Below the pieces are notes generated by a model. That model ran no database searches. It was not told where the DNA came from and was given only the letters and a program-made list of their open reading frames with translations. Both the position numbers and the translations under genes were made by a program. Positions 1 through 64,000 of a stretch of DNA of 64,000 nucleotides are shown one piece after another. The DNA is from Dinoroseobacter sp. (lineage in GTDB: Bacteria; Pseudomonadota; Alphaproteobacteria; Rhodobacterales; Rhodobacteraceae): positions 62,001-126,000 of the forward strand of contig JAEPNN010000004.1 in the NCBI GenBank assembly GCA_017643385.1, read 5' to 3'. Each line of letters starts with the position of its first letter. Within the stretch, counting starts at the first letter, position 1.

Positions 1-415
1 CCGTATCAGCGTCGCATTGATAAAACTGCCGGAACCGTCCCGGGCCAGGCTTTTCATTTCGCCAGACAGGACCCATCGCATACCGGCGATAAGGCGCAGG
101 CAGATCATTGCGGTACTGTGCAGCGACACGTGCGAGGGGCGCTGTCAGATCATAGCGCAGCGCAAGCCAGTCTTTTTCATCTTCTTGCCAAGCAAACACG
201 CCTTCGTTCGGACGATCTACATCCGGAAGGAACTTGCCTAGCGCCTCGACCGTCTCGACAGCAGAGGTTTCAAGCGCATCAAAACCATAGAGTTCATAGA
301 CCTCGGCAATCTTATCGAGCATGGCCTTGCGTTCGGTCACTTCCGCGCCGAAATAGTCGCGAAAGCCTTTGGGCGTTTCGGCCTTTGGACGAGGCTGCTT
401 TTTGACTTTGGCCAT
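1..415 (-). CDS. hisS: Histidyl-tRNA synthetase, N-terminal part (runs off left edge)
   Basis: Reading leftward from the ATG at 415, the frame stays open to the window edge and encodes the first 138 or so residues. The protein starts [20 protein letters not shown] and contains [10 protein letters not shown] and [19 protein letters not shown], the class II synthetase motif 1/2 region of bacterial HisRS, including the motif 2 arginine that contacts ATP. The enzyme charges tRNA-His in the cytoplasm. The remaining roughly two thirds, with the catalytic motif 3 and the anticodon-binding domain, lie outside the window. Identification rests on family recall of these strongly conserved stretches. Confidence 0.93.
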
Positions 416-485
416 GATTGGGTCTCCGCTTACGGGGCGCGGGATACGCGATGGTGAGATGGCTCGCAAGGGAAGGTACGGCTTG

Positions 486-680
486 ATGCAGTTAATGGAA
501 GAAAAGATAGCACATCTTGAGCGCGTCTTAGACGATCTGTCCGGCGTTGTTGCAGATCAGGCTGTTGAGATCGCGATACTCACCCGGCAGGTTGCATTGT
601 TGATGCAACGCGAGCGTGAACGCGTTGCAGATGGCGGCGGCGGCGTGATCCTTGGGGATGAGCGCCCACCACATTACTGA
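486..680 (+). CDS. slyX: SlyX family protein
   Basis: A small protein of 64 residues ([20 protein letters not shown]...), mostly one amphipathic helix likely to form a coiled coil, ending in the characteristic RPPHY tail of SlyX proteins. The function of the family is poorly known. The start at 486 is chosen because GGAAGG at 471-476 sits 9 bases upstream; the ATG at 495 is an alternative. The frame is open back to 369, but that part overlaps the start of hisS and does not look like the family. It is divergent from hisS and convergent with dnaE. Confidence 0.85.
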
Positions 681-758
681 GGCAAAATCTCGATCTGCAC
701 CTTCGCAGGGCAACCTTATTGCAGGCTCCAAAAAGCGCCTGTCATAAAGTTAAGGCAC

Positions 759-3700
759 TCAGACCTCTTCGACGGTCAAAACGCCGGGCACTGCTTTAAG
801 CGCACTTTTGAATTGCGGACTCACGGGCAGATTCTGGCCAAGGCTGACATCAACCTCGCCTCCGATGTCCTCGGCCATTAGGCGCAGCTCTATAGGACCG
901 CGACCAGTCGCCTTTTCCCGACTCATACGTTCAAGCAATGAAGCCACGTTGGTTACTGCACCAGGGTCTTCGACATAAATCCTTAGCCCCAAGGAGCTTC
1001 CAGGTTGAGCAACCGCGCTGTCGATGGGTTGCGCCCCGCGCACCAGCATCTTCAACTGATCAGCTTCCAATTCGGCCTGCACCGTCAGAAGAACACGTTT
1101 CCCGGGTTCCAGGTGCTCTCGGTTTTGCTCCAGCGCTTCAGAGAAGACGGTCACCTCATAAAGCCCTGTGGGATCGGACGCTTGTACAAAAGCAAAGCGG
1201 TTGCCGCGCGCAGATTTGCGTTCCTGCTTGCCAGAAACGGTCCCTGCGATGCGCGCCACATGAGGACCGCGTTCCGCTTTTGCAGTGACCTCGGCCAAGG
1301 TCATAACGCCCTGACGTTTAAGAGGTGCCATATAATCGTCGAGCGGGTGCCCCGAGAGATAGAAACCAATGGCGGCATGTTCCTCTGTAAGACGCTCCAT
1401 CGGCAGCCAGTCTTCGACAGGCATGAGGCGGGGTTCGGGCAAATCTTCGCCCGCCTCCCCGAAAAGCGAAACCTGATTGGAAGCGCGCTGCTCAAAAATT
1501 GCACCAGAATATGCGGTTAACGCATCAAGACCGTCCAGCACACGGCGGCGATTGGGATCGAGTTGATCGAACCCGCCTGCCCGCGCGAGGTTTTCGAGGG
1601 GCCGTTTACCAACGCGCTTCAGATCCACGCGACGCGCCAGATCGAAAAGCGTGGCGAATGGACCGCCTTCATGTCGCGCTTCGGTGATTAGCTTCATCGC
1701 TTCCACACCGACGTTCTTCAACGCACCCAGCGCGTATAGGATCTTGCCATCCTTGACGTCGAACATCGCCTCAGATCGGTTCACACATGGCGGAATGATC
1801 TCGATATCAAGCGTGCGGCGCACTTCTTCGGCGTAGACAGCAAGCTTGTCAGTCAGGTGCAGATCGCAGTTCATTACACCGGCCATGAACTCAACCGGAT
1901 GGTTCGCCTTTAACCAGGCTGTCTGGTAGCTGACCACGGCATAAGCGGCGGCATGCGATTTGTTGAACCCATAGTTCGCAAACTTGTCGAGAAGGTGCCA
2001 CACCTCCAGCGCCTTCTTCTCGTTGACGCCATTTTCGGCCGATCCCTTGAGAAATTTAGGCCGCTCGGCGTCCATCGCCTCCTGGATCTTTTTACCCATG
2101 GCGCGACGCAGCAGGTCCGCACCGCCCAGGCTATAGCCAGCCATTTCCTGCGCGATCTGCATCACCTGTTCCTGGTAGACGATGATGCCCTGCGTCTCGT
2201 CAAGAATATGATCAATCGAAGGGTGCAGTTTCTCGCGGTCCGAAAGGCCGTTCTTGACCTCACAGTACTTTGGGATGTTCTCCATCGGACCGGGTCGATA
2301 GAGCGCCACAAGTGCAATGATATCCTCGATGCACGTTGGCTTCATGCGCCGCAGCGCGTCCATCATGCCCGAGCTTTCCACCTGAAACACCGCGACTGTC
2401 TTGGCAGAAGCGTAGAGCTTGTAGCTGGCCTCATCATCAAGTGGGATCGCATTGATGTCGTTCTCAGTGCCCGATTTCGGCTCATAGAGTTGCGTGCCAT
2501 CAGCGGCGACATGCAGAGGGCGCCCAGATTTCAGAATCAACTCGACCGCGTTCTGGATCACGGTCAGGGTCTTCAACCCGAGGAAGTCGAACTTCACCAA
2601 GCCCGCCTGTTCCACCCATTTCATATTGAACTGGGTTGCAGGCATATCCGAACGCGGATCTTGATAAAGCGGCACAAGCGCATCAAGCGGACGATCCCCG
2701 ATTACGACACCCGCTGCGTGGGTCGATGCGTTGCGCAGAAGTCCCTCGACTTGCATGCCGTATTTCAGAAGGCGGTCGACGACCTCCTCCCGGCGGGCCT
2801 CTTCGGCAAGACGCGGTTCGTCTTTCAACGCTTTTTCGATACTAACAGGTTTAACACCTTCAACCGGGATCATCTTCGAAAGTCGATCAACCTGCCCGTA
2901 AGGCATTTGCAAAACGCGGCCCACGTCACGCACGGCAGCCTTGGACAGAAGCGCACCGAAGGTGATGATCTGGCCGACCTTGTCGCGCCCATATTTTTCC
3001 TGAACGTAGCGGATGACTTCTTCGCGACGGTCCATGCAAAAATCGATGTCGAAGTCAGGCATCGAGACCCGCTCCGGGTTGAGAAAGCGTTCGAATAGGA
3101 GCGCATACCGCAGGGGGTCGAGATCGGTAATTGTCAGCGCATAGGCCACAAGGCTGCCGGCGCCCGATCCGCGACCGGGGCCCACAGGAATATCATGATC
3201 CTTGGCCCATTTAATGAAGTCAGCGACGATCAGGAAGTACCCCGGAAAGCCCATGCCCTCGATAATGTCGAGCTCGAAATCGAGACGTTCCTGATATTCC
3301 TCCTGGGTCGCCGCATGCGGGATCACAGCCAACCGCGCCTGCAAACCCTCATTGGCCTGACGGCGCAGCTCCTGCACCTCATCATCGGCAAACTTTGGCA
3401 AGATGGGATCACGCTTGTAGGCTTTGAAGGCGCAACGCTTGGCAATCTCGACAGTGTTTTCTAGAGCCTCGGGCAAATCCGCAAACAGCGTCACCATTTC
3501 TTCAGGCGATTTGAAGTAATGCTGATCGGTTAAGCGACGGCGGTCAGCTTGCTGGTCAACATAGGCGCCTTGGGCAATGCAAAGAAGCGCATCATGCGCC
3601 TCAAACATCTCGGATTTTGGAAAATAGACGTCGTTCGTAGCCACGAGCGGCAAATTGAGAGCATAAGCAAGTTCGATCAGACCGCGTTCGGTTGCAATCT

Positions 3701-4238
3701 CTGCCTCTGGAAATCCACCCGCTTCTGGATGGCGCTGCAGCTCGACGTAAAGACGGTCTGAAAACGCCTCCGAGAGTGATTTCAACAACGCCTCGGCGCG
3801 GTCAACATGCCCCGCCCGGATGTGTCGCGCGACCGGACCGTCAGGTCCGCCAGAGAGACAAATCAGACCCTCTGCATGGGATGTCAGTTGATCGAGTGTT
3901 ACCTCAGGTTGGGCACCATCCTTATCCACATAGAGATACGTATTGAGCTTAAGCAGGTTCTCATACCCGGCCTCAGATTGCGCCAAAAGAACAACCGGTG
4001 CAGGGGATTTGCCAAATTGGAGATCTACCTGGCACCCGATGATGGGTTGAACTCCGGCCTTCGCCGCACCCTCGGAAAACTCCAACGCGGCAAACATGTT
4101 GTTGCTGTCAGTCAAAGCGACCGCTGGCATGTCCATGCCAGCGGCAAGCCCTGGTAATTTCTTCACGCGCATGGCGCCTTCAAGAAGCGAGTATTCGGAA
4201 TGGACGCGCAGGTGAATGAATCGGGGGGAACTGCTCAT
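759..4238 (-). CDS. dnaE: DNA polymerase III alpha subunit DnaE1
   Basis: Replicative polymerase of 1159 residues, the normal length for DnaE1. The N-terminal PHP domain opens with HLRVHSEYSLLEG (His9 and His13 of the metal-binding pattern). The polymerase active site is PDFDIDFCMDRREE near residue 395, supplying the catalytic aspartates. A later stretch, YGFNKSHAAAYAVVSYQTA, is the conserved block before the helix-hairpin-helix region. An OB-fold lies near the C-terminus (AGTVSGKQERKSARGNRF). The ATG at 4238 is preferred over that at 4250 because a weak purine-rich site (GGTGGGA) lies just before it and the family begins at MSSS. The gene appears monocistronic and ends about 80 bp from slyX. 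Confidence 0.97.
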   Translation of the reverse strand: MSSSPRFIHLRVHSEYSLLEGAMRVKKLPGLAAGMDMPAVALTDSNNMFAALEFSEGAAKAGVQPIIGCQVDLQFGKSPAPVVLLAQSEAGYENLLKLNTYLYVDKDGAQPEVTLDQLTSHAEGLICLSGGPDGPVARHIRAGHVDRAEALLKSLSEAFSDRLYVELQRHPEAGGFPEAEIATERGLIELAYALNLPLVATNDVYFPKSEMFEAHDALLCIAQGAYVDQQADRRRLTDQHYFKSPEEMVTLFADLPEALENTVEIAKRCAFKAYKRDPILPKFADDEVQELRRQANEGLQARLAVIPHAATQEEYQERLDFELDIIEGMGFPGYFLIVADFIKWAKDHDIPVGPGRGSGAGSLVAYALTITDLDPLRYALLFERFLNPERVSMPDFDIDFCMDRREEVIRYVQEKYGRDKVGQIITFGALLSKAAVRDVGRVLQMPYGQVDRLSKMIPVEGVKPVSIEKALKDEPRLAEEARREEVVDRLLKYGMQVEGLLRNASTHAAGVVIGDRPLDALVPLYQDPRSDMPATQFNMKWVEQAGLVKFDFLGLKTLTVIQNAVELILKSGRPLHVAADGTQLYEPKSGTENDINAIPLDDEASYKLYASAKTVAVFQVESSGMMDALRRMKPTCIEDIIALVALYRPGPMENIPKYCEVKNGLSDREKLHPSIDHILDETQGIIVYQEQVMQIAQEMAGYSLGGADLLRRAMGKKIQEAMDAERPKFLKGSAENGVNEKKALEVWHLLDKFANYGFNKSHAAAYAVVSYQTAWLKANHPVEFMAGVMNCDLHLTDKLAVYAEEVRRTLDIEIIPPCVNRSEAMFDVKDGKILYALGALKNVGVEAMKLITEARHEGGPFATLFDLARRVDLKRVGKRPLENLARAGGFDQLDPNRRRVLDGLDALTAYSGAIFEQRASNQVSLFGEAGEDLPEPRLMPVEDWLPMERLTEEHAAIGFYLSGHPLDDYMAPLKRQGVMTLAEVTAKAERGPHVARIAGTVSGKQERKSARGNRFAFVQASDPTGLYEVTVFSEALEQNREHLEPGKRVLLTVQAELEADQLKMLVRGAQPIDSAVAQPGSSLGLRIYVEDPGAVTNVASLLERMSREKATGRGPIELRLMAEDIGGEVDVSLGQNLPVSPQFKSALKAVPGVLTVEEV

Positions 4239-4348
4239 AGGTCCCACCATATGTGGGGGCTGATCCGGGGTGAAGAGCAGAACTGACTATTGAGCGCGCT
4301 CTAATAAATTGCCTGAAACGGCATTAGAGGCGCTTTCCACAAAAAGGT

Positions 4349-4564
4349 TCAGGCGCCATAAGCAGTTTTGCGAGCGATATCTTTGAGATCACCGCGACCC
4401 AAGCCGATATCGTTCAGTTCGCGATCGGACAAAGAATTCAATTCATTAAGGGTTCGGCTGAAGACTTTGTAGCGCGCGAAAGCGGCATCTAGCTCGGCAA
4501 CATACGAAGCGAGGCGTGAAAAAATTGAAAAGCGGGCGACGGCACTAGTGTCGATAGCGGACAT
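4349..4564 (-). CDS. DUF1127 domain-containing small protein
   Basis: A 71-residue protein (MSAIDTSAVARFSIFSRLAS...) with the C-terminal DUF1127 core: the LNELNSLSDRELNDIGLGRGDL stretch, whose central motif is SDRELNDIG. Such small proteins are abundant in Rhodobacterales, and some affect RNA turnover and stress responses. The start at 4564 is supported by GGAG eight bases upstream. The frame remains open to 4615, but that extension lacks a ribosome binding site. It is transcribed divergently from the xanthine dehydrogenase operon. The role of this copy is unknown. Confidence 0.88.
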   Translation of the reverse strand: MSAIDTSAVARFSIFSRLASYVAELDAAFARYKVFSRTLNELNSLSDRELNDIGLGRGDLKDIARKTAYGA

Positions 4565-4794
4565 GGAACTTACTCCAGAAGATAAAGGGGTTGTGAATGA
4601 CTTCTGAACTCGCATTTATGCCAATGCTGCGCCTGCACAATCCCGATAATGGTCAAAGCTGCATTGCAGAAATTGCATGCCCCTTGCCAACTGTGGTGGC
4701 GCTTGATTAGCATTGAGCAAGGGCCGCCTCGCGTTCTACGCCGCATCGAGCGTGAGGTCTGAATGGCGATTGGTACCGCGGCGGACACATCCTC

Positions 4795-6174
4795 ATGAAA
4801 ACGACGTTTCTTCTGAACGGAGAGACTATGACAGTGGACAGCGAGCCTACGGAAACGCTGTTGGATTGGCTGCGTGAAGAGCGTGGCCTGACCGGCACAA
4901 AAGAGGGATGCAATGAAGGCGACTGCGGCGCTTGTACAGTAATGGTACGCGACCCTAACGGGGCGCGCGCATTGAACGCCTGTATCCTGTTTTTGCCCCA
5001 GCTTGAGGGTAAGTCAGTGGTCACCGTCGAAGGGCTGGCCGCACCAGATGGCACCCCCCACCCTGTTCAAGATGCCATGGTGGCGCATCATGGCTCCCAA
5101 TGTGGTTTCTGCACACCTGGTTTCGTGGTGTCGATGGCAACCGCCCACCTGAACGGTGCCACGGACCATGATGATCAACTCGCCGGGAACCTGTGCAGAT
5201 GCACCGGCTACGCACCGATCATTCGTGCAGCAGAAGCTGTTGAGGGCGTACCAATACCCGCGCATCTCATGGTGCCCGTCGATCAGCCGCACGACGGACC
5301 GGGTGACGACTTGTTTCCCGATGCGGTAAGGCCACGCAACGCAGACCAACTGGCCGCTTGGTATGACGCCAATCCGGAGGCGACGCTGGTGGCGGGAGCC
5401 ACCGATGTCGGGCTTTGGGTAACCAAACAATTACGCGACTTGGCACCCGTAGCGTTTTTAAACCGATGCGACGATCTCAAGAGCATTGAGATCAGGTCCA
5501 ACGACGTGCACATTGGCGCTATGGCATCCCTGAGCGAGGTATTGGAGGCCATCAAACCGCTGCACCCGGATTTTGCTGAAATGCTGCGGCGCTATGGCTC
5601 TGCCCAGGTGCGGAACGCAGCAACGGTAGGCGGGAATATCGCAAATGGATCACCCATTGGTGACAGCCCACCCGCACTGATTGCGCTGGGGGCAGTGTTA
5701 CATTTGCGCAAAGGAAATGAACGTCGCTCTCTGCCACTGGAAGCGTTTTTCATTGAGTATGGAAGGCAAGATCGGGCGCCGGGCGAGTTCGTTGAGGCCG
5801 TGAGTTTCCCGCGACAGCTAGATCGATTGAAATGCTACAAGCTGTCGAAGCGCTTTGATCAAGACATCTCTGCCGTCTGCGGATGTTTCAACATTACGAT
5901 TGAAGGCAGTGTCGTAGCGACGGCCCGGATCGCATTTGGAGGGATGGCAGGAACACCAAAGCGTGCAAGTAGCGTCGAAGCAGCACTAATCGGAAAAGCT
6001 TGGTCTGAAGAAACAGTTCGGCACGCAATGGGCGCCTTCAAAGAAGACTACACTCCACTGTCGGATATGCGCGCTTCTGCTAATTACCGTTTGGTGAGCG
6101 CAGAAAACATGCTGCTGAGATACTACCTTGAAGATCAGGGGACCTCGACGCGGGTGTTGGAGGTCCGGGCATGA
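4795..6174 (+). CDS. xdhA: Xanthine dehydrogenase small subunit (2Fe-2S and FAD)
   Basis: A 459-residue subunit. An N-terminal plant-type ferredoxin domain has cysteines 39, 44 and 47 in [13 protein letters not shown]. The second 2Fe-2S domain has CGFCTPGFV and CRCTGYAPI. The FAD-binding domain of the CO-dehydrogenase flavoprotein type follows from about residue 180 ([11 protein letters not shown], then [16 protein letters not shown]). It passes electrons from the molybdenum site to NAD+ during oxidation of hypoxanthine/xanthine to urate. It is first in an operon of seven genes and overlaps xdhB by 4 bp. The start gives the usual XdhA N-terminus ([10 protein letters not shown]), although no strong ribosome binding site precedes it. 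No regulator gene is adjacent. Confidence 0.95.
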
Positions 6175-8543
6175 ATGTTTACAAGCCAAAACCTCACGAC
6201 GCGGCACCCCTGCATGTTGCGGGGTCCGCGCGCTACGTAGACGACATCCCCCTCCCCGCGAACACAGTGCATCTGGCCTTTGGCTTAAGCGAGATCGCAC
6301 ATGGGATCATCACGGAGATGGACCTTGAAGCAGTGCGCGCCGCACCCGGCGTGATTGAGGTGCTCACGTGGAAGGACCTGCCTGGTCATAACGACGTCTC
6401 GCCATATCCGCTGTTCCGAGAGCCAATGCTCTGTGAGGGCGAGGTCAATTGGCTCGGCATGCCTGTCTTTCTGGTTATCGCAGAAAGCCATCTAGCCGCA
6501 CGAAAAGCTGCACGCTTGGGCAATATTTCATACGAAGAAAAGCCTGCGCTTTTGACCCTGGATGATGCGATTGCTGCGGATGCCCGTTTCGAGGAAGGTC
6601 CGCTCGTCTACGGACAAGGGGATGTGGACACCGCGTTGGCACAGGCAGAAAATACGCTGGATGGGGTTTTTGAGATCGGTGGGCAAGAGCACTTCTATCT
6701 GGAAGGGATGGCCGCGCTTGCACAACCTCAAGAAGGCGGTGACGTCGTCATCCAATGCTCTTCTCAGCACCCCACCGAGATCCAGCATAAGGTGGCCGAA
6801 GCGCTCGGGCGACCAATGAACGCCGTGCGCGTCGAAGTTCGGCGAATGGGCGGCGGCTTTGGTGGCAAGGAAAGCCAAGGCAATGCATTGGCGGTATCCT
6901 GTGCCGTTGTTGCAGATCGTCTCAGGCGGCCAGCAAAGATGCGATATGACCGTGACGACGACATGGTCATCACCGGCAAGCGCCACGATTTCCGTATCGC
7001 CTATAAGGCGGGCTTTGATGCGAGCGGCAAGATCATTGGCATTGAATTTACCCAGTATTGTCGCTGCGGCTGGTCACCGGATTTGTCTCTGCCCGTTGCA
7101 GACCGCGCGATGCTGCATGCAGACAACGCATACTTTCTACCAAATGTGCGCATCATCTCACACCGGATGATGACGCATACACAGTCGAACACGGCCTTCC
7201 GTGGATTTGGCGGGCCGCAAGGGATGGTTGGGATCGAGCGCGTGCTGGATCATGTTGCCTGCGCGGTTGGGCGCGATCCAGTCGATGTCCGGCGCCTGAA
7301 TTACTACAAGGCGTCCGGTGGAGACGTTTCGGTACAAAAAACCCGGGGCGCTGCACACAAATTTGGTGGGACACATTCACCGAAAGGTTGGGTCGAGGGG
7401 CCACAAACAACGCCTTACAAGATGCCTGTTGAGGATTTCATTCTTCACGAAATGACCGACGCTCTGTTGGAACGCTCCGACTATGCCGCCCGTTGCGAAG
7501 CCATTCGTGTGTTCAATGCGGAAAATCCGATCCTGAAAAAAGGCATAGGGTTCAGCCCGGTAAAGTTCGGCATTTCGTTCACGCTGACCCACCTCAATCA
7601 GGCGGGTGCGTTGGTGCATGTGTATCAGGACGGCTCAATCCACCTGAACCACGGTGGCACCGAGATGGGGCAGGGGTTGTTCCAGAAGGTGGCACAAGTG
7701 GCAGCGGATCGATTTGGTGTGCCGCTGGAGTTGGTGAAGATCACAGCGACAGATACCGCAAAAGTTCCAAACACGAGTGCAACGGCGGCCTCTTCAGGCA
7801 CCGATCTGAACGGCATGGCAGTAAAAGCCGCCTGCGATCAAATAACGGCGCGCATTTCGGAATGGCTTGCCGAGACACATCAGACCACACAATCGAACGT
7901 ACTCTTTGAAGGCGGACAAGTTCATGTGGGCGACACAAGTTATCCGTTTGAGAAGGTGATCGCGGATGCCTATATGGCGCGCATCTCGCTTAGCGCATCG
8001 GGCTTCTACAAGACGCCCAAGATTGTGTGGGACAGGATCAAAGGTGAGGGACGGCCGTTCTACTACTTCGCCTATGGCGCTGCGGTGACCGAGGTCGTCA
8101 TCGACACGCTGACGGGCGAGAACCGCATCCTTCGGGCTGATATTCTGCACGATTGCGGCAAGTCGCTAAACCCAGCGCTGGATATCGGCCAGATTGAAGG
8201 AGGGTATGTTCAGGGCGCAGGCTGGCTGACCACCGAAGAGCTGATCTGGGACGACAAAGGACGGCTGCGCACGCACGCACCCTCGACCTATAAGGTTCCC
8301 GCCTGTTCTGACCGACCAGATGTATTCAACGTGGCACTATGGGATGGCGAAAACCGGGAAGAAACAATTTATCGGTCGAAAGCTGTCGGCGAGCCTCCCT
8401 TGATGCTGGGGATTTCGGCTCTGATGGCCCTGTCCGACGCGGTAGCCTCGACCGGGGACGGCTCAATATATCCAGACTTGGATGCCCCAGCGACAGCAGA
8501 GCGCGTGTTGTGGGCGGTACAGCGTCAAAAGGGGGCATCATGA
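6171..8543 (+). CDS. xdhB: Xanthine dehydrogenase large subunit (molybdopterin)
   Basis: A 790-residue catalytic subunit of the xanthine oxidase family. Visible cofactor motifs are [34 protein letters not shown] and [10 protein letters not shown]. The glutamate in the last is the catalytic base of this family. Together with XdhA it hydroxylates purines in the cytoplasm. The ATG overlaps the xdhA stop, and the TGA overlaps the ATG of xdhC, so the three are translationally coupled. Length and motif order are normal for the bacterial two-subunit enzyme. Confidence 0.95.
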
Positions 8544-9490
8544 GCTTGGATGTGAACGCACTGCGTCAAGCGGTTGCTGCAAATGGCACGGTTGCTCGGG
8601 TTCTTGTCCTAGACAGTGCAGGATCAGTCCCACGCGACGCGGGTACAGCGATGTTGGTTTGGGAAAAGGGCCAACACGGGACGATCGGCGGTGGCGCGCT
8701 GGAATTCGAAGCAATACGTGCCGCCCGTGAAGCTTTAAATGCTGGGCAAGACAGCCTCTTGCGGCAACCGCTTGGCCCCGCCTTGGCGCAATGCTGCGGT
8801 GGCTCCGTAACTTTGCTGACCGAGATCTGGGATGACGAAAGATGTGCCGGAATTGATGACAAAGTTCTGGCACGCCCGCTTCCAGGAACAAACAAAGGCG
8901 TGCAATCGCTTGGCGTGACGCGCGTGCTTTCGGGCTTGCGCAGCGGTCGATCCCGGGTCTCACCACAAACCGTTGATGGCTGGGTCATCGAGACCTTAAG
9001 CATGCCAAGACGCTCCGTTTGGATTTTTGGGGCAGGTCATGTGGGACGCGCATTGGTAAATGTTCTGGCGCCGATACCCGACTTTGAGATCACATGGGTC
9101 GACACCGCACTCGACCGATTTCCTGATAAAACTTGCGAAGGGGTTCGAGTGATACCTGCCGCCAACCCGGCAGATTGTGTGCGACTGGCTCCAAAAGATG
9201 CCGAGCATTTCGTGATGACTTTCTCGCATGCGTTGGATCTGGAGCTTTGTCATCAACTCCTGCACCATGGATTCGCATATGCGGGCCTGATCGGGAGCGA
9301 CACCAAATGGGTGAGATTCCGTAAGCGGCTGAAACAACTGGGCCACATTGATGCCCAAATAGAGCGCATAACCTGTCCCATCGGGGACCCTAACCTTGGG
9401 AAACACCCGCAGGCCATTGCCGTAGGTGCGGTTTCCGGCTTACTTTCTCAGCATCTGCCAAAAAATGCCGCAAAGGCCGCCGGGGATTGA
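8540..9490 (+). CDS. xdhC: Xanthine dehydrogenase accessory protein XdhC
   Basis: A 316-residue protein that, by family knowledge, binds molybdenum cofactor, promotes its sulfuration and delivers it to XdhB. The N-terminal XdhC/CoxI domain carries SAGSVPRDAGTAMLV and TIGGGALEFEA. A C-terminal Rossmann domain starts at WIFGAGHVGRALV. The start at 8540 overlaps the xdhB stop as ATGA. The frame is open 200 bp further upstream, but that is inside xdhB. Its stop overlaps the TTG start of the next ABC gene, which ties the transporter to the enzyme. Confidence 0.93.
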   Translation: MSLDVNALRQAVAANGTVARVLVLDSAGSVPRDAGTAMLVWEKGQHGTIGGGALEFEAIRAAREALNAGQDSLLRQPLGPALAQCCGGSVTLLTEIWDDERCAGIDDKVLARPLPGTNKGVQSLGVTRVLSGLRSGRSRVSPQTVDGWVIETLSMPRRSVWIFGAGHVGRALVNVLAPIPDFEITWVDTALDRFPDKTCEGVRVIPAANPADCVRLAPKDAEHFVMTFSHALDLELCHQLLHHGFAYAGLIGSDTKWVRFRKRLKQLGHIDAQIERITCPIGDPNLGKHPQAIAVGAVSGLLSQHLPKNAAKAAGD

Positions 9491-11004
9491 CGACACTTCT
9501 TAAACTAAACGGGCTCACAAAGGCCTATCCCGGCGTCATTGCGAATGACGACGTTTCCTTTGAGATCGCACCGGGCGAAGTGCACGCGCTGTTGGGCGAA
9601 AATGGTGCTGGGAAGTCCACACTGGTCAAAATGATCTACGGACTGGTGAAACCCGATTCCGGAACGATGGCGCTGCATGGAGATGCGTTTGCGCCTTCGG
9701 AGCCTCGTGCCGCACGTGCAGCGGGCGTCGCAATGGTTTTCCAGCATTTCTCTTTGTTCGAGGCGCTGAGCGTGGCTGAAAATATTGCGCTGGGCATGGA
9801 AAACCCACCAAAGCCCAGAGAGTTGAGCCATCAAATCCGGGAAGTCAGCCATACTTATGGTTTACCGCTTGATCCGGACCGGCGCGTTGGAGAGCTCAGC
9901 GCAGGAGAACGTCAGCGGGTCGAAATCATCCGATGCCTGCTCCAAGACCCGAAGCTTTTGATCATGGACGAACCCACGAGCGTTCTGACCCCTCAGGAAG
10001 TGGAAATTCTGTTCACCACCTTACGGAAACTGAGCGCCGAAGGGACCGCGATCCTGTATATTTCGCACAAGCTGGAAGAAATCCGGGCCCTTTGCGATGC
10101 GGCCACAATCCTGCGTGGCGGCAAAGTCGTGGGAACATGTGTGCCTAAAGAAACGACAGCTCGCGAAATGGCGGAGCTGATGGTTGGCAAAGTCCTGCAC
10201 CAAACCAAGTCAGGCGAACATGATGCAGGCGATGTTGTCCTCAAGATGGAAAGCTTGAGCCTCCCGTCGTCGACCCCTTTTGGGACAAGTTTGCAAAACG
10301 TATCGCTAGAACTTAGGCGTGGTGAGATCCTCGGCATTGGTGGGGTTGCAGGAAACGGCCAAGACGAATTGTTGGCGGCGCTTTCTGGTGAAACCAAGGT
10401 TTCATCAGACGTTATTAAATTCGAAAACCGCGAAATCGGACAGCTTGGTCCAAATGAACGGCGCGAAATGGGCCTGCTCAGTGCGCCGGAAGAGCGGCTT
10501 GGGCATGCGGCCGCCCCCGATATGAGCCTGACCGAAAACGCGCTTCTGACGGGCGTAGTGCGACAAGAACTTGCAGCGCACCGTTTTATCAACTGGGCAA
10601 AAACAAAGACATTTGCGGAAACCGTGATTGAGACGTTCGATGTTCGAACACCCGGGCCTACAAATGCAGCGCGGTCGCTTTCCGGCGGAAATCTGCAGAA
10701 ATTCGTGATCGGTCGCGAAGTGCTTCAATCTCCTGAAGTGCTGGTCGTCAATCAGCCAACCTGGGGTGTGGACGCGTCAGCGGCTGCTTCGATTAGGCAA
10801 GCCTTGATGGATCTGGCTTCAACAGGTGCGGGCGTGATTATCATTAGTCAGGACCTTGATGAGTTGATGGAGGTCGCCGATCGGTTCTGTGCGTTGAATG
10901 CTGGTAGGCTAAGTGCATCTCGGCCCACCAAAGACCTGACAGTAGATGAAGTCGGCCTGATGCTGGGCGGTGCACATGACATGGAGGTTGCCCATGTTGG
11001 CTAG
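9487..11004 (+). CDS. ABC transporter ATPase, BMP/nucleoside-type (double domain)
   Basis: A 505-residue ATPase with two ABC domains. The first has Walker A GENGAGKSTL, signature LSAGERQRVEI and Walker B LLIMDEPTSVLTP. The second has GVAGNGQDELL in place of a full Walker A and the signature LSGGNLQKFVIGREV. This asymmetry is normal for the sugar/nucleoside importers (NupO/YufO, RbsA type). The start is TTG, sharing bases with the xdhC TGA (TTGA). By position it energises uptake of a purine base or nucleoside that feeds xanthine dehydrogenase; the substrate is inferred from context only. Confidence 0.92.
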   Translation: MTTLLKLNGLTKAYPGVIANDDVSFEIAPGEVHALLGENGAGKSTLVKMIYGLVKPDSGTMALHGDAFAPSEPRAARAAGVAMVFQHFSLFEALSVAENIALGMENPPKPRELSHQIREVSHTYGLPLDPDRRVGELSAGERQRVEIIRCLLQDPKLLIMDEPTSVLTPQEVEILFTTLRKLSAEGTAILYISHKLEEIRALCDAATILRGGKVVGTCVPKETTAREMAELMVGKVLHQTKSGEHDAGDVVLKMESLSLPSSTPFGTSLQNVSLELRRGEILGIGGVAGNGQDELLAALSGETKVSSDVIKFENREIGQLGPNERREMGLLSAPEERLGHAAAPDMSLTENALLTGVVRQELAAHRFINWAKTKTFAETVIETFDVRTPGPTNAARSLSGGNLQKFVIGREVLQSPEVLVVNQPTWGVDASAAASIRQALMDLASTGAGVIIISQDLDELMEVADRFCALNAGRLSASRPTKDLTVDEVGLMLGGAHDMEVAHVG

Positions 11005-12135
11005 ATGCGACGTAGCGAATCTTCTTCGAAACCAACAGGGGTCGTATTTGTGATCCGTCTGGAAAAGCGTCCCTCGCCAAGCAAAGTCTGGACCTATGCA
11101 ACGCCTGTTTTGGCAGTGGTGCTAACCATGCTTGCGGGCGGGATTCTATTTGCGATCCTCGGCAAGGACCCGTTAGAAGCAATACGAACGATTTTCTGGG
11201 ACCCGCTCTTTCATCCCCAATTTTCAGGTTTCTCGCGCCCGCAACTGCTGGTGAAAGCCGGCCCACTTATCCTGATCGCGATAGGCCTTTCGATGGGGTT
11301 CCGCGCAGGAATTTGGAATATTGGCGCAGAAGGCCAGTATATCGTTGGTGCATTGGCAGGCGCTGCGGCAGGACTGGCGCTCTATCCCAGCGAAAGCGTG
11401 CTGATCTTTCCCATGATGGTCATTGCAGGGGCGCTGGGCGGCTGGGCCTGGGCGATGATCCCTGCAATCTTAAAAGTACAGTTTCGCACGAATGAGATTC
11501 TGGTGTCTTTGCTGCTGGTCTATGTAGCGGAAAATCTGTTGGCATCCGCTTCGGTGGGATGGCTGCGCAATCCTGAAGGCGGCGGCTTTCCCGGAAGTCG
11601 GAGCCTATCTGGCTGGGATGCCTCGTCAAACCCTGAACTGATCGCCGGTACGGGCATGCATTGGGGCGTCGTCGCCGGCTTTATCGCTGTAATTTTTGCC
11701 TATGTGGTGATGTCGCGCCACCTTCTTGGCTATCACATCCAGCTTGCAGGTCAGGCCCCGCGTGCCGCACGTTTTGCGGGCGTGAACCCTTCACGGCTGA
11801 TCATCATGTGCCTTGGAATATCGGGCGCATTGGCTGGACTGGCAGGACTGTTCGAAGTCACCGGACCCGCAGGCCAGATAAGCATTGATTTTAACGCAGG
11901 CTACGGATTCACGGCAATCATCGTCGCATTTCTGGGACGGTTGAACCCGATTGGTATCTTGCTGGCAGGTATGCTGATGGCATTGACTTACATTGGCGGC
12001 GAATTGGCTCAGTTCATGTTGGCGCTGCCTGCAGCAGCGATTCAGGCGTTTCAGGGAATGCTGTTGTTCTTCCTTCTGGGTGTGGATGTGCTCAGCAATT
12101 ATCGCATTCGGATTGGCGCAAGGGAGACCGCATGA
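11005..12135 (+). CDS. ABC transporter permease, BMP/nucleoside-type (first)
   Basis: An integral membrane permease of up to 376 residues in the branched-chain/ribose-like permease family, with about eight to ten hydrophobic segments and the conserved AGIWNIGAEGQYIVGALAG stretch. The ORF starts directly after the preceding TAG. A GTG at 11050 (protein MIRLEKRPSP) is a plausible alternative start. It overlaps the second permease by 4 bp (ATGA). With its partner it forms the inner-membrane channel of the importer. Confidence 0.9.
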   Translation: MRRSESSSKPTGVVFVIRLEKRPSPSKVWTYATPVLAVVLTMLAGGILFAILGKDPLEAIRTIFWDPLFHPQFSGFSRPQLLVKAGPLILIAIGLSMGFRAGIWNIGAEGQYIVGALAGAAAGLALYPSESVLIFPMMVIAGALGGWAWAMIPAILKVQFRTNEILVSLLLVYVAENLLASASVGWLRNPEGGGFPGSRSLSGWDASSNPELIAGTGMHWGVVAGFIAVIFAYVVMSRHLLGYHIQLAGQAPRAARFAGVNPSRLIIMCLGISGALAGLAGLFEVTGPAGQISIDFNAGYGFTAIIVAFLGRLNPIGILLAGMLMALTYIGGELAQFMLALPAAAIQAFQGMLLFFLLGVDVLSNYRIRIGARETA

Positions 12136-13067
12136 TGGATTTGTCTTCGATCAATCCAGTCGTACTCGTTGCCTCCTTGATGGTCGCAGCAACCCCTATT
12201 TTGCTGGCTGCAATCGGTGAATTGATCGTGGAGAAATCCGGCGTGCTCAATCTGGGTGTCGAAGGCATGATGATCACTGGAGCAATCTGCGGCTTTATCA
12301 TCGCCGTTGAATCGGGCTCGCCAGTTATAGGCTTTTTCGCCGCTGCCTTAGGGGCCGCACTGCTAAGCTCGATCTTTGGGTTCCTGACGCTGGTACTCCT
12401 GTCAAACCAAGTGGCCACAGGTCTTGCGCTCACCTTGTTTGGGCTGGGCCTGTCGGCACTGATGGGACAGGGCTATATCGGCATTAAGGCACCTACGACC
12501 TCTCCCCTGAACTTTGGCGTCCTCGGCGATATTCCCTTGATCGGACGTATTTTGTTCTCACATGATTGGATGGTGTATCTAAGCCTCGCTCTGATTGCCG
12601 GAACTTGGGCATTCCTGAAATTCACGCGGGCTGGTTTGGTATTGCGCGCTGTGGGCGAAAGCCACGATGCGGCCCACGCGTTGGGCTACAAGGTCATCCG
12701 GATTCGGTTGCTCGCCATCATGTTTGGAGGCGCCTGTGCAGGTCTGGGTGGTGCATACCTTAGCCTCGTACGCGTCCCGCAATGGACCGAAGGCATGACG
12801 GCGGGGGCAGGCTGGATTGCGCTGGCCATCGTTGTCTTCGCAAGCTGGAAACCGTGGCGCGTATTGCTAGGCGCATATCTCTTTGGAGGAATAACCGTCT
12901 TGCAACTCAACCTGCAGGCTGCAGGAGCGACAATTCCAGTCGAGCTTTTGTCGATGTCGCCTTATATTATCACTATACTTGTTCTGGTGATCATCTCCGC
13001 AGATCGTCGTCGCGCCGCGCTAAGCGCACCTGCCGATCTCGGCAAACCTTTTCATGCTACGTCTTAG
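12132..13067 (+). CDS. ABC transporter permease, BMP/nucleoside-type (second)
   Basis: A 311-residue membrane protein paired with the preceding permease. It shows the family block LIVEKSGVLNLGVEGMMITG near residue 35 and ends with several hydrophobic helices. Its start overlaps the previous stop. It lies 47 bp before the binding-protein gene. The pairing of one longer and one shorter permease is typical of the BMP-dependent purine nucleoside importers. Confidence 0.92.
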   Translation: MMDLSSINPVVLVASLMVAATPILLAAIGELIVEKSGVLNLGVEGMMITGAICGFIIAVESGSPVIGFFAAALGAALLSSIFGFLTLVLLSNQVATGLALTLFGLGLSALMGQGYIGIKAPTTSPLNFGVLGDIPLIGRILFSHDWMVYLSLALIAGTWAFLKFTRAGLVLRAVGESHDAAHALGYKVIRIRLLAIMFGGACAGLGGAYLSLVRVPQWTEGMTAGAGWIALAIVVFASWKPWRVLLGAYLFGGITVLQLNLQAAGATIPVELLSMSPYIITILVLVIISADRRRAALSAPADLGKPFHATS

Positions 13068-13114
13068 AAACGTGGCTTTGCTGCCAACCCTCAACAAACG
13101 ATAGGGAGACAACT

Positions 13115-14203
13115 ATGAAACTTAAGAGCCTTTTGACCAGCGCCGCGCTTGCTGCCGGTCTGGCGACCGGGGCCGCTGCGCAGGACACCACCACCGTGGG
13201 TTTTGTCTATGTGGGTCCTGTTGGTGACGGTGGCTGGACTTACCAGCACGATCAAGGCCGTTTGGCCGTGGAAGCCGCTTATGGCGATAAGGTCGAAACC
13301 ATTTTCCAAGAAAACGTTCCAGAAGGTCCCGACAGTGAACGCGTGATGACACAAATGGCGCTGGCCGGTGCGGACATTATCTTCACCACGTCTTTTGGCT
13401 ACATGGATGCAACCAATGCCGTTGCGGCGCGTTTCCCAGACGTGAAGTTCGAGCATGCGACCGGCTATAAGCGTGAGCATCCGAATGTGGCGACTTATGA
13501 CGCACGCTTTTATGAAGGCCGCGCCGTGATCGGCACAATCGCCGGTCACATGACCGAGACCAACAAGATCGGTTACATCGCATCCTTCCCGATCCCGGAA
13601 GTGATCCAGGGCATCAACTCCTCCTTCCTGCACGCACAGAAGGTAAACCCTGATGTCGAGATGTCCGTAGTTTGGGTCTACACTTGGTTTGACCCAGCGA
13701 AAGAAGCCGATGCGGCGAACGCCCTGATCAACAACGGCGTTGATGTGATCATGCAGCACACCGACTCCACTGCGCCACAGGCGGCAGCACAGGCTGCCAA
13801 CGAAGCCGGCGGTCGTGTTTTCACCTTCGGACAAGCGTCTGACATGTCAAACTTTGCGCCAAGCCCACGGATCGCTTCGATCATAGACGACTGGGCACCC
13901 TACTACGTGAAACGCGTAGGCATGGTTATGGACGGCACTTGGGAGAGTGGCCACTCGTGGGGCGGCATGCCTGAAGGCGAAGTGGTAATTGGTCCGATTA
14001 CGGAGGAAGTTCCTGCAGCGGTGAAAGCCGAAGCAGAAGCCATGATCGCCGCGATCACCGATGGCTCTTATCATCCGTTTACCGGACCAATCATGAAGCA
14101 GGATGGATCGGTATTCCTCGCCGAAGGTGAGGTTGCTACAGATGTTCAGCTGGTGACCATGGACTTCTATGTTCAGGGCATGACGGGCGAAATTCCACAG
14201 TAA
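13115..14203 (+). CDS. BMP family ABC transporter substrate-binding protein
   Basis: A 362-residue periplasmic protein. An N-terminal signal peptide ends near ATGAAAQD and has no lipobox cysteine, so it is probably a soluble periplasmic protein. The mature start TTTVGFVYVGPVGDGGWTYQ is the signature of the BMP/PnrA family, whose studied members bind purine nucleosides. The start is supported by AGGGAG upstream; the long upstream extension of this frame overlaps the permease. Position after xdhABC and the ABC genes suggests a purine or related N-heterocycle as ligand. Confidence 0.92.
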   Translation: MKLKSLLTSAALAAGLATGAAAQDTTTVGFVYVGPVGDGGWTYQHDQGRLAVEAAYGDKVETIFQENVPEGPDSERVMTQMALAGADIIFTTSFGYMDATNAVAARFPDVKFEHATGYKREHPNVATYDARFYEGRAVIGTIAGHMTETNKIGYIASFPIPEVIQGINSSFLHAQKVNPDVEMSVVWVYTWFDPAKEADAANALINNGVDVIMQHTDSTAPQAAAQAANEAGGRVFTFGQASDMSNFAPSPRIASIIDDWAPYYVKRVGMVMDGTWESGHSWGGMPEGEVVIGPITEEVPAAVKAEAEAMIAAITDGSYHPFTGPIMKQDGSVFLAEGEVATDVQLVTMDFYVQGMTGEIPQ

Positions 14204-14224
14204 GCCTGCCACACCATTCCTGAG

Positions 14225-14254
14225 AAGGCCCCCGCAACCTTGGGGGCCTTTTTC
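14225..14254 (+). terminator. Intrinsic terminator after the xdh-ABC operon
   Basis: Inverted repeat AAGGCCCCC (14225-14233) and GGGGGCCTT (14242-14250), followed by TTT and further Ts. It lies 22 bp after the stop of the BMP gene and likely ends the operon transcript. Confidence 0.85.
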
Positions 14255-14414
14255 GTTTCGGCCAGTGGGACGGTTCCATGAAAAGGCCTTCCAATCCGAT
14301 TGGATTTCATTTGCGACGTAACCCGTGTCGCAAAACCTCAAATAACAGTCGAACCCGCTTGCCCTTCGGCGTGCAAAATCGCCAGATTACGCGAAGGAAA
14401 AAGGGAGTCGGCTT

Positions 14415-16913
14415 ATGAAAACACGGGTCAAAGCTCTGGTCGTAGGCGGGGGCGCCATTGGGACCTCGATCGCGTATCACCTCGCCAAGGCGGGTTGGAA
14501 CGATGTGGTGCTGCTGGAGCGCGATGAGCTAACGAGCGGCTCGACCTGGCACGCGGCAGGTTTGCTGCCGTATTTCAACATGAGCTATGCGACGACGCAT
14601 ATCCATGACTACTCGATCAAATACTACAAGACGCTCGAAGAAGAGACAGGTCTGAACGCAGGCTTCTCTGTTGTCGGCAACTTGCGCATGGCGCAATCCA
14701 AGGCACGCATGGACGAATATATGGTCTATGCCACAACCGCCGAAACCGTCGGCGTACCCTTTGAATGGCTGACACCTGCTCAGATCAAGGACCGCTACCC
14801 CCTCGTGCGGACCGAGGATCTGGAAGGTGCGATCTATCACCCGACAGATGGCTACATCAACCCTGCGGACGTCACCATGGCGATGGCCAAGGGCGCGCGT
14901 CAGCGCGGGGTCACCATCGAACGCAAATGGCAGGCTGATGCCTATCACTGGACCGGTGAGGCTTGGGAAGTCACCCTGACCAAGATGGTTGAAAAAGGTG
15001 GGAACCTGCTGCCGTCTGATGAACAAGTTGTCGTAACGGCCGAGCATGTGGTCACTGCTACCGGCAACCATGCCCAACGCACTGCACGTCTGTTGGGGAT
15101 CAAGACGCCTGCGATCCCGGTAGAGCACCAGTTCATTGTAACCGAACCCGACCCGGCACTCGTGGAATGGCGCAAGACCAATGGCGAACACCCTGTGCTG
15201 CGTGATGCTGATGCTAAATGGTATGTTCGCGAAGAACGCGGCGGGTGGATCCTTGGTCCCTATGAGAAAAACGCGCCTGCACGCTTCCAATATGGGGTTC
15301 CTGACAGCTTCCGCGCCGATCTCTTCCCTCTCGATCTTGAACGGATCGAGGAAGAATACATGAGTATGATCCACCGGATTCCATCGTCAGAAACCGTTGG
15401 GCTGAAAGATGATTATAACGGCCCGATCTGTTACACGCCTGACGGCAATCCGCTGTTGGGGCCAGCGCCGGGCTTGCGGAACATGTGGCTTGCTGAAGGG
15501 TTTTCCTTCGGGATCACCGCGGCAGGCGGCACAGGCTATTACCTCGCACAGCTTATGGTCGAAGGCGAAGCCGAGATCGACATGGCAAGCCTTGACCCCA
15601 AACGCTACGGCAAGTGGATGACCACTGAATACGCGTCCCGAAAGAACGAGGAAGCGTATGATCACGTCTATGTCCTGCACCACCCGGACGAAGAGCGCCC
15701 AGCATGTCGTCCGCTGAAAACGGCACCCGCCTATGACCGACAAAGGGCATTAGGCGCTCAGTTTGGACAGGTGAATGCGTGGGAGCGCCCAAACTATTAC
15801 GGCCCGCTCGATGCGCCCGACAGCTTTGACCACGACAGCCGTTCCTTCCGCCGTGGGGAATGGTGGCAGTACGCGGAAGTCGAAGCCAAAGCGATCCGCG
15901 ATGGCGCCGGGCTGATCGACGCGACAGCCTTCACTAAGCATATCGTGAAGGGTCCGGGCGCGACGGCGTTTCTAGATTGGTTCACCTGCAACAAGCTACC
16001 GAAGGTGGGACGCATCAATCTGACCTATGCGTTGACCAGCCATGGGACAACACGCACCGAATACACCATCGTGCGGATGGCCGAGGACGAATATTACCTC
16101 GTCAGTGCCGGCGCCTGGCAGGCGTATGACAGTGACTATCTGCGCAAGGCCGTCGAAGACAAGGAAGCAGAATTTGGCCGGATCGAGGTTTCTGACATCA
16201 CCAGCCAATGGGGCGTGTTTGCTATCGCCGGGCCGAAGTCGCGCGATGTTCTGAAGGAGATCGTCAAGGACGCGGACCCTGATACGGTGCTGGGCAACAA
16301 GCGCTTCCCGTGGCTGTCGATGCGTCACATCGAGCTAGGGATGTGTCCCACGATGGCAATCCGTGTGGCTTACACGGGCGAGCTTGGCTGGGAACTGCAC
16401 CATCCCATCGAGATGCAGAACTACCTTTGGGATCAGCTGATGGCCGCTGGCGAGAAACACGGGCTCAAGCCAGTTGGTGCACGGGCGCAGAACTGGCTGC
16501 GTCAGGAAAAATCCTACCGTGCCTTCGGCACTGAGCTTGGCCGCGATGCTACCCCGCTCGAGGCAGGTCTGGACCGCTTCGTGGACCTGTCAAAGGAGTT
16601 CTATGGCAAAGACAAGATGGTCGAAACGGGCATGCGCTTCAAATGCGTCACGCTGCTGATTGATGGGCCTGCAGATGCTGATCCATGGGGGCGCGAAGCG
16701 CTTTATGACGGCGAGACGCGCGTTGGACGTCTGACGTCTGGTGGCTACTCGGTCGCCTTCGGTAAGCAGATCGGAATGGGCTATGTAAGCCCCGAACATG
16801 CTGAACCCGGGACCAAACTGAAAGTCCGGATGTTGCGCGAGTTGTGGGAGTGTGAGGTTGCTGAAGACAGCCCTTATGATCCGACAAACGCCGTAATCCG
16901 AATTGACAATTAA
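14415..16913 (+). CDS. FAD-dependent dimethylglycine/sarcosine dehydrogenase-like protein with GcvT domain
   Basis: An 832-residue fusion. The N-terminal DAO-type FAD domain has VVGGGAIGTSIAYHLAKAGW and STWHAAG. The histidine there (residue 46) matches the covalent FAD attachment site of dimethylglycine and sarcosine dehydrogenases. The C-terminal half (from about 440) is a GcvT-like tetrahydrofolate-binding aminomethyltransferase domain with the conserved YTGELGWELHHP. Such enzymes demethylate N-methyl amines and hand formaldehyde to tetrahydrofolate. It is preceded by AAGGGAG and stands alone 211 bp after the purine operon. The substrate is unknown; dimethylglycine, sarcosine or another N-methylated compound are all possible. 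Confidence 0.85.
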   Translation: MKTRVKALVVGGGAIGTSIAYHLAKAGWNDVVLLERDELTSGSTWHAAGLLPYFNMSYATTHIHDYSIKYYKTLEEETGLNAGFSVVGNLRMAQSKARMDEYMVYATTAETVGVPFEWLTPAQIKDRYPLVRTEDLEGAIYHPTDGYINPADVTMAMAKGARQRGVTIERKWQADAYHWTGEAWEVTLTKMVEKGGNLLPSDEQVVVTAEHVVTATGNHAQRTARLLGIKTPAIPVEHQFIVTEPDPALVEWRKTNGEHPVLRDADAKWYVREERGGWILGPYEKNAPARFQYGVPDSFRADLFPLDLERIEEEYMSMIHRIPSSETVGLKDDYNGPICYTPDGNPLLGPAPGLRNMWLAEGFSFGITAAGGTGYYLAQLMVEGEAEIDMASLDPKRYGKWMTTEYASRKNEEAYDHVYVLHHPDEERPACRPLKTAPAYDRQRALGAQFGQVNAWERPNYYGPLDAPDSFDHDSRSFRRGEWWQYAEVEAKAIRDGAGLIDATAFTKHIVKGPGATAFLDWFTCNKLPKVGRINLTYALTSHGTTRTEYTIVRMAEDEYYLVSAGAWQAYDSDYLRKAVEDKEAEFGRIEVSDITSQWGVFAIAGPKSRDVLKEIVKDADPDTVLGNKRFPWLSMRHIELGMCPTMAIRVAYTGELGWELHHPIEMQNYLWDQLMAAGEKHGLKPVGARAQNWLRQEKSYRAFGTELGRDATPLEAGLDRFVDLSKEFYGKDKMVETGMRFKCVTLLIDGPADADPWGREALYDGETRVGRLTSGGYSVAFGKQIGMGYVSPEHAEPGTKLKVRMLRELWECEVAEDSPYDPTNAVIRIDN

Positions 16914-16916
16914 TTT

Positions 16917-17342
16917 CTACTGAAGGGCGGCCTGAAGCCGGGCCGCCTGAAGTTCCGTCAGCCCGCAGGCCTGTCCAATCAATTGGATCGATTGGGACGA
17001 CACGCCTGAGACCTGAAAATTCAACGCGTCAAGAAGTGAAGCGCTGTTGCCAAATGTACTCTCGGCGACGCTCTCCAGCGAAACGATGTATTGGGTCATG
17101 CTTTGTGCACCAGCCTGATCGGCGATGGCGACCAGAACACAGGCTCCGGCACTGCGATGCGCCGCATCCCATTCATGATCCGGAAGGCGTTTGAAAACAC
17201 CAGGGTTCTCGGCGTCCGAGAGTTGGTACAACTTTTCACTTATGGCTTCCGATGCGGCCTCGAACCGATTGACCGCCTCATTTGCAAAGCCTGGCGATGC
17301 ACAGCACAGCCCAACGATAAACGGAATTATAAATCGGTGCAT
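16917..17342 (-). CDS. Hypothetical secreted protein
   Basis: A 141-residue protein with a clear signal peptide (MHRFIIPFIVGLCCASPGFA). The mature part is mainly helical with two cysteines and no motif I recognise. The ATG at 17342 follows GGGGG, and a TTG twelve bases upstream is a weaker alternative. It converges with the dehydrogenase gene at 14415-16913, leaving only 3 bp between stops, and is the last of a leftward group. No function is proposed. Confidence 0.65.
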   Translation of the reverse strand: MHRFIIPFIVGLCCASPGFANEAVNRFEAASEAISEKLYQLSDAENPGVFKRLPDHEWDAAHRSAGACVLVAIADQAGAQSMTQYIVSLESVAESTFGNSASLLDALNFQVSGVSSQSIQLIGQACGLTELQAARLQAALQ

Positions 17343-17433
17343 ATCGGCCCCCAAAGCCTGATTAAGGGGTTCATGGTCTCGCAGCCTTGCTTTGTTTTCA
17401 AGAGGCGGGACATCGACAGACTGTTTTTGACGA

Positions 17434-18084
17434 TCACATACGCTTGAGAAGGAGTGCCAGAAGATTGTTAGCCGGCATTTCGCGCCATGTCACGTCGCAT
17501 CCCAGCGCCTGCATCGTGTCAGAAATTACCTCCACGTCTTTATAGCCTATCGACGGGTCCTGAGACCTCAAACTTGCATGGAATGCCGCGTCACCAGCAC
17601 TCGTGGTGCGGCCATTTCTCAGAAACGGACCATACAGCGCAAAAAGACCGTTTGGCCGGAGCGCTTGTACAGCCTCATCCAACAGAACTGCCAATTCAGC
17701 GTCCGATATAAGATGGGTGAGGTTGACGAGATAGAGGAAATCCACCGGACCATAGCGATGGGCCCATCCAGGTCGACACGCATTCAGCCGGATTGGATCG
17801 CGGATGTTGAGAAGGCCCGCATTATCGCGCCATGCAGCGATCGAGGGTAATTTGCCGGGATCATTTTCGCTTGGCTGCCAAACTAAGTTGGGAAACGCTT
17901 TCGCGAATGCAACTGCGTGTTGACCCGTACCGCTGGCCAGTTCAAGCACTTTACCTGTCTTGGGCAGGATAGGGCTCAACGCCTCAAACAAGCGAGAAAT
18001 ATTTCGCTCAGCAGCTGGCGATACCAGACGATTATCTTCGCCCGCTCCAAATGTATGCGTTTCAGCTTGAAACTTGCGACTCAC
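17434..18084 (-). CDS. DUF938 family SAM-dependent methyltransferase-like protein
   Basis: A 216-residue protein matching DUF938. AAERNISRLFEALSPILP leads into the methyltransferase motif I LELASGTGQHAVAFAKAFP near residue 48, which would bind S-adenosylmethionine. The substrate is unknown. The start overlaps the stop of the upstream FAD oxidoreductase by 4 bp, which suggests co-translation. Confidence 0.85.
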   Translation of the reverse strand: MSRKFQAETHTFGAGEDNRLVSPAAERNISRLFEALSPILPKTGKVLELASGTGQHAVAFAKAFPNLVWQPSENDPGKLPSIAAWRDNAGLLNIRDPIRLNACRPGWAHRYGPVDFLYLVNLTHLISDAELAVLLDEAVQALRPNGLFALYGPFLRNGRTTSAGDAAFHASLRSQDPSIGYKDVEVISDTMQALGCDVTWREMPANNLLALLLKRM

Positions 18085-19148
18085 TGAAACCGACCCGGAG
18101 AAAGCTTCATCACAATGTCAGAGGCAAGCTCAGGGCTACGCCCGCCAACGAGATCCGCAACCAAGCGCCCGGCTGCAGGCGCAGATTGAAATCCATAGCC
18201 TCCCTGCCCTGCAACCCACACGAAGCTTGGGACCTGCGGATCCGGTCCAAGCACCAGATTGCGATCAGGCGAAAAACTGCGCAGTCCGGCCCATGTCGTT
18301 TCAAGTCGCGTAACAGGCTCGGTGACGTGGTGCTCGTAGCGCGCCAAGCCTTCGGCGATCACCATGTCATCTGCCCATGCATCCATAGGGGCACTGTCAT
18401 GTTCTTCTGCGGGCGATACGATAAAGGCTCCGGCATCGGGCTTGGCGTACCAGCTTTCTCCGACACCTAGCATCATCGGCCATTGTGCGACGTCAAAACC
18501 CCCAGGCGCCGGTATGCGCGCCATACTTCGCCGCTTGGGTTGAAGTCCGATCGGGCTGACCCGCGCAAGTGACGCGACATGATCGGCCCACGGACCTGCA
18601 GCGTTTACAACTATATCTGCGGTCCACTCCCGGCCACCTGCATGGACCCGCCATCCATTCTGGGTGCGCTCGATGCTGTCAACGGTGACACCTGTCACAA
18701 TCTGCCCATTCTGACGGATGTCACGCGCAAAAGACTGGATCAATTTGTCTGTGTCGATATCCCAAGTTTCGCGGTGATGGGCCACAAACCCAACCGTTTC
18801 AGGGTTCAGGATCGGCACAATCTTTTGTGCTGCGTCCAATCCAATCTCGAGCATTTCCATTTGCTCGGCCTCACGTCGCCCGTCGGAGATCTGATCCAAA
18901 CCGCCCACAAGCATCAGGCCACGATCCTGCAGTACCTCGCGATCCCAAAGCGCATCTGCGCTGGCAGCGCTAAGCGAAATCGTTGACGGAAGACCGTATC
19001 GTTGTTCGTAAAGCGCCGCGGATCGACCCGAGGCATGGTAGCCAAGCGCACTTTCCATTTCGAGCAAGGTTACGCGACCGAGCTTTGCCAATTCCGAACC
19101 AGCTGAAACCCCGGCGATGCCCCCTCCGATAATCAGAAAATCTGTCAC
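18081..19148 (-). CDS. FAD-dependent amine/amino acid oxidoreductase (DadA-like)
   Basis: A 355-residue DAO-family flavoprotein. The N-terminal dinucleotide-binding motif is FLIIGGGIAGVSAGSELA, and the C-terminus has the second FAD contact region WVAGQGGYGFQSAPAAGRLV. The family oxidises D-amino acids, glycine or secondary amines. It is 12 bp downstream of the 2-hydroxyacid dehydrogenase and overlaps DUF938. The pair could convert an amino acid to a 2-oxo acid and reduce it to a hydroxy acid, but this is inference. The exact substrate cannot be read from the sequence. Confidence 0.82.
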   Translation of the reverse strand: MTDFLIIGGGIAGVSAGSELAKLGRVTLLEMESALGYHASGRSAALYEQRYGLPSTISLSAASADALWDREVLQDRGLMLVGGLDQISDGRREAEQMEMLEIGLDAAQKIVPILNPETVGFVAHHRETWDIDTDKLIQSFARDIRQNGQIVTGVTVDSIERTQNGWRVHAGGREWTADIVVNAAGPWADHVASLARVSPIGLQPKRRSMARIPAPGGFDVAQWPMMLGVGESWYAKPDAGAFIVSPAEEHDSAPMDAWADDMVIAEGLARYEHHVTEPVTRLETTWAGLRSFSPDRNLVLGPDPQVPSFVWVAGQGGYGFQSAPAAGRLVADLVGGRSPELASDIVMKLSPGRFQ

Positions 19149-19160
19149 GGGCTCAACGCG

Positions 19161-20147
19161 CTACAACATACTTGGAACAACGAGATCGGGGGGGCGGTGG
19201 CCATCATCGAACGTTTTTATGTTAATGATGACCTTCTCTCCCATTTCGATGCGGCCTTCACGGGTCGCAGACCCCATATGCGGAAGCAAGACAACATTCG
19301 CCAACTCGCGCAGTCTCGGGTTCACATCATGACCGCGCTCAAAAACGTCCAGCCCTGCCCCACCGATTTCTCCCGCGCGCAGCATACGGGTCAGCGCGTT
19401 TTCGTCGATCACTTCGCCACGCGAGGTATTCACGATCACGGCTTCAGGTTTCATCAGCTTCAACCGACGGGCGTTCATAAGATGGAATGTCGATGGGGTA
19501 TGTGGGCAGTTGATCGACAAGACGTCAACACGGCTTGCCATCTGGTCGAGACTTTCCCAGTAGGTGGCCTCCAACTCGGCCTCGGTCTCGCGGTGTAGGC
19601 GACGACGGTTATGGTAATGAACCTGCATTCCAAAGGCGTGCGCACGTCGTGCCACAGCCTGCCCAATCTGCCCCATACCCAGAATGCCCAGCCGTTTGCC
19701 GCCGATACGCGCACCCAGAAACGCGGTCGGCGACCAGCCATCCCATTCGCCCGAATGCATGGTCTGAAGACCCTCAGGAATACGGCGCGTAACCGCCAGC
19801 ATGAGCGCAATTGTCATGTCCGCTGTATCGTCGGTCAAAACACCGGGCGTGTTGGAGACGTGGATGCCGCGCTGGCGTGCAGTGGTAACATCAATATGGT
19901 CGACCCCGGCCCCATAATTTGCGATCAGCTTCAACTTGTCGCCCGCTTGGGCGAGCATCGCGCTGTCAATTTGATCGGTTACACAAGGCACCAGGACATC
20001 CGCCCGCCGCATTGCTTCTGCGATCTCATCACGCGTCATCTTGGCGTCGTCGGCGTTCAATTCAACGTCGAAGAGTTCCTTCATCCGCGTTTCAACCGGT
20101 TCAGGCAACCGTCGCGTCACAACAACACTCAATCGATCTGATGACAT
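19161..20147 (-). CDS. D-2-hydroxyacid dehydrogenase (glyoxylate/hydroxypyruvate reductase type)
   Basis: A 328-residue NAD(P)H-dependent enzyme. It shows the substrate-loop pattern IANYGAGVDHIDV, the Rossmann motif LGILGMGQIGQAVARRA, and the catalytic Arg (NTSRGEVIDE), Glu (LDVFERGHDVNP) and His (LLPHMGSAT). GyaR-like members reduce glyoxylate or hydroxypyruvate. It is first in the leftward group with the FAD oxidoreductase and DUF938, and divergent from the SH3-like gene. Confidence 0.88.
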   Translation of the reverse strand: MSSDRLSVVVTRRLPEPVETRMKELFDVELNADDAKMTRDEIAEAMRRADVLVPCVTDQIDSAMLAQAGDKLKLIANYGAGVDHIDVTTARQRGIHVSNTPGVLTDDTADMTIALMLAVTRRIPEGLQTMHSGEWDGWSPTAFLGARIGGKRLGILGMGQIGQAVARRAHAFGMQVHYHNRRRLHRETEAELEATYWESLDQMASRVDVLSINCPHTPSTFHLMNARRLKLMKPEAVIVNTSRGEVIDENALTRMLRAGEIGGAGLDVFERGHDVNPRLRELANVVLLPHMGSATREGRIEMGEKVIINIKTFDDGHRPPDLVVPSML

Positions 20148-20256
20148 TTGCCCCTCCAGGCGCTTTGCTTATTGCTAATATACTGGCAACATATTCTCGC
20201 TGGGGGCAAGCAGAGACCCTGAAGCAGAGCGCGGGAAAACGCGCCAGGCATGAGCA

Positions 20257-20790
20257 ATGGCAGGCGACCGGAAGATCAATATTGGACCGAAGCTTTGGAG
20301 CAGTTTCTGCGCCGTCTTTGTCGTTTGCCTGTTGCTCTCGTTACCTGCACGGTCCGAAGACCGCCTCGGGCCAGTTACAAACCAGCCACTGCCCCGCTTC
20401 GTCTCGCTGAAAGGCGAAGAAGGCAATGTACGGCGCGGCCCCTCGTTGACCCAACGGATTGACTGGGTGTTCACCCGACGGGGCATGCCACTACAAGTGG
20501 TTGGGGAATACGGAAACTGGCGCCAGGTTCGCGACCGTGACGGTGCGGGTGGATGGATGCATTACATTCTGTTGAGCCGGGCCCGAACCGTTATAGTGCA
20601 GGAAGACCTTGCGGCGCTTCATAGCTCGCCTGATGCAAATTCACCAATCCGCGCACGTGCCGAAGCAGGCGTCATTGCACGCCTTGGTCCCTGCCGGGAG
20701 GGGTTTTGTAGAATTCAGGTGGGTCGCACCCGCGGTTGGACCCCCGTTACAGCCTTGTGGGGTGTCGATCCAACCGCCAATTCCGACTGA
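20257..20790 (+). CDS. SH3-like domain exported protein
   Basis: A 177-residue protein with an N-terminal hydrophobic signal or anchor (SSFCAVFVVCLLLSLPARSE). Two bacterial SH3-like repeats follow: one around FVSLKGEEGNVRRGPSLTQ and a second after VIVQEDLAALHSSPDANSP. These domains usually act in the periplasm at the cell wall. The family is widespread in Rhodobacterales, often called DUF1058. It converges with the M3 peptidase gene, with 2 bp between stops. No partner is evident. Confidence 0.8.
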   Translation: MAGDRKINIGPKLWSSFCAVFVVCLLLSLPARSEDRLGPVTNQPLPRFVSLKGEEGNVRRGPSLTQRIDWVFTRRGMPLQVVGEYGNWRQVRDRDGAGGWMHYILLSRARTVIVQEDLAALHSSPDANSPIRARAEAGVIARLGPCREGFCRIQVGRTRGWTPVTALWGVDPTANSD

Positions 20791-20792
20791 TG

Positions 20793-22811
20793 TCAGGCGA
20801 CATCGAGCAAACCACGGCCTTTCAGCAGAGCATCAACGCCAGGCATCCGGCCCCGGAATGCTGTATAGAGCACATCCGCTTCCTTGGATCCGCCCGCTGA
20901 CAAAATATGTGTCTCAAGCTTCTTGGCTGTCTCAGCATCAAACGGATCACCGGCTTCCCTAAACGCCTCGAACGCATCTGCATCCATAACTTCCGACCAC
21001 ATGTAGCTGTAGTAGCCTGAGGAATACCCATCCCCGGCAAAGACATGGGCGAAGTGTGGCGTTGCATGCCGCATGGTTATGGCGGCTGGCATCCCAATGT
21101 TTGTAAGAACTTCGGCTTGTTTGGCCATCGGGTCTTCAGGCGCATCCTCTTTGTGAAATGCCAGATCGACAAGTGCAGAGGCTACGTATTCTACCGTTGC
21201 AAAGCCCATGTCATACGTTTGCGCCGCCAGAAGTCGGTCGAGCAGCGCTGACGGAATAGGTTCACCAGTCTCAGCATGTGTTGCAAATTTCTGCAGCACT
21301 TCTGGGACTTCCAACCAATGCTCATAAAGCTGGCTTGGAAGCTCCACAAAGTCACGCGCAACAGACGTGCCCGAGATGTAGCCATATGAGACATCTGAAA
21401 GCATCTGATGCAAAGCGTGGCCAAATTCATGGAAAAGCGTCCGGGCATCGTCATAGGACAGGAGCGCCGGATCGCCCTTGGTGAAATTGCAAATGTTCAG
21501 CACAACTGGGCGCGTGTTTCCACCAAGCTTTTTTTGCGATCGCATTGCCGAACACCAAGCGCCCGAACGCTTAGAGGAACGCGCAAAATAGTCGCCAATA
21601 AAGACGGCCAGATGTTCACCGTTCCGGGTTACCTCCCAAGCGCGGGCGTCAGAGTGATAAAGTGGGATATCCAAGGCCCGAAATTCGAGACCAAAAAGCC
21701 GGTTTGCTGCATCAAACGCAGCTTCAATCATACGGTCTAGTTGGAAATATGGCTTTAGTTCTGCCTCATCCAAATCGTGCTCTGCTTTACGGCGCTTTTC
21801 CGAATAGTACCGCCAATCATAGGGGGCCAGATCATCGTTGATCCCGTCTTCAGCCATCATGGCTTGCAAAACTTTTGAATCTGCATCTGCCTGCCGCTTT
21901 GCAGGCTCCCAAACACGCATGAGCAGATCCTGTACCGCTCTGGGAGTTTTGGCCATTTCTGTTTCAAGCTTGAAGTCAGCGAAGCTGTTATAACCTAAAA
22001 TGGACGCGCGTTCTTGTCTTAGCGCAAGCGTTTCCGCAGCGATCTCACGGTTGTCAGTTTCGCCACCATTTGCACCGCGCGCGGTCCAGGCCGCAAAAGC
22101 CTTTTTGCGTAAATCACGCCTAGGGGAAAACTGCAGAAATGGCACAATCAGCGAACGCGATAGCGTCACAACCGGGCCGGGTCGGTTACGTTCAACCCCG
22201 GCCGCGCGCGCGGCATCAATCACGAAATTAGGAAGACCTGCAAGATCGTCTTCCGTCAGATCCATGAACCAGTCACGTTCGTCCGCCAGCAAGTTCTGTG
22301 TGAACTGCGTGCCCAGAACAGCAAGGCGCGATTTCACGTTTTTCAAACGCTCGCGATCATCGCCTTCGACCGCCGAACCGGATCGCATGAACATACGGTG
22401 ATATAGTTCCAAAACGCGTGCTTGCTCTGCGCCCAAATCAAGGCCTTCTCGCGCATCCCAAAGGGTGCGAACCCGCTGAAACAACGCTTCGTTCATCATG
22501 ATTTCGCTGGAATATGCGGACATCTTGGGCGCCAATTCCCGCATCAACGCTTCGCGCGCCGGGTTACTGTCCGCGCTTGCGAGATTGTAGAAAACACCTG
22601 CCACCTTATCGAGGAGACCATCGGCCAGTTCCATTGCCTCAATCGTGTTCTGAAAGCTCGGCGCTTCAGGATTTTCTGCAATCTTGGCGATCTTGCCGCG
22701 CGCTTCTAAAAGAGCGGTATCAAACGCAGATCCGAAATCCTCATCTGTGATCTCGGCGAAGGGTGGCATTTCGAATTCGCTGGTCCAGTCGGACAGAAGT
22801 GCATTGGTCAT
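20793..22811 (-). CDS. M3 family oligopeptidase (oligopeptidase A / Dcp type)
   Basis: A 672-residue zinc metallopeptidase. The active site is LFHEFGHALHQML, giving HExxH with the third ligand glutamate expected about 25 residues later (ELPSQLYEHW). Cytoplasmic enzymes of this family degrade short peptides, including cleaved signal peptides. The start at 22811 is chosen because AAAGGAGAT lies just upstream; the frame extends six codons further without support. No signal peptide is seen. Confidence 0.93.
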   Translation of the reverse strand: MTNALLSDWTSEFEMPPFAEITDEDFGSAFDTALLEARGKIAKIAENPEAPSFQNTIEAMELADGLLDKVAGVFYNLASADSNPAREALMRELAPKMSAYSSEIMMNEALFQRVRTLWDAREGLDLGAEQARVLELYHRMFMRSGSAVEGDDRERLKNVKSRLAVLGTQFTQNLLADERDWFMDLTEDDLAGLPNFVIDAARAAGVERNRPGPVVTLSRSLIVPFLQFSPRRDLRKKAFAAWTARGANGGETDNREIAAETLALRQERASILGYNSFADFKLETEMAKTPRAVQDLLMRVWEPAKRQADADSKVLQAMMAEDGINDDLAPYDWRYYSEKRRKAEHDLDEAELKPYFQLDRMIEAAFDAANRLFGLEFRALDIPLYHSDARAWEVTRNGEHLAVFIGDYFARSSKRSGAWCSAMRSQKKLGGNTRPVVLNICNFTKGDPALLSYDDARTLFHEFGHALHQMLSDVSYGYISGTSVARDFVELPSQLYEHWLEVPEVLQKFATHAETGEPIPSALLDRLLAAQTYDMGFATVEYVASALVDLAFHKEDAPEDPMAKQAEVLTNIGMPAAITMRHATPHFAHVFAGDGYSSGYYSYMWSEVMDADAFEAFREAGDPFDAETAKKLETHILSAGGSKEADVLYTAFRGRMPGVDALLKGRGLLDVA

Positions 22812-22864
22812 AGGATCTCCTTTGCGCACCAGATAATGCGCGTCGTATCAGGCTTCCAGTGGGC

Positions 22865-23908
22865 TCAGCTCGCGTCTTTGCACACGGGGCATTCAGGGTT
22901 ACGCGACAACTTGATCTCGCGCGATCTGGCGTCAAGCGCATCATATACAAGCATGCGACCTGCCAAGGTTTCACCGGCTTGTGTGATCTCCTTAACGGCC
23001 TCCATTGCCATTAGTGTTCCGATCACACCCGGAAGCGGGCCCGCAACGCCCCCTTCAGCACAAGATGGTGCCAACCCGGCAGCTGGTTCTTTCGGAAAAA
23101 TACAAGCGTAGCAAGGCGCGCCGCGTACCGGATCGAATAGGCTGACCTGTCCTTCCCACTGACTGATCGCCCCAGAAATAAGTGGCGTTCCGGTTGCGAC
23201 GCACGCACGGTTTACGAGGGCGCGCGTCTCAAAACTATCGGTGCCATCAATAACGAGGTCAAATTCATCAAACAGCGCTTCGGCAATCTCTTCCGTCAAC
23301 GCGCGATTATATGGTTTGACCGTGATATGTGGGTTTTGAGCCTTCATGGCCGCTTCTGCTGAAAAGACCTTTGGCATTCCGCTACGCTCGTCGGTGTGAA
23401 TGACTTGCCGCGCCAAGTTGGAAACAGACACCACGTCACTGTCAATTATTCCAATGGTGCCTACGCCTGTAGCTGCGAGGTATAACGACACAGGTGATCC
23501 CAACCCGCCTGCGCCAATCACAAGCACTTTGGCATCCTTTAAGCTCTTTTGCCCGACCCCACCGATCTCTCGCAAAACAATATGTCTCGCATAACGGTCA
23601 AGCTCAGCTTCGCTGAAGGGTCCTTGGGGCGCGCCTTGTACAGGGGCAGTTGGCGCTACCTTTGCGCGCAATCTTCGCAGCATTTCGCGATAGAGAAGCG
23701 CCAGCGCCACAAATCCACCGAGGATTAACCACTGCGCAGCAGATCCACCAGTAGCTTGGCGGAGCGACGCCTCAGCTGGCAACACCGTATGTATTCCCAA
23801 AACAGCCACATAGAGAAGTCCGATCAGCAGCCAACGCGCCTGATGCGGCAGCTGAATTTGCCGCCCGATCAGCCAGATCAATAATGCAAGGCTAAGGACA
23901 AGTACCAT
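22865..23908 (-). CDS. Membrane-anchored MoeB/ThiF (E1-like) adenylyltransferase
   Basis: A 347-residue protein. Residues 1-80 hold about three hydrophobic helices, and an E1-like domain follows from about residue 100 (RYARHIVLREIGGVGQ, VLVIGAGGLGSP). The ATP/Mg region DGTDSFETRALVN and the likely active-site cysteine in PSCAEGG are present. Two CxxC pairs (CYACIFP, CPVCKD) form the structural zinc site. The family adenylates the C-terminal Gly of MoaD/ThiS-like sulfur carriers. The membrane extension is unusual for MoeB. Its start overlaps the dut stop. Confidence 0.85.
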   Translation of the reverse strand: MVLVLSLALLIWLIGRQIQLPHQARWLLIGLLYVAVLGIHTVLPAEASLRQATGGSAAQWLILGGFVALALLYREMLRRLRAKVAPTAPVQGAPQGPFSEAELDRYARHIVLREIGGVGQKSLKDAKVLVIGAGGLGSPVSLYLAATGVGTIGIIDSDVVSVSNLARQVIHTDERSGMPKVFSAEAAMKAQNPHITVKPYNRALTEEIAEALFDEFDLVIDGTDSFETRALVNRACVATGTPLISGAISQWEGQVSLFDPVRGAPCYACIFPKEPAAGLAPSCAEGGVAGPLPGVIGTLMAMEAVKEITQAGETLAGRMLVYDALDARSREIKLSRNPECPVCKDAS

Positions 23909-24375
23909 CAGTTGCGCCCGGTCGATCCAAATCCACCCTCACCACGTTCGGTTCCTGCCAACCGAGCAACCGCGGTGAATTGCGCCTGCAATACGGGCGC
24001 TATGATCGCCTGGGCAATGCGATCACCATGATGGATTGGGAAGGGATCTGGGCCGAAGTTCACAAGCAAGACACCCAAAGGCCCACGATAATCACTATCA
24101 ATTGTTCCAGGTGTATTGGGCAGCGATACGCCATGTTTTAATGCTAGGCCCGAACGCGGGCGGATCTGCATCTCAAAACCCTGAGGTATCGCAACACGCA
24201 CACCGGTTGGCAAAATTTTGCGCTCCATCGGGGCGAGAACAGCGCCGCCAGCGCGCTCTTCTTCGGGGAAATTCGCCCTGATATCGGCACCCGCCGCACC
24301 GGCGGTTTCATAAGTTGGAAGTGGGATTGTTTTATCTGCCCAGTCTTCCCATAGAACTTCAATGACGGGTGTCAT
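23908..24375 (-). CDS. dut: Deoxyuridine 5'-triphosphate nucleotidohydrolase
   Basis: A 155-residue trimeric dUTPase. All key motifs are visible: GAAGADIRA (1), RPRSGLALKHG (2), GTIDSDYRGPL with the catalytic Asp (3), RIAQAII (4) and GEGGFGSTGR (5). It hydrolyses dUTP to dUMP, limiting uracil in DNA. It lies between coaBC and the E1-like gene, 33 bp after coaBC, which is a common order in alphaproteobacteria. Confidence 0.96.
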   Translation of the reverse strand: MTPVIEVLWEDWADKTIPLPTYETAGAAGADIRANFPEEERAGGAVLAPMERKILPTGVRVAIPQGFEMQIRPRSGLALKHGVSLPNTPGTIDSDYRGPLGVLLVNFGPDPFPIHHGDRIAQAIIAPVLQAQFTAVARLAGTERGEGGFGSTGRN

Positions 24376-24408
24376 GGCTGCTCCGATCTGTTTTTCATAA
24401 GGCAGGGA

Positions 24409-25608
24409 TCAATCACCCAACGCATCCGCAATTCGATTGGCGAGCGCGCGTGCAACCTCGGTTTTGCTCATTCTTGGCCAGCTATCCGCGCCCGTGTCCG
24501 TCACCAACGTCACCGCGTTTTCAGAGCCGCCCATGATACCTGTTTCGGGACGGACATCGTTCGCGACGATCCAATCGCACCCTTTGCGTTTCAACTTGGC
24601 GGTTGCATTGGCAACTACGTCGTCGGTTTCAGCGGCAAAGCCAACCACTAGCTTAGGTCGGCCTTCGGGTCGTCTTGATACTGTCGCGAGAATGTCAGGG
24701 TTTTCGGCAAACTCCAACTGCGGCAAGGCACCCGAGCCGTCCTTCTTGATTTTGCTATCTGAGGCAGAGGTGACACGCCAGTCAACAACAGCAGCGGCAA
24801 AAATTGCCGCATCCGCCGGAAGAGTGGCAGAAACAGCGTCCAGCATTTCCTGCGCCGTTTCGACCTCAATGACAGATACGCCGGTAGGCCGATCCTGCGA
24901 TGCGGGACCCGTCACAAAGCTCACGTTTGCGCCAAGATCTCGCAACGCTGTCGCAAGTGCTGTGCCTTGCGCGCCTGACGACCTGTTGGCGATGTAGCGG
25001 ACTGGATCAATCGGCTCATGGGTAGGGCCGGATGTGACGATCACGTGCTTCCCGGCGAGAGGCCTCGGGCCGAAATGCTCGCTCACCGCATCTACGATGG
25101 CAATCGGTGTGGCCATGCGTCCTGGCCCAAACTCACCACAGGCCATTTCGCCCTCGTCAGGCCCAACAGTCAAAACGCCGTCGCGCAGTAAGGTTTTCAG
25201 ATTTCGCTGTGTGGCAGGATGCTCCCACATGCGCACATTCATCGCAGGCGCAAGCATCACATCGGTATCGGTGGCCAACAAAAGCGTGGATGCCAGATCA
25301 TTTGCGAGGCCCTGCGCCATCTTTGCCATCAAATCCGCAGTGGCGGGGGCAACGACGATCAGGTCAGCTGAACGACTAAGTTCGATATGCCCCATTTCAG
25401 CTTCATCGGTGAGATCAAACAATTTTCGATATACCTTGGAGGCCGCAAGGGCAGACGTTGAGAGCGGGGTGACAAACTCTTCTGCAGATTTTGTCAGAAC
25501 GGGCGTCACATCAGCCCCAGCGCGGCGAAGCTCCCGGATCAAGTCGAGCGACTTGTAAGCAGCAATTCCGCCACCAATGATCAAAAGAATTCGTTTGCCT
25601 GCCAGCAT
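24409..25608 (-). CDS. coaBC: Bifunctional phosphopantothenoylcysteine decarboxylase / phosphopantothenate-cysteine ligase
   Basis: A 399-residue coenzyme A biosynthesis enzyme. The N-terminal flavoprotein CoaC half starts LIIGGGIAAYKSLDLIREL, with MGHIELSR containing the active-site His and PAMNVRMWEHPA. The CoaB half (from about 190) has VTSGPTHEPIDPVRYIANRSSG and the KLKRKGCDWIVANDV loop. The ATG at 25608 has GAGG eight bases upstream. A TTG at 25635 would add nine residues. It is first of a leftward run with dut and the E1-like gene. Confidence 0.95.
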   Translation of the reverse strand: MLAGKRILLIIGGGIAAYKSLDLIRELRRAGADVTPVLTKSAEEFVTPLSTSALAASKVYRKLFDLTDEAEMGHIELSRSADLIVVAPATADLMAKMAQGLANDLASTLLLATDTDVMLAPAMNVRMWEHPATQRNLKTLLRDGVLTVGPDEGEMACGEFGPGRMATPIAIVDAVSEHFGPRPLAGKHVIVTSGPTHEPIDPVRYIANRSSGAQGTALATALRDLGANVSFVTGPASQDRPTGVSVIEVETAQEMLDAVSATLPADAAIFAAAVVDWRVTSASDSKIKKDGSGALPQLEFAENPDILATVSRRPEGRPKLVVGFAAETDDVVANATAKLKRKGCDWIVANDVRPETGIMGGSENAVTLVTDTGADSWPRMSKTEVARALANRIADALGD

Positions 25609-25659
25609 TTGCGAAGCCTCATTTGCTGAGATCAACAGTGACGCGCGGCGACCGCTAGG

Positions 25660-26310
25660 TCAACGCGCCAACAGATAGGCGACGCTGCGGTCAGTTCCAA
25701 GGGCATAGGTCACAGCCAGACGGGCTTCAGGATAGAAACCGAGATGTTGCGCGGCTCTAGTGTCATCTGATCTGCGGCTTCGAACATTTGCCTCATCAGT
25801 CGCCTGTTTCGGGATCGGACCAAAAGTAACATAATCTGCGATCCCATTTTTTAGCATCGGGTCGAGCTGGATGAACTCCCAAGCGCCAACCATCTGGCGC
25901 GTCGCAACGCGTGCTAATTCCCGGATTGCAAAGACGGATGCGGAATGTGTTGCTTCGGGCCCAGAGTTGGAAACGCGCACCTTATCAGCAACAATATCGA
26001 CATCAGCCAAAAAGATGAGATCCGAGGCAAGCATCGGATAGGCAGCGCTAGCCAAGGGCGCGCTTTGCCCGAAAAACCACGTCCTGCGCCAATCATCGCC
26101 CGTGAGATAGATATTCAAAGGAGTATCAGGATTATTCATCCCGAAACTCTCAAGACGCGCTTTGATCATTTCTGCGAAGTCTTCGGTTTCATCAGGCAAA
26201 GGCAATGCCGCATGAACACGCAGCCCGTCTGTTCCGTCCTCGAAAGGAAACGCCCATTTGGGAAAAGCAAGACTCGCCGAATAAACCCCGGCAATAAGGG
26301 CCAGGCTCAT
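25660..26310 (-). CDS. Membrane-anchored protein of unknown function, possibly inactive gluzincin-like
   Basis: About 216 residues, starting MSLALIAGVYSASLAFPKWA with one N-terminal hydrophobic segment. The stretch FAIRELARVATRQMVGAWEF, then MLKNGIADYV, looks like the HExxH...EGIADYV arrangement of zinc peptidases. Both histidines are arginine (RELAR) and the glutamate ligand is asparagine (NGIADY). If the resemblance is real, the protein has lost catalysis. The start with AAGGTGGTG upstream is chosen; a TTG at 26370 would add 20 residues. I do not recognise the family by name. Confidence 0.6.
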   Translation of the reverse strand: MSLALIAGVYSASLAFPKWAFPFEDGTDGLRVHAALPLPDETEDFAEMIKARLESFGMNNPDTPLNIYLTGDDWRRTWFFGQSAPLASAAYPMLASDLIFLADVDIVADKVRVSNSGPEATHSASVFAIRELARVATRQMVGAWEFIQLDPMLKNGIADYVTFGPIPKQATDEANVRSRRSDDTRAAQHLGFYPEARLAVTYALGTDRSVAYLLAR

Positions 26311-26448
26311 CACCACCTTGGTCACGTGGTGTAGCAGGACGTATCCAAACGCCACCGGTTCAGCAGACAATCGGCAGAATCATGAGAAGAGGCTAACGAG
26401 GCTAACGATTCTTTCAACTCGGTCGGGACCGGGTCGCTTAGTTACCCA

Positions 26449-26485
26449 CAAGAAACGCCGACCTGCAGATAACTGCAAGGTCGGC
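26449..26485 (-). terminator. Intrinsic terminator downstream of rpoH
   Basis: Near-perfect inverted repeat at 26457-26485: GCCGACCTGCAG pairs with CTGCAAGGTCGGC around ATAA. On the minus strand it is followed by GTTTCTT. It lies about 45 bp after the rpoH stop. Confidence 0.8.
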
Positions 26486-26530
26486 GTCAAGTTCGCTTCT
26501 TGCTGAACAGGGAGAAACAGCAGAGCGGAA

Positions 26531-27409
26531 TTATGCAAAAAACTGCTGGACCTCGTGGGACTGGGCCGTGAGGTTTTTGCGCATTTTGGCAAATGCAGCA
26601 GCTTCGAGCTGGCGGATGCGCTCCTTGGAAAGACCAAGTTCGTCCCCCAAAGATTCCAAGGTCCGGGGCTCGTCCTTCAGCTTGCGCTCGCGTACAATGA
26701 AGCGTTCACGGTCGTTGAGTGCGTTCATTGCCGTCAACAACCACCCGCGCAAGGTCTCGAGGTCATGTTCTTCCTCGACTGTTTCAGCTGCTTGCGGCCC
26801 CGTATCTTCCAAAGCATCGATCCACTCGCGCCCTTCGTCATCCACGGATTGGGTCGCATTCAGCGAATAATCCGATCCTGCAAGCCGACCTTCCATCATT
26901 TCCACGTCATGAAGCGGTACGCCGACCTCAGTTGCGATAAGCTGACGTAGTTGATGCTTGTCCAGTTGCTCACCGGTGGCGGCGGCTTCGCGCTCAAGGC
27001 GGGCTTGCACCCGTCGCATATTGAAAAAGAGCGATTTCTGAGACGAAGTGGAGCCGGTCCGTACCATGGACCAATTGCGCATTACGTGATCTTGAATTGA
27101 AGCCTTGATCCACCAGACCGCGTAGGTTGAAAATCGGACACCGCGATCTGGATCAAATTTATCTGCAGCTTTCATCAGGCCAAGCGATGCTTCCTGAATC
27201 AAGTCGTTCATTGGGGCACCGTAGCGCTTGAATTTTGCCGCCATGGAAATTGCCAGGCGCATGTAGGCTGTTATGAGCCGGTGCAGTGCTTGCTCATCAC
27301 GATGATCGCGCCATGCATAGGCTAATTTGAGCTCTGTTTCAGCGTCGAGTAGTTCGGCTTGCATTGCACGCCGTGACAAGTTCATGTCATTTGTTCCATC
27401 TAGTGCCAT
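26531..27409 (-). CDS. rpoH: RNA polymerase sigma-32 factor, RpoH (type II-like)
   Basis: A 292-residue group 3 sigma factor. Region 2 shows LITAYMRLAISMAAKFKRYG and FSTYAVWWIKASIQDHVMRNWSMVR with the RpoH-type promoter-melting residues. Region 4 ends with LGLSKERIRQLEAAAFAKMR, the -35 binding helix. The start MALDGTNDMNLSRRAMQAEL resembles the second RpoH of Rhodobacterales (RpoHII), which in Rhodobacter sphaeroides acts in the photooxidative response under RpoE; assignment to that type is from memory. GGGGGTGA precedes the ATG. It is divergent from cobU. Confidence 0.9.
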   Translation of the reverse strand: MALDGTNDMNLSRRAMQAELLDAETELKLAYAWRDHRDEQALHRLITAYMRLAISMAAKFKRYGAPMNDLIQEASLGLMKAADKFDPDRGVRFSTYAVWWIKASIQDHVMRNWSMVRTGSTSSQKSLFFNMRRVQARLEREAAATGEQLDKHQLRQLIATEVGVPLHDVEMMEGRLAGSDYSLNATQSVDDEGREWIDALEDTGPQAAETVEEEHDLETLRGWLLTAMNALNDRERFIVRERKLKDEPRTLESLGDELGLSKERIRQLEAAAFAKMRKNLTAQSHEVQQFFA

Positions 27410-27498
27410 CTCATCACCCCCGTGATCCGGACCACTTCGATCCCGTACCTGTTGTTTGGTAGGGTTACGTTTGGTCTCTGAAAGAGGATCAAAAAAAC

Positions 27499-28029
27499 AT
27501 GTTGGAAATATATGACAGCACCCTAACTCTGGTGGTGGGCGGCGCTTCGTCTGGTAAATCTGCGTTTGCTGAGAAGTTGGTGGTCAACACCAAAAGGCCA
27601 CGGGTCTACATCGCTACTGCGCAGGCGTATGACGTTGAAATGAAATCAAAAATCGAAGCGCATAAAGAAATGCGCGGACCGGATTGGACGACGATTGAAG
27701 CCCCATTCGATATGCCCGACGTCCTCGCCAACGTATCGCAAGAAAAAATCGTTCTGATCGACTGCTTGACACTTTGGCTGTCCAATTTGTTGTTATCAGA
27801 TGCTGACCTGTCGACCGCATGTACAGCATTAAATCGCGCAATTTCTGACTGCCCTGCTCCGGTTGTTGCCGTAAGCAACGAAACTGGGATGGGCATTGTT
27901 CCAGAACATGCCTTGGGGCGACAGTTTCGTGCGGCACAGGGACAGCTGAACCAGCGGATCGCGGCCAATGCCGACCGCGTGGCATACGTGGTTGCCGGGC
28001 TGCCTTTGTGGCTGAAAGGTGGGCCATGA
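27499..28029 (+). CDS. cobU: Adenosylcobinamide kinase / adenosylcobinamide-phosphate guanylyltransferase
   Basis: A 176-residue enzyme (CobU/CobP) of late cobalamin synthesis. The P-loop is VVGGASSGKSAFAEKLV. IATAQAYDVEMKSKIEAHK contains the guanylylated-His region, and LIDCLTLWLSNLLL is conserved. It phosphorylates adenosylcobinamide and forms the GDP derivative for attachment of the lower ligand. It overlaps the next gene by 4 bp. No cobalamin riboswitch was recognised in the 89 bp upstream. Confidence 0.94.
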   Translation: MLEIYDSTLTLVVGGASSGKSAFAEKLVVNTKRPRVYIATAQAYDVEMKSKIEAHKEMRGPDWTTIEAPFDMPDVLANVSQEKIVLIDCLTLWLSNLLLSDADLSTACTALNRAISDCPAPVVAVSNETGMGIVPEHALGRQFRAAQGQLNQRIAANADRVAYVVAGLPLWLKGGP

Positions 28030-28601
28030 CCGTCTGGCATTGGGTTCGCCATGGCCCAACACATGAAAAAGCGTTTGCGGGGTGGCGTGACGTGCCAGCT
28101 GATCTTTCAGATAAAGCAGCAATCTCACGCCTTGATGCAGCCTTGCCAAAACCTGCGCTTCTTGTGTCATCAGATTTGGTACGCGCCTCTTCGACCGCCG
28201 ATGCAATTGCTGAAGGACGAACCCGACTGCCAAGTCGCTTTGATCTGCGTGAGTTCAATTTTGGCGCGTGGGACGGGCTGACCTTTGATGTTGTAGCGCA
28301 ACGCCACCCAGTTTTGAGCCGTCGATACTGGGAAGAACCTGGTGATGTCGCACCGCCAGAGGGTGAGAGCTGGAATGAAGCGACAAGGCGGGTTTCTCGC
28401 GCAGTTGCGGCAGTGAACAAACAACATCCAAATGCCGAAATCATTGCGGTCGCCCATTTCGGCGCGATCCTGTCACAGGTCGCCGTCGCGCTCGGTGACG
28501 ACCCTTACAAGGCTCTGGGTCACAAGATCGACAACCTTTCGATCACCACACTTCGGTTCGGTCAGTCCTGGTCGATAGAGCGGATCAATCACGTTCCTTG
28601 A
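28026..28601 (+). CDS. Histidine phosphatase family protein (possible alpha-ribazole phosphatase)
   Basis: A 191-residue phosphoglycerate-mutase-like protein. The phosphohistidine motif is WVRHGPTHEKAF at the N-terminus, and the second catalytic His is in VAHFGAILSQVA. The REFNFGAWDGLTFD stretch is typical. Overlap with cobU (ATGA) suggests the CobC role of removing phosphate from alpha-ribazole phosphate in cobalamin synthesis, but sequence alone does not fix the substrate. Confidence 0.85.
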   Translation: MTVWHWVRHGPTHEKAFAGWRDVPADLSDKAAISRLDAALPKPALLVSSDLVRASSTADAIAEGRTRLPSRFDLREFNFGAWDGLTFDVVAQRHPVLSRRYWEEPGDVAPPEGESWNEATRRVSRAVAAVNKQHPNAEIIAVAHFGAILSQVAVALGDDPYKALGHKIDNLSITTLRFGQSWSIERINHVP

Positions 28602-28679
28602 TCTCATCCACTCAGATCTGAATTTCCGTGTGGACTCACTATCACGTATCTTGTCCGCACTCTTAGCAAGGTGTGGATC

Positions 28680-29570
28680 ATGAGCTACCACTTGATCATC
28701 GGAGATTACGCCTATTCGAGTTGGTCCCTTAGGGGTTGGCTGCTCTTCGAACGCTTTGGATTAGTTCGGAATGAGACACTGATCACATTTCGCGACGAAC
28801 CGGTCGCAAATCAGTTAGCCGACTTTTTTCCAGCCAAGACCGTTCCCACGCTGATAACTCCGGAAGGTGCTGTGATTGGGGAAAGCCTTGCGATGGCCGA
28901 AGAGCTTGCAACCCGCCACCCGGAGGCTTGCCTTTGGCCTACCGATCCCAAAGCACGCTCAATCGCGCGCGCGCTGGCTTCTGAGATGCATGCGGGCTTT
29001 GGAGCTTTGCGTGACTTCTGCCCAATGAATTTTCGTGTTGCCTACAAGGACGTTCCGGTCTCAGACGATGTGAGCCGTGATTTGCGCCGTCTTGAAGCGA
29101 TTTGGGAACATGCACGAAATGCAACCGATCCAGATGGCCCCTGGCTTTGCGGAGATTATTCAATCGCAGATGTTTTTTTCGCCCCGGTGGCCACGCGCAT
29201 CGCAACTTATGGTCTGGAGGTGTCTGAACGCGCTCGGGCTTACGTGAACGCGCATTTGAATGATCCTGCATTCCGCCGCTGGAGAGCGCTTGGTCTGGCG
29301 ACAGGTCCAGATCTTCCTTGGTATGCACGTGACTATCCTCAAACTGCGTGGCCTGGACCCCAAACAATACCCGCACAAGCGATTGAGGTTGGCGCTTCCC
29401 TGAATGAGACTTGCCCCTATTCCGGAAAAGCGATCCAGTTTTTACTGGAACTTGATGGTAAGGTCTTTGGGTTCTGCAATGCGACCTGCCGCGACAAAAC
29501 AGTTGCGGACCCCGCAGTCTGGCCGGCCTTCACCGAAATGGCTGGCCTAACACCAGCCGAAGTCGCTTAG
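28680..29570 (+). CDS. Glutathione S-transferase with C-terminal YHS/TRASH-like cysteine module
   Basis: A 296-residue protein. The thioredoxin-like domain begins YHLIIGDYAYSSWSLRGWLL, with FFPAKTVPTLITPEGAVIGES as the cis-Pro and SNAIL-type region, and an all-helical GST domain runs to about 220. The last 60 residues add a Cys module: TCPYSGKAIQF and FGFCNATCRDKTVADP, resembling YHS/TRASH metal-binding domains. GSTs normally end near 220 residues. The ATG at 28680 follows AAGGTG; the upstream GTG at 28671 is less likely. Its end overlaps that of the convergent GntR gene by 4 bp. Confidence 0.85.
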   Translation: MSYHLIIGDYAYSSWSLRGWLLFERFGLVRNETLITFRDEPVANQLADFFPAKTVPTLITPEGAVIGESLAMAEELATRHPEACLWPTDPKARSIARALASEMHAGFGALRDFCPMNFRVAYKDVPVSDDVSRDLRRLEAIWEHARNATDPDGPWLCGDYSIADVFFAPVATRIATYGLEVSERARAYVNAHLNDPAFRRWRALGLATGPDLPWYARDYPQTAWPGPQTIPAQAIEVGASLNETCPYSGKAIQFLLELDGKVFGFCNATCRDKTVADPAVWPAFTEMAGLTPAEVA

Positions 29571-30235
29571 CGCGTCAGCATTCTGAGGCCCTGGGTAACA
29601 TCCATCCGCACCGCCAAGCGCAAGGCCGGCTCGTCCCCCGCCTTGAGCGCTGCCAAAATCATGGTGTGGTGTCGCGGCGGTTCGGTCTTTCTGAGGCGTC
29701 CATAAAGCGATCGCATCGTTGGGCCGAGTTGCAGCCATACGGTTTCGGCAATCGCAAGCATGGCAGGCGCCTGGGCGCGTAAATAGAGCGTACGGTGGAA
29801 TTCCAGATTGGTGCGGATGTAGCCCACAGAATCGCCTGCGGCAATGACCTGCCCGATGCTGCGTTGGATCGCTTCAAGTCTTTCGATCAGAGCGATGTGG
29901 GCCCGCGGCAAGGCACGTGATGCAAGTTCAGGCTCAAGCAACGCGCGCACCGCAGCAAGCTCTTCGATGCGTTCAGCGCTGATCTCAGGCGTAGTAATGC
30001 GCCCCGAGGCTGAAAGTGTAAGAGCCCCTTCGGCCACGAGCCTGCGTACGCTTTCACGGGCCGGGGTCATCGAAACATCGAAGCTCTTTCCGATACCACG
30101 CAAGGTCAGAGACTGACCCGGAGACAATTCCCCATGCATGATTTGGCTTCGCAAGGTGCGATAGACCCGATCATGTGCAGCCCCTGCTGGAGGGGTCTGA
30201 GACAAAGCGGTTTCAGGACGGTTTTGAAAAAGCAT
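29567..30235 (-). CDS. GntR family transcriptional regulator (FadR/FCD type)
   Basis: A 222-residue regulator. The N-terminal winged helix-turn-helix (RVYRTLRSQIMHGELSPGQS, then SFDVSMTPARESVRRLVAEGAL) is followed by an FCD ligand domain (EELAAVRALLEPELASRALP). Such proteins usually repress catabolic genes and respond to small organic acids. No obvious target lies beside it: it converges with the GST gene and is 44 bp from the YgjP-like gene. The ligand is unknown. Confidence 0.9.
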   Translation of the reverse strand: MLFQNRPETALSQTPPAGAAHDRVYRTLRSQIMHGELSPGQSLTLRGIGKSFDVSMTPARESVRRLVAEGALTLSASGRITTPEISAERIEELAAVRALLEPELASRALPRAHIALIERLEAIQRSIGQVIAAGDSVGYIRTNLEFHRTLYLRAQAPAMLAIAETVWLQLGPTMRSLYGRLRKTEPPRHHTMILAALKAGDEPALRLAVRMDVTQGLRMLTR

Positions 30236-30279
30236 TACACATTGTGATCACAAAAATCGATTCCTTCAAACCCCGACCC

Positions 30280-31017
30280 TCATTGCCGGAAACGCCAACG
30301 ATGAAGATCCGCGCCGTGATCGCGCAACCATTTGCGATGCGCTTTGTACTCTGAGCAAAGTCTGTGCGTTACGGCCCAAAAGCGATCCGAATGGTTCATC
30401 TCCACCAAATGTGCAACCTCGTGTGCGGCCACATAATCGAGCACTTCAGGCGGTGCCATTATCAACCGCCAAGAATACATCAACGCACCCTGAGCCGAAC
30501 AGGATCCCCATCGCGAACGTGTATCTCTGAGAGTTAAGCGGGTGAATTTTCGGCCCAGTTTATCAGCATAACGCTGTGATGCACCTGTCAGAGCTTCACG
30601 CGCAGCATGTTTTAAGAATGTCTCTACTGCCGTTCCAACATGCGGTGTTTGAGGATGCACCTCGATGCAGTGGTCTCCAAAACGTGGGCGTTTCTTTGCG
30701 CCAGCAACAATATCAAATTGCTTGCCGTGAACTGGAAGACTGGTCCCCAGTTCGATGGGCACGCTTTGTTTGAATTGCGCCAAATGACCCCGAATCCAAT
30801 CTGCACGTTCTGTGGCAAATGCCATAGCGTCTACTTCAGACACAAAACTTGGGGCCGTTAGCGTAACGCGTCCATCAAGTCGGGATACGCGCAATGAAAG
30901 GCGCTTCGCCCGCGGCGAAAACCGTAACGTTATAGGAATTGGCGGGCGGCCCGGAAGAACAGGATTGGGCATAGTTTGCAGCCGGGTTTGAAAGAAAGAC
31001 CCAAAAGCCTTTGACAT
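30280..31017 (-). CDS. YgjP-like (DUF45/SprT-like) metallopeptidase
   Basis: A 245-residue protein of the YgjP/M48-like group. The zinc site is AAHEVAHLVEMNHSDRFWAV: HExxH followed by a third His eight residues on. The upstream block LTLRDTRSRWGSCSAQGALM is the family signature. The biological substrate is unknown. It is divergent from the FYDLN protein gene, with 63 bp between starts. An internal ATG at 30972 could also start the protein. Confidence 0.88.
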   Translation of the reverse strand: MSKAFGSFFQTRLQTMPNPVLPGRPPIPITLRFSPRAKRLSLRVSRLDGRVTLTAPSFVSEVDAMAFATERADWIRGHLAQFKQSVPIELGTSLPVHGKQFDIVAGAKKRPRFGDHCIEVHPQTPHVGTAVETFLKHAAREALTGASQRYADKLGRKFTRLTLRDTRSRWGSCSAQGALMYSWRLIMAPPEVLDYVAAHEVAHLVEMNHSDRFWAVTHRLCSEYKAHRKWLRDHGADLHRWRFRQ

Positions 31018-31080
31018 GGCGGCGAGCCTGTGGCAACCGACCGCGATCCGTTATTCGTCAGCCAGCTCAAGGAGCCTTGG

Positions 31081-31410
31081 ATGCCCAAAGAAGAATGGGG
31101 CGTTAAGCGCCTTTGTCCACAAACCGGCAAACGATTCTACGATATGAATCGCAGCCCTATCATTAGTCCCTATACCGGTGAGATCGTTGAAATCGACACG
31201 CCGCGCAAATCAACCGTGGGCGTAACCAGCAAGGCCGCCAAGAGCAAAGTCGAGCCTGTGACCGCAGTCGATGATGAAGATGCAGTGCTCGAGGATGATG
31301 ACACCGACGACGTGGATCTGGGCGATGACGTCCTCGACGATGACGATGATGACGATACGGTTGCACTCGACGATCTGGCTGATGTTGCCGCAGAGGACAA
31401 CGACGACTAA
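31081..31410 (+). CDS. FYDLN acid family protein (TIGR02300)
   Basis: A 109-residue protein. The N-terminal half KEEWGVKRLCPQTGKRFYDM is the conserved core, here FYDMN instead of FYDLN. The second half is a run of Asp/Glu, including seven consecutive Asp. Function is unknown; the family is restricted mainly to alphaproteobacteria. AAGGAG seven bases before the ATG at 31081 fixes the start. The repeated GAT/GAC/GAG codons produce long spurious frames on the other strand. Confidence 0.88.
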   Translation: MPKEEWGVKRLCPQTGKRFYDMNRSPIISPYTGEIVEIDTPRKSTVGVTSKAAKSKVEPVTAVDDEDAVLEDDDTDDVDLGDDVLDDDDDDDTVALDDLADVAAEDNDD

Positions 31411-31501
31411 GTAGGTTAGGCGGTGACGTTTGGGGCTTGCGCTTGATTAAAGCTGGCCCTAAGACACCGCCAGTCTACGGCGCACTCACTGCGCGCCTGA
31501 C

Positions 31502-31577
31502 GGGGCCTTAGCTCAGCTGGGAGAGCGCCTGCATGGCATGCAGGAGGTCAGCGGTTCGATCCCGCTAGGCTCCACCA
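31502..31577 (+). tRNA. tRNA-Ala (anticodon GGC)
   Basis: A full cloverleaf can be drawn. Acceptor GGGGCCT pairs with AGGCTCC, the D arm is GCTC...GAGC, the anticodon stem CCTGC/GCAGG encloses the loop ATGGCAT with anticodon GGC, and the T arm is AGCGG TTCGATC CCGCT. CCA is encoded at 31575-31577. It reads GCC and GCU alanine codons. It stands alone between the FYDLN protein gene and a gene-free stretch. Confidence 0.97.
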
Positions 31578-31896
31578 ACTCCACCGCATACGATTGAACT
31601 AACCGCACGCTGAGGCATGTGCGCATCCGTGCTGTGTAGACTTGGAACGGCGTCGGTTCAGATTGAACAGCCGGGATGAAATACTCGCAAATCAAGCGCG
31701 AGGACTTGCTTCTTTTGCTGTTTGAACAAGGACTGAACACCGACTTCAGGATATAAAGGTATACGCTGCCCGCAACACAGAGAATGTTTTGTCTGCGATG
31801 CGCGGCATTGGTTTCTTTCATCAGTCAAATACATAGGCCCTCCAATATTTGGAGGGCCTACACCTGCGCATTTGGCAGATTGCGTGTTCGACGCTC
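31578..31896. other. Gene-free stretch after tRNA-Ala
   Basis: No coding frame here looks real. A leftward frame covering it includes the antisense of the tRNA and has no recognisable domain. The only clear structure is the palindrome at 31834-31860, described separately. No direct repeat of the tRNA 3' end, integrase or other sign of an integrated element was seen. Confidence 0.6.
31834..31860 (-). terminator. Perfect hairpin, probable terminator of the BASS transporter gene
   Basis: TAGGCCCTCCAA and TTGGAGGGCCTA form a perfect 12 bp stem around TAT, 37 bp after the leftward stop at 31897. The T-tract on the minus strand is weak (TGTATTTG), so termination is likely but not certain. Confidence 0.6.
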
Positions 31897-32778
31897 TTAC
31901 AGAAGTGAGTCCGGCATATCCTGCTGTGACCGCGCATCAATCCGACGGAACCAGAAGGTTAGAATTGTCGAAGTTATCACGATGAAAAGGGAGTAGAGAA
32001 CAGGAACCGCGAGGATCGCCTGTTGCTCTGGTCCGGAGAATGTCAAAACAACCAATGCTACGGCAAGCGGCCCGTTCTGAATTCCTGTCTCCAGCGCAAT
32101 CGTGCGTGCATTGCGTGGATGCAGTCGCAAGGCTGTCGCAAATACATACCCTGTACCTATACCCAACAGACCAATGCCGATGGCCGAAGCAAAAACGGGC
32201 CACTGTGTAGTGAGCAGAAATTCCCAATTTTGCGGAACCCAACTGACCATAAGGAAAACGATGAAAAATATACCAAGAGCGGAGCCCATGAGTTCTACCA
32301 GTGCGCCAATATTGGCATTCAACTTCCGCAATCCCATTCCAATAGCCACAGGAACAAGCAAGATTACCAGTGTCGCAACGATGTTTCTTGTCGGGATTTC
32401 AATGTCGAGCCCAGCTGCATAGATAACCAGAACCAACGGGATAAGTACGATACCAAAAACCGTTGAGTTCACCGTCATCAAAACTGACAAGGCCAAGTTG
32501 CCCTTGGAAAAATACGTAAAGATGTTGGACGTCGTTCCTCCTGGCATGCAGCCCATGAGCAAAAGGCCAATTTTAATTTCCGTTTCCACCGGGAGTATTG
32601 TTGCAAGCAGGAACGCGACAAAGGGCATGATCCCGTATTGAGATGTAAGACCAATAAAGAGGCCGTAGGGGCGTTTTAATGCCAGCGTGAAATCTTTGAG
32701 GGTCAAAGAGGCGCCCATCCCTAACATGATCACACCGATCATGGCAGCCAGAAGGGCTTGCTGAAATTCTGAAACCAT
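31897..32778 (-). CDS. Bile acid:sodium symporter (BASS) family transporter
   Basis: A 293-residue protein with about nine to ten membrane helices. GASLTLKDFTLALKRPYGLF near residue 23 and LMGCMPGGTTSNIFTYFSKG near residue 75 are family hallmarks; the second corresponds to the Na+/substrate crossover region. Bacterial members import organic acids or related anions with sodium. It lies 3 bp downstream of the acyl-CoA ligase gene, suggesting shared transcription and possibly a carboxylic acid substrate that is then activated with CoA. That link is inference. Confidence 0.9.
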   Translation of the reverse strand: MVSEFQQALLAAMIGVIMLGMGASLTLKDFTLALKRPYGLFIGLTSQYGIMPFVAFLLATILPVETEIKIGLLLMGCMPGGTTSNIFTYFSKGNLALSVLMTVNSTVFGIVLIPLVLVIYAAGLDIEIPTRNIVATLVILLVPVAIGMGLRKLNANIGALVELMGSALGIFFIVFLMVSWVPQNWEFLLTTQWPVFASAIGIGLLGIGTGYVFATALRLHPRNARTIALETGIQNGPLAVALVVLTFSGPEQQAILAVPVLYSLFIVITSTILTFWFRRIDARSQQDMPDSLL

Positions 32779-32781
32779 CTC

Positions 32782-34512
32782 TTATCCCTCCGCCTGCGCG
32801 AGTTCTTCAGTCCGCAAGTCCTTGCGTAGAATTTTCCCAACATTGGATTTTGGCAGATCGTCCCGTAATTCCAGACGCTTAGGGATCTTATACGGGGTCA
32901 AGTGATCGCGGCAATATTTGCGCAGCTGATCAAGCGTCAGTTCCGTTCCATCGGTGACAACAAATGCTTTGACGGCTTCACCGTGTTCGCCATCAGGCAC
33001 ACCGATCACTGCGCTCTCGAGAACACCGGGCATGCCTGCAAGGCAATCTTCGACCTCATTTGGAAACACATTGAAGCCTGATACGATGATCATGTCTTTC
33101 TTGCGATCCACGATCCGGAAAAACCCATCCGGATCAATCAGTCCGATATCCCCCGTGCGGAAAAAACCGTCTTTGGTCATGACTTTTGCAGTCTCATCCG
33201 GCTTTCGCCAATACCCCGCCATAACCTGTGGACCCTTGACGCATATCTCACCCGCCTCTCCGGCTGGTAATTCTACGCCATTATCGTCAAGGATACGAAC
33301 GTCGGTAGACGGCATCGGAAGTCCAATAGTTCCCAAACGGGATGATCCGATCGGATTACCTGTGGCAATAGGTGATGTTTCAGTCAGTCCATATCCTTCA
33401 ACGATCGGGGTGCCTGTCATCTCGAGCCAGCGGTCGGCAACAGCGGAATGAAGCGCCATACCCCCAGCGAACGAGGCTTTCAGGTGTTTTGGCGGGCGCT
33501 CGTAGAACCAAAATTCATTCATCAGCCCGTTAAACAAAGTGTTGACGCCCACAACCCAAGTGACCTTGTAGTTCTCGAACGCGCGTTTAACATTCTGCAG
33601 CGGTCTTGGATTGGGGATGAGCAGGTTGCGATTGCCAAGCCAGAAAAAGCCTAGCAAGTTCAGCGTGAACGCAAGAATATGGTAGGTCGGAATTGCAGTT
33701 AGGACGACTTCTTCCCCCTTCTTCACATGGCTGTCCATCCAGACCATTGCTTGCGCCATGTTCATCACTAAGTTGCCCTGCGTAAGCACTGCACCTTTGC
33801 TGACGCCGGTTGTTCCGCCCGTGTATTGCAGCGCCGCGATAGAAGAATAATCAAGATGTGCGGAATACTCTGAAACTGCAATGTCAGAAGCGCGCGCCAA
33901 ATTCCGACCCTCTTTCAAGGCAGCCGGCAAGCGGGTGTGTTCATGGGTGACAGGATGTATCGCCTTGTCCCAGTATTTCTGGATCAAGCTTATCGTACCC
34001 CGCACCATGTATGGCATGAACTCAGGCACGCGCGTGACGATAACGTTGGGGACTTTGTAATATGAGAATGCCTCATCGAGCTTGTCAGTGAACATGTCCA
34101 CAATCACAAGCGCCTGGGGTTCCGCATCCTTGAACTGCTTCCCCATCTCTTCACCGGTATAGAGCGGGTTAACGTTGACCAGGACACAGCCAGCTTTGAA
34201 GACACCAAACGCTACCACCGGAATGGGCAGAGAATTCGGCGCCTGTAACGCGACGCGATCGCCTTCCTTCAGTCCGAGCGTTTCTCGTAGATAAACTGCG
34301 AAGGCATCTGACATCTCATCAACTTGTGAGAAAGTGAGATCGCCAAACATGCCGTTCGACATAACAACAGTGTAGGCTTTGTTCTTCCCGTATGACTTGG
34401 CAGCGATACGAACGAGATCTGCCAGCGTCTTAAATGGCGGTTCTGGTACGAATTCGGGCACCCCGTCCGGGTAAGACGCCAACCACGGTTTTGGATCACG
34501 ATTTTCGGCCAT
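32782..34512 (-). CDS. Long-chain acyl-CoA ligase (FadD-like)
   Basis: A 576-residue AMP-forming ligase. The P-loop-like A3 motif is LQYTGGTTGVSKGAVLTQGN, A5 is GYGLTETSP, A8 is FFRTGDIGLIDPDGFFRIVDR, and the catalytic A10 lysine lies in LPKSNVGKILRKDL. It activates a fatty or aromatic acid through an acyl-adenylate to the CoA ester. It is upstream of the BASS transporter and 147 bp downstream of a MarR-type regulator gene on the same strand. Confidence 0.92.
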   Translation of the reverse strand: MAENRDPKPWLASYPDGVPEFVPEPPFKTLADLVRIAAKSYGKNKAYTVVMSNGMFGDLTFSQVDEMSDAFAVYLRETLGLKEGDRVALQAPNSLPIPVVAFGVFKAGCVLVNVNPLYTGEEMGKQFKDAEPQALVIVDMFTDKLDEAFSYYKVPNVIVTRVPEFMPYMVRGTISLIQKYWDKAIHPVTHEHTRLPAALKEGRNLARASDIAVSEYSAHLDYSSIAALQYTGGTTGVSKGAVLTQGNLVMNMAQAMVWMDSHVKKGEEVVLTAIPTYHILAFTLNLLGFFWLGNRNLLIPNPRPLQNVKRAFENYKVTWVVGVNTLFNGLMNEFWFYERPPKHLKASFAGGMALHSAVADRWLEMTGTPIVEGYGLTETSPIATGNPIGSSRLGTIGLPMPSTDVRILDDNGVELPAGEAGEICVKGPQVMAGYWRKPDETAKVMTKDGFFRTGDIGLIDPDGFFRIVDRKKDMIIVSGFNVFPNEVEDCLAGMPGVLESAVIGVPDGEHGEAVKAFVVTDGTELTLDQLRKYCRDHLTPYKIPKRLELRDDLPKSNVGKILRKDLRTEELAQAEG

Positions 34513-34659
34513 GACAATCCCCTCCCAAAGATCAACGGGTCTGCGCCCGTTTAACGGTGGAAACTGCCTGCAATCTCGAACTAAGGCCAGATAAATTATT
34601 TACAGATCACAATTTGGGACCCGACGTCATTTTGTCCGATCAGGTCGCAATGTTGCGTT

Positions 34660-35127
34660 TTATCGCAGCAAATGGTCCGCCTCAGCCAACAAAGTGCGCA
34701 ACTGGGTAAACTTTTCCGCACCCATTCTGCGTGAAAGTTGGGCTTCGTAAGCGATCGTTCTTGCCTTGAGGACAGCGACCAAAGACCGTCCTGAATCCGT
34801 AAGGTACAACTCCAAACTTCGTTTATCACTTCTGGACTGCATACGGTCGACGTAGCCTTGCGCTTCCAGTCTGGTCAGAAATGGCGTCAGGCTGGATTTA
34901 TCCATCTGACTTGCACGTGCCAACGATGCCGCCGTTTGACCCGGATTTGCCTCGAGTAACACCAAAAGAAAGAGCTGCCCTGAGGAAATATCGAGACCAT
35001 AAGTTGGAACGTTCAGATTTTCCGAGATGGAGGTCTGAGCCTTACGCAATGCGTAGCACAACAAGTCAGGCAGAATCCCAAAATCGAGATCCTGATCTGG
35101 CATCAACTTTTTTGCGTAGTCTTTCAT
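34660..35127 (-). CDS. MarR family transcriptional regulator
   Basis: A 155-residue protein with the MarR winged-helix core: TAASLARASQMDKSSLTPFLTRLEAQGYVDRMQSRSDKRS, where DKRS is the wing. Such repressors often respond to phenolic or CoA-linked compounds. It lies upstream of and on the same strand as the acyl-CoA ligase and BASS genes, so it may regulate them. This is inference, since no operator was identified. Confidence 0.88.
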   Translation of the reverse strand: MKDYAKKLMPDQDLDFGILPDLLCYALRKAQTSISENLNVPTYGLDISSGQLFLLVLLEANPGQTAASLARASQMDKSSLTPFLTRLEAQGYVDRMQSRSDKRSLELYLTDSGRSLVAVLKARTIAYEAQLSRRMGAEKFTQLRTLLAEADHLLR

Positions 35128-35232
35128 ATAAAGGAGAGGCCGCCCAAGGTTTACGCTACGTCATCTTTGCAACCTATCATAGTACGACTTCAAAGAATGT
35201 CCCGAGCACATCACATTTTCGATAGCTGCCAA

Positions 35233-37686
35233 TCAGGCGACGGTATCCGCACGCATCTTGCTCGCTTTCGGGTCGAACATTGGCGCCAGACTTGCTTTCG
35301 CAGGCACGCGCCGTCCAGCAACCTCAATCTCAAAAACGCTCATCAGGACCTGTTCTTCGGTCTCTCCTTTGCAGGGGACATAACCCATTGCGACGCTACC
35401 ACCCAGCGCGTGGCCATAATTACCCGAGGTAACCATACTCACGAGCTTTCCGTCTCGGACGATGCCCTCATTGTGGAACGCGAACGCGCTTGGGTCTTCG
35501 AGCAAGAATTGCACCATTCGGCTTTCAAGACCTGCATCCTGTTTTCGCAGCACCGCATCACGGCCAATGAACTCGCCCTTTGCAGGTTTGACGGCAAAAC
35601 CAAGTCCCGCTTCCAGAACATGATCTTCGTCTGTGATGTCATGTCCGAAGTGGCGGAAGGCCTTTTCGATGCGGCAACTGTCCATTGCGTGCAGCCCGAC
35701 AAGTTTCAGATCGTGATCGCGTCCGGCGTCCCAGATCGTCTCGAAAATGTGAGCGGCTTGTTCCGTGGGCATATAAAGTTCCCAGCCAAGTTCACCGACA
35801 TAGCTGACGCGATGCGCTCGTACGAGCCCCATGCCCATCTCGATTTCCTTGGCGTAGCCAAAGGGGTGGTTTGCATTAGAGAAATCGTGCGGGCTGATTT
35901 CTCCCAGAACGTTGCGTGTTTTCGGCCCCATGATGCACAAGACCGCCTCGGATGAAGTCACGTCTGTGACCACCACGAAATCATCACCTATGTGACGTTT
36001 CAGCCAAGACATGTCCCGGACGATTGTCGCGGCTGGAACAACAAGCAGGTAGGCGGTTTCAGAAAGTCTGGTGACTGTAAGATCGCATTCAATCCCGCCA
36101 CGCGAATTCAACATTTGCGTATAGACGATGCGCTCGGCCTTTACGTCCATGTTTGCGCCACACATCCGCTGCAAAAATGCGCAAGCGTCCCGGCCTTCAA
36201 CGCGAATTTTCCCAAAAGACGACATATCGTAAAGGCCAACGCCTTCACGAAGCGCCATGTGTTCGGCCTTTTGGTTTTCAAACCAATTCTGACCGCTCCA
36301 GTCATATTGATATTCCGCGACCTGGCCTTCATTGGCGAACCAGTTGGCGCGTTCCCAACCAGCAGTTTCCCCCATGACTGCCCCACGCGCTTTCAAATGC
36401 TCGTGCAATGGGCTGCGACGTACGCCACGGGAGGTCTCAGGCTGTCGGAATGGATAGTGGTCGGCGTAAAGCAAGCCCAAGGTCTCACTGACGCGTTCCT
36501 CGAGATACGTCCTGTTGCGCTGGAATGGCTGCGCCCGCCGAATATCGCTCTCCCAAAGATCGAACGGGGCCTCGCCATCGTTGATCCATTGTGCCAGCGC
36601 CATCCCTGCCCCACCAGACGAGACGATTCCAACAGAGTTATAGCCTGCCGCGACCCAGTAGCCCCGAAGATTTGGGGCCTCGCCGAGGTAGTATTGATCA
36701 TCTGGTGTGAAGCTTTCGGGGCCATTGAAAAATGTATGGATCCCCGCCGATTCAAATAGCGGCATACGATGCATGGCCTTTTCGAGGATCGGCTCGAAAT
36801 GGTCGAAATCTTCAGGAAGTGCGTCGAACTCAAAGTCCTCCGGGATGCCGTTCATACCCCACGGCTTAGCGCGCTGTTCAAAAGCACCAAGCATCATCTT
36901 GCCGGCATCTTCCTTGTAGTAGGCCTGTTCATCCGGGACACGCAAAACGGGAAGCCGGGACAGGCCTTCGACAGGCTCAGTCAACAGGTAGAAGTGCTCG
37001 CAGGCATGCAAAGGAAGCGTGACGCCGGATTTCGCAGCAAGTTCGCGCCCCCACATGCCACCGCAGTTTATAACGACATCCGCGTCGATCTGGCCAGTTT
37101 CAGACCCCTTCTCCCACATGACGCCTGTGACACGGGATCCGTCATCTAGGACCTCGGTGACCTTCACGCCTTCAACAACCTTGGCACCCTTCATGCGCGC
37201 GCCCTTTGCGAGCGCCATGGCAATATTTGCTGGGTCACATTGTCCGTCTGCAGGCAAATGAACCGCGGAGGTGATGTCACCTGTTTCCAAATGGGGGTAG
37301 AGCGCCTTGACTTCGTCCGGACCGATCTCGTGTGCTTCGATATCAAAGACATGCGCCAGCGTTGCCTGACGCAAAATTTCTTCCTTGCGATGCTCGGTTA
37401 GGGCAACGGTAATAGAGCCATTCTGGCGCATACCTGTTGCGACACCAGTTTCTTCTTCAAGACGGGTGTAAAGATCGACAGAATATTTCGCGAGGCGTGT
37501 CAGGTTCTGACTGGACCGCAATTGACCAATCAGACCAGCCGCATGCCAAGTTGTGCCGCAGGTCAACTGCTTACGCTCCAACAGAACAACATCGGTCCAG
37601 CCGAGCTTGGCAAGGTGGTAAGCCACCGAGCAGCCAGAAACGCCGCCACCTATGATGACGGCACGTGCCTTGGTTGGAAGGGTCAT
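35233..37686 (-). CDS. FAD-dependent sarcosine/dimethylglycine dehydrogenase-like protein with GcvT domain
   Basis: An 817-residue fusion. The FAD domain begins AVIIGGGVSGCSVAYHLAKL, with TTWHAAG holding the likely flavinylated His48. The C-terminal tetrahydrofolate-binding GcvT domain shows FLQRMCGANMDVKAERIVY and SYVGELGWELYMP. Enzymes of this type remove N-methyl groups and give 5,10-methylene-THF. It is the fourth gene of the leftward run tpa, FAD/GcvT gene, homocysteine methyltransferase, this gene (42 bp gap). Context suggests an N-methylated taurine as well as the classical sarcosine or dimethylglycine as candidate substrates. Confidence 0.85.
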   Translation of the reverse strand: MTLPTKARAVIIGGGVSGCSVAYHLAKLGWTDVVLLERKQLTCGTTWHAAGLIGQLRSSQNLTRLAKYSVDLYTRLEEETGVATGMRQNGSITVALTEHRKEEILRQATLAHVFDIEAHEIGPDEVKALYPHLETGDITSAVHLPADGQCDPANIAMALAKGARMKGAKVVEGVKVTEVLDDGSRVTGVMWEKGSETGQIDADVVINCGGMWGRELAAKSGVTLPLHACEHFYLLTEPVEGLSRLPVLRVPDEQAYYKEDAGKMMLGAFEQRAKPWGMNGIPEDFEFDALPEDFDHFEPILEKAMHRMPLFESAGIHTFFNGPESFTPDDQYYLGEAPNLRGYWVAAGYNSVGIVSSGGAGMALAQWINDGEAPFDLWESDIRRAQPFQRNRTYLEERVSETLGLLYADHYPFRQPETSRGVRRSPLHEHLKARGAVMGETAGWERANWFANEGQVAEYQYDWSGQNWFENQKAEHMALREGVGLYDMSSFGKIRVEGRDACAFLQRMCGANMDVKAERIVYTQMLNSRGGIECDLTVTRLSETAYLLVVPAATIVRDMSWLKRHIGDDFVVVTDVTSSEAVLCIMGPKTRNVLGEISPHDFSNANHPFGYAKEIEMGMGLVRAHRVSYVGELGWELYMPTEQAAHIFETIWDAGRDHDLKLVGLHAMDSCRIEKAFRHFGHDITDEDHVLEAGLGFAVKPAKGEFIGRDAVLRKQDAGLESRMVQFLLEDPSAFAFHNEGIVRDGKLVSMVTSGNYGHALGGSVAMGYVPCKGETEEQVLMSVFEIEVAGRRVPAKASLAPMFDPKASKMRADTVA

Positions 37687-37728
37687 AATGCGCGCTCCCT
37701 CAAGTGAGCAGAAGTAAACTGAACAGAT

Positions 37729-38649
37729 CTAGACAATGCTGTGGCCTGCCGAACGAAGACGCTCGGCAATTGCTGCGATGTGGGCTGGTCCGGTTTCACA
37801 GCATCCGCCCACGATCGTTGCCCCCTGTTCAACCCATTTCATCGCGTGGTCGGCATATATCGCAGGGCCCATGTCTTCCCGGGCTTTCAGGCTTTCGGCT
37901 GTAGCCCCGCCATCAATGAAGGCCTTAGCAATCATTGTGAAAGCATTGCCAAAAGCACCAATGGGGCGCCCTGACTTACTGAGGGCTTCCAGTGCTGCGG
38001 GCATCGCTTCGGGAACCGAGCAATTGGCGAGAACAGCATCCGCATCCCTTGCAACCTCGACTGCTTCGCTCAGGTTTTCACCGGACCGGAGCTTGCTGCC
38101 GTCAGCGTCATCGACTGTAAAAGAGAGCCAGACAGGTCGATCAGACGTGCGCCCTGCGGCCAGACACGCGCGCGCAGCTTTCACCGAGGCAATTGTTTCG
38201 AAAAGGATCAGGTCTGATCGCGGCGCCAAAAGGCTCACGACTTCGGCGTACATAGGCGTTGCGACATCAAAATCAGGATGAATATCGGCGCGATAACTTG
38301 CCCCCAGTGGTCCAACCGACCCGGCAATACGACACCGCCCACGAACGGCTTCAGCCTCATCCATCGCAGCGGTCTGGAGGGCTTCGAACTGATGCTCCAT
38401 ATCAGGCAGGTCAACATCATCACTTGCATAGTGATTGCTGCTGCCCCCTCGGAGGCGGTCACGGTGCACTGCATAGCTGTTCGCCGTCGCGACGGTCGCA
38501 CCTGCATCGGCATAGTCTTTGTGGATCGCCGCGACCAAACCCGGCATATCAATCATGACCTGCGTGGACCATAGTGGCGCTGCAGGCTTGCCGGAGCGGC
38601 GGATCAACTCCTGCCCCATGCCCCCGTCGAGAAGGGTAATCTCACCCAT
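37729..38649 (-). CDS. Homocysteine S-methyltransferase family protein
   Basis: A 306-residue zinc methyltransferase of the MmuM/BHMT family. It starts with TLLDGGMGQELIRR. The zinc cysteines are in LANCSVPEAM (about residue 208) and VGGCCETGPAHI (about 281). Family members move a methyl group from a betaine or S-methylmethionine to homocysteine, forming methionine. It lies between two FAD/GcvT dehydrogenases, with gaps of 15 and 42 bp, which is the arrangement expected for stepwise demethylation of a trimethylated compound. The methyl donor is not evident from sequence. Confidence 0.88.
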   Translation of the reverse strand: MGEITLLDGGMGQELIRRSGKPAAPLWSTQVMIDMPGLVAAIHKDYADAGATVATANSYAVHRDRLRGGSSNHYASDDVDLPDMEHQFEALQTAAMDEAEAVRGRCRIAGSVGPLGASYRADIHPDFDVATPMYAEVVSLLAPRSDLILFETIASVKAARACLAAGRTSDRPVWLSFTVDDADGSKLRSGENLSEAVEVARDADAVLANCSVPEAMPAALEALSKSGRPIGAFGNAFTMIAKAFIDGGATAESLKAREDMGPAIYADHAMKWVEQGATIVGGCCETGPAHIAAIAERLRSAGHSIV

Positions 38650-38664
38650 TAGAGTGCCACTCTC

Positions 38665-41106
38665 TTAGGCCCGCATGCGTGCGTTGTCGGGATCCCAGAG
38701 CGGCATCGCAACAACCTTTGCAGGGCAACGTTCACCAAAGATCTCGACCTCCAATTCGGTTCCGACTTCCGCATGTTCTGCCTTGACCACACCAAGTGCA
38801 ATAGAGCACCCAACCCGGTAACCATAAGCACCCGATGTTGCCTCACCAATCACAGCACCATCTTTCCAGATGGTCGACATCGGCGGCGTATCTGCAATCG
38901 GGGCGTCTACCATAAGGCTGACGGATGCTTTCGAAGGTCCCCGCTGGAGTTCAACCTGAAGGGCGGCCTTTCCGGGGAAGTCCTGATCCTTGCCGAGACG
39001 GACAAAGCGATCAAGGCCCGCCTCGAAGAGCGTGTAGTCAGTGGACAGATCGCCCTTCCAGGTTTTGTAACCTTTCTCGATCCGCATTGCGTTCAGAGCG
39101 TACATTCCGAACGGTTTCGCACCTTTTGCGAGTACGGCTTCATAAATCGCTGGAATTGCGTCCATGGATGCGTGGACCTCCCAGCCAAGTTCACCTGCAA
39201 AGCTGACACGAGCCAGACGGGCCGGCTGACCTGCGACGGTGGCCTCCTGTAGAGAGAGCCACGGCAAGGACAGATCACCATCGCTGATTGCGGACATCAG
39301 CTCGCGAGACTTCGGACCGCTCACGATCAGGGTGCTCAGCTCGGTAGTCCGATCAATCAGGGAAATTCCGTCTGGCTTGGTGGCCAGCAACAATTCGCGG
39401 TCATGCCACTGTGCAACGGCCGCCGTAATTAACGTGAACCGATCTTCACCTGAGCGCATCACCGACATTTCCGTGACCAAACGTCCACGGGTATCGGCGA
39501 AATAGGCAAGGTTCATGCGCCCGACTTTAGGCAATGCACCTGTAATCTGGCTGCGCAGCCATTCAGCGGCGCCTTCACCCTCAATCTCAAAACGCGAGAA
39601 GCCGGGCAAATCGAGGACACCCACGCCATCACGGACCGCCTCAACCTCGGCTTTCACCCGGGGTTCCCAAGGCCCGTTGCGCCCCCAGGTTTCCGTGGCT
39701 TCAAGCGATGTGTCATCGCCTGGCTCGGCAAACCAGTTTGCCCGCTCCCAGCCGTTATACGCGCCCATCTGCCCGCCCAAGGCACGAACTTTGGCGTCAA
39801 CTGGCGAGAGCTTTCTATCCCGACCAGCAGGCCATTCATGATGCGGGAAGTGCATCGCATATTCGTGGCCATAGACCTCGATCGCTTTGTCGATGCAGTA
39901 TTGTTCGTCTGTGTAGTCCGTATAGCGGCGCGGATCGACGGCCCACATGTCCCATTCAGTTTCACCGTGAATGATCCATTCTGCGGCAACCTTGCCAGCG
40001 CCGCCCCCTTGCGTAATCCCGAAGGTAAACACACACGCTTCATACGCGTTTTTCACACCCGGCATGGGACCAATCAATGGCAGCCCGTCAGGGGCATAGG
40101 GAATAGGTCCGTTGATGACGCGACCGACGCCGGCCGTGCCAAGCAATGGAACGCGCGCCATGGCGTCTTCCATATACCATTCGAGGCGTTCGAGATCATC
40201 GGGATAAAGCTGGAAGCTGAAATCATCCGGCATCGGATCGTCAGGCGTGATCCAGTGCGCCTTGCAGTTGCGCTCATACGGTCCGAGGTTCAGGCCGTTT
40301 TTGTCCTGTCTTAGGTAATAAGACGTATCAACGTCGCGAAGTAGCGGAACCTTGCGCCCATTCGCTTCAGTCCATTCCTTCAGTTCAGAAATCTCATCGG
40401 TAAGAAAATACTGATGCGACATGACCGCCATTGGAACAGTACGACCACCATATGGCTTGAACCATTCGCCCACGCGCTGCGCATAATAGCCCGCCGCATT
40501 CACGACCTTTTCGCAGCGAATATCGCCCTTATCCGTGTGAACAATCCATTCATCGCCCGATCGGCTAACGCCCGTTGCGGGACAGAACCGTTCGATCCGC
40601 GCGCCCATCTGGCGAGCCCCTTTGGCAAGCGCCTGTGTCAACTGGGCTGGATCAATATCCCCATCATCCGGATCCCACAGCGCACCTTCAAGATCATGGG
40701 TCTCTATAAAGGGATACGCTTCCTTGATATCCGATAAAGACATCATCTCCAGATCGAGACCTTGGTAACGCCCCATACCGCGCGCGCGTTCGAACTCCAT
40801 CATCCGATTACGCGAATGCGCCAGCCGGATTGATCCGGTGACGTGGTAATTCATCGGATAATCAACTTCTTCGGCAAGCCCCGCATAAAGGCTCAGCGAA
40901 TAACGCTGCATGTTCATCACCGCCCAAGATGTCGAAAAGGACGGGCAATTGCCGGCGGCGTGCCATGTTGATCCTGCCGTCAGCTCGTTTTTTTCAAGCA
41001 GCACACAATCGGTCCAGCCTTCCTTGGCCAGATGATACAGCGTAGAGGTCCCGACAACCCCCCCACCGATAATGACGACGCGTGCGGAAGTCGGAAAATC
41101 TGCCAT
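38665..41106 (-). CDS. FAD-dependent dimethylglycine dehydrogenase-like protein with GcvT domain
   Basis: An 813-residue fusion with RVVIIGGGVVGTSTLYHLAK and STWHAAG (His49, probable covalent FAD site). The C-terminal GcvT half has FAGELGWEVHASM and binds tetrahydrofolate by family knowledge. It differs clearly from the paralogue at 35233-37686, so it is not a recent duplicate. It lies 29 bp downstream of tpa and 15 bp upstream of the homocysteine methyltransferase gene, so it is probably expressed from the tpa promoter. Substrate is inferred as an N-methyl amine. Confidence 0.86.
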   Translation of the reverse strand: MADFPTSARVVIIGGGVVGTSTLYHLAKEGWTDCVLLEKNELTAGSTWHAAGNCPSFSTSWAVMNMQRYSLSLYAGLAEEVDYPMNYHVTGSIRLAHSRNRMMEFERARGMGRYQGLDLEMMSLSDIKEAYPFIETHDLEGALWDPDDGDIDPAQLTQALAKGARQMGARIERFCPATGVSRSGDEWIVHTDKGDIRCEKVVNAAGYYAQRVGEWFKPYGGRTVPMAVMSHQYFLTDEISELKEWTEANGRKVPLLRDVDTSYYLRQDKNGLNLGPYERNCKAHWITPDDPMPDDFSFQLYPDDLERLEWYMEDAMARVPLLGTAGVGRVINGPIPYAPDGLPLIGPMPGVKNAYEACVFTFGITQGGGAGKVAAEWIIHGETEWDMWAVDPRRYTDYTDEQYCIDKAIEVYGHEYAMHFPHHEWPAGRDRKLSPVDAKVRALGGQMGAYNGWERANWFAEPGDDTSLEATETWGRNGPWEPRVKAEVEAVRDGVGVLDLPGFSRFEIEGEGAAEWLRSQITGALPKVGRMNLAYFADTRGRLVTEMSVMRSGEDRFTLITAAVAQWHDRELLLATKPDGISLIDRTTELSTLIVSGPKSRELMSAISDGDLSLPWLSLQEATVAGQPARLARVSFAGELGWEVHASMDAIPAIYEAVLAKGAKPFGMYALNAMRIEKGYKTWKGDLSTDYTLFEAGLDRFVRLGKDQDFPGKAALQVELQRGPSKASVSLMVDAPIADTPPMSTIWKDGAVIGEATSGAYGYRVGCSIALGVVKAEHAEVGTELEVEIFGERCPAKVVAMPLWDPDNARMRA

Positions 41107-41135
41107 GTTGCGTTGATCTCTATCTGTTTAGGGGG

Positions 41136-42518
41136 TCAGGTACCGAAAACGCGGCCGAGCGCGGCGTCTACCGCGGCGGTGATTTCATCAATATCGCTTT
41201 CGGTCGATATCAGAGCCGGGCTGAAACACAATGTGTTGTTGAAGCCCGGAAGCGACCGGTTCGTTGCACCAATGATTACGCCTTGCGCCATGCAATCAGC
41301 GACGACGGCCTGCACCATCTTTTCAGGCGCGGGTTCTTTGGTCGATCTGTCGCTAACCAGCTCAGCACCGCAGAACAGTCCAAGGCCACGAACCTGTCCG
41401 ATCACTTCATGCTTTTCAGCAAGCGTATTGAGGTTCGCCACAAGCCGCCCACCCATCGCGGTGGTGTTCGCCAAAAGCCCTTCTTCCTCGATGATATGCA
41501 TGTTCTCGATGGCCGCTGCAGGACCAGCAGTACAACCGCCAAATGTCGAAATATCACGGAAGAAATTCAGCGGATCAGACGCATCATCCTTAAACATCTC
41601 GAAAACGTCTTCGGTGGTTACCATGCACGCGATCGCTGCGTAGCCTGAAGCCACACCCTTCGCCATCGTGACGAAATCAGGCTGGATCCCAAACTGCTGG
41701 TATCCAAACCAAGTACCGGTCCGCCCGACACCGCAGACAACTTCATCGATGTGCAGGAGTATCTCATACTTCTTACAGATCTCGCCGACACGCTGCCAAT
41801 AACCCGCAGGCGGCGTGATGACACCTCCACCGGCTGTGACAGGCTCAAGGCAAAGAGCCCCAACTGTATCAGGTCCCTCGCGAAGGATCACCGCCTCGAT
41901 CTGGTCCGCGGCCCACTCGCCATAATTTTCTGTCTCGACCTGCGCGCGATATTCGAGGCAGTGCGGAACTTCCACAAATCCAGGTGCAAATGGCCCGTAC
42001 TGAGCATTACGTTCTTTCTGCCCGCCCGCCGACATCGTCGCGAGGGTAGAGCCATGATAGTCGCGCTCGCGGTAAAGAATCTTGTGCTTTTTGCCGTCGT
42101 AACGCTTGTGCGCAATCTGACGGATCATCTTGAACGCTTTCTCATTCGCCTCAGAGCCTGAGTTTGTGTAGTAAACTCGGCTCATCCCTGGCATCTTGTC
42201 GATCAGCATGGACGCAAATCGTGACCCGGGGATGGATCCGGCCGAGTTTGCGAAATAGTTCATCGTGATCAGCTGGTCCCGAACAGCATTTGCGATGCGT
42301 TCACGGCCATACCCAACATTTACCGTCCAAACGCCGCCAGAAACGCCATCAAGGTGCTCTTTGCCAGTCGCGTCCCAAACACGCATGCCGCAGCCTTCAA
42401 CGATGATCCGCGGATCCGTTGTTTCCAGTGCTTTATGCTGCATGAGGTGATGCCAAAGATGGGCGCGATCAGCCTCGATTACTTCGGTCAAGTCGTTTGG
42501 ATTAAACGTCGTATTCAT
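41136..42518 (-). CDS. tpa: Taurine-pyruvate aminotransferase
   Basis: A 460-residue class III PLP aminotransferase. SGGVWTVNVGYGRERIANAV and YYTNSGSEANEKAFKMIRQIA match Tpa, and the PLP lysine is in VTMAKGVASGY near residue 285. It converts taurine and pyruvate into sulfoacetaldehyde and alanine. AGGTGATGAA precedes the ATG. It is divergent from tauABC across a 285 bp promoter region with a TauR-box match, and leads a leftward operon of N-demethylation-type genes. Annotation as Tpa is strengthened by tauABC, tauR and xsc alongside. Confidence 0.93.
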   Translation of the reverse strand: MNTTFNPNDLTEVIEADRAHLWHHLMQHKALETTDPRIIVEGCGMRVWDATGKEHLDGVSGGVWTVNVGYGRERIANAVRDQLITMNYFANSAGSIPGSRFASMLIDKMPGMSRVYYTNSGSEANEKAFKMIRQIAHKRYDGKKHKILYRERDYHGSTLATMSAGGQKERNAQYGPFAPGFVEVPHCLEYRAQVETENYGEWAADQIEAVILREGPDTVGALCLEPVTAGGGVITPPAGYWQRVGEICKKYEILLHIDEVVCGVGRTGTWFGYQQFGIQPDFVTMAKGVASGYAAIACMVTTEDVFEMFKDDASDPLNFFRDISTFGGCTAGPAAAIENMHIIEEEGLLANTTAMGGRLVANLNTLAEKHEVIGQVRGLGLFCGAELVSDRSTKEPAPEKMVQAVVADCMAQGVIIGATNRSLPGFNNTLCFSPALISTESDIDEITAAVDAALGRVFGT

Positions 42519-42681
42519 TTCATCACCTCAAGGAAAAGTTGGCGAAGATATTTCATGCACTGCAGAAGACGTTGCCGAAGATTCTACGGAGCGAATAGGG
42601 CCAGTCTACCCGATCTCGTAAGGCCAGAAAACTACGTCTTTCGCACAATACATACACAAACCGCCCTATGTTTAAGCAAAA

Positions 42682-42691
42682 CTGGACTTAA
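42682..42691 (+). promoter_or_regulatory. Probable TauR box in the tpa-tauA promoter region
   Basis: CTGGACTTAA is an exact match to CTGGACYTAA, the direct repeat I recall for TauR in Rhodobacter capsulatus. A weaker copy, TTGGCCCTAT, lies 24 bp on at 42706-42715. The site is about 110 bp before tauA and 165 bp before tpa, so it could control both directions. Confidence 0.65.
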
Positions 42692-42803
42692 ATGAGCGCC
42701 TGCAATTGGCCCTATACGCATTTTCGAACGGATCGTTATAGTCATTGCACATCCAAAGGCGTTCGAGAGAGTCATGTGAGCGCCAATAACAACGGGAGAG
42801 ACT

Positions 42804-43814
42804 ATGAAACTTTCAACAAAGCTTAAAGGTGCTGTCGCAACAGCAGCGCTTGTATGCTCTGCACAAGCTGCCGCCGCAGGTGGGCATCTTGAAGAAATCA
42901 CTGTGGCTTATTTCCTCGAATGGCCAATGCCATTCCAGTATTCAAAAGTTCAGGGCACCTATGAAGAAGCAATGGGTGTCAAAATCAACTGGGTCAGCTT
43001 TGACACCGGTACGGCGATGTCCGCAGCAATGGCGTCGGGCGACGTACAGATCGCGGTCAGCCAGGGTGTTCCACCTTTCGTAGTAGCAACCTCTGCAGGT
43101 CAGGACCTTCAGGTGCTCGACGTAGCAGTTTCTTACGCTGACAACGACAACTGTGTGGTCGCTGAAGCACTGGAAATCGACGCCAGCTCCGCTGGCGAAC
43201 TTGCCGGCAAGAAGGTCGGTGTTCCAATCGGTACCGCCGCGCATTACGGCTTCCTGAAGCAGATGGAGCACTTCGGTGTTGATATCGGCACCATGGAGAT
43301 CGTTGACATGGCGCCACCAGAAGGTGCGGCAGCCTTTGCACAGGGCAACCTGGACATGGTTTGCGGCTGGGGTGGCTCGCTGCGTCGTATGCTTGAGCAC
43401 GGCAACGTTCTTCTGACCGGTGCTGAAAAGACCGAGCTTGGCATTCTTGTGTTTGACGTGACTTCGGCCCCAACCGACTTCATCGCAGAAGAAAGCGAAC
43501 TGGTTTCGAAGTTCCTCGCCGTAACCGCAGAAGCGAATGAGATGTGGAATTCTGGCGCGAACACCGCCGAAATGCTGCCTGTCATCGCAAAAGACGCAGG
43601 TATGGACGAAGAGGCAACGGCTCAGACCATGGCAACCTTTGTATTCCCAAGCGTTGAAGATCAGCTGTCGGCAGGATGGCTCGGCGGTAACGCTCAAGAG
43701 TTCATGAAGGGCGTTGCAGGCGTATTCGTGAACGCGGGTTCGATTCCATCGGCACGAGACAGCTATGAAGGTGCCGTGAACGCCGGACCATTGGCAGACG
43801 CTTCAAACATGTAA
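42804..43814 (+). CDS. tauA: Taurine ABC transporter substrate-binding protein
   Basis: A 336-residue periplasmic protein. A signal peptide (KLKGAVATAALVCSAQAAAA) precedes the NMT1/SsuA-like fold: VAYFLEWPMPFQYSK and VSQGVPPFVVATSAGQDLQVL. It captures taurine for import. CGGGAGAG lies before the ATG. It is first of tauABC and separated from tauB by a hairpin that likely reduces downstream expression. Confidence 0.93.
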   Translation: MKLSTKLKGAVATAALVCSAQAAAAGGHLEEITVAYFLEWPMPFQYSKVQGTYEEAMGVKINWVSFDTGTAMSAAMASGDVQIAVSQGVPPFVVATSAGQDLQVLDVAVSYADNDNCVVAEALEIDASSAGELAGKKVGVPIGTAAHYGFLKQMEHFGVDIGTMEIVDMAPPEGAAAFAQGNLDMVCGWGGSLRRMLEHGNVLLTGAEKTELGILVFDVTSAPTDFIAEESELVSKFLAVTAEANEMWNSGANTAEMLPVIAKDAGMDEEATAQTMATFVFPSVEDQLSAGWLGGNAQEFMKGVAGVFVNAGSIPSARDSYEGAVNAGPLADASNM

Positions 43815-43834
43815 TCGACTGATTACGGTTAAGT

Positions 43835-43866
43835 GGCGGCCCGACTCTTCGGGCCGCCCCATTTTT
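43835..43866 (+). terminator. Hairpin between tauA and tauB
   Basis: GGCGGCCCGA and TCGGGCCGCC form a 10 bp stem around CTCT (43835-43858), followed by CCATTTTT. Such a partial terminator often makes the binding protein more abundant than the ATPase and permease. Confidence 0.75.
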
Positions 43867-43883
43867 AGGGCAAGGGGAACGCA

Positions 43884-44690
43884 GTGTCCGAACTCATAAT
43901 CGACAATATTTCTATGCGCTTTGACCTGCCGAATGGTTCTTCCATTCAGGCTCTCAAAGACGTCAGCCTTGACCTTAAGGAAGGTGAGTTGATGTCGGTG
44001 CTTGGACCATCAGGATGTGGCAAGACCACTTTGCTGAACATCATCGCGGGTTTCCTTGCGCCAACCGAAGGCAAGATTGAAATCAACGGACATACGGTAA
44101 CCGGCCCTGCACCGGAACGCGGAATGGTGTTTCAGAAGGGCGCTCTTTTTGAGTGGATGAGCGTGCGAGAAAATGTGGATTTTGGCCCGCGCATGAAGCG
44201 CATGCCGAAAGCCGAGCGCGACCAAATCGCGAACCATCTGTTGGAAACTGTCGGACTGGCCGACTTTAAAGAAAAAGCCGTCTACGAACTATCAGGCGGC
44301 ATGCAGCAACGCGTGGCCTTAGCCCGTTGTCTGGCGAACGATCCCGACGTCATTTTGATGGATGAGCCTCTTGGCGCATTGGACGCGCTGACACGCGAAA
44401 AAATGCAAGGCCTTGTTCTGAAGCTTTGGAAAGAAACCGGCAAAACGGTGATCCTGATTACGCACTCTGTTGAGGAAGCGCTGTTGCTGGGCGAACGGCT
44501 TGTCGTGATGGCGCCGAGACCCGGTCGCATTCACAAAGAGTACCAACTTCCATTCGCCGAAAAAGGCGTCGCGGCGGACCTGCGCGAAGTTAAGAAAGAC
44601 CCGGAGTTTGGTGAGAAACGGGATGAGATCTTGTCGATGATCTGGGAAATGGAAGAAGAGATTATGGGTCGTGCGGAGGATGCAGTATGA
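43884..44690 (+). CDS. tauB: Taurine ABC transporter ATP-binding protein
   Basis: A 268-residue ATPase. Walker A is GPSGCGKTTLLN, the signature LSGGMQQRVALARCL, Walker B VILMDEPLGALDA and the H-loop ITHSVEEALL. The start is GTG after AGGGGAA. It overlaps tauC by 4 bp and powers taurine uptake. The family also serves alkanesulfonates; taurine is assigned from the neighbouring tpa, tauR and xsc. Confidence 0.93.
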   Translation: MSELIIDNISMRFDLPNGSSIQALKDVSLDLKEGELMSVLGPSGCGKTTLLNIIAGFLAPTEGKIEINGHTVTGPAPERGMVFQKGALFEWMSVRENVDFGPRMKRMPKAERDQIANHLLETVGLADFKEKAVYELSGGMQQRVALARCLANDPDVILMDEPLGALDALTREKMQGLVLKLWKETGKTVILITHSVEEALLLGERLVVMAPRPGRIHKEYQLPFAEKGVAADLREVKKDPEFGEKRDEILSMIWEMEEEIMGRAEDAV

Positions 44691-45952
44691 GTGTTCTTAT
44701 CTTCTATATCCTTCTGTTTGTAATCGCATATCTCGCGGTTGGTCTGGTTCGTCGCCAAATGCACGCGACAACAGACTTTACCAGCTTGAAGACAGTAACC
44801 TTTGGGGATGAAAGTGCGGTTACGCCGGATCGCACAGCCTCCATCATTTCAGTCCTATCGATCTTCCTGATCTGGGGGGCGTTTACTGGATCAAGCATCA
44901 TGCCGATCCATGTCCCCGGGCCATATACCGGAACGACTGAGTTCACGTACACTGCTCAGAACGCAGCAGGTGATACCGATGATGCAACGGTCACAGTGAT
45001 CGTCCACCCCTTAGAAAATGACCCTGAGGAATTGGATATCGAACCCGGCGCTGGATTTGCAAAAAATGACTTTGATACCGTCGCAGCCTGGCGAAGCACT
45101 CTGATCCGCGCTCACAAGAATGATGAAGGCAACGACGAAGACGGCTACGCTGTCATCAGCGTGGACGGAAAGCCAATTGCGCCAGGAGAAACCGTTCGGG
45201 TTACGGATGGTAGTGTGACAATGACCCCCAAGGGTTCACTGAACTTCGCCCCGGCAAAGGGCATGCAGATGGAACCGATTTGGCTTCCTTCGCCCGAAGC
45301 AGTGCTTGCCAGATTTATTGAAATCGCAACCGAAGGTTACCAGAATTTCACGCTCTGGCAGCATCTTGGCTGGTCGCTTCTTCGTGTTCTTGCAGGCTTT
45401 GCGATCGGTTCGCTGGTCGGTATTCCCCTCGGCTATGCCATGGGCTTGTCCGGTTGGTTCCGCGGTTGGTTTGACCCGATCGTTGAATTTATGCGTCCGG
45501 TACCACCCCTTGCTCTGATCCCGCTTGTAATCATCTGGTTTGGTATCTGGGAAACTGGCAAAATTATCCTTCTCTTCCTTGCTGCACTCTGGATCATGAC
45601 AATTGCAGCTCGTGCAGGAGTGTCTGGCGTGAATATCTCGAAGATTCACGCGGCATATTCACTCGGAGCAAGCAAGTGGCAGATCATGCGCCATGTCATC
45701 GTTCCGAATTCGCTGCCTGAGATCTTCACGGGTGCGCGTGTAGCTATGGGTGTATGTTGGGGCACGGTTGTCGCTGCAGAACTCGTTGCAGCGCAAAAAG
45801 GTGCAGGTATGATGATCATTGCAGCATCGAAATTCCAACTCACTGACATTGTGATTATGGGGATCGTATTAATTGGTATCATTGGTTACGGCATCGATAT
45901 CTTGATGCGCCGTGCCGAAAAGATCCTTGTGCCTTGGAAAGGCCGTTCCTAA
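44687..45952 (+). CDS. tauC: Taurine ABC transporter permease with large periplasmic insert
   Basis: A 421-residue permease, against about 270-280 for ordinary TauC/SsuC. Residues 1-22 and about 50-72 are membrane helices. Residues about 75-205 form a hydrophilic insert with an Ig/cadherin-like look (TEFTYTAQNAAGDTDDATVT). The usual permease follows from about 215 (LGWSLLRVLAGFAIGSLVG), with the EAA loop ISKIHAAYSLGASKWQIMRH that contacts TauB. The insert may help dock TauA; this is inference. Confidence 0.9.
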   Translation: MSVLIFYILLFVIAYLAVGLVRRQMHATTDFTSLKTVTFGDESAVTPDRTASIISVLSIFLIWGAFTGSSIMPIHVPGPYTGTTEFTYTAQNAAGDTDDATVTVIVHPLENDPEELDIEPGAGFAKNDFDTVAAWRSTLIRAHKNDEGNDEDGYAVISVDGKPIAPGETVRVTDGSVTMTPKGSLNFAPAKGMQMEPIWLPSPEAVLARFIEIATEGYQNFTLWQHLGWSLLRVLAGFAIGSLVGIPLGYAMGLSGWFRGWFDPIVEFMRPVPPLALIPLVIIWFGIWETGKIILLFLAALWIMTIAARAGVSGVNISKIHAAYSLGASKWQIMRHVIVPNSLPEIFTGARVAMGVCWGTVVAAELVAAQKGAGMMIIAASKFQLTDIVIMGIVLIGIIGYGIDILMRRAEKILVPWKGRS

Positions 45953-45974
45953 TCCGAAAGAGAGCGCGTTCTTA

Positions 45975-46013
45975 AAAAGCGGGCGAGGGTCACCCCCTCG
46001 CCCGCTTTCTTTT
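45975..46013 (+). terminator. Intrinsic terminator after tauC
   Basis: AAAGCGGGCGAGGG and CCCTCGCCCGCTTT form a long GC-rich stem followed by CTTTTG. It separates tauABC from the tauR promoter. Confidence 0.85.
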
Positions 46014-46025
46014 GTAAATTACTTT

Positions 46026-46035
46026 CTGGACTTAT
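46026..46035 (+). promoter_or_regulatory. Probable TauR box upstream of tauR
   Basis: CTGGACTTAT matches nine of ten positions of the remembered TauR repeat CTGGACYTAA. It ends 26 bp before the tauR ATG, so it would fit autoregulation. Confidence 0.55.
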
Positions 46036-46061
46036 CCTTGCGGGAATTACGCGAGCGACCT

Positions 46062-47549
46062 ATGTCCAATCTGATGATACCTGCGGACTCCATATTTCTT
46101 GACGACGAGCGTGACGGCACGCTCCAGCAAAAGATTCAGCGCCTTATCGCAGAAGGTATTTTGTCTGGGCGGTTCCGGTCTGGCGAGCGGATGCCCTCAA
46201 GCCGCAAATTGGCAGAGCATTTGGGTGTCTCGAGGATCACCGTAACAATTGCCTACACCAACCTAGTCGCAGACGACTATTTGGTCGCGCGCGGGAGATC
46301 AGGGTATTTTGTCTCGGAGACCGCGCCCAAAACACCAGCATTCACGCTTGTCCCACCCAGCACCGTTGCAGAGATCGATTGGGGTCGTTTCCTCGCCCAT
46401 TCTTTTGATCAAGAAGAAAAACTGGTGCGCCCAGAGGATTGGCTTAGGTTTCCCTATCCGTTTATCTACGGTCAGGCAGATCCGGAGCTGTTGGACCATC
46501 AGAACTGGCGACTTTGCGCCTTGCAGGCACTGGGGCAGAAAGACTTCGAAGCGCTGACCTCAGATTATTACGAGCGCGATGACCCGAAGTTGATCGAGTA
46601 CATCTTGCGCCACATTCTCCCGCGACGAGGGATTACTGCAGCGCCCGAAAACATTCTGATCACAATGGGTGCACAAAATGCGCTTTGGATGACAACGCAG
46701 TTACTCATGACGCAACGCCGTACTGCGGTCCTAGAAACCCCCAGTTATCCGGGATTACGTTGGATCCTCGAGAATGCCCGATGCAAAACCCACGCTGTTG
46801 AGGTCGATGAGGAAGGTTTGAATCCTGAGGACTTGCCTGACGACATCCATGCGCTTTTCGTAACGGCAAGCCATCATTGCCCAACCAATGTCACGATGCC
46901 CCTTTCACGTCGAAAGCAATTGCTGAAGCGCGCGGCTGAGCAGGGCTTCGTTATTGTCGAAGACGATTATGAATTTGAAATTGCCTACCAAAAGTCTCCG
47001 CTCCCAGCACTCAAGAGCCTCGATGAAAATGGATCGGTCGTCTATGTCGGCTCGTTCTCTAAGTCGCTGTTTCCAGGGCTACGCCTCGGGTACGTCGTGG
47101 CTTCCAGCGCCTTTGTTCAGGAGGCGCGTGCTCTGCGCGCTTTGGTTTTGCGCCATCCCCCGGGACATATCCAGCGGACAGCAGCCCATTTTCTGTCGCT
47201 CGGGCACTATGACGCCCAAGTCAACCGGATGGGAAAGGCCTACAGCAATCGTAGAATTGAAATGAAACGGGCGATCGCGAAATATGGGCTCGAAATCGCT
47301 GGTGGTTCACAATCAGGTGGCTCCAGTTTTTGGATGCGCGCACCAGATCATGTGGACACGAAAGACCTCGCGTTGAGGCTGCACAAACATGGCGTTGTGA
47401 TCGAGCCAGGCCATGTCTTCTTTGTAAATCCAGATGCCCCCAGGAATTTTTATCGTCTGGCCTATTCCTCAATCCCGGTAAAACGAATTGAGAAGGGAAT
47501 CGAACTCATTGCGCAGGAAATCGCGCTATCTGGACCGATCCAAGCGTAG
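46062..47549 (+). CDS. tauR: Taurine-responsive MocR-type regulator
   Basis: A 495-residue regulator. The N-terminal GntR-like winged helix (LQQKIQRLIAEGILSGRFRS, then KLAEHLGVSRITVTIAYTNL) is followed by a class I aminotransferase-like domain with the PLP lysine in VGSFSKSLFPGLRLG. TauR activates taurine genes in Rhodobacter capsulatus. The ATG at 46062 gives the normal start; the frame is open 150 bp further into the tauC terminator. It is placed between tauABC and xsc, with box-like sites around it. Confidence 0.92.
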   Translation: MSNLMIPADSIFLDDERDGTLQQKIQRLIAEGILSGRFRSGERMPSSRKLAEHLGVSRITVTIAYTNLVADDYLVARGRSGYFVSETAPKTPAFTLVPPSTVAEIDWGRFLAHSFDQEEKLVRPEDWLRFPYPFIYGQADPELLDHQNWRLCALQALGQKDFEALTSDYYERDDPKLIEYILRHILPRRGITAAPENILITMGAQNALWMTTQLLMTQRRTAVLETPSYPGLRWILENARCKTHAVEVDEEGLNPEDLPDDIHALFVTASHHCPTNVTMPLSRRKQLLKRAAEQGFVIVEDDYEFEIAYQKSPLPALKSLDENGSVVYVGSFSKSLFPGLRLGYVVASSAFVQEARALRALVLRHPPGHIQRTAAHFLSLGHYDAQVNRMGKAYSNRRIEMKRAIAKYGLEIAGGSQSGGSSFWMRAPDHVDTKDLALRLHKHGVVIEPGHVFFVNPDAPRNFYRLAYSSIPVKRIEKGIELIAQEIALSGPIQA

Positions 47550-47562
47550 ATACTGGCCCTAA
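47530..47562 (+). promoter_or_regulatory. Pair of TauR-box-like sites upstream of xsc
   Basis: CTGGACCGAT at 47530-47539 (8 of 10, inside the tauR 3' end) and CTGGCCCTAA at 47553-47562 (9 of 10) lie 23 bp apart in the same orientation, roughly two helical turns. They sit about 75-110 bp before the xsc ATG. Confidence 0.5.
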
Positions 47563-47637
47563 CAGCCCGGGCGGAATCTTGGCAATAAAAGCCAACCCCG
47601 CATATTCAACCCGGACCCGCCGGAAGGAGCTACTGCC

Positions 47638-49410
47638 ATGAAAATGACAACCGAAGAAGCCTTCGTAAAAGTACTGCAGCGACACGGAATTCAGCATGCC
47701 TTTGGGATCATTGGGTCTGCCATGATGCCAATTTCGGATTTGTTCCCAAAAGCAGGTATTACCTTCTGGGATTGCGCCCATGAGGGCTCTGCGGGCTTCA
47801 TGTCCGACGGTTACACACGAGCAACCGGCAAGATGTCCATGATGATCGCCCAGAATGGCCCCGGCATCACCAACTTCGTTACAGCCGTGAAAACCGCATA
47901 CTGGAACCACACGCCTTTGTTGCTGGTCACACCGCAGGCTGCGAACAAAACCATTGGTCAGGGCGGCTTCCAGGAAGTCGAACAGATGGCTCTTTTCGAG
48001 GATATGGTCGCGTATCAGGAAGAAGTACGCGATCCATCTCGGGTTGCAGAGGTTCTTACCCGCGTGATCAGCCAGGCAAAACGTTTGTCAGGCCCGGCTC
48101 AGCTTAACATACCACGTGACTTCTGGACACAAGTTGTCGATATCGAAATCCCTGACCCAATCGATTTTGAACGGTCCTCTGGCGGCGAGAACTCCGTTGT
48201 TAAAGCCGCAGAGCTGCTGTCGAACGCGAAAAACCCGGTCATTCTTAACGGTGCTGGCGTGGTTTTGTCGGACGGTGGTATTGAGGCGTCAAAGGCCCTT
48301 GCTGAACGTCTCGATGCGCCAGTTTGCGTTGGCTATCAGCACAACGACGCTTTCCCAGGCAACCATCCGCTTTTTGCAGGTCCGCTTGGTTACAACGGGT
48401 CGAAAGCCGGTATGGAACTGATCAAGGAAGCCGACGTTGTTCTAGCCCTCGGTACACGTCTTAACCCATTCTCGACACTTCCCGGCTACGGAATGGATTA
48501 CTGGCCCGCCGACGCAACCATTATTCAGGTCGACATTAACCCAGACCGGATCGGTCTGACCAAGAAGGTCACGGTCGGTATCGTTGGCGACGCCGCGAAA
48601 GTCGCAACCGGCATCCTGAATGGCCTGAGCGACGATGCAGGCGATGCAGGCCGCAAAGAGCGCAAAGAAAACATCGCACTTAAAAAATCAGCTTGGGCGC
48701 AGGAGCTGACTTCACTGACCCACGAACAGGATGATCCGGGCACAACCTGGAACGAACGTGCTCGTGAGGCCAAACCTGACTGGATGAGCCCTCGCATGGC
48801 TTGGCGCGCGATCCAGTCCGCATTGCCGCGTGAAGCGATTATCTCGTCTGATATTGGCAACAACTGTGCCATCGGCAACGCATACCCAGATTTCGACGAA
48901 GGTCGTAAATACCTTGCACCCGGCCTGTTTGGACCCTGCGGATATGGTCTTCCAGCCATCGTTGGCGCAAAGATCGGTCAACCAGATGTTCCAGTGGTCG
49001 GCTTTGCCGGAGATGGCGCATTCGGCATCGCGGTCAATGAACTGACGGCTATCGGTCGCGGAGAGTGGCCGCCCATCACGCAGATCGTGTTCCGCAACTA
49101 CCAGTGGGGTGCTGAAAAGCGGAACTCTACACTTTGGTTCAAGGATAACTTCGTCGGCACCGAACTAGATGAAGAAGTATCCTACGCCGGTATTGCTCAG
49201 GCCTGCGGCCTGAAAGGTGTTGTTGCCCGGACCATGGATGAACTGACCGAGGCGCTGAACCAGGCGATCAAGGATCAAATGGAAAATGGTGTAACCACCT
49301 TGATCGAAGCCATGATCAATCAGGAACTTGGTGAACCCTTCCGTCGCGATGCGATGAAGGAGCCGGTTCAGGTCGCTGGCATCGACGCCGCGGATATGTG
49401 CGTCCAGTAA
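47638..49410 (+). CDS. xsc: Sulfoacetaldehyde acetyltransferase
   Basis: A 590-residue thiamine-diphosphate enzyme. The N-terminal DCAHEGSAGFMSDGYTRATG contains the catalytic glutamate. The ThDP motif is GFAGDGAFGIAVNELTAIGR, and the Xsc-specific FRNYQWGAEKRNSTLWF is present. It converts sulfoacetaldehyde and phosphate to acetyl phosphate and sulfite, completing taurine breakdown after Tpa. CCGGAAGGAG precedes the ATG. A phosphotransacetylase gene often follows xsc; here a terminator follows instead. Confidence 0.95.
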   Translation: MKMTTEEAFVKVLQRHGIQHAFGIIGSAMMPISDLFPKAGITFWDCAHEGSAGFMSDGYTRATGKMSMMIAQNGPGITNFVTAVKTAYWNHTPLLLVTPQAANKTIGQGGFQEVEQMALFEDMVAYQEEVRDPSRVAEVLTRVISQAKRLSGPAQLNIPRDFWTQVVDIEIPDPIDFERSSGGENSVVKAAELLSNAKNPVILNGAGVVLSDGGIEASKALAERLDAPVCVGYQHNDAFPGNHPLFAGPLGYNGSKAGMELIKEADVVLALGTRLNPFSTLPGYGMDYWPADATIIQVDINPDRIGLTKKVTVGIVGDAAKVATGILNGLSDDAGDAGRKERKENIALKKSAWAQELTSLTHEQDDPGTTWNERAREAKPDWMSPRMAWRAIQSALPREAIISSDIGNNCAIGNAYPDFDEGRKYLAPGLFGPCGYGLPAIVGAKIGQPDVPVVGFAGDGAFGIAVNELTAIGRGEWPPITQIVFRNYQWGAEKRNSTLWFKDNFVGTELDEEVSYAGIAQACGLKGVVARTMDELTEALNQAIKDQMENGVTTLIEAMINQELGEPFRRDAMKEPVQVAGIDAADMCVQ

Positions 49411-49427
49411 TTCTTCCGCATAAGAAC

Positions 49428-49465
49428 AATGAAGCCCGCACAAATTGTGCGGGCTTCATTGTTTC
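49428..49465 (+). terminator. Bidirectional terminator between xsc and the peptide ABC operon
   Basis: AATGAAGCCCGCAC and GTGCGGGCTTCATT form a 14 bp stem, followed by GTTTC on the plus strand and GTTCTT on the minus strand. It can serve xsc and the leftward ATPase gene that ends at 49484. Confidence 0.85.
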
Positions 49466-49483
49466 AGGAATCGTTTTTGAAAA

Positions 49484-51088
49484 TTAGCTACTACGCGCAG
49501 CAATTGTCCGATCAAGCCAGCCCGTCTCCATGAGCGGGACTGAAGACAGAAGCAAATCTGTGTATTCTGGGAAAGGTGGTTCGAATATGTCTTCCTTCAG
49601 CCCCTGCTCCACCACCTGTCCTTCCAACATCACAACCACCTCATCAGCGATTGCACGTACGGTCGCAATATCATGGGTGATGAAGATGTAGCTGAGCCCC
49701 AAACGCTCTTGAAGGTTCATCAGAAGTTTCAGGATGCCTTCCTGTACAATCTGGTCGAGCGCTGAAGTGACCTCATCACAAATGATAAGTTCCGGGTCCG
49801 CGGCCAAGGCCCGTGCGATACAAATGCGCTGCTTTTGCCCACCAGAAAGTTCTCCCGGCAAACGATCCATGAAGCTGTCGTCAAGTTCGATCAACCCCAG
49901 AAGCTCTGATACGCGCTGGTCGACCTCACGGCCTCTCTTTCCAAGATAAAATTCAACCGGTCGACCAATGATCTCACGCACCGTCTGACGCGGGTTCATC
50001 GCAGTATCGGCCATTTGATAAATCATCTGGATCCGACGCAGCTGATCGATGGAGCGTCCTGACAACGCTTCCGGCAGGGTCTCTCCGTTGAAGTTTACAG
50101 ACCCAGATTTGGGCGGCAGGAGCCCAGTGATAACACGCGCAGTTGTTGATTTGCCCGAACCAGACTCACCAACAATCGCAACCGTTTTACCGCGCGGTAC
50201 GGTGATGTTTACGTTGTGAAGAACATTAAGCTTCCCGTAGGCCGCTGTAACGTTCTCAATCGAAAGAATGTGATCTTCCGAGCTTTGACCCGGTTTTTGA
50301 ATCGAGCGCACAGCCCAAAGAGATTTAGTATATGGATGCTCGGGCGCGGACATCATCTTTTCAGTGGTCGCTTCTTCAACCTCTTCGCCGTACCGGAGAA
50401 CTTTAATGCGATCCGCCATTTGGGCCACTACAGCAAGGTCATGGGTGATATAGATCGCGGCAGTTCCAAACAGTTTGATGGCTTTGCGCATCGCCGCAAG
50501 TACGTTGACCTGCGTTGTTACATCCAGCGCCGTCGTGGGTTCATCAAAGATGATCAGATCAGGTTTGGAAGCCATAGCCATGGCCGTCATCGCACGCTGC
50601 AACTGGCCACCAGATACCTGATGCGGATAACGATCGCCAATATTTTCCGGGTCTGGAAGATCCATCGCAGCGTATAATTCACGCGCATAATCTGCAGCCT
50701 CTCCGGCATCCATCAGGCCATGCCGGACCGAAGCTTCTATCGTTTGCTCCAACAAAGTATGAGCTGGGTTGAAAGCGGCGGCAGCCGATTGCGCCACATA
50801 AGCAATACGGGCACCACGCAGCTTCTGTTTTGCTGCTTCGGACGCTGACATCAGATCGATGCCGTCAAACGCGATCTCTCCGCTTGTCAGACGGCAACCC
50901 GGTCGTGCGAAGCCCATAGCAGCAAGGCCGAGCGTCGATTTGCCTGCCCCAGATTCCCCAATAAGCCCAAGCACCTCTCCTTTATGGAGCGTCAGATCAA
51001 CGCCTTTGATGATCTCGTGCCAGCGTTCGTCGGAGAACCCGTCGATCACCATGTTGCGAATTGTCAGAAGGGGCGCCTCAGTTCTCAT
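49484..51088 (-). CDS. Peptide-type ABC transporter, fused double ATPase (DppD-DppF like)
   Basis: A 534-residue protein with two complete ABC domains. The first has GESGAGKSTLGLA, VSGGQLQRAMTAMAMA and LIIFDEPTTALDV. The second has GESGSGKSTTAR, LSGGQKQRICIARALA and LIICDEVTSALDQ, where Val replaces the usual Pro of DEP. It energises import of peptides or similar compounds. It overlaps the upstream permease gene by 11 bp. Fused ATPases of this kind are common in alphaproteobacteria. Confidence 0.92.
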   Translation of the reverse strand: MRTEAPLLTIRNMVIDGFSDERWHEIIKGVDLTLHKGEVLGLIGESGAGKSTLGLAAMGFARPGCRLTSGEIAFDGIDLMSASEAAKQKLRGARIAYVAQSAAAAFNPAHTLLEQTIEASVRHGLMDAGEAADYARELYAAMDLPDPENIGDRYPHQVSGGQLQRAMTAMAMASKPDLIIFDEPTTALDVTTQVNVLAAMRKAIKLFGTAAIYITHDLAVVAQMADRIKVLRYGEEVEEATTEKMMSAPEHPYTKSLWAVRSIQKPGQSSEDHILSIENVTAAYGKLNVLHNVNITVPRGKTVAIVGESGSGKSTTARVITGLLPPKSGSVNFNGETLPEALSGRSIDQLRRIQMIYQMADTAMNPRQTVREIIGRPVEFYLGKRGREVDQRVSELLGLIELDDSFMDRLPGELSGGQKQRICIARALAADPELIICDEVTSALDQIVQEGILKLLMNLQERLGLSYIFITHDIATVRAIADEVVVMLEGQVVEQGLKEDIFEPPFPEYTDLLLSSVPLMETGWLDRTIAARSS

Positions 51089-52001
51089 CGCGCAATCCGC
51101 TCGTTTTCATTAGGAACCAATCCACTACGAAGTTCACGCCAATGGTCAGCAGTGCAATTGCCCCTGCTGGCAAAAGCGGTGTGATACCCGCCTTGATGTC
51201 AAATTGCGCAAACTGGATCAGCGATGCGTTTTCACGCACCATCGAACCCCAGTCTGCTGTTGGTGGCTGAATGCCAAGGCCCAGGAAACTCAGCGCAGCA
51301 ATTGTCAGGAATACAAAACAGAACCGCAGGCCAAACTCTGCCACCAGCGGCGGCATGATATTTGGCAGGATTTCGCGGCGCATAATCCAACCGATTTTTT
51401 CACCCCGCAATCGCGCCGCTTCGACATACTCCATCACCACTACGTTTACGGCGACCGCACGGGTCAGTCGAAAAACCCGGGTAGAGTCGAGAATGGCAAT
51501 GATGACGATCAGTGAAAGCACGTTCGAGCCAAAGATCGAGAGCAACATCAGCGCAAAAATTAGGCTTGGAATGGCCATGATCACGTCCACCAGACGCGAC
51601 AGGATCTGGTCGACCCATCCACGCGCGATTGCAGCGAGCAACGCCATGCCCCCGCCGATGGCAAATGCAAGCAAAGTCGTCACAAAAGCGATACCGATCG
51701 TATTTCGGGCGCCATATATCAGGCGCGACAGCACATCTCTGCCAATCTGGTCTGTACCAAGCCGATGTTCCGGGGACCACGGCGCGTAAGGCTGTGGGAA
51801 AACCTCAGCCTCGCCATATGGTGCAAGCAGAGGCGCGAAGACCGCAAGGATCACGTAGAATAGAACTACGATCATCCCGAACCATGCTGACATAGGCGCT
51901 TTTTTGAGTTCGATCCAGGCGCGCTGGCCCCAGGTTCGGCGCATCCGAACCTGACCAACCTCACCCGCGGCAGAGTATGTATTTTCGTCTTGGTCGGTCA
52001 T
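51078..52001 (-). CDS. Peptide-type ABC transporter permease (DppC-like)
   Basis: A 307-residue permease. The N-terminal helix (GMIVVLFYVILAVFAPLLAP), then HRLGTDQIGRDVLSRLIYGA is the OppC/DppC hallmark, and the EAA loop is YVEAARLRGEKIGWIMRREI. It forms the channel with the DppB-like protein, whose gene it overlaps by 4 bp. Confidence 0.93.
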   Translation of the reverse strand: MTDQDENTYSAAGEVGQVRMRRTWGQRAWIELKKAPMSAWFGMIVVLFYVILAVFAPLLAPYGEAEVFPQPYAPWSPEHRLGTDQIGRDVLSRLIYGARNTIGIAFVTTLLAFAIGGGMALLAAIARGWVDQILSRLVDVIMAIPSLIFALMLLSIFGSNVLSLIVIIAILDSTRVFRLTRAVAVNVVVMEYVEAARLRGEKIGWIMRREILPNIMPPLVAEFGLRFCFVFLTIAALSFLGLGIQPPTADWGSMVRENASLIQFAQFDIKAGITPLLPAGAIALLTIGVNFVVDWFLMKTSGLRDEN

Positions 52002-52978
52002 CTCGGGTGCAAAAGCCTCGGGTTTGTAACGATCGAGATGATGTCCGCGATCAGATTGAGAAGGATGTAGGTGGCTGCAAAAATGAGCGCACAGGCTTGT
52101 ACCACCGGGATGTCACGGCTGGTCACCGCATCCACCATCAACTGGCCGATGCCCGGATAAACAAACACCACTTCGACAACCACAACCCCAACCACAAGGT
52201 AGGCGAGGTTGAAGGCAATAACATTTACAATCGGCGCCCAAGCGTTTGGCAAAGCGTGATACATGATCACACGACGCGCTGAGAGCCCCTTGAGTCGGGC
52301 CATTTCAATATAAGGTGAGGCCAACAGGTTGATGATTGCGGCGCGCGTCATCCGCATCATGTGCGCCACGATAACGAGCATCAACGTAACCGCTGGCATT
52401 ACGCAGCGATAGATACGCTCACTCAATTCCATTTCTGGCGTCACATTCGCAAGAGACGGGAAGATCGGGTAGAGCGAGGCAAAGAATAGGATGAGGATAT
52501 ATGCTACAAAGAACTCAGGCATGGAGATCGTGGTCAACGTCGTGGCGCTGACCGCACGATCGTAAAATGAGTTTCGCCACAAAGCCGCAGTGATCCCTAG
52601 AAACAAAGCAAGAGGCACGGCTATGACAGCGGTCATTGTTGCGAGAAAAAGTGTATTCCAAAGGCGTGGGCCGATCAGGTCAACGACCTCACGAGATCGG
52701 TCAATTCCAGAGGCGGCGCGTCCGGAAAACGATGTTCCGAAATCGCCCTGCATAACGCCACCAATCCATTGAATGTAGCGCTGATAAGCTGGCTGATCGA
52801 GGCCAAGCTCGCGTCGGAACGCGGCCACGGTTTCTTCTGTTGCAGCCTGCCCGAGCACCGCTTGCGTGAAATCGCCTGGAAGAAACTCCACAGCGCTGAA
52901 AATCACGATCGACACGAAAAAGAGGGTCAGTAAACCCAAGGCCAAGCGTTGCAATACGGTCAATAATACCGGGTGCAC
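51998..52978 (-). CDS. Peptide-type ABC transporter permease (DppB-like)
   Basis: A 326-residue permease starting MHPVLLTVLQRLALGLLTLF. It shows the DppB features FLPGDFTQAVLG and the EAA loop YIEMARLKGLSARRVIMYHA. The GTG at 52978 follows AGGGGG; a GTG at 53056 would add 26 hydrophilic residues and is less likely. It is first of the leftward transporter genes and divergent from the binding protein, leaving about 285 bp for regulation. Confidence 0.9.
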   Translation of the reverse strand: MHPVLLTVLQRLALGLLTLFFVSIVIFSAVEFLPGDFTQAVLGQAATEETVAAFRRELGLDQPAYQRYIQWIGGVMQGDFGTSFSGRAASGIDRSREVVDLIGPRLWNTLFLATMTAVIAVPLALFLGITAALWRNSFYDRAVSATTLTTISMPEFFVAYILILFFASLYPIFPSLANVTPEMELSERIYRCVMPAVTLMLVIVAHMMRMTRAAIINLLASPYIEMARLKGLSARRVIMYHALPNAWAPIVNVIAFNLAYLVVGVVVVEVVFVYPGIGQLMVDAVTSRDIPVVQACALIFAATYILLNLIADIISIVTNPRLLHPR

Positions 52979-53262
52979 CGCAATTTTCCCCCTATTTTGA
53001 CCACGCTTCGAAGATGGCCCTGCGCCCTTTACAGGCGATGTTATACTGCATCGCACATTTGCGACTCCCTCACGATAGGCGACGGAAGCGCAATTTGTAA
53101 ACGCTTTGTGATGAGCGGCCCTCCAAGAATATCGTTTTGGATCAATGTAGCATTAAGTCGACGCGCGTTTGCGGCGGCACGCGACGCTTGCTTAATCAAA
53201 GAAACACCGCCAATCTGTAAGTGTCAAAAAACGACAACACCGAAAAGGGAGGTGTCACAAAG

Positions 53263-54876
53263 ATGACAGACCGGCGTACACGCTATATTGACGATCAAAC
53301 AACGAAATTTGCCTCTGGCCGTATCGGCCGGCGGACATTCATCCGCTCACTTGTTGCTGCAGGCCTTGCTGTACCAACCGCCATGTCGATGGCGGGCCGC
53401 GTTCTGGCCGCGACCCCGAATGCTGGTGGCTCATTCAAACTGGGCATGGGCCATGGCTCAACCACAGACAGCCTCGACCCTGCGACCTACGAAAATGGGT
53501 TTATGACCCATACGGGTCTGACATACGGCAACAACCTTACCGAAGTCGGCCCCGATGGCGCGCTACGTCCAGAGCTTGCTGAAAGCTATGAGGCCGATAA
53601 TGGCGGTGCCACATGGATTTTCAACCTGCGCCAAGGCGTTGAATTCCACAACGGCAAAACCCTGACAGCGGCCGACGTTGTCGCCACGATGGATTACCAC
53701 CGTGGAGAAGACTCCAAATCGGCAGCCAAAGGTCTTCTGACTGCGGTCACCGACATCCGCGCCGATGGCGCTAATCGTGTGATTTTCGACCTGGAGTCAC
53801 CGAACGCGGACTTCCCGTTCATCGTATCGGACTATCACCTGATCATACTGCCAAGCACCGATGGTTCGGTGGATCCGACAGCAGGGATTGGTACCGGTGG
53901 TTATGCGATCCAGTCCTTCGAGCCAGGCGTGCGCATGATCGCAAGCCGCAACCCAAACTACTGGAAAGAAGGCGCCGCGCATTTCGACGATGTCGAGCTG
54001 CTTTCCATCATCGACGTCACTGCGCGTCAGAACGCCCTACTTTCAGGTGAAATCCACGTCGCTGACCGGATGGACCCGAAAACTGTTGCGCTTCTGGAGC
54101 GTGCTCCAAACATCAATATCCTCGAGAAGACGGGCTTTCTGCACTACACCTTCCCGATGCGTTTGGATGTCGACCCCTTCGGCGACTATGACCTGCGGAT
54201 GGCCCTGAAGTACTCCGTCAACAAGCAGGAAATGGTCGATAAGATCCTCTTGGGCCACGGTACTTTGGGCAACGATCATCCGATCTCGCCTTCTGTTCCG
54301 TTCCACGCAGCCGCTCTCGAGCAGCGTGAGTACGATGCGGACAAGGCACGTTTCCACTACGAGAGGTCCGGGCATAGCGGTCCAATCCAGCTTTCCGCTT
54401 CTGATGCGGCCTTTGCTGGCGCAGTTGATGCCGCTCAGCTTATCCAGTCTTCGGCAGCTGCCGCAGGTATCGAGATCGAAGTCATTCGCGAACCAAAGGA
54501 TGGCTACTGGTCCAACGTCTGGAACAAAAAAGGCTGGTGCGCGTGCTACTGGGGCGGTCGTCCGACGGCAGACTGGATGTTCTCGTCTGCATATGTGGCA
54601 AGCTCCGAATGGAACGACACCGCATGGCGTACAACGGACTCCGCGGTCCAGTTCAACTCGATCGTCGAACAGGCGCGTGCGGAACTCGATCAGTCCAAGC
54701 GTGGCGACATGTACTTCGAAGCGCAGCGCCTGATCCACGACGATGGCGGTGCGATCGTTCCAATGTTTGCGAACTACATCATGGGCCTGAACACCAGTAT
54801 CGCTCATGGCGAAGATGTGGCTGCAAACTGGGAGCTCGACGGCAACAAAGCGACCGAGCGCTGGTGGATGGCCTAA
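53263..54876 (+). CDS. ABC transporter substrate-binding protein, family 5, Tat-exported
   Basis: A 537-residue solute-binding protein (peptide/nickel family). The N-terminus has a twin-arginine signal, IGRRTFIRSLVAAGLAVPTA, ending near RVLAA, so export is probably folded via Tat. The mature protein has the SBP_bac_5 pattern LAESYEADNGGATWIFNLRQ and GVEFHNGKTLTAADVVATMD. The ATG at 53263 has AGGGAGGT upstream; the GTG at 53221 lacks one. It is divergent from the permease and ATPase genes and ends in a strong terminator. Confidence 0.92.
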   Translation: MTDRRTRYIDDQTTKFASGRIGRRTFIRSLVAAGLAVPTAMSMAGRVLAATPNAGGSFKLGMGHGSTTDSLDPATYENGFMTHTGLTYGNNLTEVGPDGALRPELAESYEADNGGATWIFNLRQGVEFHNGKTLTAADVVATMDYHRGEDSKSAAKGLLTAVTDIRADGANRVIFDLESPNADFPFIVSDYHLIILPSTDGSVDPTAGIGTGGYAIQSFEPGVRMIASRNPNYWKEGAAHFDDVELLSIIDVTARQNALLSGEIHVADRMDPKTVALLERAPNINILEKTGFLHYTFPMRLDVDPFGDYDLRMALKYSVNKQEMVDKILLGHGTLGNDHPISPSVPFHAAALEQREYDADKARFHYERSGHSGPIQLSASDAAFAGAVDAAQLIQSSAAAAGIEIEVIREPKDGYWSNVWNKKGWCACYWGGRPTADWMFSSAYVASSEWNDTAWRTTDSAVQFNSIVEQARAELDQSKRGDMYFEAQRLIHDDGGAIVPMFANYIMGLNTSIAHGEDVAANWELDGNKATERWWMA

Positions 54877-54901
54877 GGCCTTATACTAATTTGATTATTG
54901 G

Positions 54902-54932
54902 CGGCGCCGGAGATTTCCGGCGCCGTTTTTTA
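54902..54932 (+). terminator. Intrinsic terminator after the binding protein gene
   Basis: CGGCGCCGGA and TCCGGCGCCG form a 10 bp stem around GATT, followed by TTTTTTAT. Confidence 0.88.
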
Positions 54933-56933
54933 TCAGACGTGATCTCTTGGGATCGCCTCGTCAAAGCTTCTATCAAACATTAGCTTTTCGCCTTCCCAAG
55001 CCCGAATTCGCGCGGTGGCGTAAAAAGTGGTTTCATCCGAGGTCAGCGCAGAGTCACACACGGTTCGTGTTTCCCAACCCTCGCGGGACATTGAACTTGT
55101 CCATCGGGATTCACCGCGTGCGGAAAGTGGATCATCCGGCAGTATAGACCATTTTTCCACGCACTCAGCGGCGGTTACCAAACCGTGCTCCAGGTCTCGT
55201 GTTGTCGGGTCGCGGTTCACGATTGTCAAAACCGATGCGCCCGTTTCAAGGTCGATTTCCCGATGCCGGGTGCAGGCCCCAGGTGCAATTTCCTCATGCG
55301 CCCAAGGCTTCGCGCATTCAGGTTCGGGCGGCTGCCATTCATCGGTCTCTGCAAGTGCTCGCGTCGGAATATCAATCTTACCGTCATTGATGGTCAAACT
55401 TACGGGTCCGGGTGATGGCCAGAGAAACGGCCAGTAGTTCGTCGAGATAGCCACACGCAATCGATGTCCCGCAGGAAGGCGATAAGCAATTTGATCAAGA
55501 TCGAAGGCAATATCGATTAACTCACCGGGCTTCAAAGCCTGTGGGTCCGCGTGCGAAGCGTGATGTGTTAAGTTAAGGAAACCATGCGTGATTAACGCCG
55601 AAGTCCCATCCGGGAAAACATCGCAGAGACGCACAGCGATCTGTCCATAGGCCTTATCGGACGCCAGCTTTAGGGCCACGCAAGGTGCGCCAACGATGTC
55701 TATCGGCTCCGGTGCAACGTCACCATCCACGCAGAGCGACAACGCGTCATCGACACGTTGTTCTATTGGAAATTCCGGTCCAAAAGCGAAGGGGAAATAT
55801 TCTCCTGTTGCGGATCCGCAATCTGCCGGAGAAGTTACTGTCGCAGATAGTTTTCCCATCTCAAGACGGAGCCCGTCATCCGTCAGGAAATACGTCTCGG
55901 GAGCAATCGATTGGGACGGCCATTCGGCTTCGGAAGCCCATCTCCCCGGCCGCTCGGGCAACCACGCTTTCGGTCGGACGGAATCCATGATCCACACCCG
56001 CATGTCTGGGTCGTTTTCCACACCGGTCGCTTCGCCTTTCAGCCAGCGATCCCACCATCTTTTTGCCTCTTGCAGGAAGCCAATTGACGGCTGCGGGGCC
56101 GCGAAATGAGGGTACTTGTGGATCCAAGGACCCACGATGCCTTTCACCGGAGCCTCGAGGTTTGTGACGAGATGAGAAATCGTATTGCGGTACCCATCGT
56201 GCCAACCGCCCCAACTTTGAACAGCTGCCTTAATCGACCCGTAATCTTCACAGACGGACCCATGTTCCCAATAGGCATCACGACGTTGATGTCGAAGCCA
56301 CGGGACTAGAAGGAAAGGTTGGCTCTCGAGCCGTTCCAGCCAGATATCGCGCCATCGATTACCCACGATAAGCGGGTCCGGTGGACGTGCGGAATAGGTC
56401 AGCATCTGTGAGGCCCATCCAAGGTTCTCGCCAAGAAGGCATCCGCCCTTGTAGTGAATGTCGTCGGCATAACGATCCACAGTCGAGCAGAGTGTAACCA
56501 CGGCGTCGAGCCCTTCAGGCGCGAGGGCCGCCACCTGCAGGCCATTGAACCCGCCCCAGGAAATTCCCATCATACCCAGCTTGCCGCTGCTCCACGGCTG
56601 TGTGCGCACCCAAGCAATCACATCACACGCGTCCTGAAGCTCCTGTTCTGTGTATTCATCTTCAAGCAAACCCTCACTATCGCCACACCCGCGCATATCC
56701 ACACGAAGCGCGGCATATCCATGTCCGGCGAACCAAGGATGGGTCAGACAATCTCGGGCTACCGTTCCATCGCGTTTTCTATAGGGAAGATACTCCAGGA
56801 TGGTTGGAACAGCGGTCTCATTGGCGCTGTCTGGCAACCAAAGCCTGGCAGACAGGCGTGTCCCATCTGGCAGTGGAATGCCAAGGTCTTCATGACGGGT
56901 GACGGTGTGGGGGAATTCGGTGCGGATTTTCAT
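54933..56933 (-). CDS. CocE/NonD family hydrolase (X-Pro dipeptidyl-peptidase S15-like)
   Basis: A 666-residue alpha/beta hydrolase. The nucleophile elbow GMMGISWGGFNGLQ contains the catalytic Ser. RVDMRGCGDSEGLL and DGTRLSARLWLP at the N-terminus are typical, and a C-terminal jelly-roll domain runs from about residue 380. No signal peptide is visible, so it is probably cytoplasmic. Members cleave proline peptides or various esters and amides. It lies next to a peptide-type importer but converges with its binding protein gene; a joint role in peptide use is inference. Confidence 0.88.
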   Translation of the reverse strand: MKIRTEFPHTVTRHEDLGIPLPDGTRLSARLWLPDSANETAVPTILEYLPYRKRDGTVARDCLTHPWFAGHGYAALRVDMRGCGDSEGLLEDEYTEQELQDACDVIAWVRTQPWSSGKLGMMGISWGGFNGLQVAALAPEGLDAVVTLCSTVDRYADDIHYKGGCLLGENLGWASQMLTYSARPPDPLIVGNRWRDIWLERLESQPFLLVPWLRHQRRDAYWEHGSVCEDYGSIKAAVQSWGGWHDGYRNTISHLVTNLEAPVKGIVGPWIHKYPHFAAPQPSIGFLQEAKRWWDRWLKGEATGVENDPDMRVWIMDSVRPKAWLPERPGRWASEAEWPSQSIAPETYFLTDDGLRLEMGKLSATVTSPADCGSATGEYFPFAFGPEFPIEQRVDDALSLCVDGDVAPEPIDIVGAPCVALKLASDKAYGQIAVRLCDVFPDGTSALITHGFLNLTHHASHADPQALKPGELIDIAFDLDQIAYRLPAGHRLRVAISTNYWPFLWPSPGPVSLTINDGKIDIPTRALAETDEWQPPEPECAKPWAHEEIAPGACTRHREIDLETGASVLTIVNRDPTTRDLEHGLVTAAECVEKWSILPDDPLSARGESRWTSSMSREGWETRTVCDSALTSDETTFYATARIRAWEGEKLMFDRSFDEAIPRDHV

Positions 56934-56993
56934 GAAAGAAGCGTAGTGCGCGCCCGAATTTCTGCCAAGAAAATTACGACATTGGCCTCATCA

Positions 56994-57542
56994 TCATGTA
57001 ATCATTGAGCAGTTTGGTTGTTGGCCAACAACTTGGATTCCTTCGGCGCAAACAGCGCCAATGACCGGCGCTGCATAAGCCTTAAACTTCTCATAAATCT
57101 CAGTTTCAGAGAACGGATGCTCAGGTCCGCCACACACATGTGTCGCCGCGCTTTCAAATCGTTTCCTATCTTTCAACGTGACGGTGACGTCGGCCCAACA
57201 GCCAAATGGGGAGCGCTCTTCGTGCCGTGCCCCTTCTATGACATGGGTACGTCTAACAAACTCGCAGACAGACGGCTCTCGAAGACCCTCCTCTGAAATG
57301 TGCTCAGCTGCGATGGAGCCATGCACAGCCATGACCGCGACGGTAAACGCCATAGAGTATTGTTCCTGTGATGTCGTCGTTGGAATGCCTGATTAGAGTT
57401 GAACAGCGTTGTGAAAACTTCGGATATCAATTCTGGAGATATGATGATGGGCAAACCCATACGGCAAACTCAGTTCTTGTAGGGCATCATTCGCTGCGTG
57501 GGCCCAGCGGCAGATTGGATAGGATTTGATATCGCTTCTGCG
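56994..57542 (-). pseudogene. Decayed MmgE/PrpD family gene (C-terminal remnant with in-frame stop)
   Basis: Read leftward from about 57542, one frame encodes DIKSYPICRWAHAANDALQE and RIDIRSFHNAVQL, then a TAA at 57394-57396. It continues in the same frame with TSQEQYSMAFTVAVMAVHGS to ADVTVTLKDRKRFESAATHV and a normal family end at 56994. These match the last 170 or so residues of the MmgE/PrpD (2-methylcitrate dehydratase-like) family. The first roughly 280 residues are missing. A start at 57353 could still give 119 residues, but these would not be a functional enzyme. Confidence 0.78.
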
Positions 57543-57682
57543 AGATATCCAGAGGATCAAATCTTGGGCAGCGGGTATCCAGGCCTAAAGCCCTTATTTG
57601 CTCACAATTTACCCCACTACTGACATCATGTGCGCAAATTCCCAGTTAACGGTGCGTGTCAACTTAGTAAGGGTGCACCGTA

Positions 57683-58204
57683 ATGGTACTGTCAGGTCTG
57701 ACATCTTTGTTTGCGGACGAAGAAAACGATAACGAAGAACAACGTTTGGAATTTGCCTCTGATGATCAGGAGCACAGTGATGAGCTCTTGCGACAACTTC
57801 TAAACGGAGACTTTGATGAAGAAGGCAAAGAGCACCTCGCAGACAAAAATGAGGGCGAACACAGTCGCCAGGCTGATGGTTTCACGCTTGCTGAGAGCGA
57901 CACAGCAAATCAGGATGACTTTGACATAAGCCTGCTCATGAATATTGAAGCTGAGCCCGCAGAGCAGGATATGTCTACGCCTACCGGCCAAGATATAATG
58001 AAGGTTTCAGTTGCTGACTTCAGCCCTGATGAGGACCTTTTCGTCATCGAATATGATGCCTCCGCAGGCGAGCCAGAGATTGAATTGTTCGGCGACCCTT
58101 CTGGAAATTCGCTGGTCTATTGCAATGGGGAGTGCGTGCTTGTCATGACAGGCGGGGACGGAATTCTAGAGCTCAGCAACATAGAGCTTGGCCCGCTTTC
58201 GTAA
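57683..58204 (+). CDS. Acidic hypothetical protein with hemolysin-type C-terminal module
   Basis: A 173-residue, strongly acidic protein. The first 100 residues are rich in Asp, Glu, Gln and Asn with no clear domain. The final 65 (VSVADFSPDEDLFVIEYD..., GDGILELSNIELGPLS) look like a beta module found in calcium-binding, type I-secreted Rhodobacterales proteins. No RTX repeats and no signal peptide are seen. AAGGG lies before the ATG. Function is unknown; secretion is only a possibility. Confidence 0.6.
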   Translation: MVLSGLTSLFADEENDNEEQRLEFASDDQEHSDELLRQLLNGDFDEEGKEHLADKNEGEHSRQADGFTLAESDTANQDDFDISLLMNIEAEPAEQDMSTPTGQDIMKVSVADFSPDEDLFVIEYDASAGEPEIELFGDPSGNSLVYCNGECVLVMTGGDGILELSNIELGPLS

Positions 58205-58230
58205 TCCACCGACCTGTCTGAGGACTAGGA

Positions 58231-59073
58231 TTAGTCGATCAATGTGTCTGACCGCAGCCCCGCCCGTTCCAGATGAATTGGCAGAACGCGACCGTAGAGT
58301 TGCTTTGCTCGCTCAGGCGTCGCGACCATATTGGGCCACTCAACATAGGACAGAATGGCGACGTAACGTCTGCGCGATCCGGTCAGGGGCGCAACACGAT
58401 GGAGACTGTAGCGCCCTCGAAACAATTGAAGGTCTCCTGGTTGCAAATTGAACCGCTTGACCTTCTCAGATGTCCCGTCGAGGACACGTGAAACCTCATC
58501 AAAGTTCTCATTGCCGTTTGCGTCGCGAATGGCAGGCGCGTATTCAAACTCTCCGCCTATCTCAGCGTTCTGAATTGCCAGTGTTACGTTATAATTGTTG
58601 GTATCAAAGTGCCAAGGAAAGCCTGGACCAGCTTCTGCGAGGTTTATGATCGCGTCTGCAAGCGGATCTGCGTAACGGAAAAAGTGTTTTTCCTGCAGAC
58701 AATTCTGAATGAAAGCATCAAAGCCGGGAGCATCAAACACAGATCTGAGCGCGCCGGTCGTATGGAATTTGTCCGCTGGCACAAACGCATTGGACCGATC
58801 GTAGAAGCGACGGTTTGGATGATCCTTTGGCAAATTGGGGTCATCTTCGGTAAAATACGAGTTCGTCTGGTTGAATGTGCAATGCGCATGAGGTGCCGAC
58901 TGATCAGCTTCCTCTTTGAGGGCGGCGATACCCTCCTCGGTTAAGAAACCTGACAGAACCGCACACCGATCTTGCGTAAGTTCAGCTTGAACAGCAGCTA
59001 TTCTGTCATCCAGCACTTCACCATATTGGTCCACTGGATAGCGTTTCAGATTGATCAGGTCTCGATAATCCAA
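58231..59073 (-). CDS. Fe(II)/2-oxoglutarate-dependent oxygenase-like protein
   Basis: About 280 residues. The iron ligands HxD are visible in GFPWHFDTNNYNVTL, and the distal His in GRYSLHRVAPLTG; RRRYVAILSY supplies the arginine that binds 2-oxoglutarate. Such enzymes hydroxylate or otherwise oxidise small molecules or amino acids. The TTG at 59073 follows GGGAGGG; an upstream TTG at 59100 would add nine residues. The stop is 26 bp from the acidic gene, which converges. The substrate is unknown. Confidence 0.8.
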   Translation of the reverse strand: MDYRDLINLKRYPVDQYGEVLDDRIAAVQAELTQDRCAVLSGFLTEEGIAALKEEADQSAPHAHCTFNQTNSYFTEDDPNLPKDHPNRRFYDRSNAFVPADKFHTTGALRSVFDAPGFDAFIQNCLQEKHFFRYADPLADAIINLAEAGPGFPWHFDTNNYNVTLAIQNAEIGGEFEYAPAIRDANGNENFDEVSRVLDGTSEKVKRFNLQPGDLQLFRGRYSLHRVAPLTGSRRRYVAILSYVEWPNMVATPERAKQLYGRVLPIHLERAGLRSDTLID

Positions 59074-59172
59074 AGCGTCCCTCCCACACCTGTTGATCAA
59101 GGAAAAACCGTTGGGCGTGTTGACGTCTTACTCGTTCGCGACATCGCGTCAGATTTGGATTTTGGGAAAATG

Positions 59173-60282
59173 CTAAGGCGAATTCGGTGGGATCAATACA
59201 AAGTTCCCAATATGCTTTTTTTGCATGAATTCTTCCTGCGCCTTCGCGATGTCATGGAGGGGAAATGTCTTGGCAAGCAGCGGGCGAATTTCTTCCTTTT
59301 CAATGTAAGAAACCAAATTCCGGAAAACGGGTTCGTCCCACGCCGTACACCCAATCAGGGTAATGTCCTTGAGGTACATATCCCTCATGTCCAAAGCAAC
59401 GATTGGGCCAGCGATTGCGCCAGAGGATACAAGTCGCCCCCCACGTGCGAGCACTTTCAGCATCTTTGGGAAACCTTCGCCCGCAACATTATCGACTACG
59501 ACATCGACGCTCTTCTCACCTAGCGCCTCAAGGAGATCATCGTTTCGCTCCAATACGACATCTGCACCTAGCTCACGCAGCGTATCCACTTTGTCCGCAC
59601 TCGTGATCGCAATAACGCGCGCACCACGGCGTTTTGCGAGTTGCACGGTTGCGGAACCTACACCGCCAGACGCTCCCGTAACCAGAACCAGATCAGCAGC
59701 GCCAACGTTCGCGCGATGTAACATATTCTCGGACGTACCATATGCGCATGGAATAGTTGCTAGTTCCGCGTCCAACCAATCTGAATTGACCACGAAAACC
59801 TCTGCGGCTGGCACTTTGACATATTCTGCAAATGCACCGTCGAAGTCCGAAGCCATCCAGATGTTGTCCATGGAATTGTAGCCATTCGAGCGCATGCACG
59901 CACGCACCAAAACACGTTTGCCGGAGAGATCTTCAGCTACCCCTTTACCAAGTCCGACGACGCGCCCACAGCAATCTGTTCCCTGGATCAAGGGAAACGG
60001 AGTTGCCTCGTTCCAGCCACCATCTGCCTTGGGTTCAGCCTGCGTTTCCTGATGCGCCGAGGTCGCATTGGTGTCAGCGGTGACAGTGGATGAATACCAA
60101 CCCAGCCGCGTATTTATCTCTGTGTTGTTGACCCCTGCTGCAAGCACACGCAACAGAACCTCTCCCGGACCCGGCTCTGGGATTGGAACGACCCGGTAAT
60201 CGAGTTTATCATACCCACCGTTTCCAGTAGTGACGACCGCCATCATCTGCCCTTTCGGCAAAGTGATACCTTCTGTCAGCAT
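59173..60282 (-). CDS. Alcohol dehydrogenase family (quinone oxidoreductase-like) protein
   Basis: A 369-residue medium-chain dehydrogenase. The N-terminal GroES-like domain has PGPGEVLLRVLAAGVNNTEIN, which lacks the zinc-ligand cysteine and His pattern of true alcohol dehydrogenases; LIQGTDCCGRVVGLG follows. The Rossmann motif is VTGASGGVGSATVQLAKRRG. It probably reduces or oxidises carbonyl compounds with NADPH. The ATG at 60282 has AGGT nine bases upstream; a GTG at 60288 is possible. It lies about 100 bp upstream of the 2OG oxygenase on the same strand. Confidence 0.85.
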   Translation of the reverse strand: MLTEGITLPKGQMMAVVTTGNGGYDKLDYRVVPIPEPGPGEVLLRVLAAGVNNTEINTRLGWYSSTVTADTNATSAHQETQAEPKADGGWNEATPFPLIQGTDCCGRVVGLGKGVAEDLSGKRVLVRACMRSNGYNSMDNIWMASDFDGAFAEYVKVPAAEVFVVNSDWLDAELATIPCAYGTSENMLHRANVGAADLVLVTGASGGVGSATVQLAKRRGARVIAITSADKVDTLRELGADVVLERNDDLLEALGEKSVDVVVDNVAGEGFPKMLKVLARGGRLVSSGAIAGPIVALDMRDMYLKDITLIGCTAWDEPVFRNLVSYIEKEEIRPLLAKTFPLHDIAKAQEEFMQKKHIGNFVLIPPNSP

Positions 60283-60288
60283 GTTCAC

Positions 60289-60620
60289 GATACCTGCTAT
60301 CTAATCGTCCCGAGGACAATACGCAGGAAGCTTCGAGCTTGCCAATCATGATGCAGACTTAGCTCACCAAAACTCTGATGATAGACACTAGGACGCTTCA
60401 TTCGACTTCGTCTCAAACCTACCACTGCAGGCCCACCGATTAAATAAATGGGCCAAAAAAAAGTACACAAGTGCACCGTAGAAAAAAGATGTAGCAATTA
60501 GAGGGGCTAAAACGCTCCACCGATCTGCCTCCCCCTAAGGGCAGAATAAATGGCGATTTCCTATGCTGGGAGACCCGTACCTAGATCCCTCGCTCATGGG
60601 GCGCTTTGGCCAAACCGGAA
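60289..60620. other. Stretch without a convincing gene
   Basis: The 332 bp between the dehydrogenase start and the EamA stop hold only one leftward frame (60297-60497, 66 codons) with no recognisable domain. Base composition is visibly more AT-rich than in the neighbouring genes. A promoter for the dehydrogenase is expected here, but none was identified. Confidence 0.5.
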
Positions 60621-61496
60621 CTAACTTCGCTCAGTGTTTTCAGAGCCTGGACGCAGCGCCACCCAAACAGCTGCACAGATGACCAGCGTGGCACCGATCG
60701 CAAAGGCGGTACTGGGGATTTCTTCAAACACGAGAAAGCCCACCGTCACCGAAAGGACCAGACTGGTATAGCCAATGACAGAAAGAAAACCCGCCTCGCC
60801 ATGATAATGGGCTCGCAAAAAACTCAGCTGAGCGATCTGAGAAAATGCGCCGATCAGCAAAAGCGACAGCAAATGTTCAGAGACAACCGGGATCCATGTG
60901 ATAACAGCAAATGGCGCGGTGCAGATTGCAAGACCAGCAGTGTAGAATGTCATCAACACAATAGGAGGTGCTTCCCGCAGTTTCCGCGTCGCGATGATCG
61001 CCGCAGACCCGGTGATCACAACAAGCACAAGAGCAGCCAGTCCGCTCGTCCACGGAACATGTTGAGGGTTGGCTGCAATCAGAACACCAACCAGAGCGAT
61101 AGCAGCAGCAGCCCATCGGCGGGGACCGATTGCTTCCTTCAATATCAGAGCGGCCATGACCATGGTTACGATAGGACGCGTAAAATTCATGGTTGTGAAG
61201 ACTGCGAGAGGGACACGCGATATTGCGAAGAAACTCGCGGTCAACGTGACAACCGAAAGTCCGACCCGCAACAGATGCAAGTTGAGGTGATCAATTTTTC
61301 GAAACGCGTCGCGCTGGAGTACGATAATCGGAAAAAGCAGAAGGAACCCTGTTACTGCCCGGACAAATACAATCTGGGGCGCCGTATATTCGGCACCTAG
61401 CCACTTCACGATGGCAAGCGCCCAGATATTGAGCGACATGTCCGCGATCAACCAGGCGCCGCCTATGACATTGTTTCGCGGTGCAGAAGCGCTCAT
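60621..61496 (-). CDS. EamA/DMT family membrane transporter
   Basis: A 291-residue protein with about ten hydrophobic helices in two EamA repeats: FVRAVTGFLLLFPIIVLQRD in the first half and LLIGAFSQIAQLSFLRAHYH in the second. Family members export metabolites; the substrate is unknown. Its ATG overlaps the stop of the truncated gene upstream (ATGA), so it was formerly the second gene of an operon whose first gene was cut by the IS3 element. Confidence 0.88.
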   Translation of the reverse strand: MSASAPRNNVIGGAWLIADMSLNIWALAIVKWLGAEYTAPQIVFVRAVTGFLLLFPIIVLQRDAFRKIDHLNLHLLRVGLSVVTLTASFFAISRVPLAVFTTMNFTRPIVTMVMAALILKEAIGPRRWAAAAIALVGVLIAANPQHVPWTSGLAALVLVVITGSAAIIATRKLREAPPIVLMTFYTAGLAICTAPFAVITWIPVVSEHLLSLLLIGAFSQIAQLSFLRAHYHGEAGFLSVIGYTSLVLSVTVGFLVFEEIPSTAFAIGATLVICAAVWVALRPGSENTERS

Positions 61497-61875
61497 CCCC
61501 GACGGGAGAGAAAGTTTGCCATCAGGCGAAATGCTCCTGGAACGAGGTGCTCCATCTGATGATGTAAGATAAGGGACGTGTGAATGTGTCGGCCCTTGCC
61601 AATATCAGCGACCAAAAGAGACCCGTGCAACGGATCTTCATCTGGGTCCGACATCGAAAGTAGAGGACGGTAAGCCGCGTCCCAGCTCTTTGCAAAGTAG
61701 AGCCCGGGTTCTTTTACCCAGCCCGACCAGTCGCTTTCACCAATCTTGTTTGACCTTTCAAGGATATCATGTTTTTCAAGCTGAGTAAACTTCGCAGCTT
61801 CGTCGGTTACGCGCCATCGGAGAGACGGTTGACCAATCTCAAGCGGCCTCGGAGGCGTCGAGGATGGATCCCAGT
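61493..61875 (-). pseudogene. C-terminal fragment of a PIG-L-deacetylase-like gene, cut by the IS
   Basis: From the IS boundary leftward, one frame stays open for about 127 codons to a TGA at 61493. It starts NWDPSSTPPRPLEIGQPSLR and includes GWVKEPGLYFAKSWDAAYRP, LLVADIGKGRHIHTSLILHH and LVPGAFRLMANFLSRRG. This matches, from memory, the C-terminal domain of large PIG-L family proteins of Rhodobacterales. There is no start codon context, and the upstream part is not found on the far side of the IS. The stop overlaps the EamA start. Confidence 0.7.
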
Positions 61876-62658
61876 TATCCAGCCCCCTGTATTCGGGCCA
61901 CTAATTTGGCGTTTCTCTAATATTGTTTCTGGCACTGGCGGGCGCATGTTGAGCGCTTGATGCGGGCGGGTGTGGTTGTACTGTTTGAGCGAATGGTTGA
62001 TGACGATCTGGGCCTGCTCGGTCGTCGTGAACCCCTCCGCATTGAGGACCTCCCGCGGTAATGTCCCACTGAACCGCTCGTTGTATCCGTTCTCCCACGG
62101 CGATCCCGGGTAAATGCGGACCGGCTTGATGCCAAGGCGTCGAAGCCAGCCCTGCATCGCTTCTGCTGCGAACTTGGGGCCGTTATCTGACCGAATGTAC
62201 TTCGGCGAGCCATGCTTCAGCTGCAGCGGATAGAGCGCTTCGAGAACGTCGTCAGCTACTATCCTGGTGCGGACCGTCACCGCCAACGCCTGTCGCGTGA
62301 ACTCATCCAGCACTGTGAGCATCTTGTAGGCACGACCATTGCTGAGCTTGTCGTGTACGAAGTCGATAGCCCAGACATGGTTCGAATTGGTTGGACTCAA
62401 CCGGATGATCGAGCTGTTCTTGTGATAGAGCCGTTTGCGCTTCTTCTGGCGCTGCGGAAACTGCAACCCTTCCTCGCGCCAGAGCCGCTCGACCTTCTCG
62501 TGATTGACCGTCCAGCCTTCGATGTGAAGCAACTCGGTGATCTTGCGATAGCCATATCGGCCGTATTGCTTCGCCAGCCGGATCAGAGCCAATCGCAGCG
62601 CATCATCGTCTCTCTGTGTTGGCTGATATTGCAAGGAGCTCCGCGCGAGGCCAATCAC
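61807..62658 (-). CDS. IS3-family transposase OrfB (integrase catalytic domain)
   Basis: A 283-residue DDE transposase part. The HTH_21 region is YGRYGYRKITELLHIEGWTV. The catalytic residues are the Asp in VWAIDFVHDKL, the Asp in IRSDNGPKF and the Glu in NGYNERFSG, exactly 35 residues after the second Asp. The frame stays open upstream of 62658 into orfA, in the -1 frame relative to it, so an OrfAB fusion by frameshift is likely. The last 23 or so codons lie outside the IS and are read from the truncated flanking gene in another frame. Confidence 0.9.
   Translation of the reverse strand: MIGLARSSLQYQPTQRDDDALRLALIRLAKQYGRYGYRKITELLHIEGWTVNHEKVERLWREEGLQFPQRQKKRKRLYHKNSSIIRLSPTNSNHVWAIDFVHDKLSNGRAYKMLTVLDEFTRQALAVTVRTRIVADDVLEALYPLQLKHGSPKYIRSDNGPKFAAEAMQGWLRRLGIKPVRIYPGSPWENGYNERFSGTLPREVLNAEGFTTTEQAQIVINHSLKQYNHTRPHQALNMRPPVPETILEKRQISGPNTGGWITGIHPRRLRGRLRLVNRLSDGA
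61876..61901. repeat. Left terminal inverted repeat of the IS
   Basis: TATCCAGCCCCCTGTATTCG, then GGCCAC. It matches the complement of the right end at roughly 18 of 26 positions, allowing one gap, with the TCCA, CCCCC and GGGCCA blocks conserved. Confidence 0.75.
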
Positions 62659-62732
62659 CCGGCACGTCTGGCGCTCAGACGTTGCGAGCCTCTGACGTGT
62701 ACGAATGACGGCCTGACGGAGCTCCTCTGTGG

Positions 62733-63020
62733 TCAGGCCCTGGGCTTTAGGTGGTTCAGGCTTTCCTTTACGATGAGCTTGTCCAGTTCAAGCTCGGCGA
62801 CGATCTTCTTCAGCCGCGCGTTCTCTTTCGCAAGGCTCTTCATCTCAGACAGCTGCGACCGGCCCATCCCGCCAAACCGTTTCCGCCAATTGTAGTAGGT
62901 CGTATCGCTGATCCCGACGCTCCGGCACGCCAATGCCACATCATCGCCAGCCGTTAGCTTCAGTTCAATCTCACGCAGCAGCTTCAATACATCTTCGTCT
63001 GAATGTCGCTTCCTCGCCAT
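62733..63020 (-). CDS. IS3-family transposase OrfA
   Basis: A 95-residue DNA-binding part. The helix-turn-helix is VALACRSVGISDTTYYNWRK, followed by a leucine-zipper-like coiled coil (ENARLKKIVAELELDKLIVK). It lies just inside the right terminal repeat and overlaps the open frame of OrfB. The usual A6G slippery run was not found; AAAG occurs in the overlap. Confidence 0.9.
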   Translation of the reverse strand: MARKRHSDEDVLKLLREIELKLTAGDDVALACRSVGISDTTYYNWRKRFGGMGRSQLSEMKSLAKENARLKKIVAELELDKLIVKESLNHLKPRA

Positions 63021-63047
63021 TCAATGTCCCCCTTCGCACCCAGTGTA

Positions 63048-63074
63048 ATGGCCCAGTTCTAGGGGGGATGGACA
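63048..63074. repeat. Right terminal inverted repeat of the IS
   Basis: Read on the minus strand it is TGTCCATCCCCCCTAGAACT followed by GGGCCAT, the start of the element upstream of orfA. Confidence 0.75.
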
Positions 63075-63200
63075 CCAACACCCGAAAAATCAAACCAAGA
63101 CTAGCCGAGGTGTCATCTAGTAGCGTTTATCGCAGACTGAACTTATTCAGATTCCGGGCTGCGAACGCTCGATTCACGCATAACTTTAACGGAGCCTCTT

Positions 63201-63953
63201 TTGATTTTCTGGATTGCCGCAGGCACAGCGGCGTTTCTGCTCGGCCTCTCTAAAGGTGGTATCCCGGTCGTGGCGGTGCTTGCCGTTCCACTGTTGTCGA
63301 CCATGATGGATCCAGCCATGGCAGCAGGTCTTTTGCTGCCGCTCTATTTAACGGCCGACGTTTACGCAGTTTATCTTTTTCGGCGTGCCTTCTCTGTACG
63401 CAACTTAAGGATATTGCTTCCAAGCGCGGTCATCGGCGTGCTTGGCGGGTTCTTTGCCGTCTCTTATGTCTCGTCAGACGCGCTCAAACTGCTGCTTTCA
63501 GTCATAGGCTTCTGGTACCTAGCGAATTCGCTCCGCGCGCGCTTTTCAAATCAAGCCGTCCTCGCCAAACCTGCACATGTGGGAAAAGGAGTGTTCTGGG
63601 GCAGTCTCGCCGGGCTAACCAGCTATGTCGCGCATGCAGGCGCCCCACCCTACCAAGCGTATGTGTTGCCACAACGCCTTGAGAAAATGGTATATCTCGG
63701 GACGACTACGATTTTCTTCACCTGTGTGAACCTGATGAAACTCCCTGCCTTTATCCTCGCCGGTCAAGTAACCTGGGCAGGCCTTTCACTGGCGGTTTGG
63801 ATCGCGCCAGTTGCGCTTTTAGGAGCATGGAGTGGGGCGAAAATCAGCCGATGGCTCCCCGAACAGATGTTCTTCATCTTGGTCGAAGTGGCACTTGGGC
63901 TTTTATCTTTCATGCTACTTTACGACGCGCTCAAGGGTTTGGGCCTTGTCTGA
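63201..63953 (+). CDS. TauE/SafE family membrane permease
   Basis: A 250-residue protein with about eight membrane helices. The first TauE/SafE repeat is FLLGLSKGGIPVVAVLAVPL, and GLTSYVAHAGAPPYQAYVLP is the conserved second-half motif. The family exports sulfite or sulfoacetate. Given xsc at 47.6 kb, sulfite export is a plausible role, but this gene lies 14 kb away. The start is TTG with GGAG upstream. It begins 126 bp beyond the IS end; nothing recognisable lies between. Confidence 0.85.
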   Translation: MIFWIAAGTAAFLLGLSKGGIPVVAVLAVPLLSTMMDPAMAAGLLLPLYLTADVYAVYLFRRAFSVRNLRILLPSAVIGVLGGFFAVSYVSSDALKLLLSVIGFWYLANSLRARFSNQAVLAKPAHVGKGVFWGSLAGLTSYVAHAGAPPYQAYVLPQRLEKMVYLGTTTIFFTCVNLMKLPAFILAGQVTWAGLSLAVWIAPVALLGAWSGAKISRWLPEQMFFILVEVALGLLSFMLLYDALKGLGLV

Positions 63954-64000
63954 AACTTGACCCATTTATGTCGCGCTCTGCACTTGACCGACTCGTCATG

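Follow-up and report, generated by a model that had tools for sequence, protein, structure and literature searches.

Why a gene for a putative taurine-pyruvate aminotransferase should be followed by genes resembling those for the demethylation of N-methylated amino acids is the question raised by a locus of Dinoroseobacter sp. The locus lies in a stretch of 64,000 nucleotides, here called the window. The tpa gene, whose product was assigned by family and position, leads a leftward operon comprising tpa, FG1, HMT, and FG2, which diverges from tauABC, tauR, and xsc (Table 1). The preliminary description had tpa, an FAD/GcvT gene, a homocysteine methyltransferase gene, and a second FAD/GcvT gene running leftward opposite tauABC; its order, its coordinates (compared with the open reading frame list of the window), and its gaps were reproduced exactly. 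The recomputed intergenic gaps are 29 bp (tpa/FG1), 15 bp (FG1/HMT), and 42 bp (HMT/FG2), no terminator-like site was found within them, and the four genes are probably cotranscribed.

Table 1. Features of the taurine and demethylase genes in the window.
Feature	Position	Strand	Basis
FG2, SARDH-type FAD/GcvT fusion	35233..37686	-	817 aa; DAO + GCV_T fusion
HMT, homocysteine S-methyltransferase-family protein	37729..38649	-	306 aa; PF02574
FG1, DMGDH-type FAD/GcvT fusion	38665..41106	-	813 aa; best PDB match and motifs
tpa, class III aminotransferase, first gene of leftward operon	41136..42518	-	460 aa; Aminotran_3 (Pfam)
Putative TauR-type operator CTGGACTTAA	42682..42691	+	tpa/tauA intergenic region; exact consensus match
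tauA, taurine ABC substrate-binding protein	42804..43814	+	best NCBIfam match TIGR01729, below cut-off
tauB, ABC ATPase	43884..44690	+	ORF, position; orthologous to tauB of taurine loci
tauC, ABC permease	44687..45952	+	ORF, position; orthologous in taurine loci
tauR, MocR-type regulator	46062..47549	+	GntR + Aminotran_1_2 (Pfam); between tauABC and xsc
xsc, sulfoacetaldehyde acetyltransferase	47638..49410	+	TIGR03457 above cut-off

The score of xsc against TIGR03457 (911.6 bits, cut-off 676.4), the neighboring tpa, tauABC, and tauR, and the operator match together identify a taurine dissimilation operon. The match of tauA to TIGR01729 (taurine_ABC_bnd; 6.7e-43, 147 bits) stayed under the 304-bit cut-off. 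As the above-cut-off NCBIfam match of the MocR regulator is PdxR, the name TauR rests on its position and on the operator. The TauR-box consensus was taken from R. capsulatus, as given in PMC5320631. Similar 10-mers with one mismatch were found upstream of tauR (46026) and of xsc (47553); over the whole window, six matches with at most one mismatch stood against a chance mean of 3.2, a mild excess. The layout of tpa opposite tauABC, tauR, and xsc is also kept in taurine loci without FG1/FG2 (L168-L177). The TauR regulon for dissimilation via Tpa and Xsc (PMC5320631) has tpa, tauABC, tauR, xsc, and the operator motif in common with the window, whereas the window additionally has three demethylation genes following tpa. 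The text of that paper contains no mention of methyltransferase, dimethylglycine, sarcosine, or FAD-dependent.

FG1 and FG2 each combine DAO, FAO_M, GCV_T, and GCV_T_C domains in one chain (Pfam), sharing the full-length architecture and the His flavinylation-type motif of dimethylglycine dehydrogenase (DMGDH), dimethylglycine oxidase (DMGO), and SARDH. Alignments with rat and human DMGDH and with DMGO located the covalent-FAD histidine (WHAA) and the conserved active-site His/Tyr region. FG1, with rat DMGDH as its best PDB match (9.7e-163), has a glutamate at the GcvT aspartate position, as in DMGDH, and retains the WHAA motif. In FG2, which also carries this motif, the catalytic aspartate is kept and aligned with that of DMGO, so that the folate-domain residue is DMGDH-like in FG1 and DMGO-like in FG2. 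No sequence feature separating a sulfonate from a carboxylate substrate was found in either protein. Unlike the known enzymes, FG1 and FG2 are encoded within or beside taurine dissimilation operons, and their proposed substrate would be a sulfonate with one extra methylene between the nitrogen and the acid.

The wider setting was examined in a sample of 296 Rhodobacteraceae genomes from 295 genera. Orthologues of FG1 and FG2 occur in approximately 60-65% of them and adjoin each other in nearly every relative. Most occupy an ancestral site that lacks taurine genes (80 named loci, none linked within 10 kb), and linkage to taurine genes is therefore a minority arrangement. Apart from that of the window, 149 FG2 orthologues were considered, of which 14 map no more than about 12 kb from tpa, xsc, or tauR, where about one was expected (binomial P ~1e-11, computed with 14/150), whereas the control paralogue FG3 was linked in about 1 of 150 cases (Fisher P 7e-4 versus FG2). 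The statistic rests on FG2; a corresponding FG1 count (12 of 150) was set aside, as it pooled listed loci (8) with unlisted ones. The linkage state changes 9 times on the FG2 tree and 11 times on the FG1 tree, with at least seven changes forced by supported branches on each. Linkage of these demethylase genes to taurine genes thus exceeds chance and was gained or lost repeatedly, apparently independently. Moreover, FG2 and xsc co-occur across the 296 genomes (odds ratio 20, P 3e-27). A linkage peculiar to the window genome was rejected on the family-wide coordinates, and one simply conserved in relatives was rejected as most of these hold the module at the ancestral site. The search for conserved linkage suggested earlier therefore yielded a mixed outcome: the linkage is recurrent and above chance, but about 90% of the genomes with FG1/FG2 keep these genes away from taurine genes, and for these the refuting condition set in the preliminary description, a lack of the linkage in related genomes, holds true. 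Chance, or passenger co-transfer without metabolic meaning, would agree with the many genomes without linkage; it is very improbable in view of the number of changes per tree, the near-zero gaps in several arrangements, and the enrichment over both expectation and the paralogue control.

The arrangements themselves vary. FG2 and tpa are separated by 4 bp in G281 (no FG1 match), by 37 bp in G257, and by 132 bp in G168, where FG1-MttB is sited elsewhere. The order FG2, FG1, tpa has gaps of 5 and 19 bp in G285, and in G003 FG2/FG1 stand 59 bp from tpa. FG2/FG1 are followed in G153 by XRE (43 bp), xsc (66 bp), and tauR (111 bp), and G239 and G259 show the order FG2-FG1-XRE-soeCBA-like-xsc-tauR. 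The order is tauABC-FG1-FG2 in G034; on the Paracoccus seriniphilus plasmid NZ_CP067131, XRE-cupin, tauABC (63/79/69% to the window tauABC), FG1, FG2, etfBA, folD, and purU lie opposite xsc. In the window locus (FG2-HMT-FG1-tpa), FG1 and FG2 belong to different subclades.

Alternatively, FG1 and FG2 may serve glycine betaine catabolism as its dimethylglycine and sarcosine dehydrogenases, with HMT removing the first methyl group, placed beside taurine use as both osmolytes co-occur and share control. We regard this as unlikely, but retain it because rhizobial orthologues adjoin carnitine and betaine genes and because of an assignment from 2011: in Roseobacter litoralis, which grows on glycine betaine, the same trio of SARDH, homocysteine methyltransferase, and DMGDH genes side by side (RLO149_c039090-039110) was read as glycine betaine degradation, with no mention of a tpa link (PMC3141670). 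Family names and nearest structures likewise point to dimethylglycine enzymes. However, dimethylglycine did not support growth of R. litoralis (PMC3141670), and demethylation in R. pomeroyi uses MtgBCD encoded elsewhere (PMC12478193). GbcA-like, ProXVW, soxAB, and carnitine/choline dehydrogenase markers were each found at only 0-3 of 127 Rhodobacteraceae FG1/FG2 loci, a partly ascertained set in which tpa, xsc, tauA, and tauR recur. FG2 alone beside tpa would also be hard to explain by betaine use, as would the presence of tauABC, and not of a betaine transporter, in front of FG1-FG2. The same genome holds a second PF02574 gene of the MtgE/BHMT family (L198; 589.8 bits against PRK07534) and six MTTB genes (PF06253) outside the tpa operon, besides several sarcosine-oxidase-like genes of the heterotetrameric type; glycine betaine use therefore has no obvious need of the tpa-linked set.

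HMT matches PF02574 (S-methyl_trans, 3.1e-59), has E. coli MmuM as its nearest structure (2.1e-19), and carries the NCS and GGCC zinc-cysteine motifs. It scored 63.7 bits against the BHMT family PRK07534 (cut-off 338) and 137.7 bits against the MmuM family PRK09485 (cut-off 215); as it falls under both cut-offs, a plain BHMT/DMGDH/SARDH triad was rejected. HMT was found in just 4 of approximately 16 taurine-linked loci. In FG1/FG2 modules, HMT and MttB-like genes tend towards mutual exclusion (P 0.009), the pattern expected of alternative first-step enzymes. The PF06253 and PF02574 proteins as first-step candidates recall the MtgBCD(E)/split methionine synthase system of R. pomeroyi, for whose multiple MtgB paralogues further substrates were predicted (PMC12478193); the end product here is apparently taurine instead of glycine. 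Neither a PF06253 gene nor a corrinoid protein gene for MtgBCD-type demethylation was found in the window operon. The earlier proposal that HMT removes the first methyl group is thus not supported as stated, HMT being missing from most taurine-linked copies and below the BHMT and MmuM cut-offs, and this step is the uncertain, weakest part of the pathway proposal.

Rhizobiaceae carry FG1/FG2 orthologues of 64-75% identity that adjoin carnitine 3-dehydrogenase and a Rieske oxygenase (L213, L214) or the omega-aminotransferase AptA (L207, L212, L220), which makes other N-methyl amino acids plausible substrates. The AptA-type enzyme was rejected as a Tpa (30% identity, AptA equivalog). With one orthologous pair beside three kinds of partner, and beta-alanine being the carboxylate analogue of taurine, the two proteins could be broad N-methyl amino acid demethylases with a substrate set by the neighbors: methyltaurines with Tpa/Xsc, N-methylated beta-alanine with AptA, and methylglycines with carnitine or betaine genes. 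At the observed identities specificities may differ, and we consider such breadth distinctly improbable.

The best reading, and in our judgment a probable one, is that dimethyl- and methyltaurine, perhaps also taurobetaine, are N-demethylated stepwise to taurine. The recurrent placing of demethylases beside taurine genes probably reflects the use of methylated taurines from seaweeds. After uptake through TauABC, taurobetaine (N,N,N-trimethyltaurine) would undergo its first demethylation through HMT in the Dinoroseobacter sp. genome and through an MtgB/MttB-type corrinoid methyltransferase in relatives. FG1 would convert N,N-dimethyltaurine to methyltaurine (tertiary to secondary amine). By the same chemistry, FG2 would oxidize the N-methyl group of N-methyltaurine to yield taurine (secondary to primary amine), with ETF as the electron acceptor and with its GcvT domain handing the one-carbon unit to tetrahydrofolate. 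Tpa would then transaminate taurine, and Xsc would cleave the product to sulfite and acetyl phosphate. The N-demethylases would thereby extend the tpa operon metabolically upstream. The substrate and the direction of carbon flow in this scheme are inferred. The core of the original idea, that demethylases feed taurine to Tpa, has gained strong comparative support from the recurrent linkage to tpa, xsc, or tauABC and from FG2, the sarcosine-dehydrogenase-type enzyme of the last step, standing alone beside tpa. As originally worded, the idea is supported in part, given the minority status of the linkage, the doubtful role of HMT, and the betaine alternative.

Our literature search found no paper joining methyltaurine and roseobacters and no bacterial route from methylated taurines to taurine. 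Weinitschke et al. (2006) reportedly described an N-methyltaurine dehydrogenase in Alcaligenes faecalis and Paracoccus versutus that releases methylamine and sulfoacetaldehyde directly; to our knowledge, this is the sole described bacterial N-methyltaurine route. The pathway proposed here would act on the same substrate class, but by demethylation to taurine, so that the folate pool would retain the methyl groups.

In the red alga Galaxaura rugosa, taurine occurs together with its mono-, di-, and trimethylated forms (PMC10538540), in support of the proposed use of methylated taurines; the preliminary description already noted such compounds in marine algae. More tentatively, a Rhodobacteraceae-wide pathway from trimethyl-, dimethyl-, and methyltaurine to taurine might have grown backwards from Tpa by the successive addition of single enzymes (FG2-tpa, FG2-FG1-tpa, FG2-HMT-FG1-tpa), a retrograde extension that would connect the methyltaurines of red algae with sulfite, methionine, and the one-carbon units of folate. 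Seaweeds do contain methylated taurines as metabolites. If the reading is true, a gene set shared by well above half of the Rhodobacteraceae genera in the sample would move from glycine betaine to sulfonate and one-carbon cycling, and the 'dimethylglycine' and 'sarcosine' dehydrogenase annotations used as markers of betaine turnover in marine metatranscriptomes would need correcting.

Recomputation of the coordinates confirmed that tpa, a FAD/GcvT gene (FG1), a homocysteine S-methyltransferase-family gene (HMT), and a second FAD/GcvT gene (FG2) are separated by gaps of 29, 15, and 42 bp, and domain and family profile searches returned the families named in the preliminary description. These genes are divergent from tauABC-tauR-xsc, where xsc exceeded its curated family cut-off. 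The 285-bp tpa/tauA intergenic region contains an exact match to CTGGACYTAA, the TauR operator of Rhodobacter capsulatus (PMC5320631), and tauR and xsc each have a copy with one mismatch upstream. No terminator-like hairpins were found within the three gaps. The short, hairpin-free gaps and the exact operator match make a single operon controlled by TauR plausible.

FAD/GcvT genes and other features observed in the window and at individual loci (L)
Location	Coordinates	Strand	Feature
Window	35233-37686	-	FG2
Window	38665-41106	-	FG1
Window	31897-35127	-	MarR regulator, fadD-type acyl-CoA ligase, BASS-family transporter; 105 bp after FG2, cotranscription possible
Window	14415-16913	+	Full-length FAD/GcvT paralogue downstream of xanthine dehydrogenase and nucleoside-type ABC transporter cluster
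Window	61807-62658	-	IS3-type transposase ORF (by eye), between taurine region and right end
Window	63201-63953	+	TauE/SafE-like permease (by eye) that may export sulfite; xsc lies 14 kb away
Same genome, L067	8536-10949 (C23:170035-172449)		FAD/GcvT paralogue between kynureninase-like and sulfolactate/dihydroxypropanesulfonate-type genes (suyAB-, hpsN-like)
Same genome, L068 (contig 10)	6507-8639		710-aa ORF, mostly GTKGTKGT repeats, collagen-like look
G225, L181	4313-6900		Downstream of tpa, another FAD/GcvT protein sharing about 40% identity with FG1; XRE-FG1-MttB-FG2 module on other side of tauR
Rhizobial, L207	9548-15786		ABC transporter-ETF-FG1-FG2-AptA
Rhizobial, L212	6551-12794		Same order
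Rhizobial, L220	9001-15239		Same order

FG1 is nearest to rat/human dimethylglycine dehydrogenase (DMGDH). In the alignment, its folate domain carries, like DMGDH, a Glu in place of the Asp of dimethylglycine oxidase, which FG2 retains; both keep a WHAA flavinylation-type motif. We take this position to separate the two types, which would make FG1 a tertiary-amine enzyme of the DMGDH type and FG2 a secondary-amine enzyme of the SARDH type. HMT carries the zinc-cysteine motifs known from homocysteine methyltransferases. It scored 63.7 bits for BHMT and 137.7 bits for MmuM, under the respective curated cut-offs of 338 and 215 bits.

Among 296 Rhodobacteraceae genomes, one per genus (295 genera), orthologues of FG1, FG2, xsc, and tpa numbered 178, 194, 189, and 210, with FG1 and FG2 nearly always together (both in 173). 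The usual order in 80 named loci is XRE-cupin regulator, FG1, HMT, FG2 at a single conserved chromosomal site, and neither tpa, tauA, nor xsc was found within 10 kb of these modules; hence the module is an old gene set of roseobacters, and the window shows a minority arrangement. With kinship ignored, FG2 and xsc co-occurred with an odds ratio of 20 (166/28/23/79; P 3e-27), above the 8 for xsc and tpa.

Linkage was found by coordinate comparison followed by region reading (G257 solely by the latter). As the best 150 matches per search were used, counts are lower bounds for FG2 and control alike. Apart from the window's own, 149 FG2 orthologues were compared, and at least 14 of them have tpa, xsc, or tauR no more than about 12 kb away, with about one expected from genome size; the control, the paralogue at 14415-16913 (orthologues in 263/296 genomes, nearly a core gene), gave at least about 1/150 (G198). 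In maximum-likelihood phylogenies, the taurine-linked state has to change 9 times on the FG2 tree and 11 times on the FG1 tree; supported branches force at least 7 of these changes on each. The tpa linkage looked for in relatives is absent from most, yet FG1/FG2-taurine gene linkage is recurrent. The paralogue at L067 is possibly a second link of FAD/GcvT enzymes to sulfonates.

FG2 without FG1 adjoins tpa in three genomes (gaps of 4, 37, and 132 bp), and two further genomes have the order FG2-FG1-tpa. In G168, with FG2 beside tpa, FG1 lies elsewhere, paired with an MttB-like methyltransferase, so that the pathway would be split exactly between tertiary-amine and secondary-amine steps. FG2-FG1-XRE runs into xsc/tauR in G153, into tauR-tpa in G099, and, in G239 and G259, into a three-gene molybdo-oxidoreductase set (soeABC-like, presumably a sulfite dehydrogenase) followed by xsc-tauR; G034 has tauABC-FG1-FG2. 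A Paracoccus seriniphilus plasmid carries XRE-cupin, tauABC, FG1, FG2, ETF beta, ETF alpha, FolD, and PurU with xsc opposite, uniting predicted uptake, demethylation, electron transfer, one-carbon oxidation, and C-S cleavage.

Rhizobiaceae FG1-FG2 orthologues adjoin carnitine dehydrogenase and a Rieske oxygenase, the omega-aminotransferase AptA, or MttB; given such varied neighbours, the family can probably serve several N-methyl amino acids, and the rhizobial AptA operons suggest breakdown of an N-methylated beta-amino acid, e.g., beta-alanine betaine. The reading that FG1/FG2 serve glycine betaine breakdown rather than methyltaurines gains from this breadth, but seems the less likely one in Rhodobacteraceae, where the betaine markers searched were nearly absent around FG1/FG2 (0-3 of 127 loci, a set partly picked for taurine linkage). 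The substrate cannot be fixed by sequence alone. Trimethyl-, dimethyl-, and monomethyltaurine (N-substituted) occur alongside taurine in the red alga Galaxaura rugosa (PMC10538540); no paper on bacterial demethylation of methylated taurines was found in the literature searched, outside which most subscription journals lie.

In R. pomeroyi, the first methyl group of glycine betaine is removed by the corrinoid system MtgBCD, and other substrates were predicted for its many MtgB paralogues (PMC12478193). The window's genome has six MtgB-type genes, none in the tpa operon. FG1/FG2 modules that carry HMT tend to lack an MttB-like gene, and vice versa (P 0.009), as expected of alternative first-step enzymes. 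Since few taurine-linked loci contain HMT, dimethyl- and methyltaurine are the safer predicted substrates, direct demethylation of taurobetaine by HMT being a candidate.

The proposal that the operon demethylates methylated taurines to taurine stands in part, backed by the recurrent linkage and weakened by the scarcity of HMT in linked loci; it is, with some confidence, the best explanation for the operon. In the trees, the window FG2 clusters with those of tpa-linked operons (G003, G285, G281) and FG1 with ancestral-site copies, e.g., of Litoreibacter, so the operon is a mosaic. FG2-tpa, FG2-FG1-tpa, and FG2-HMT-FG1-tpa can all be found in genomes today, which makes it attractive, if unproven, to suppose that the pathway was extended step by step backward from Tpa.
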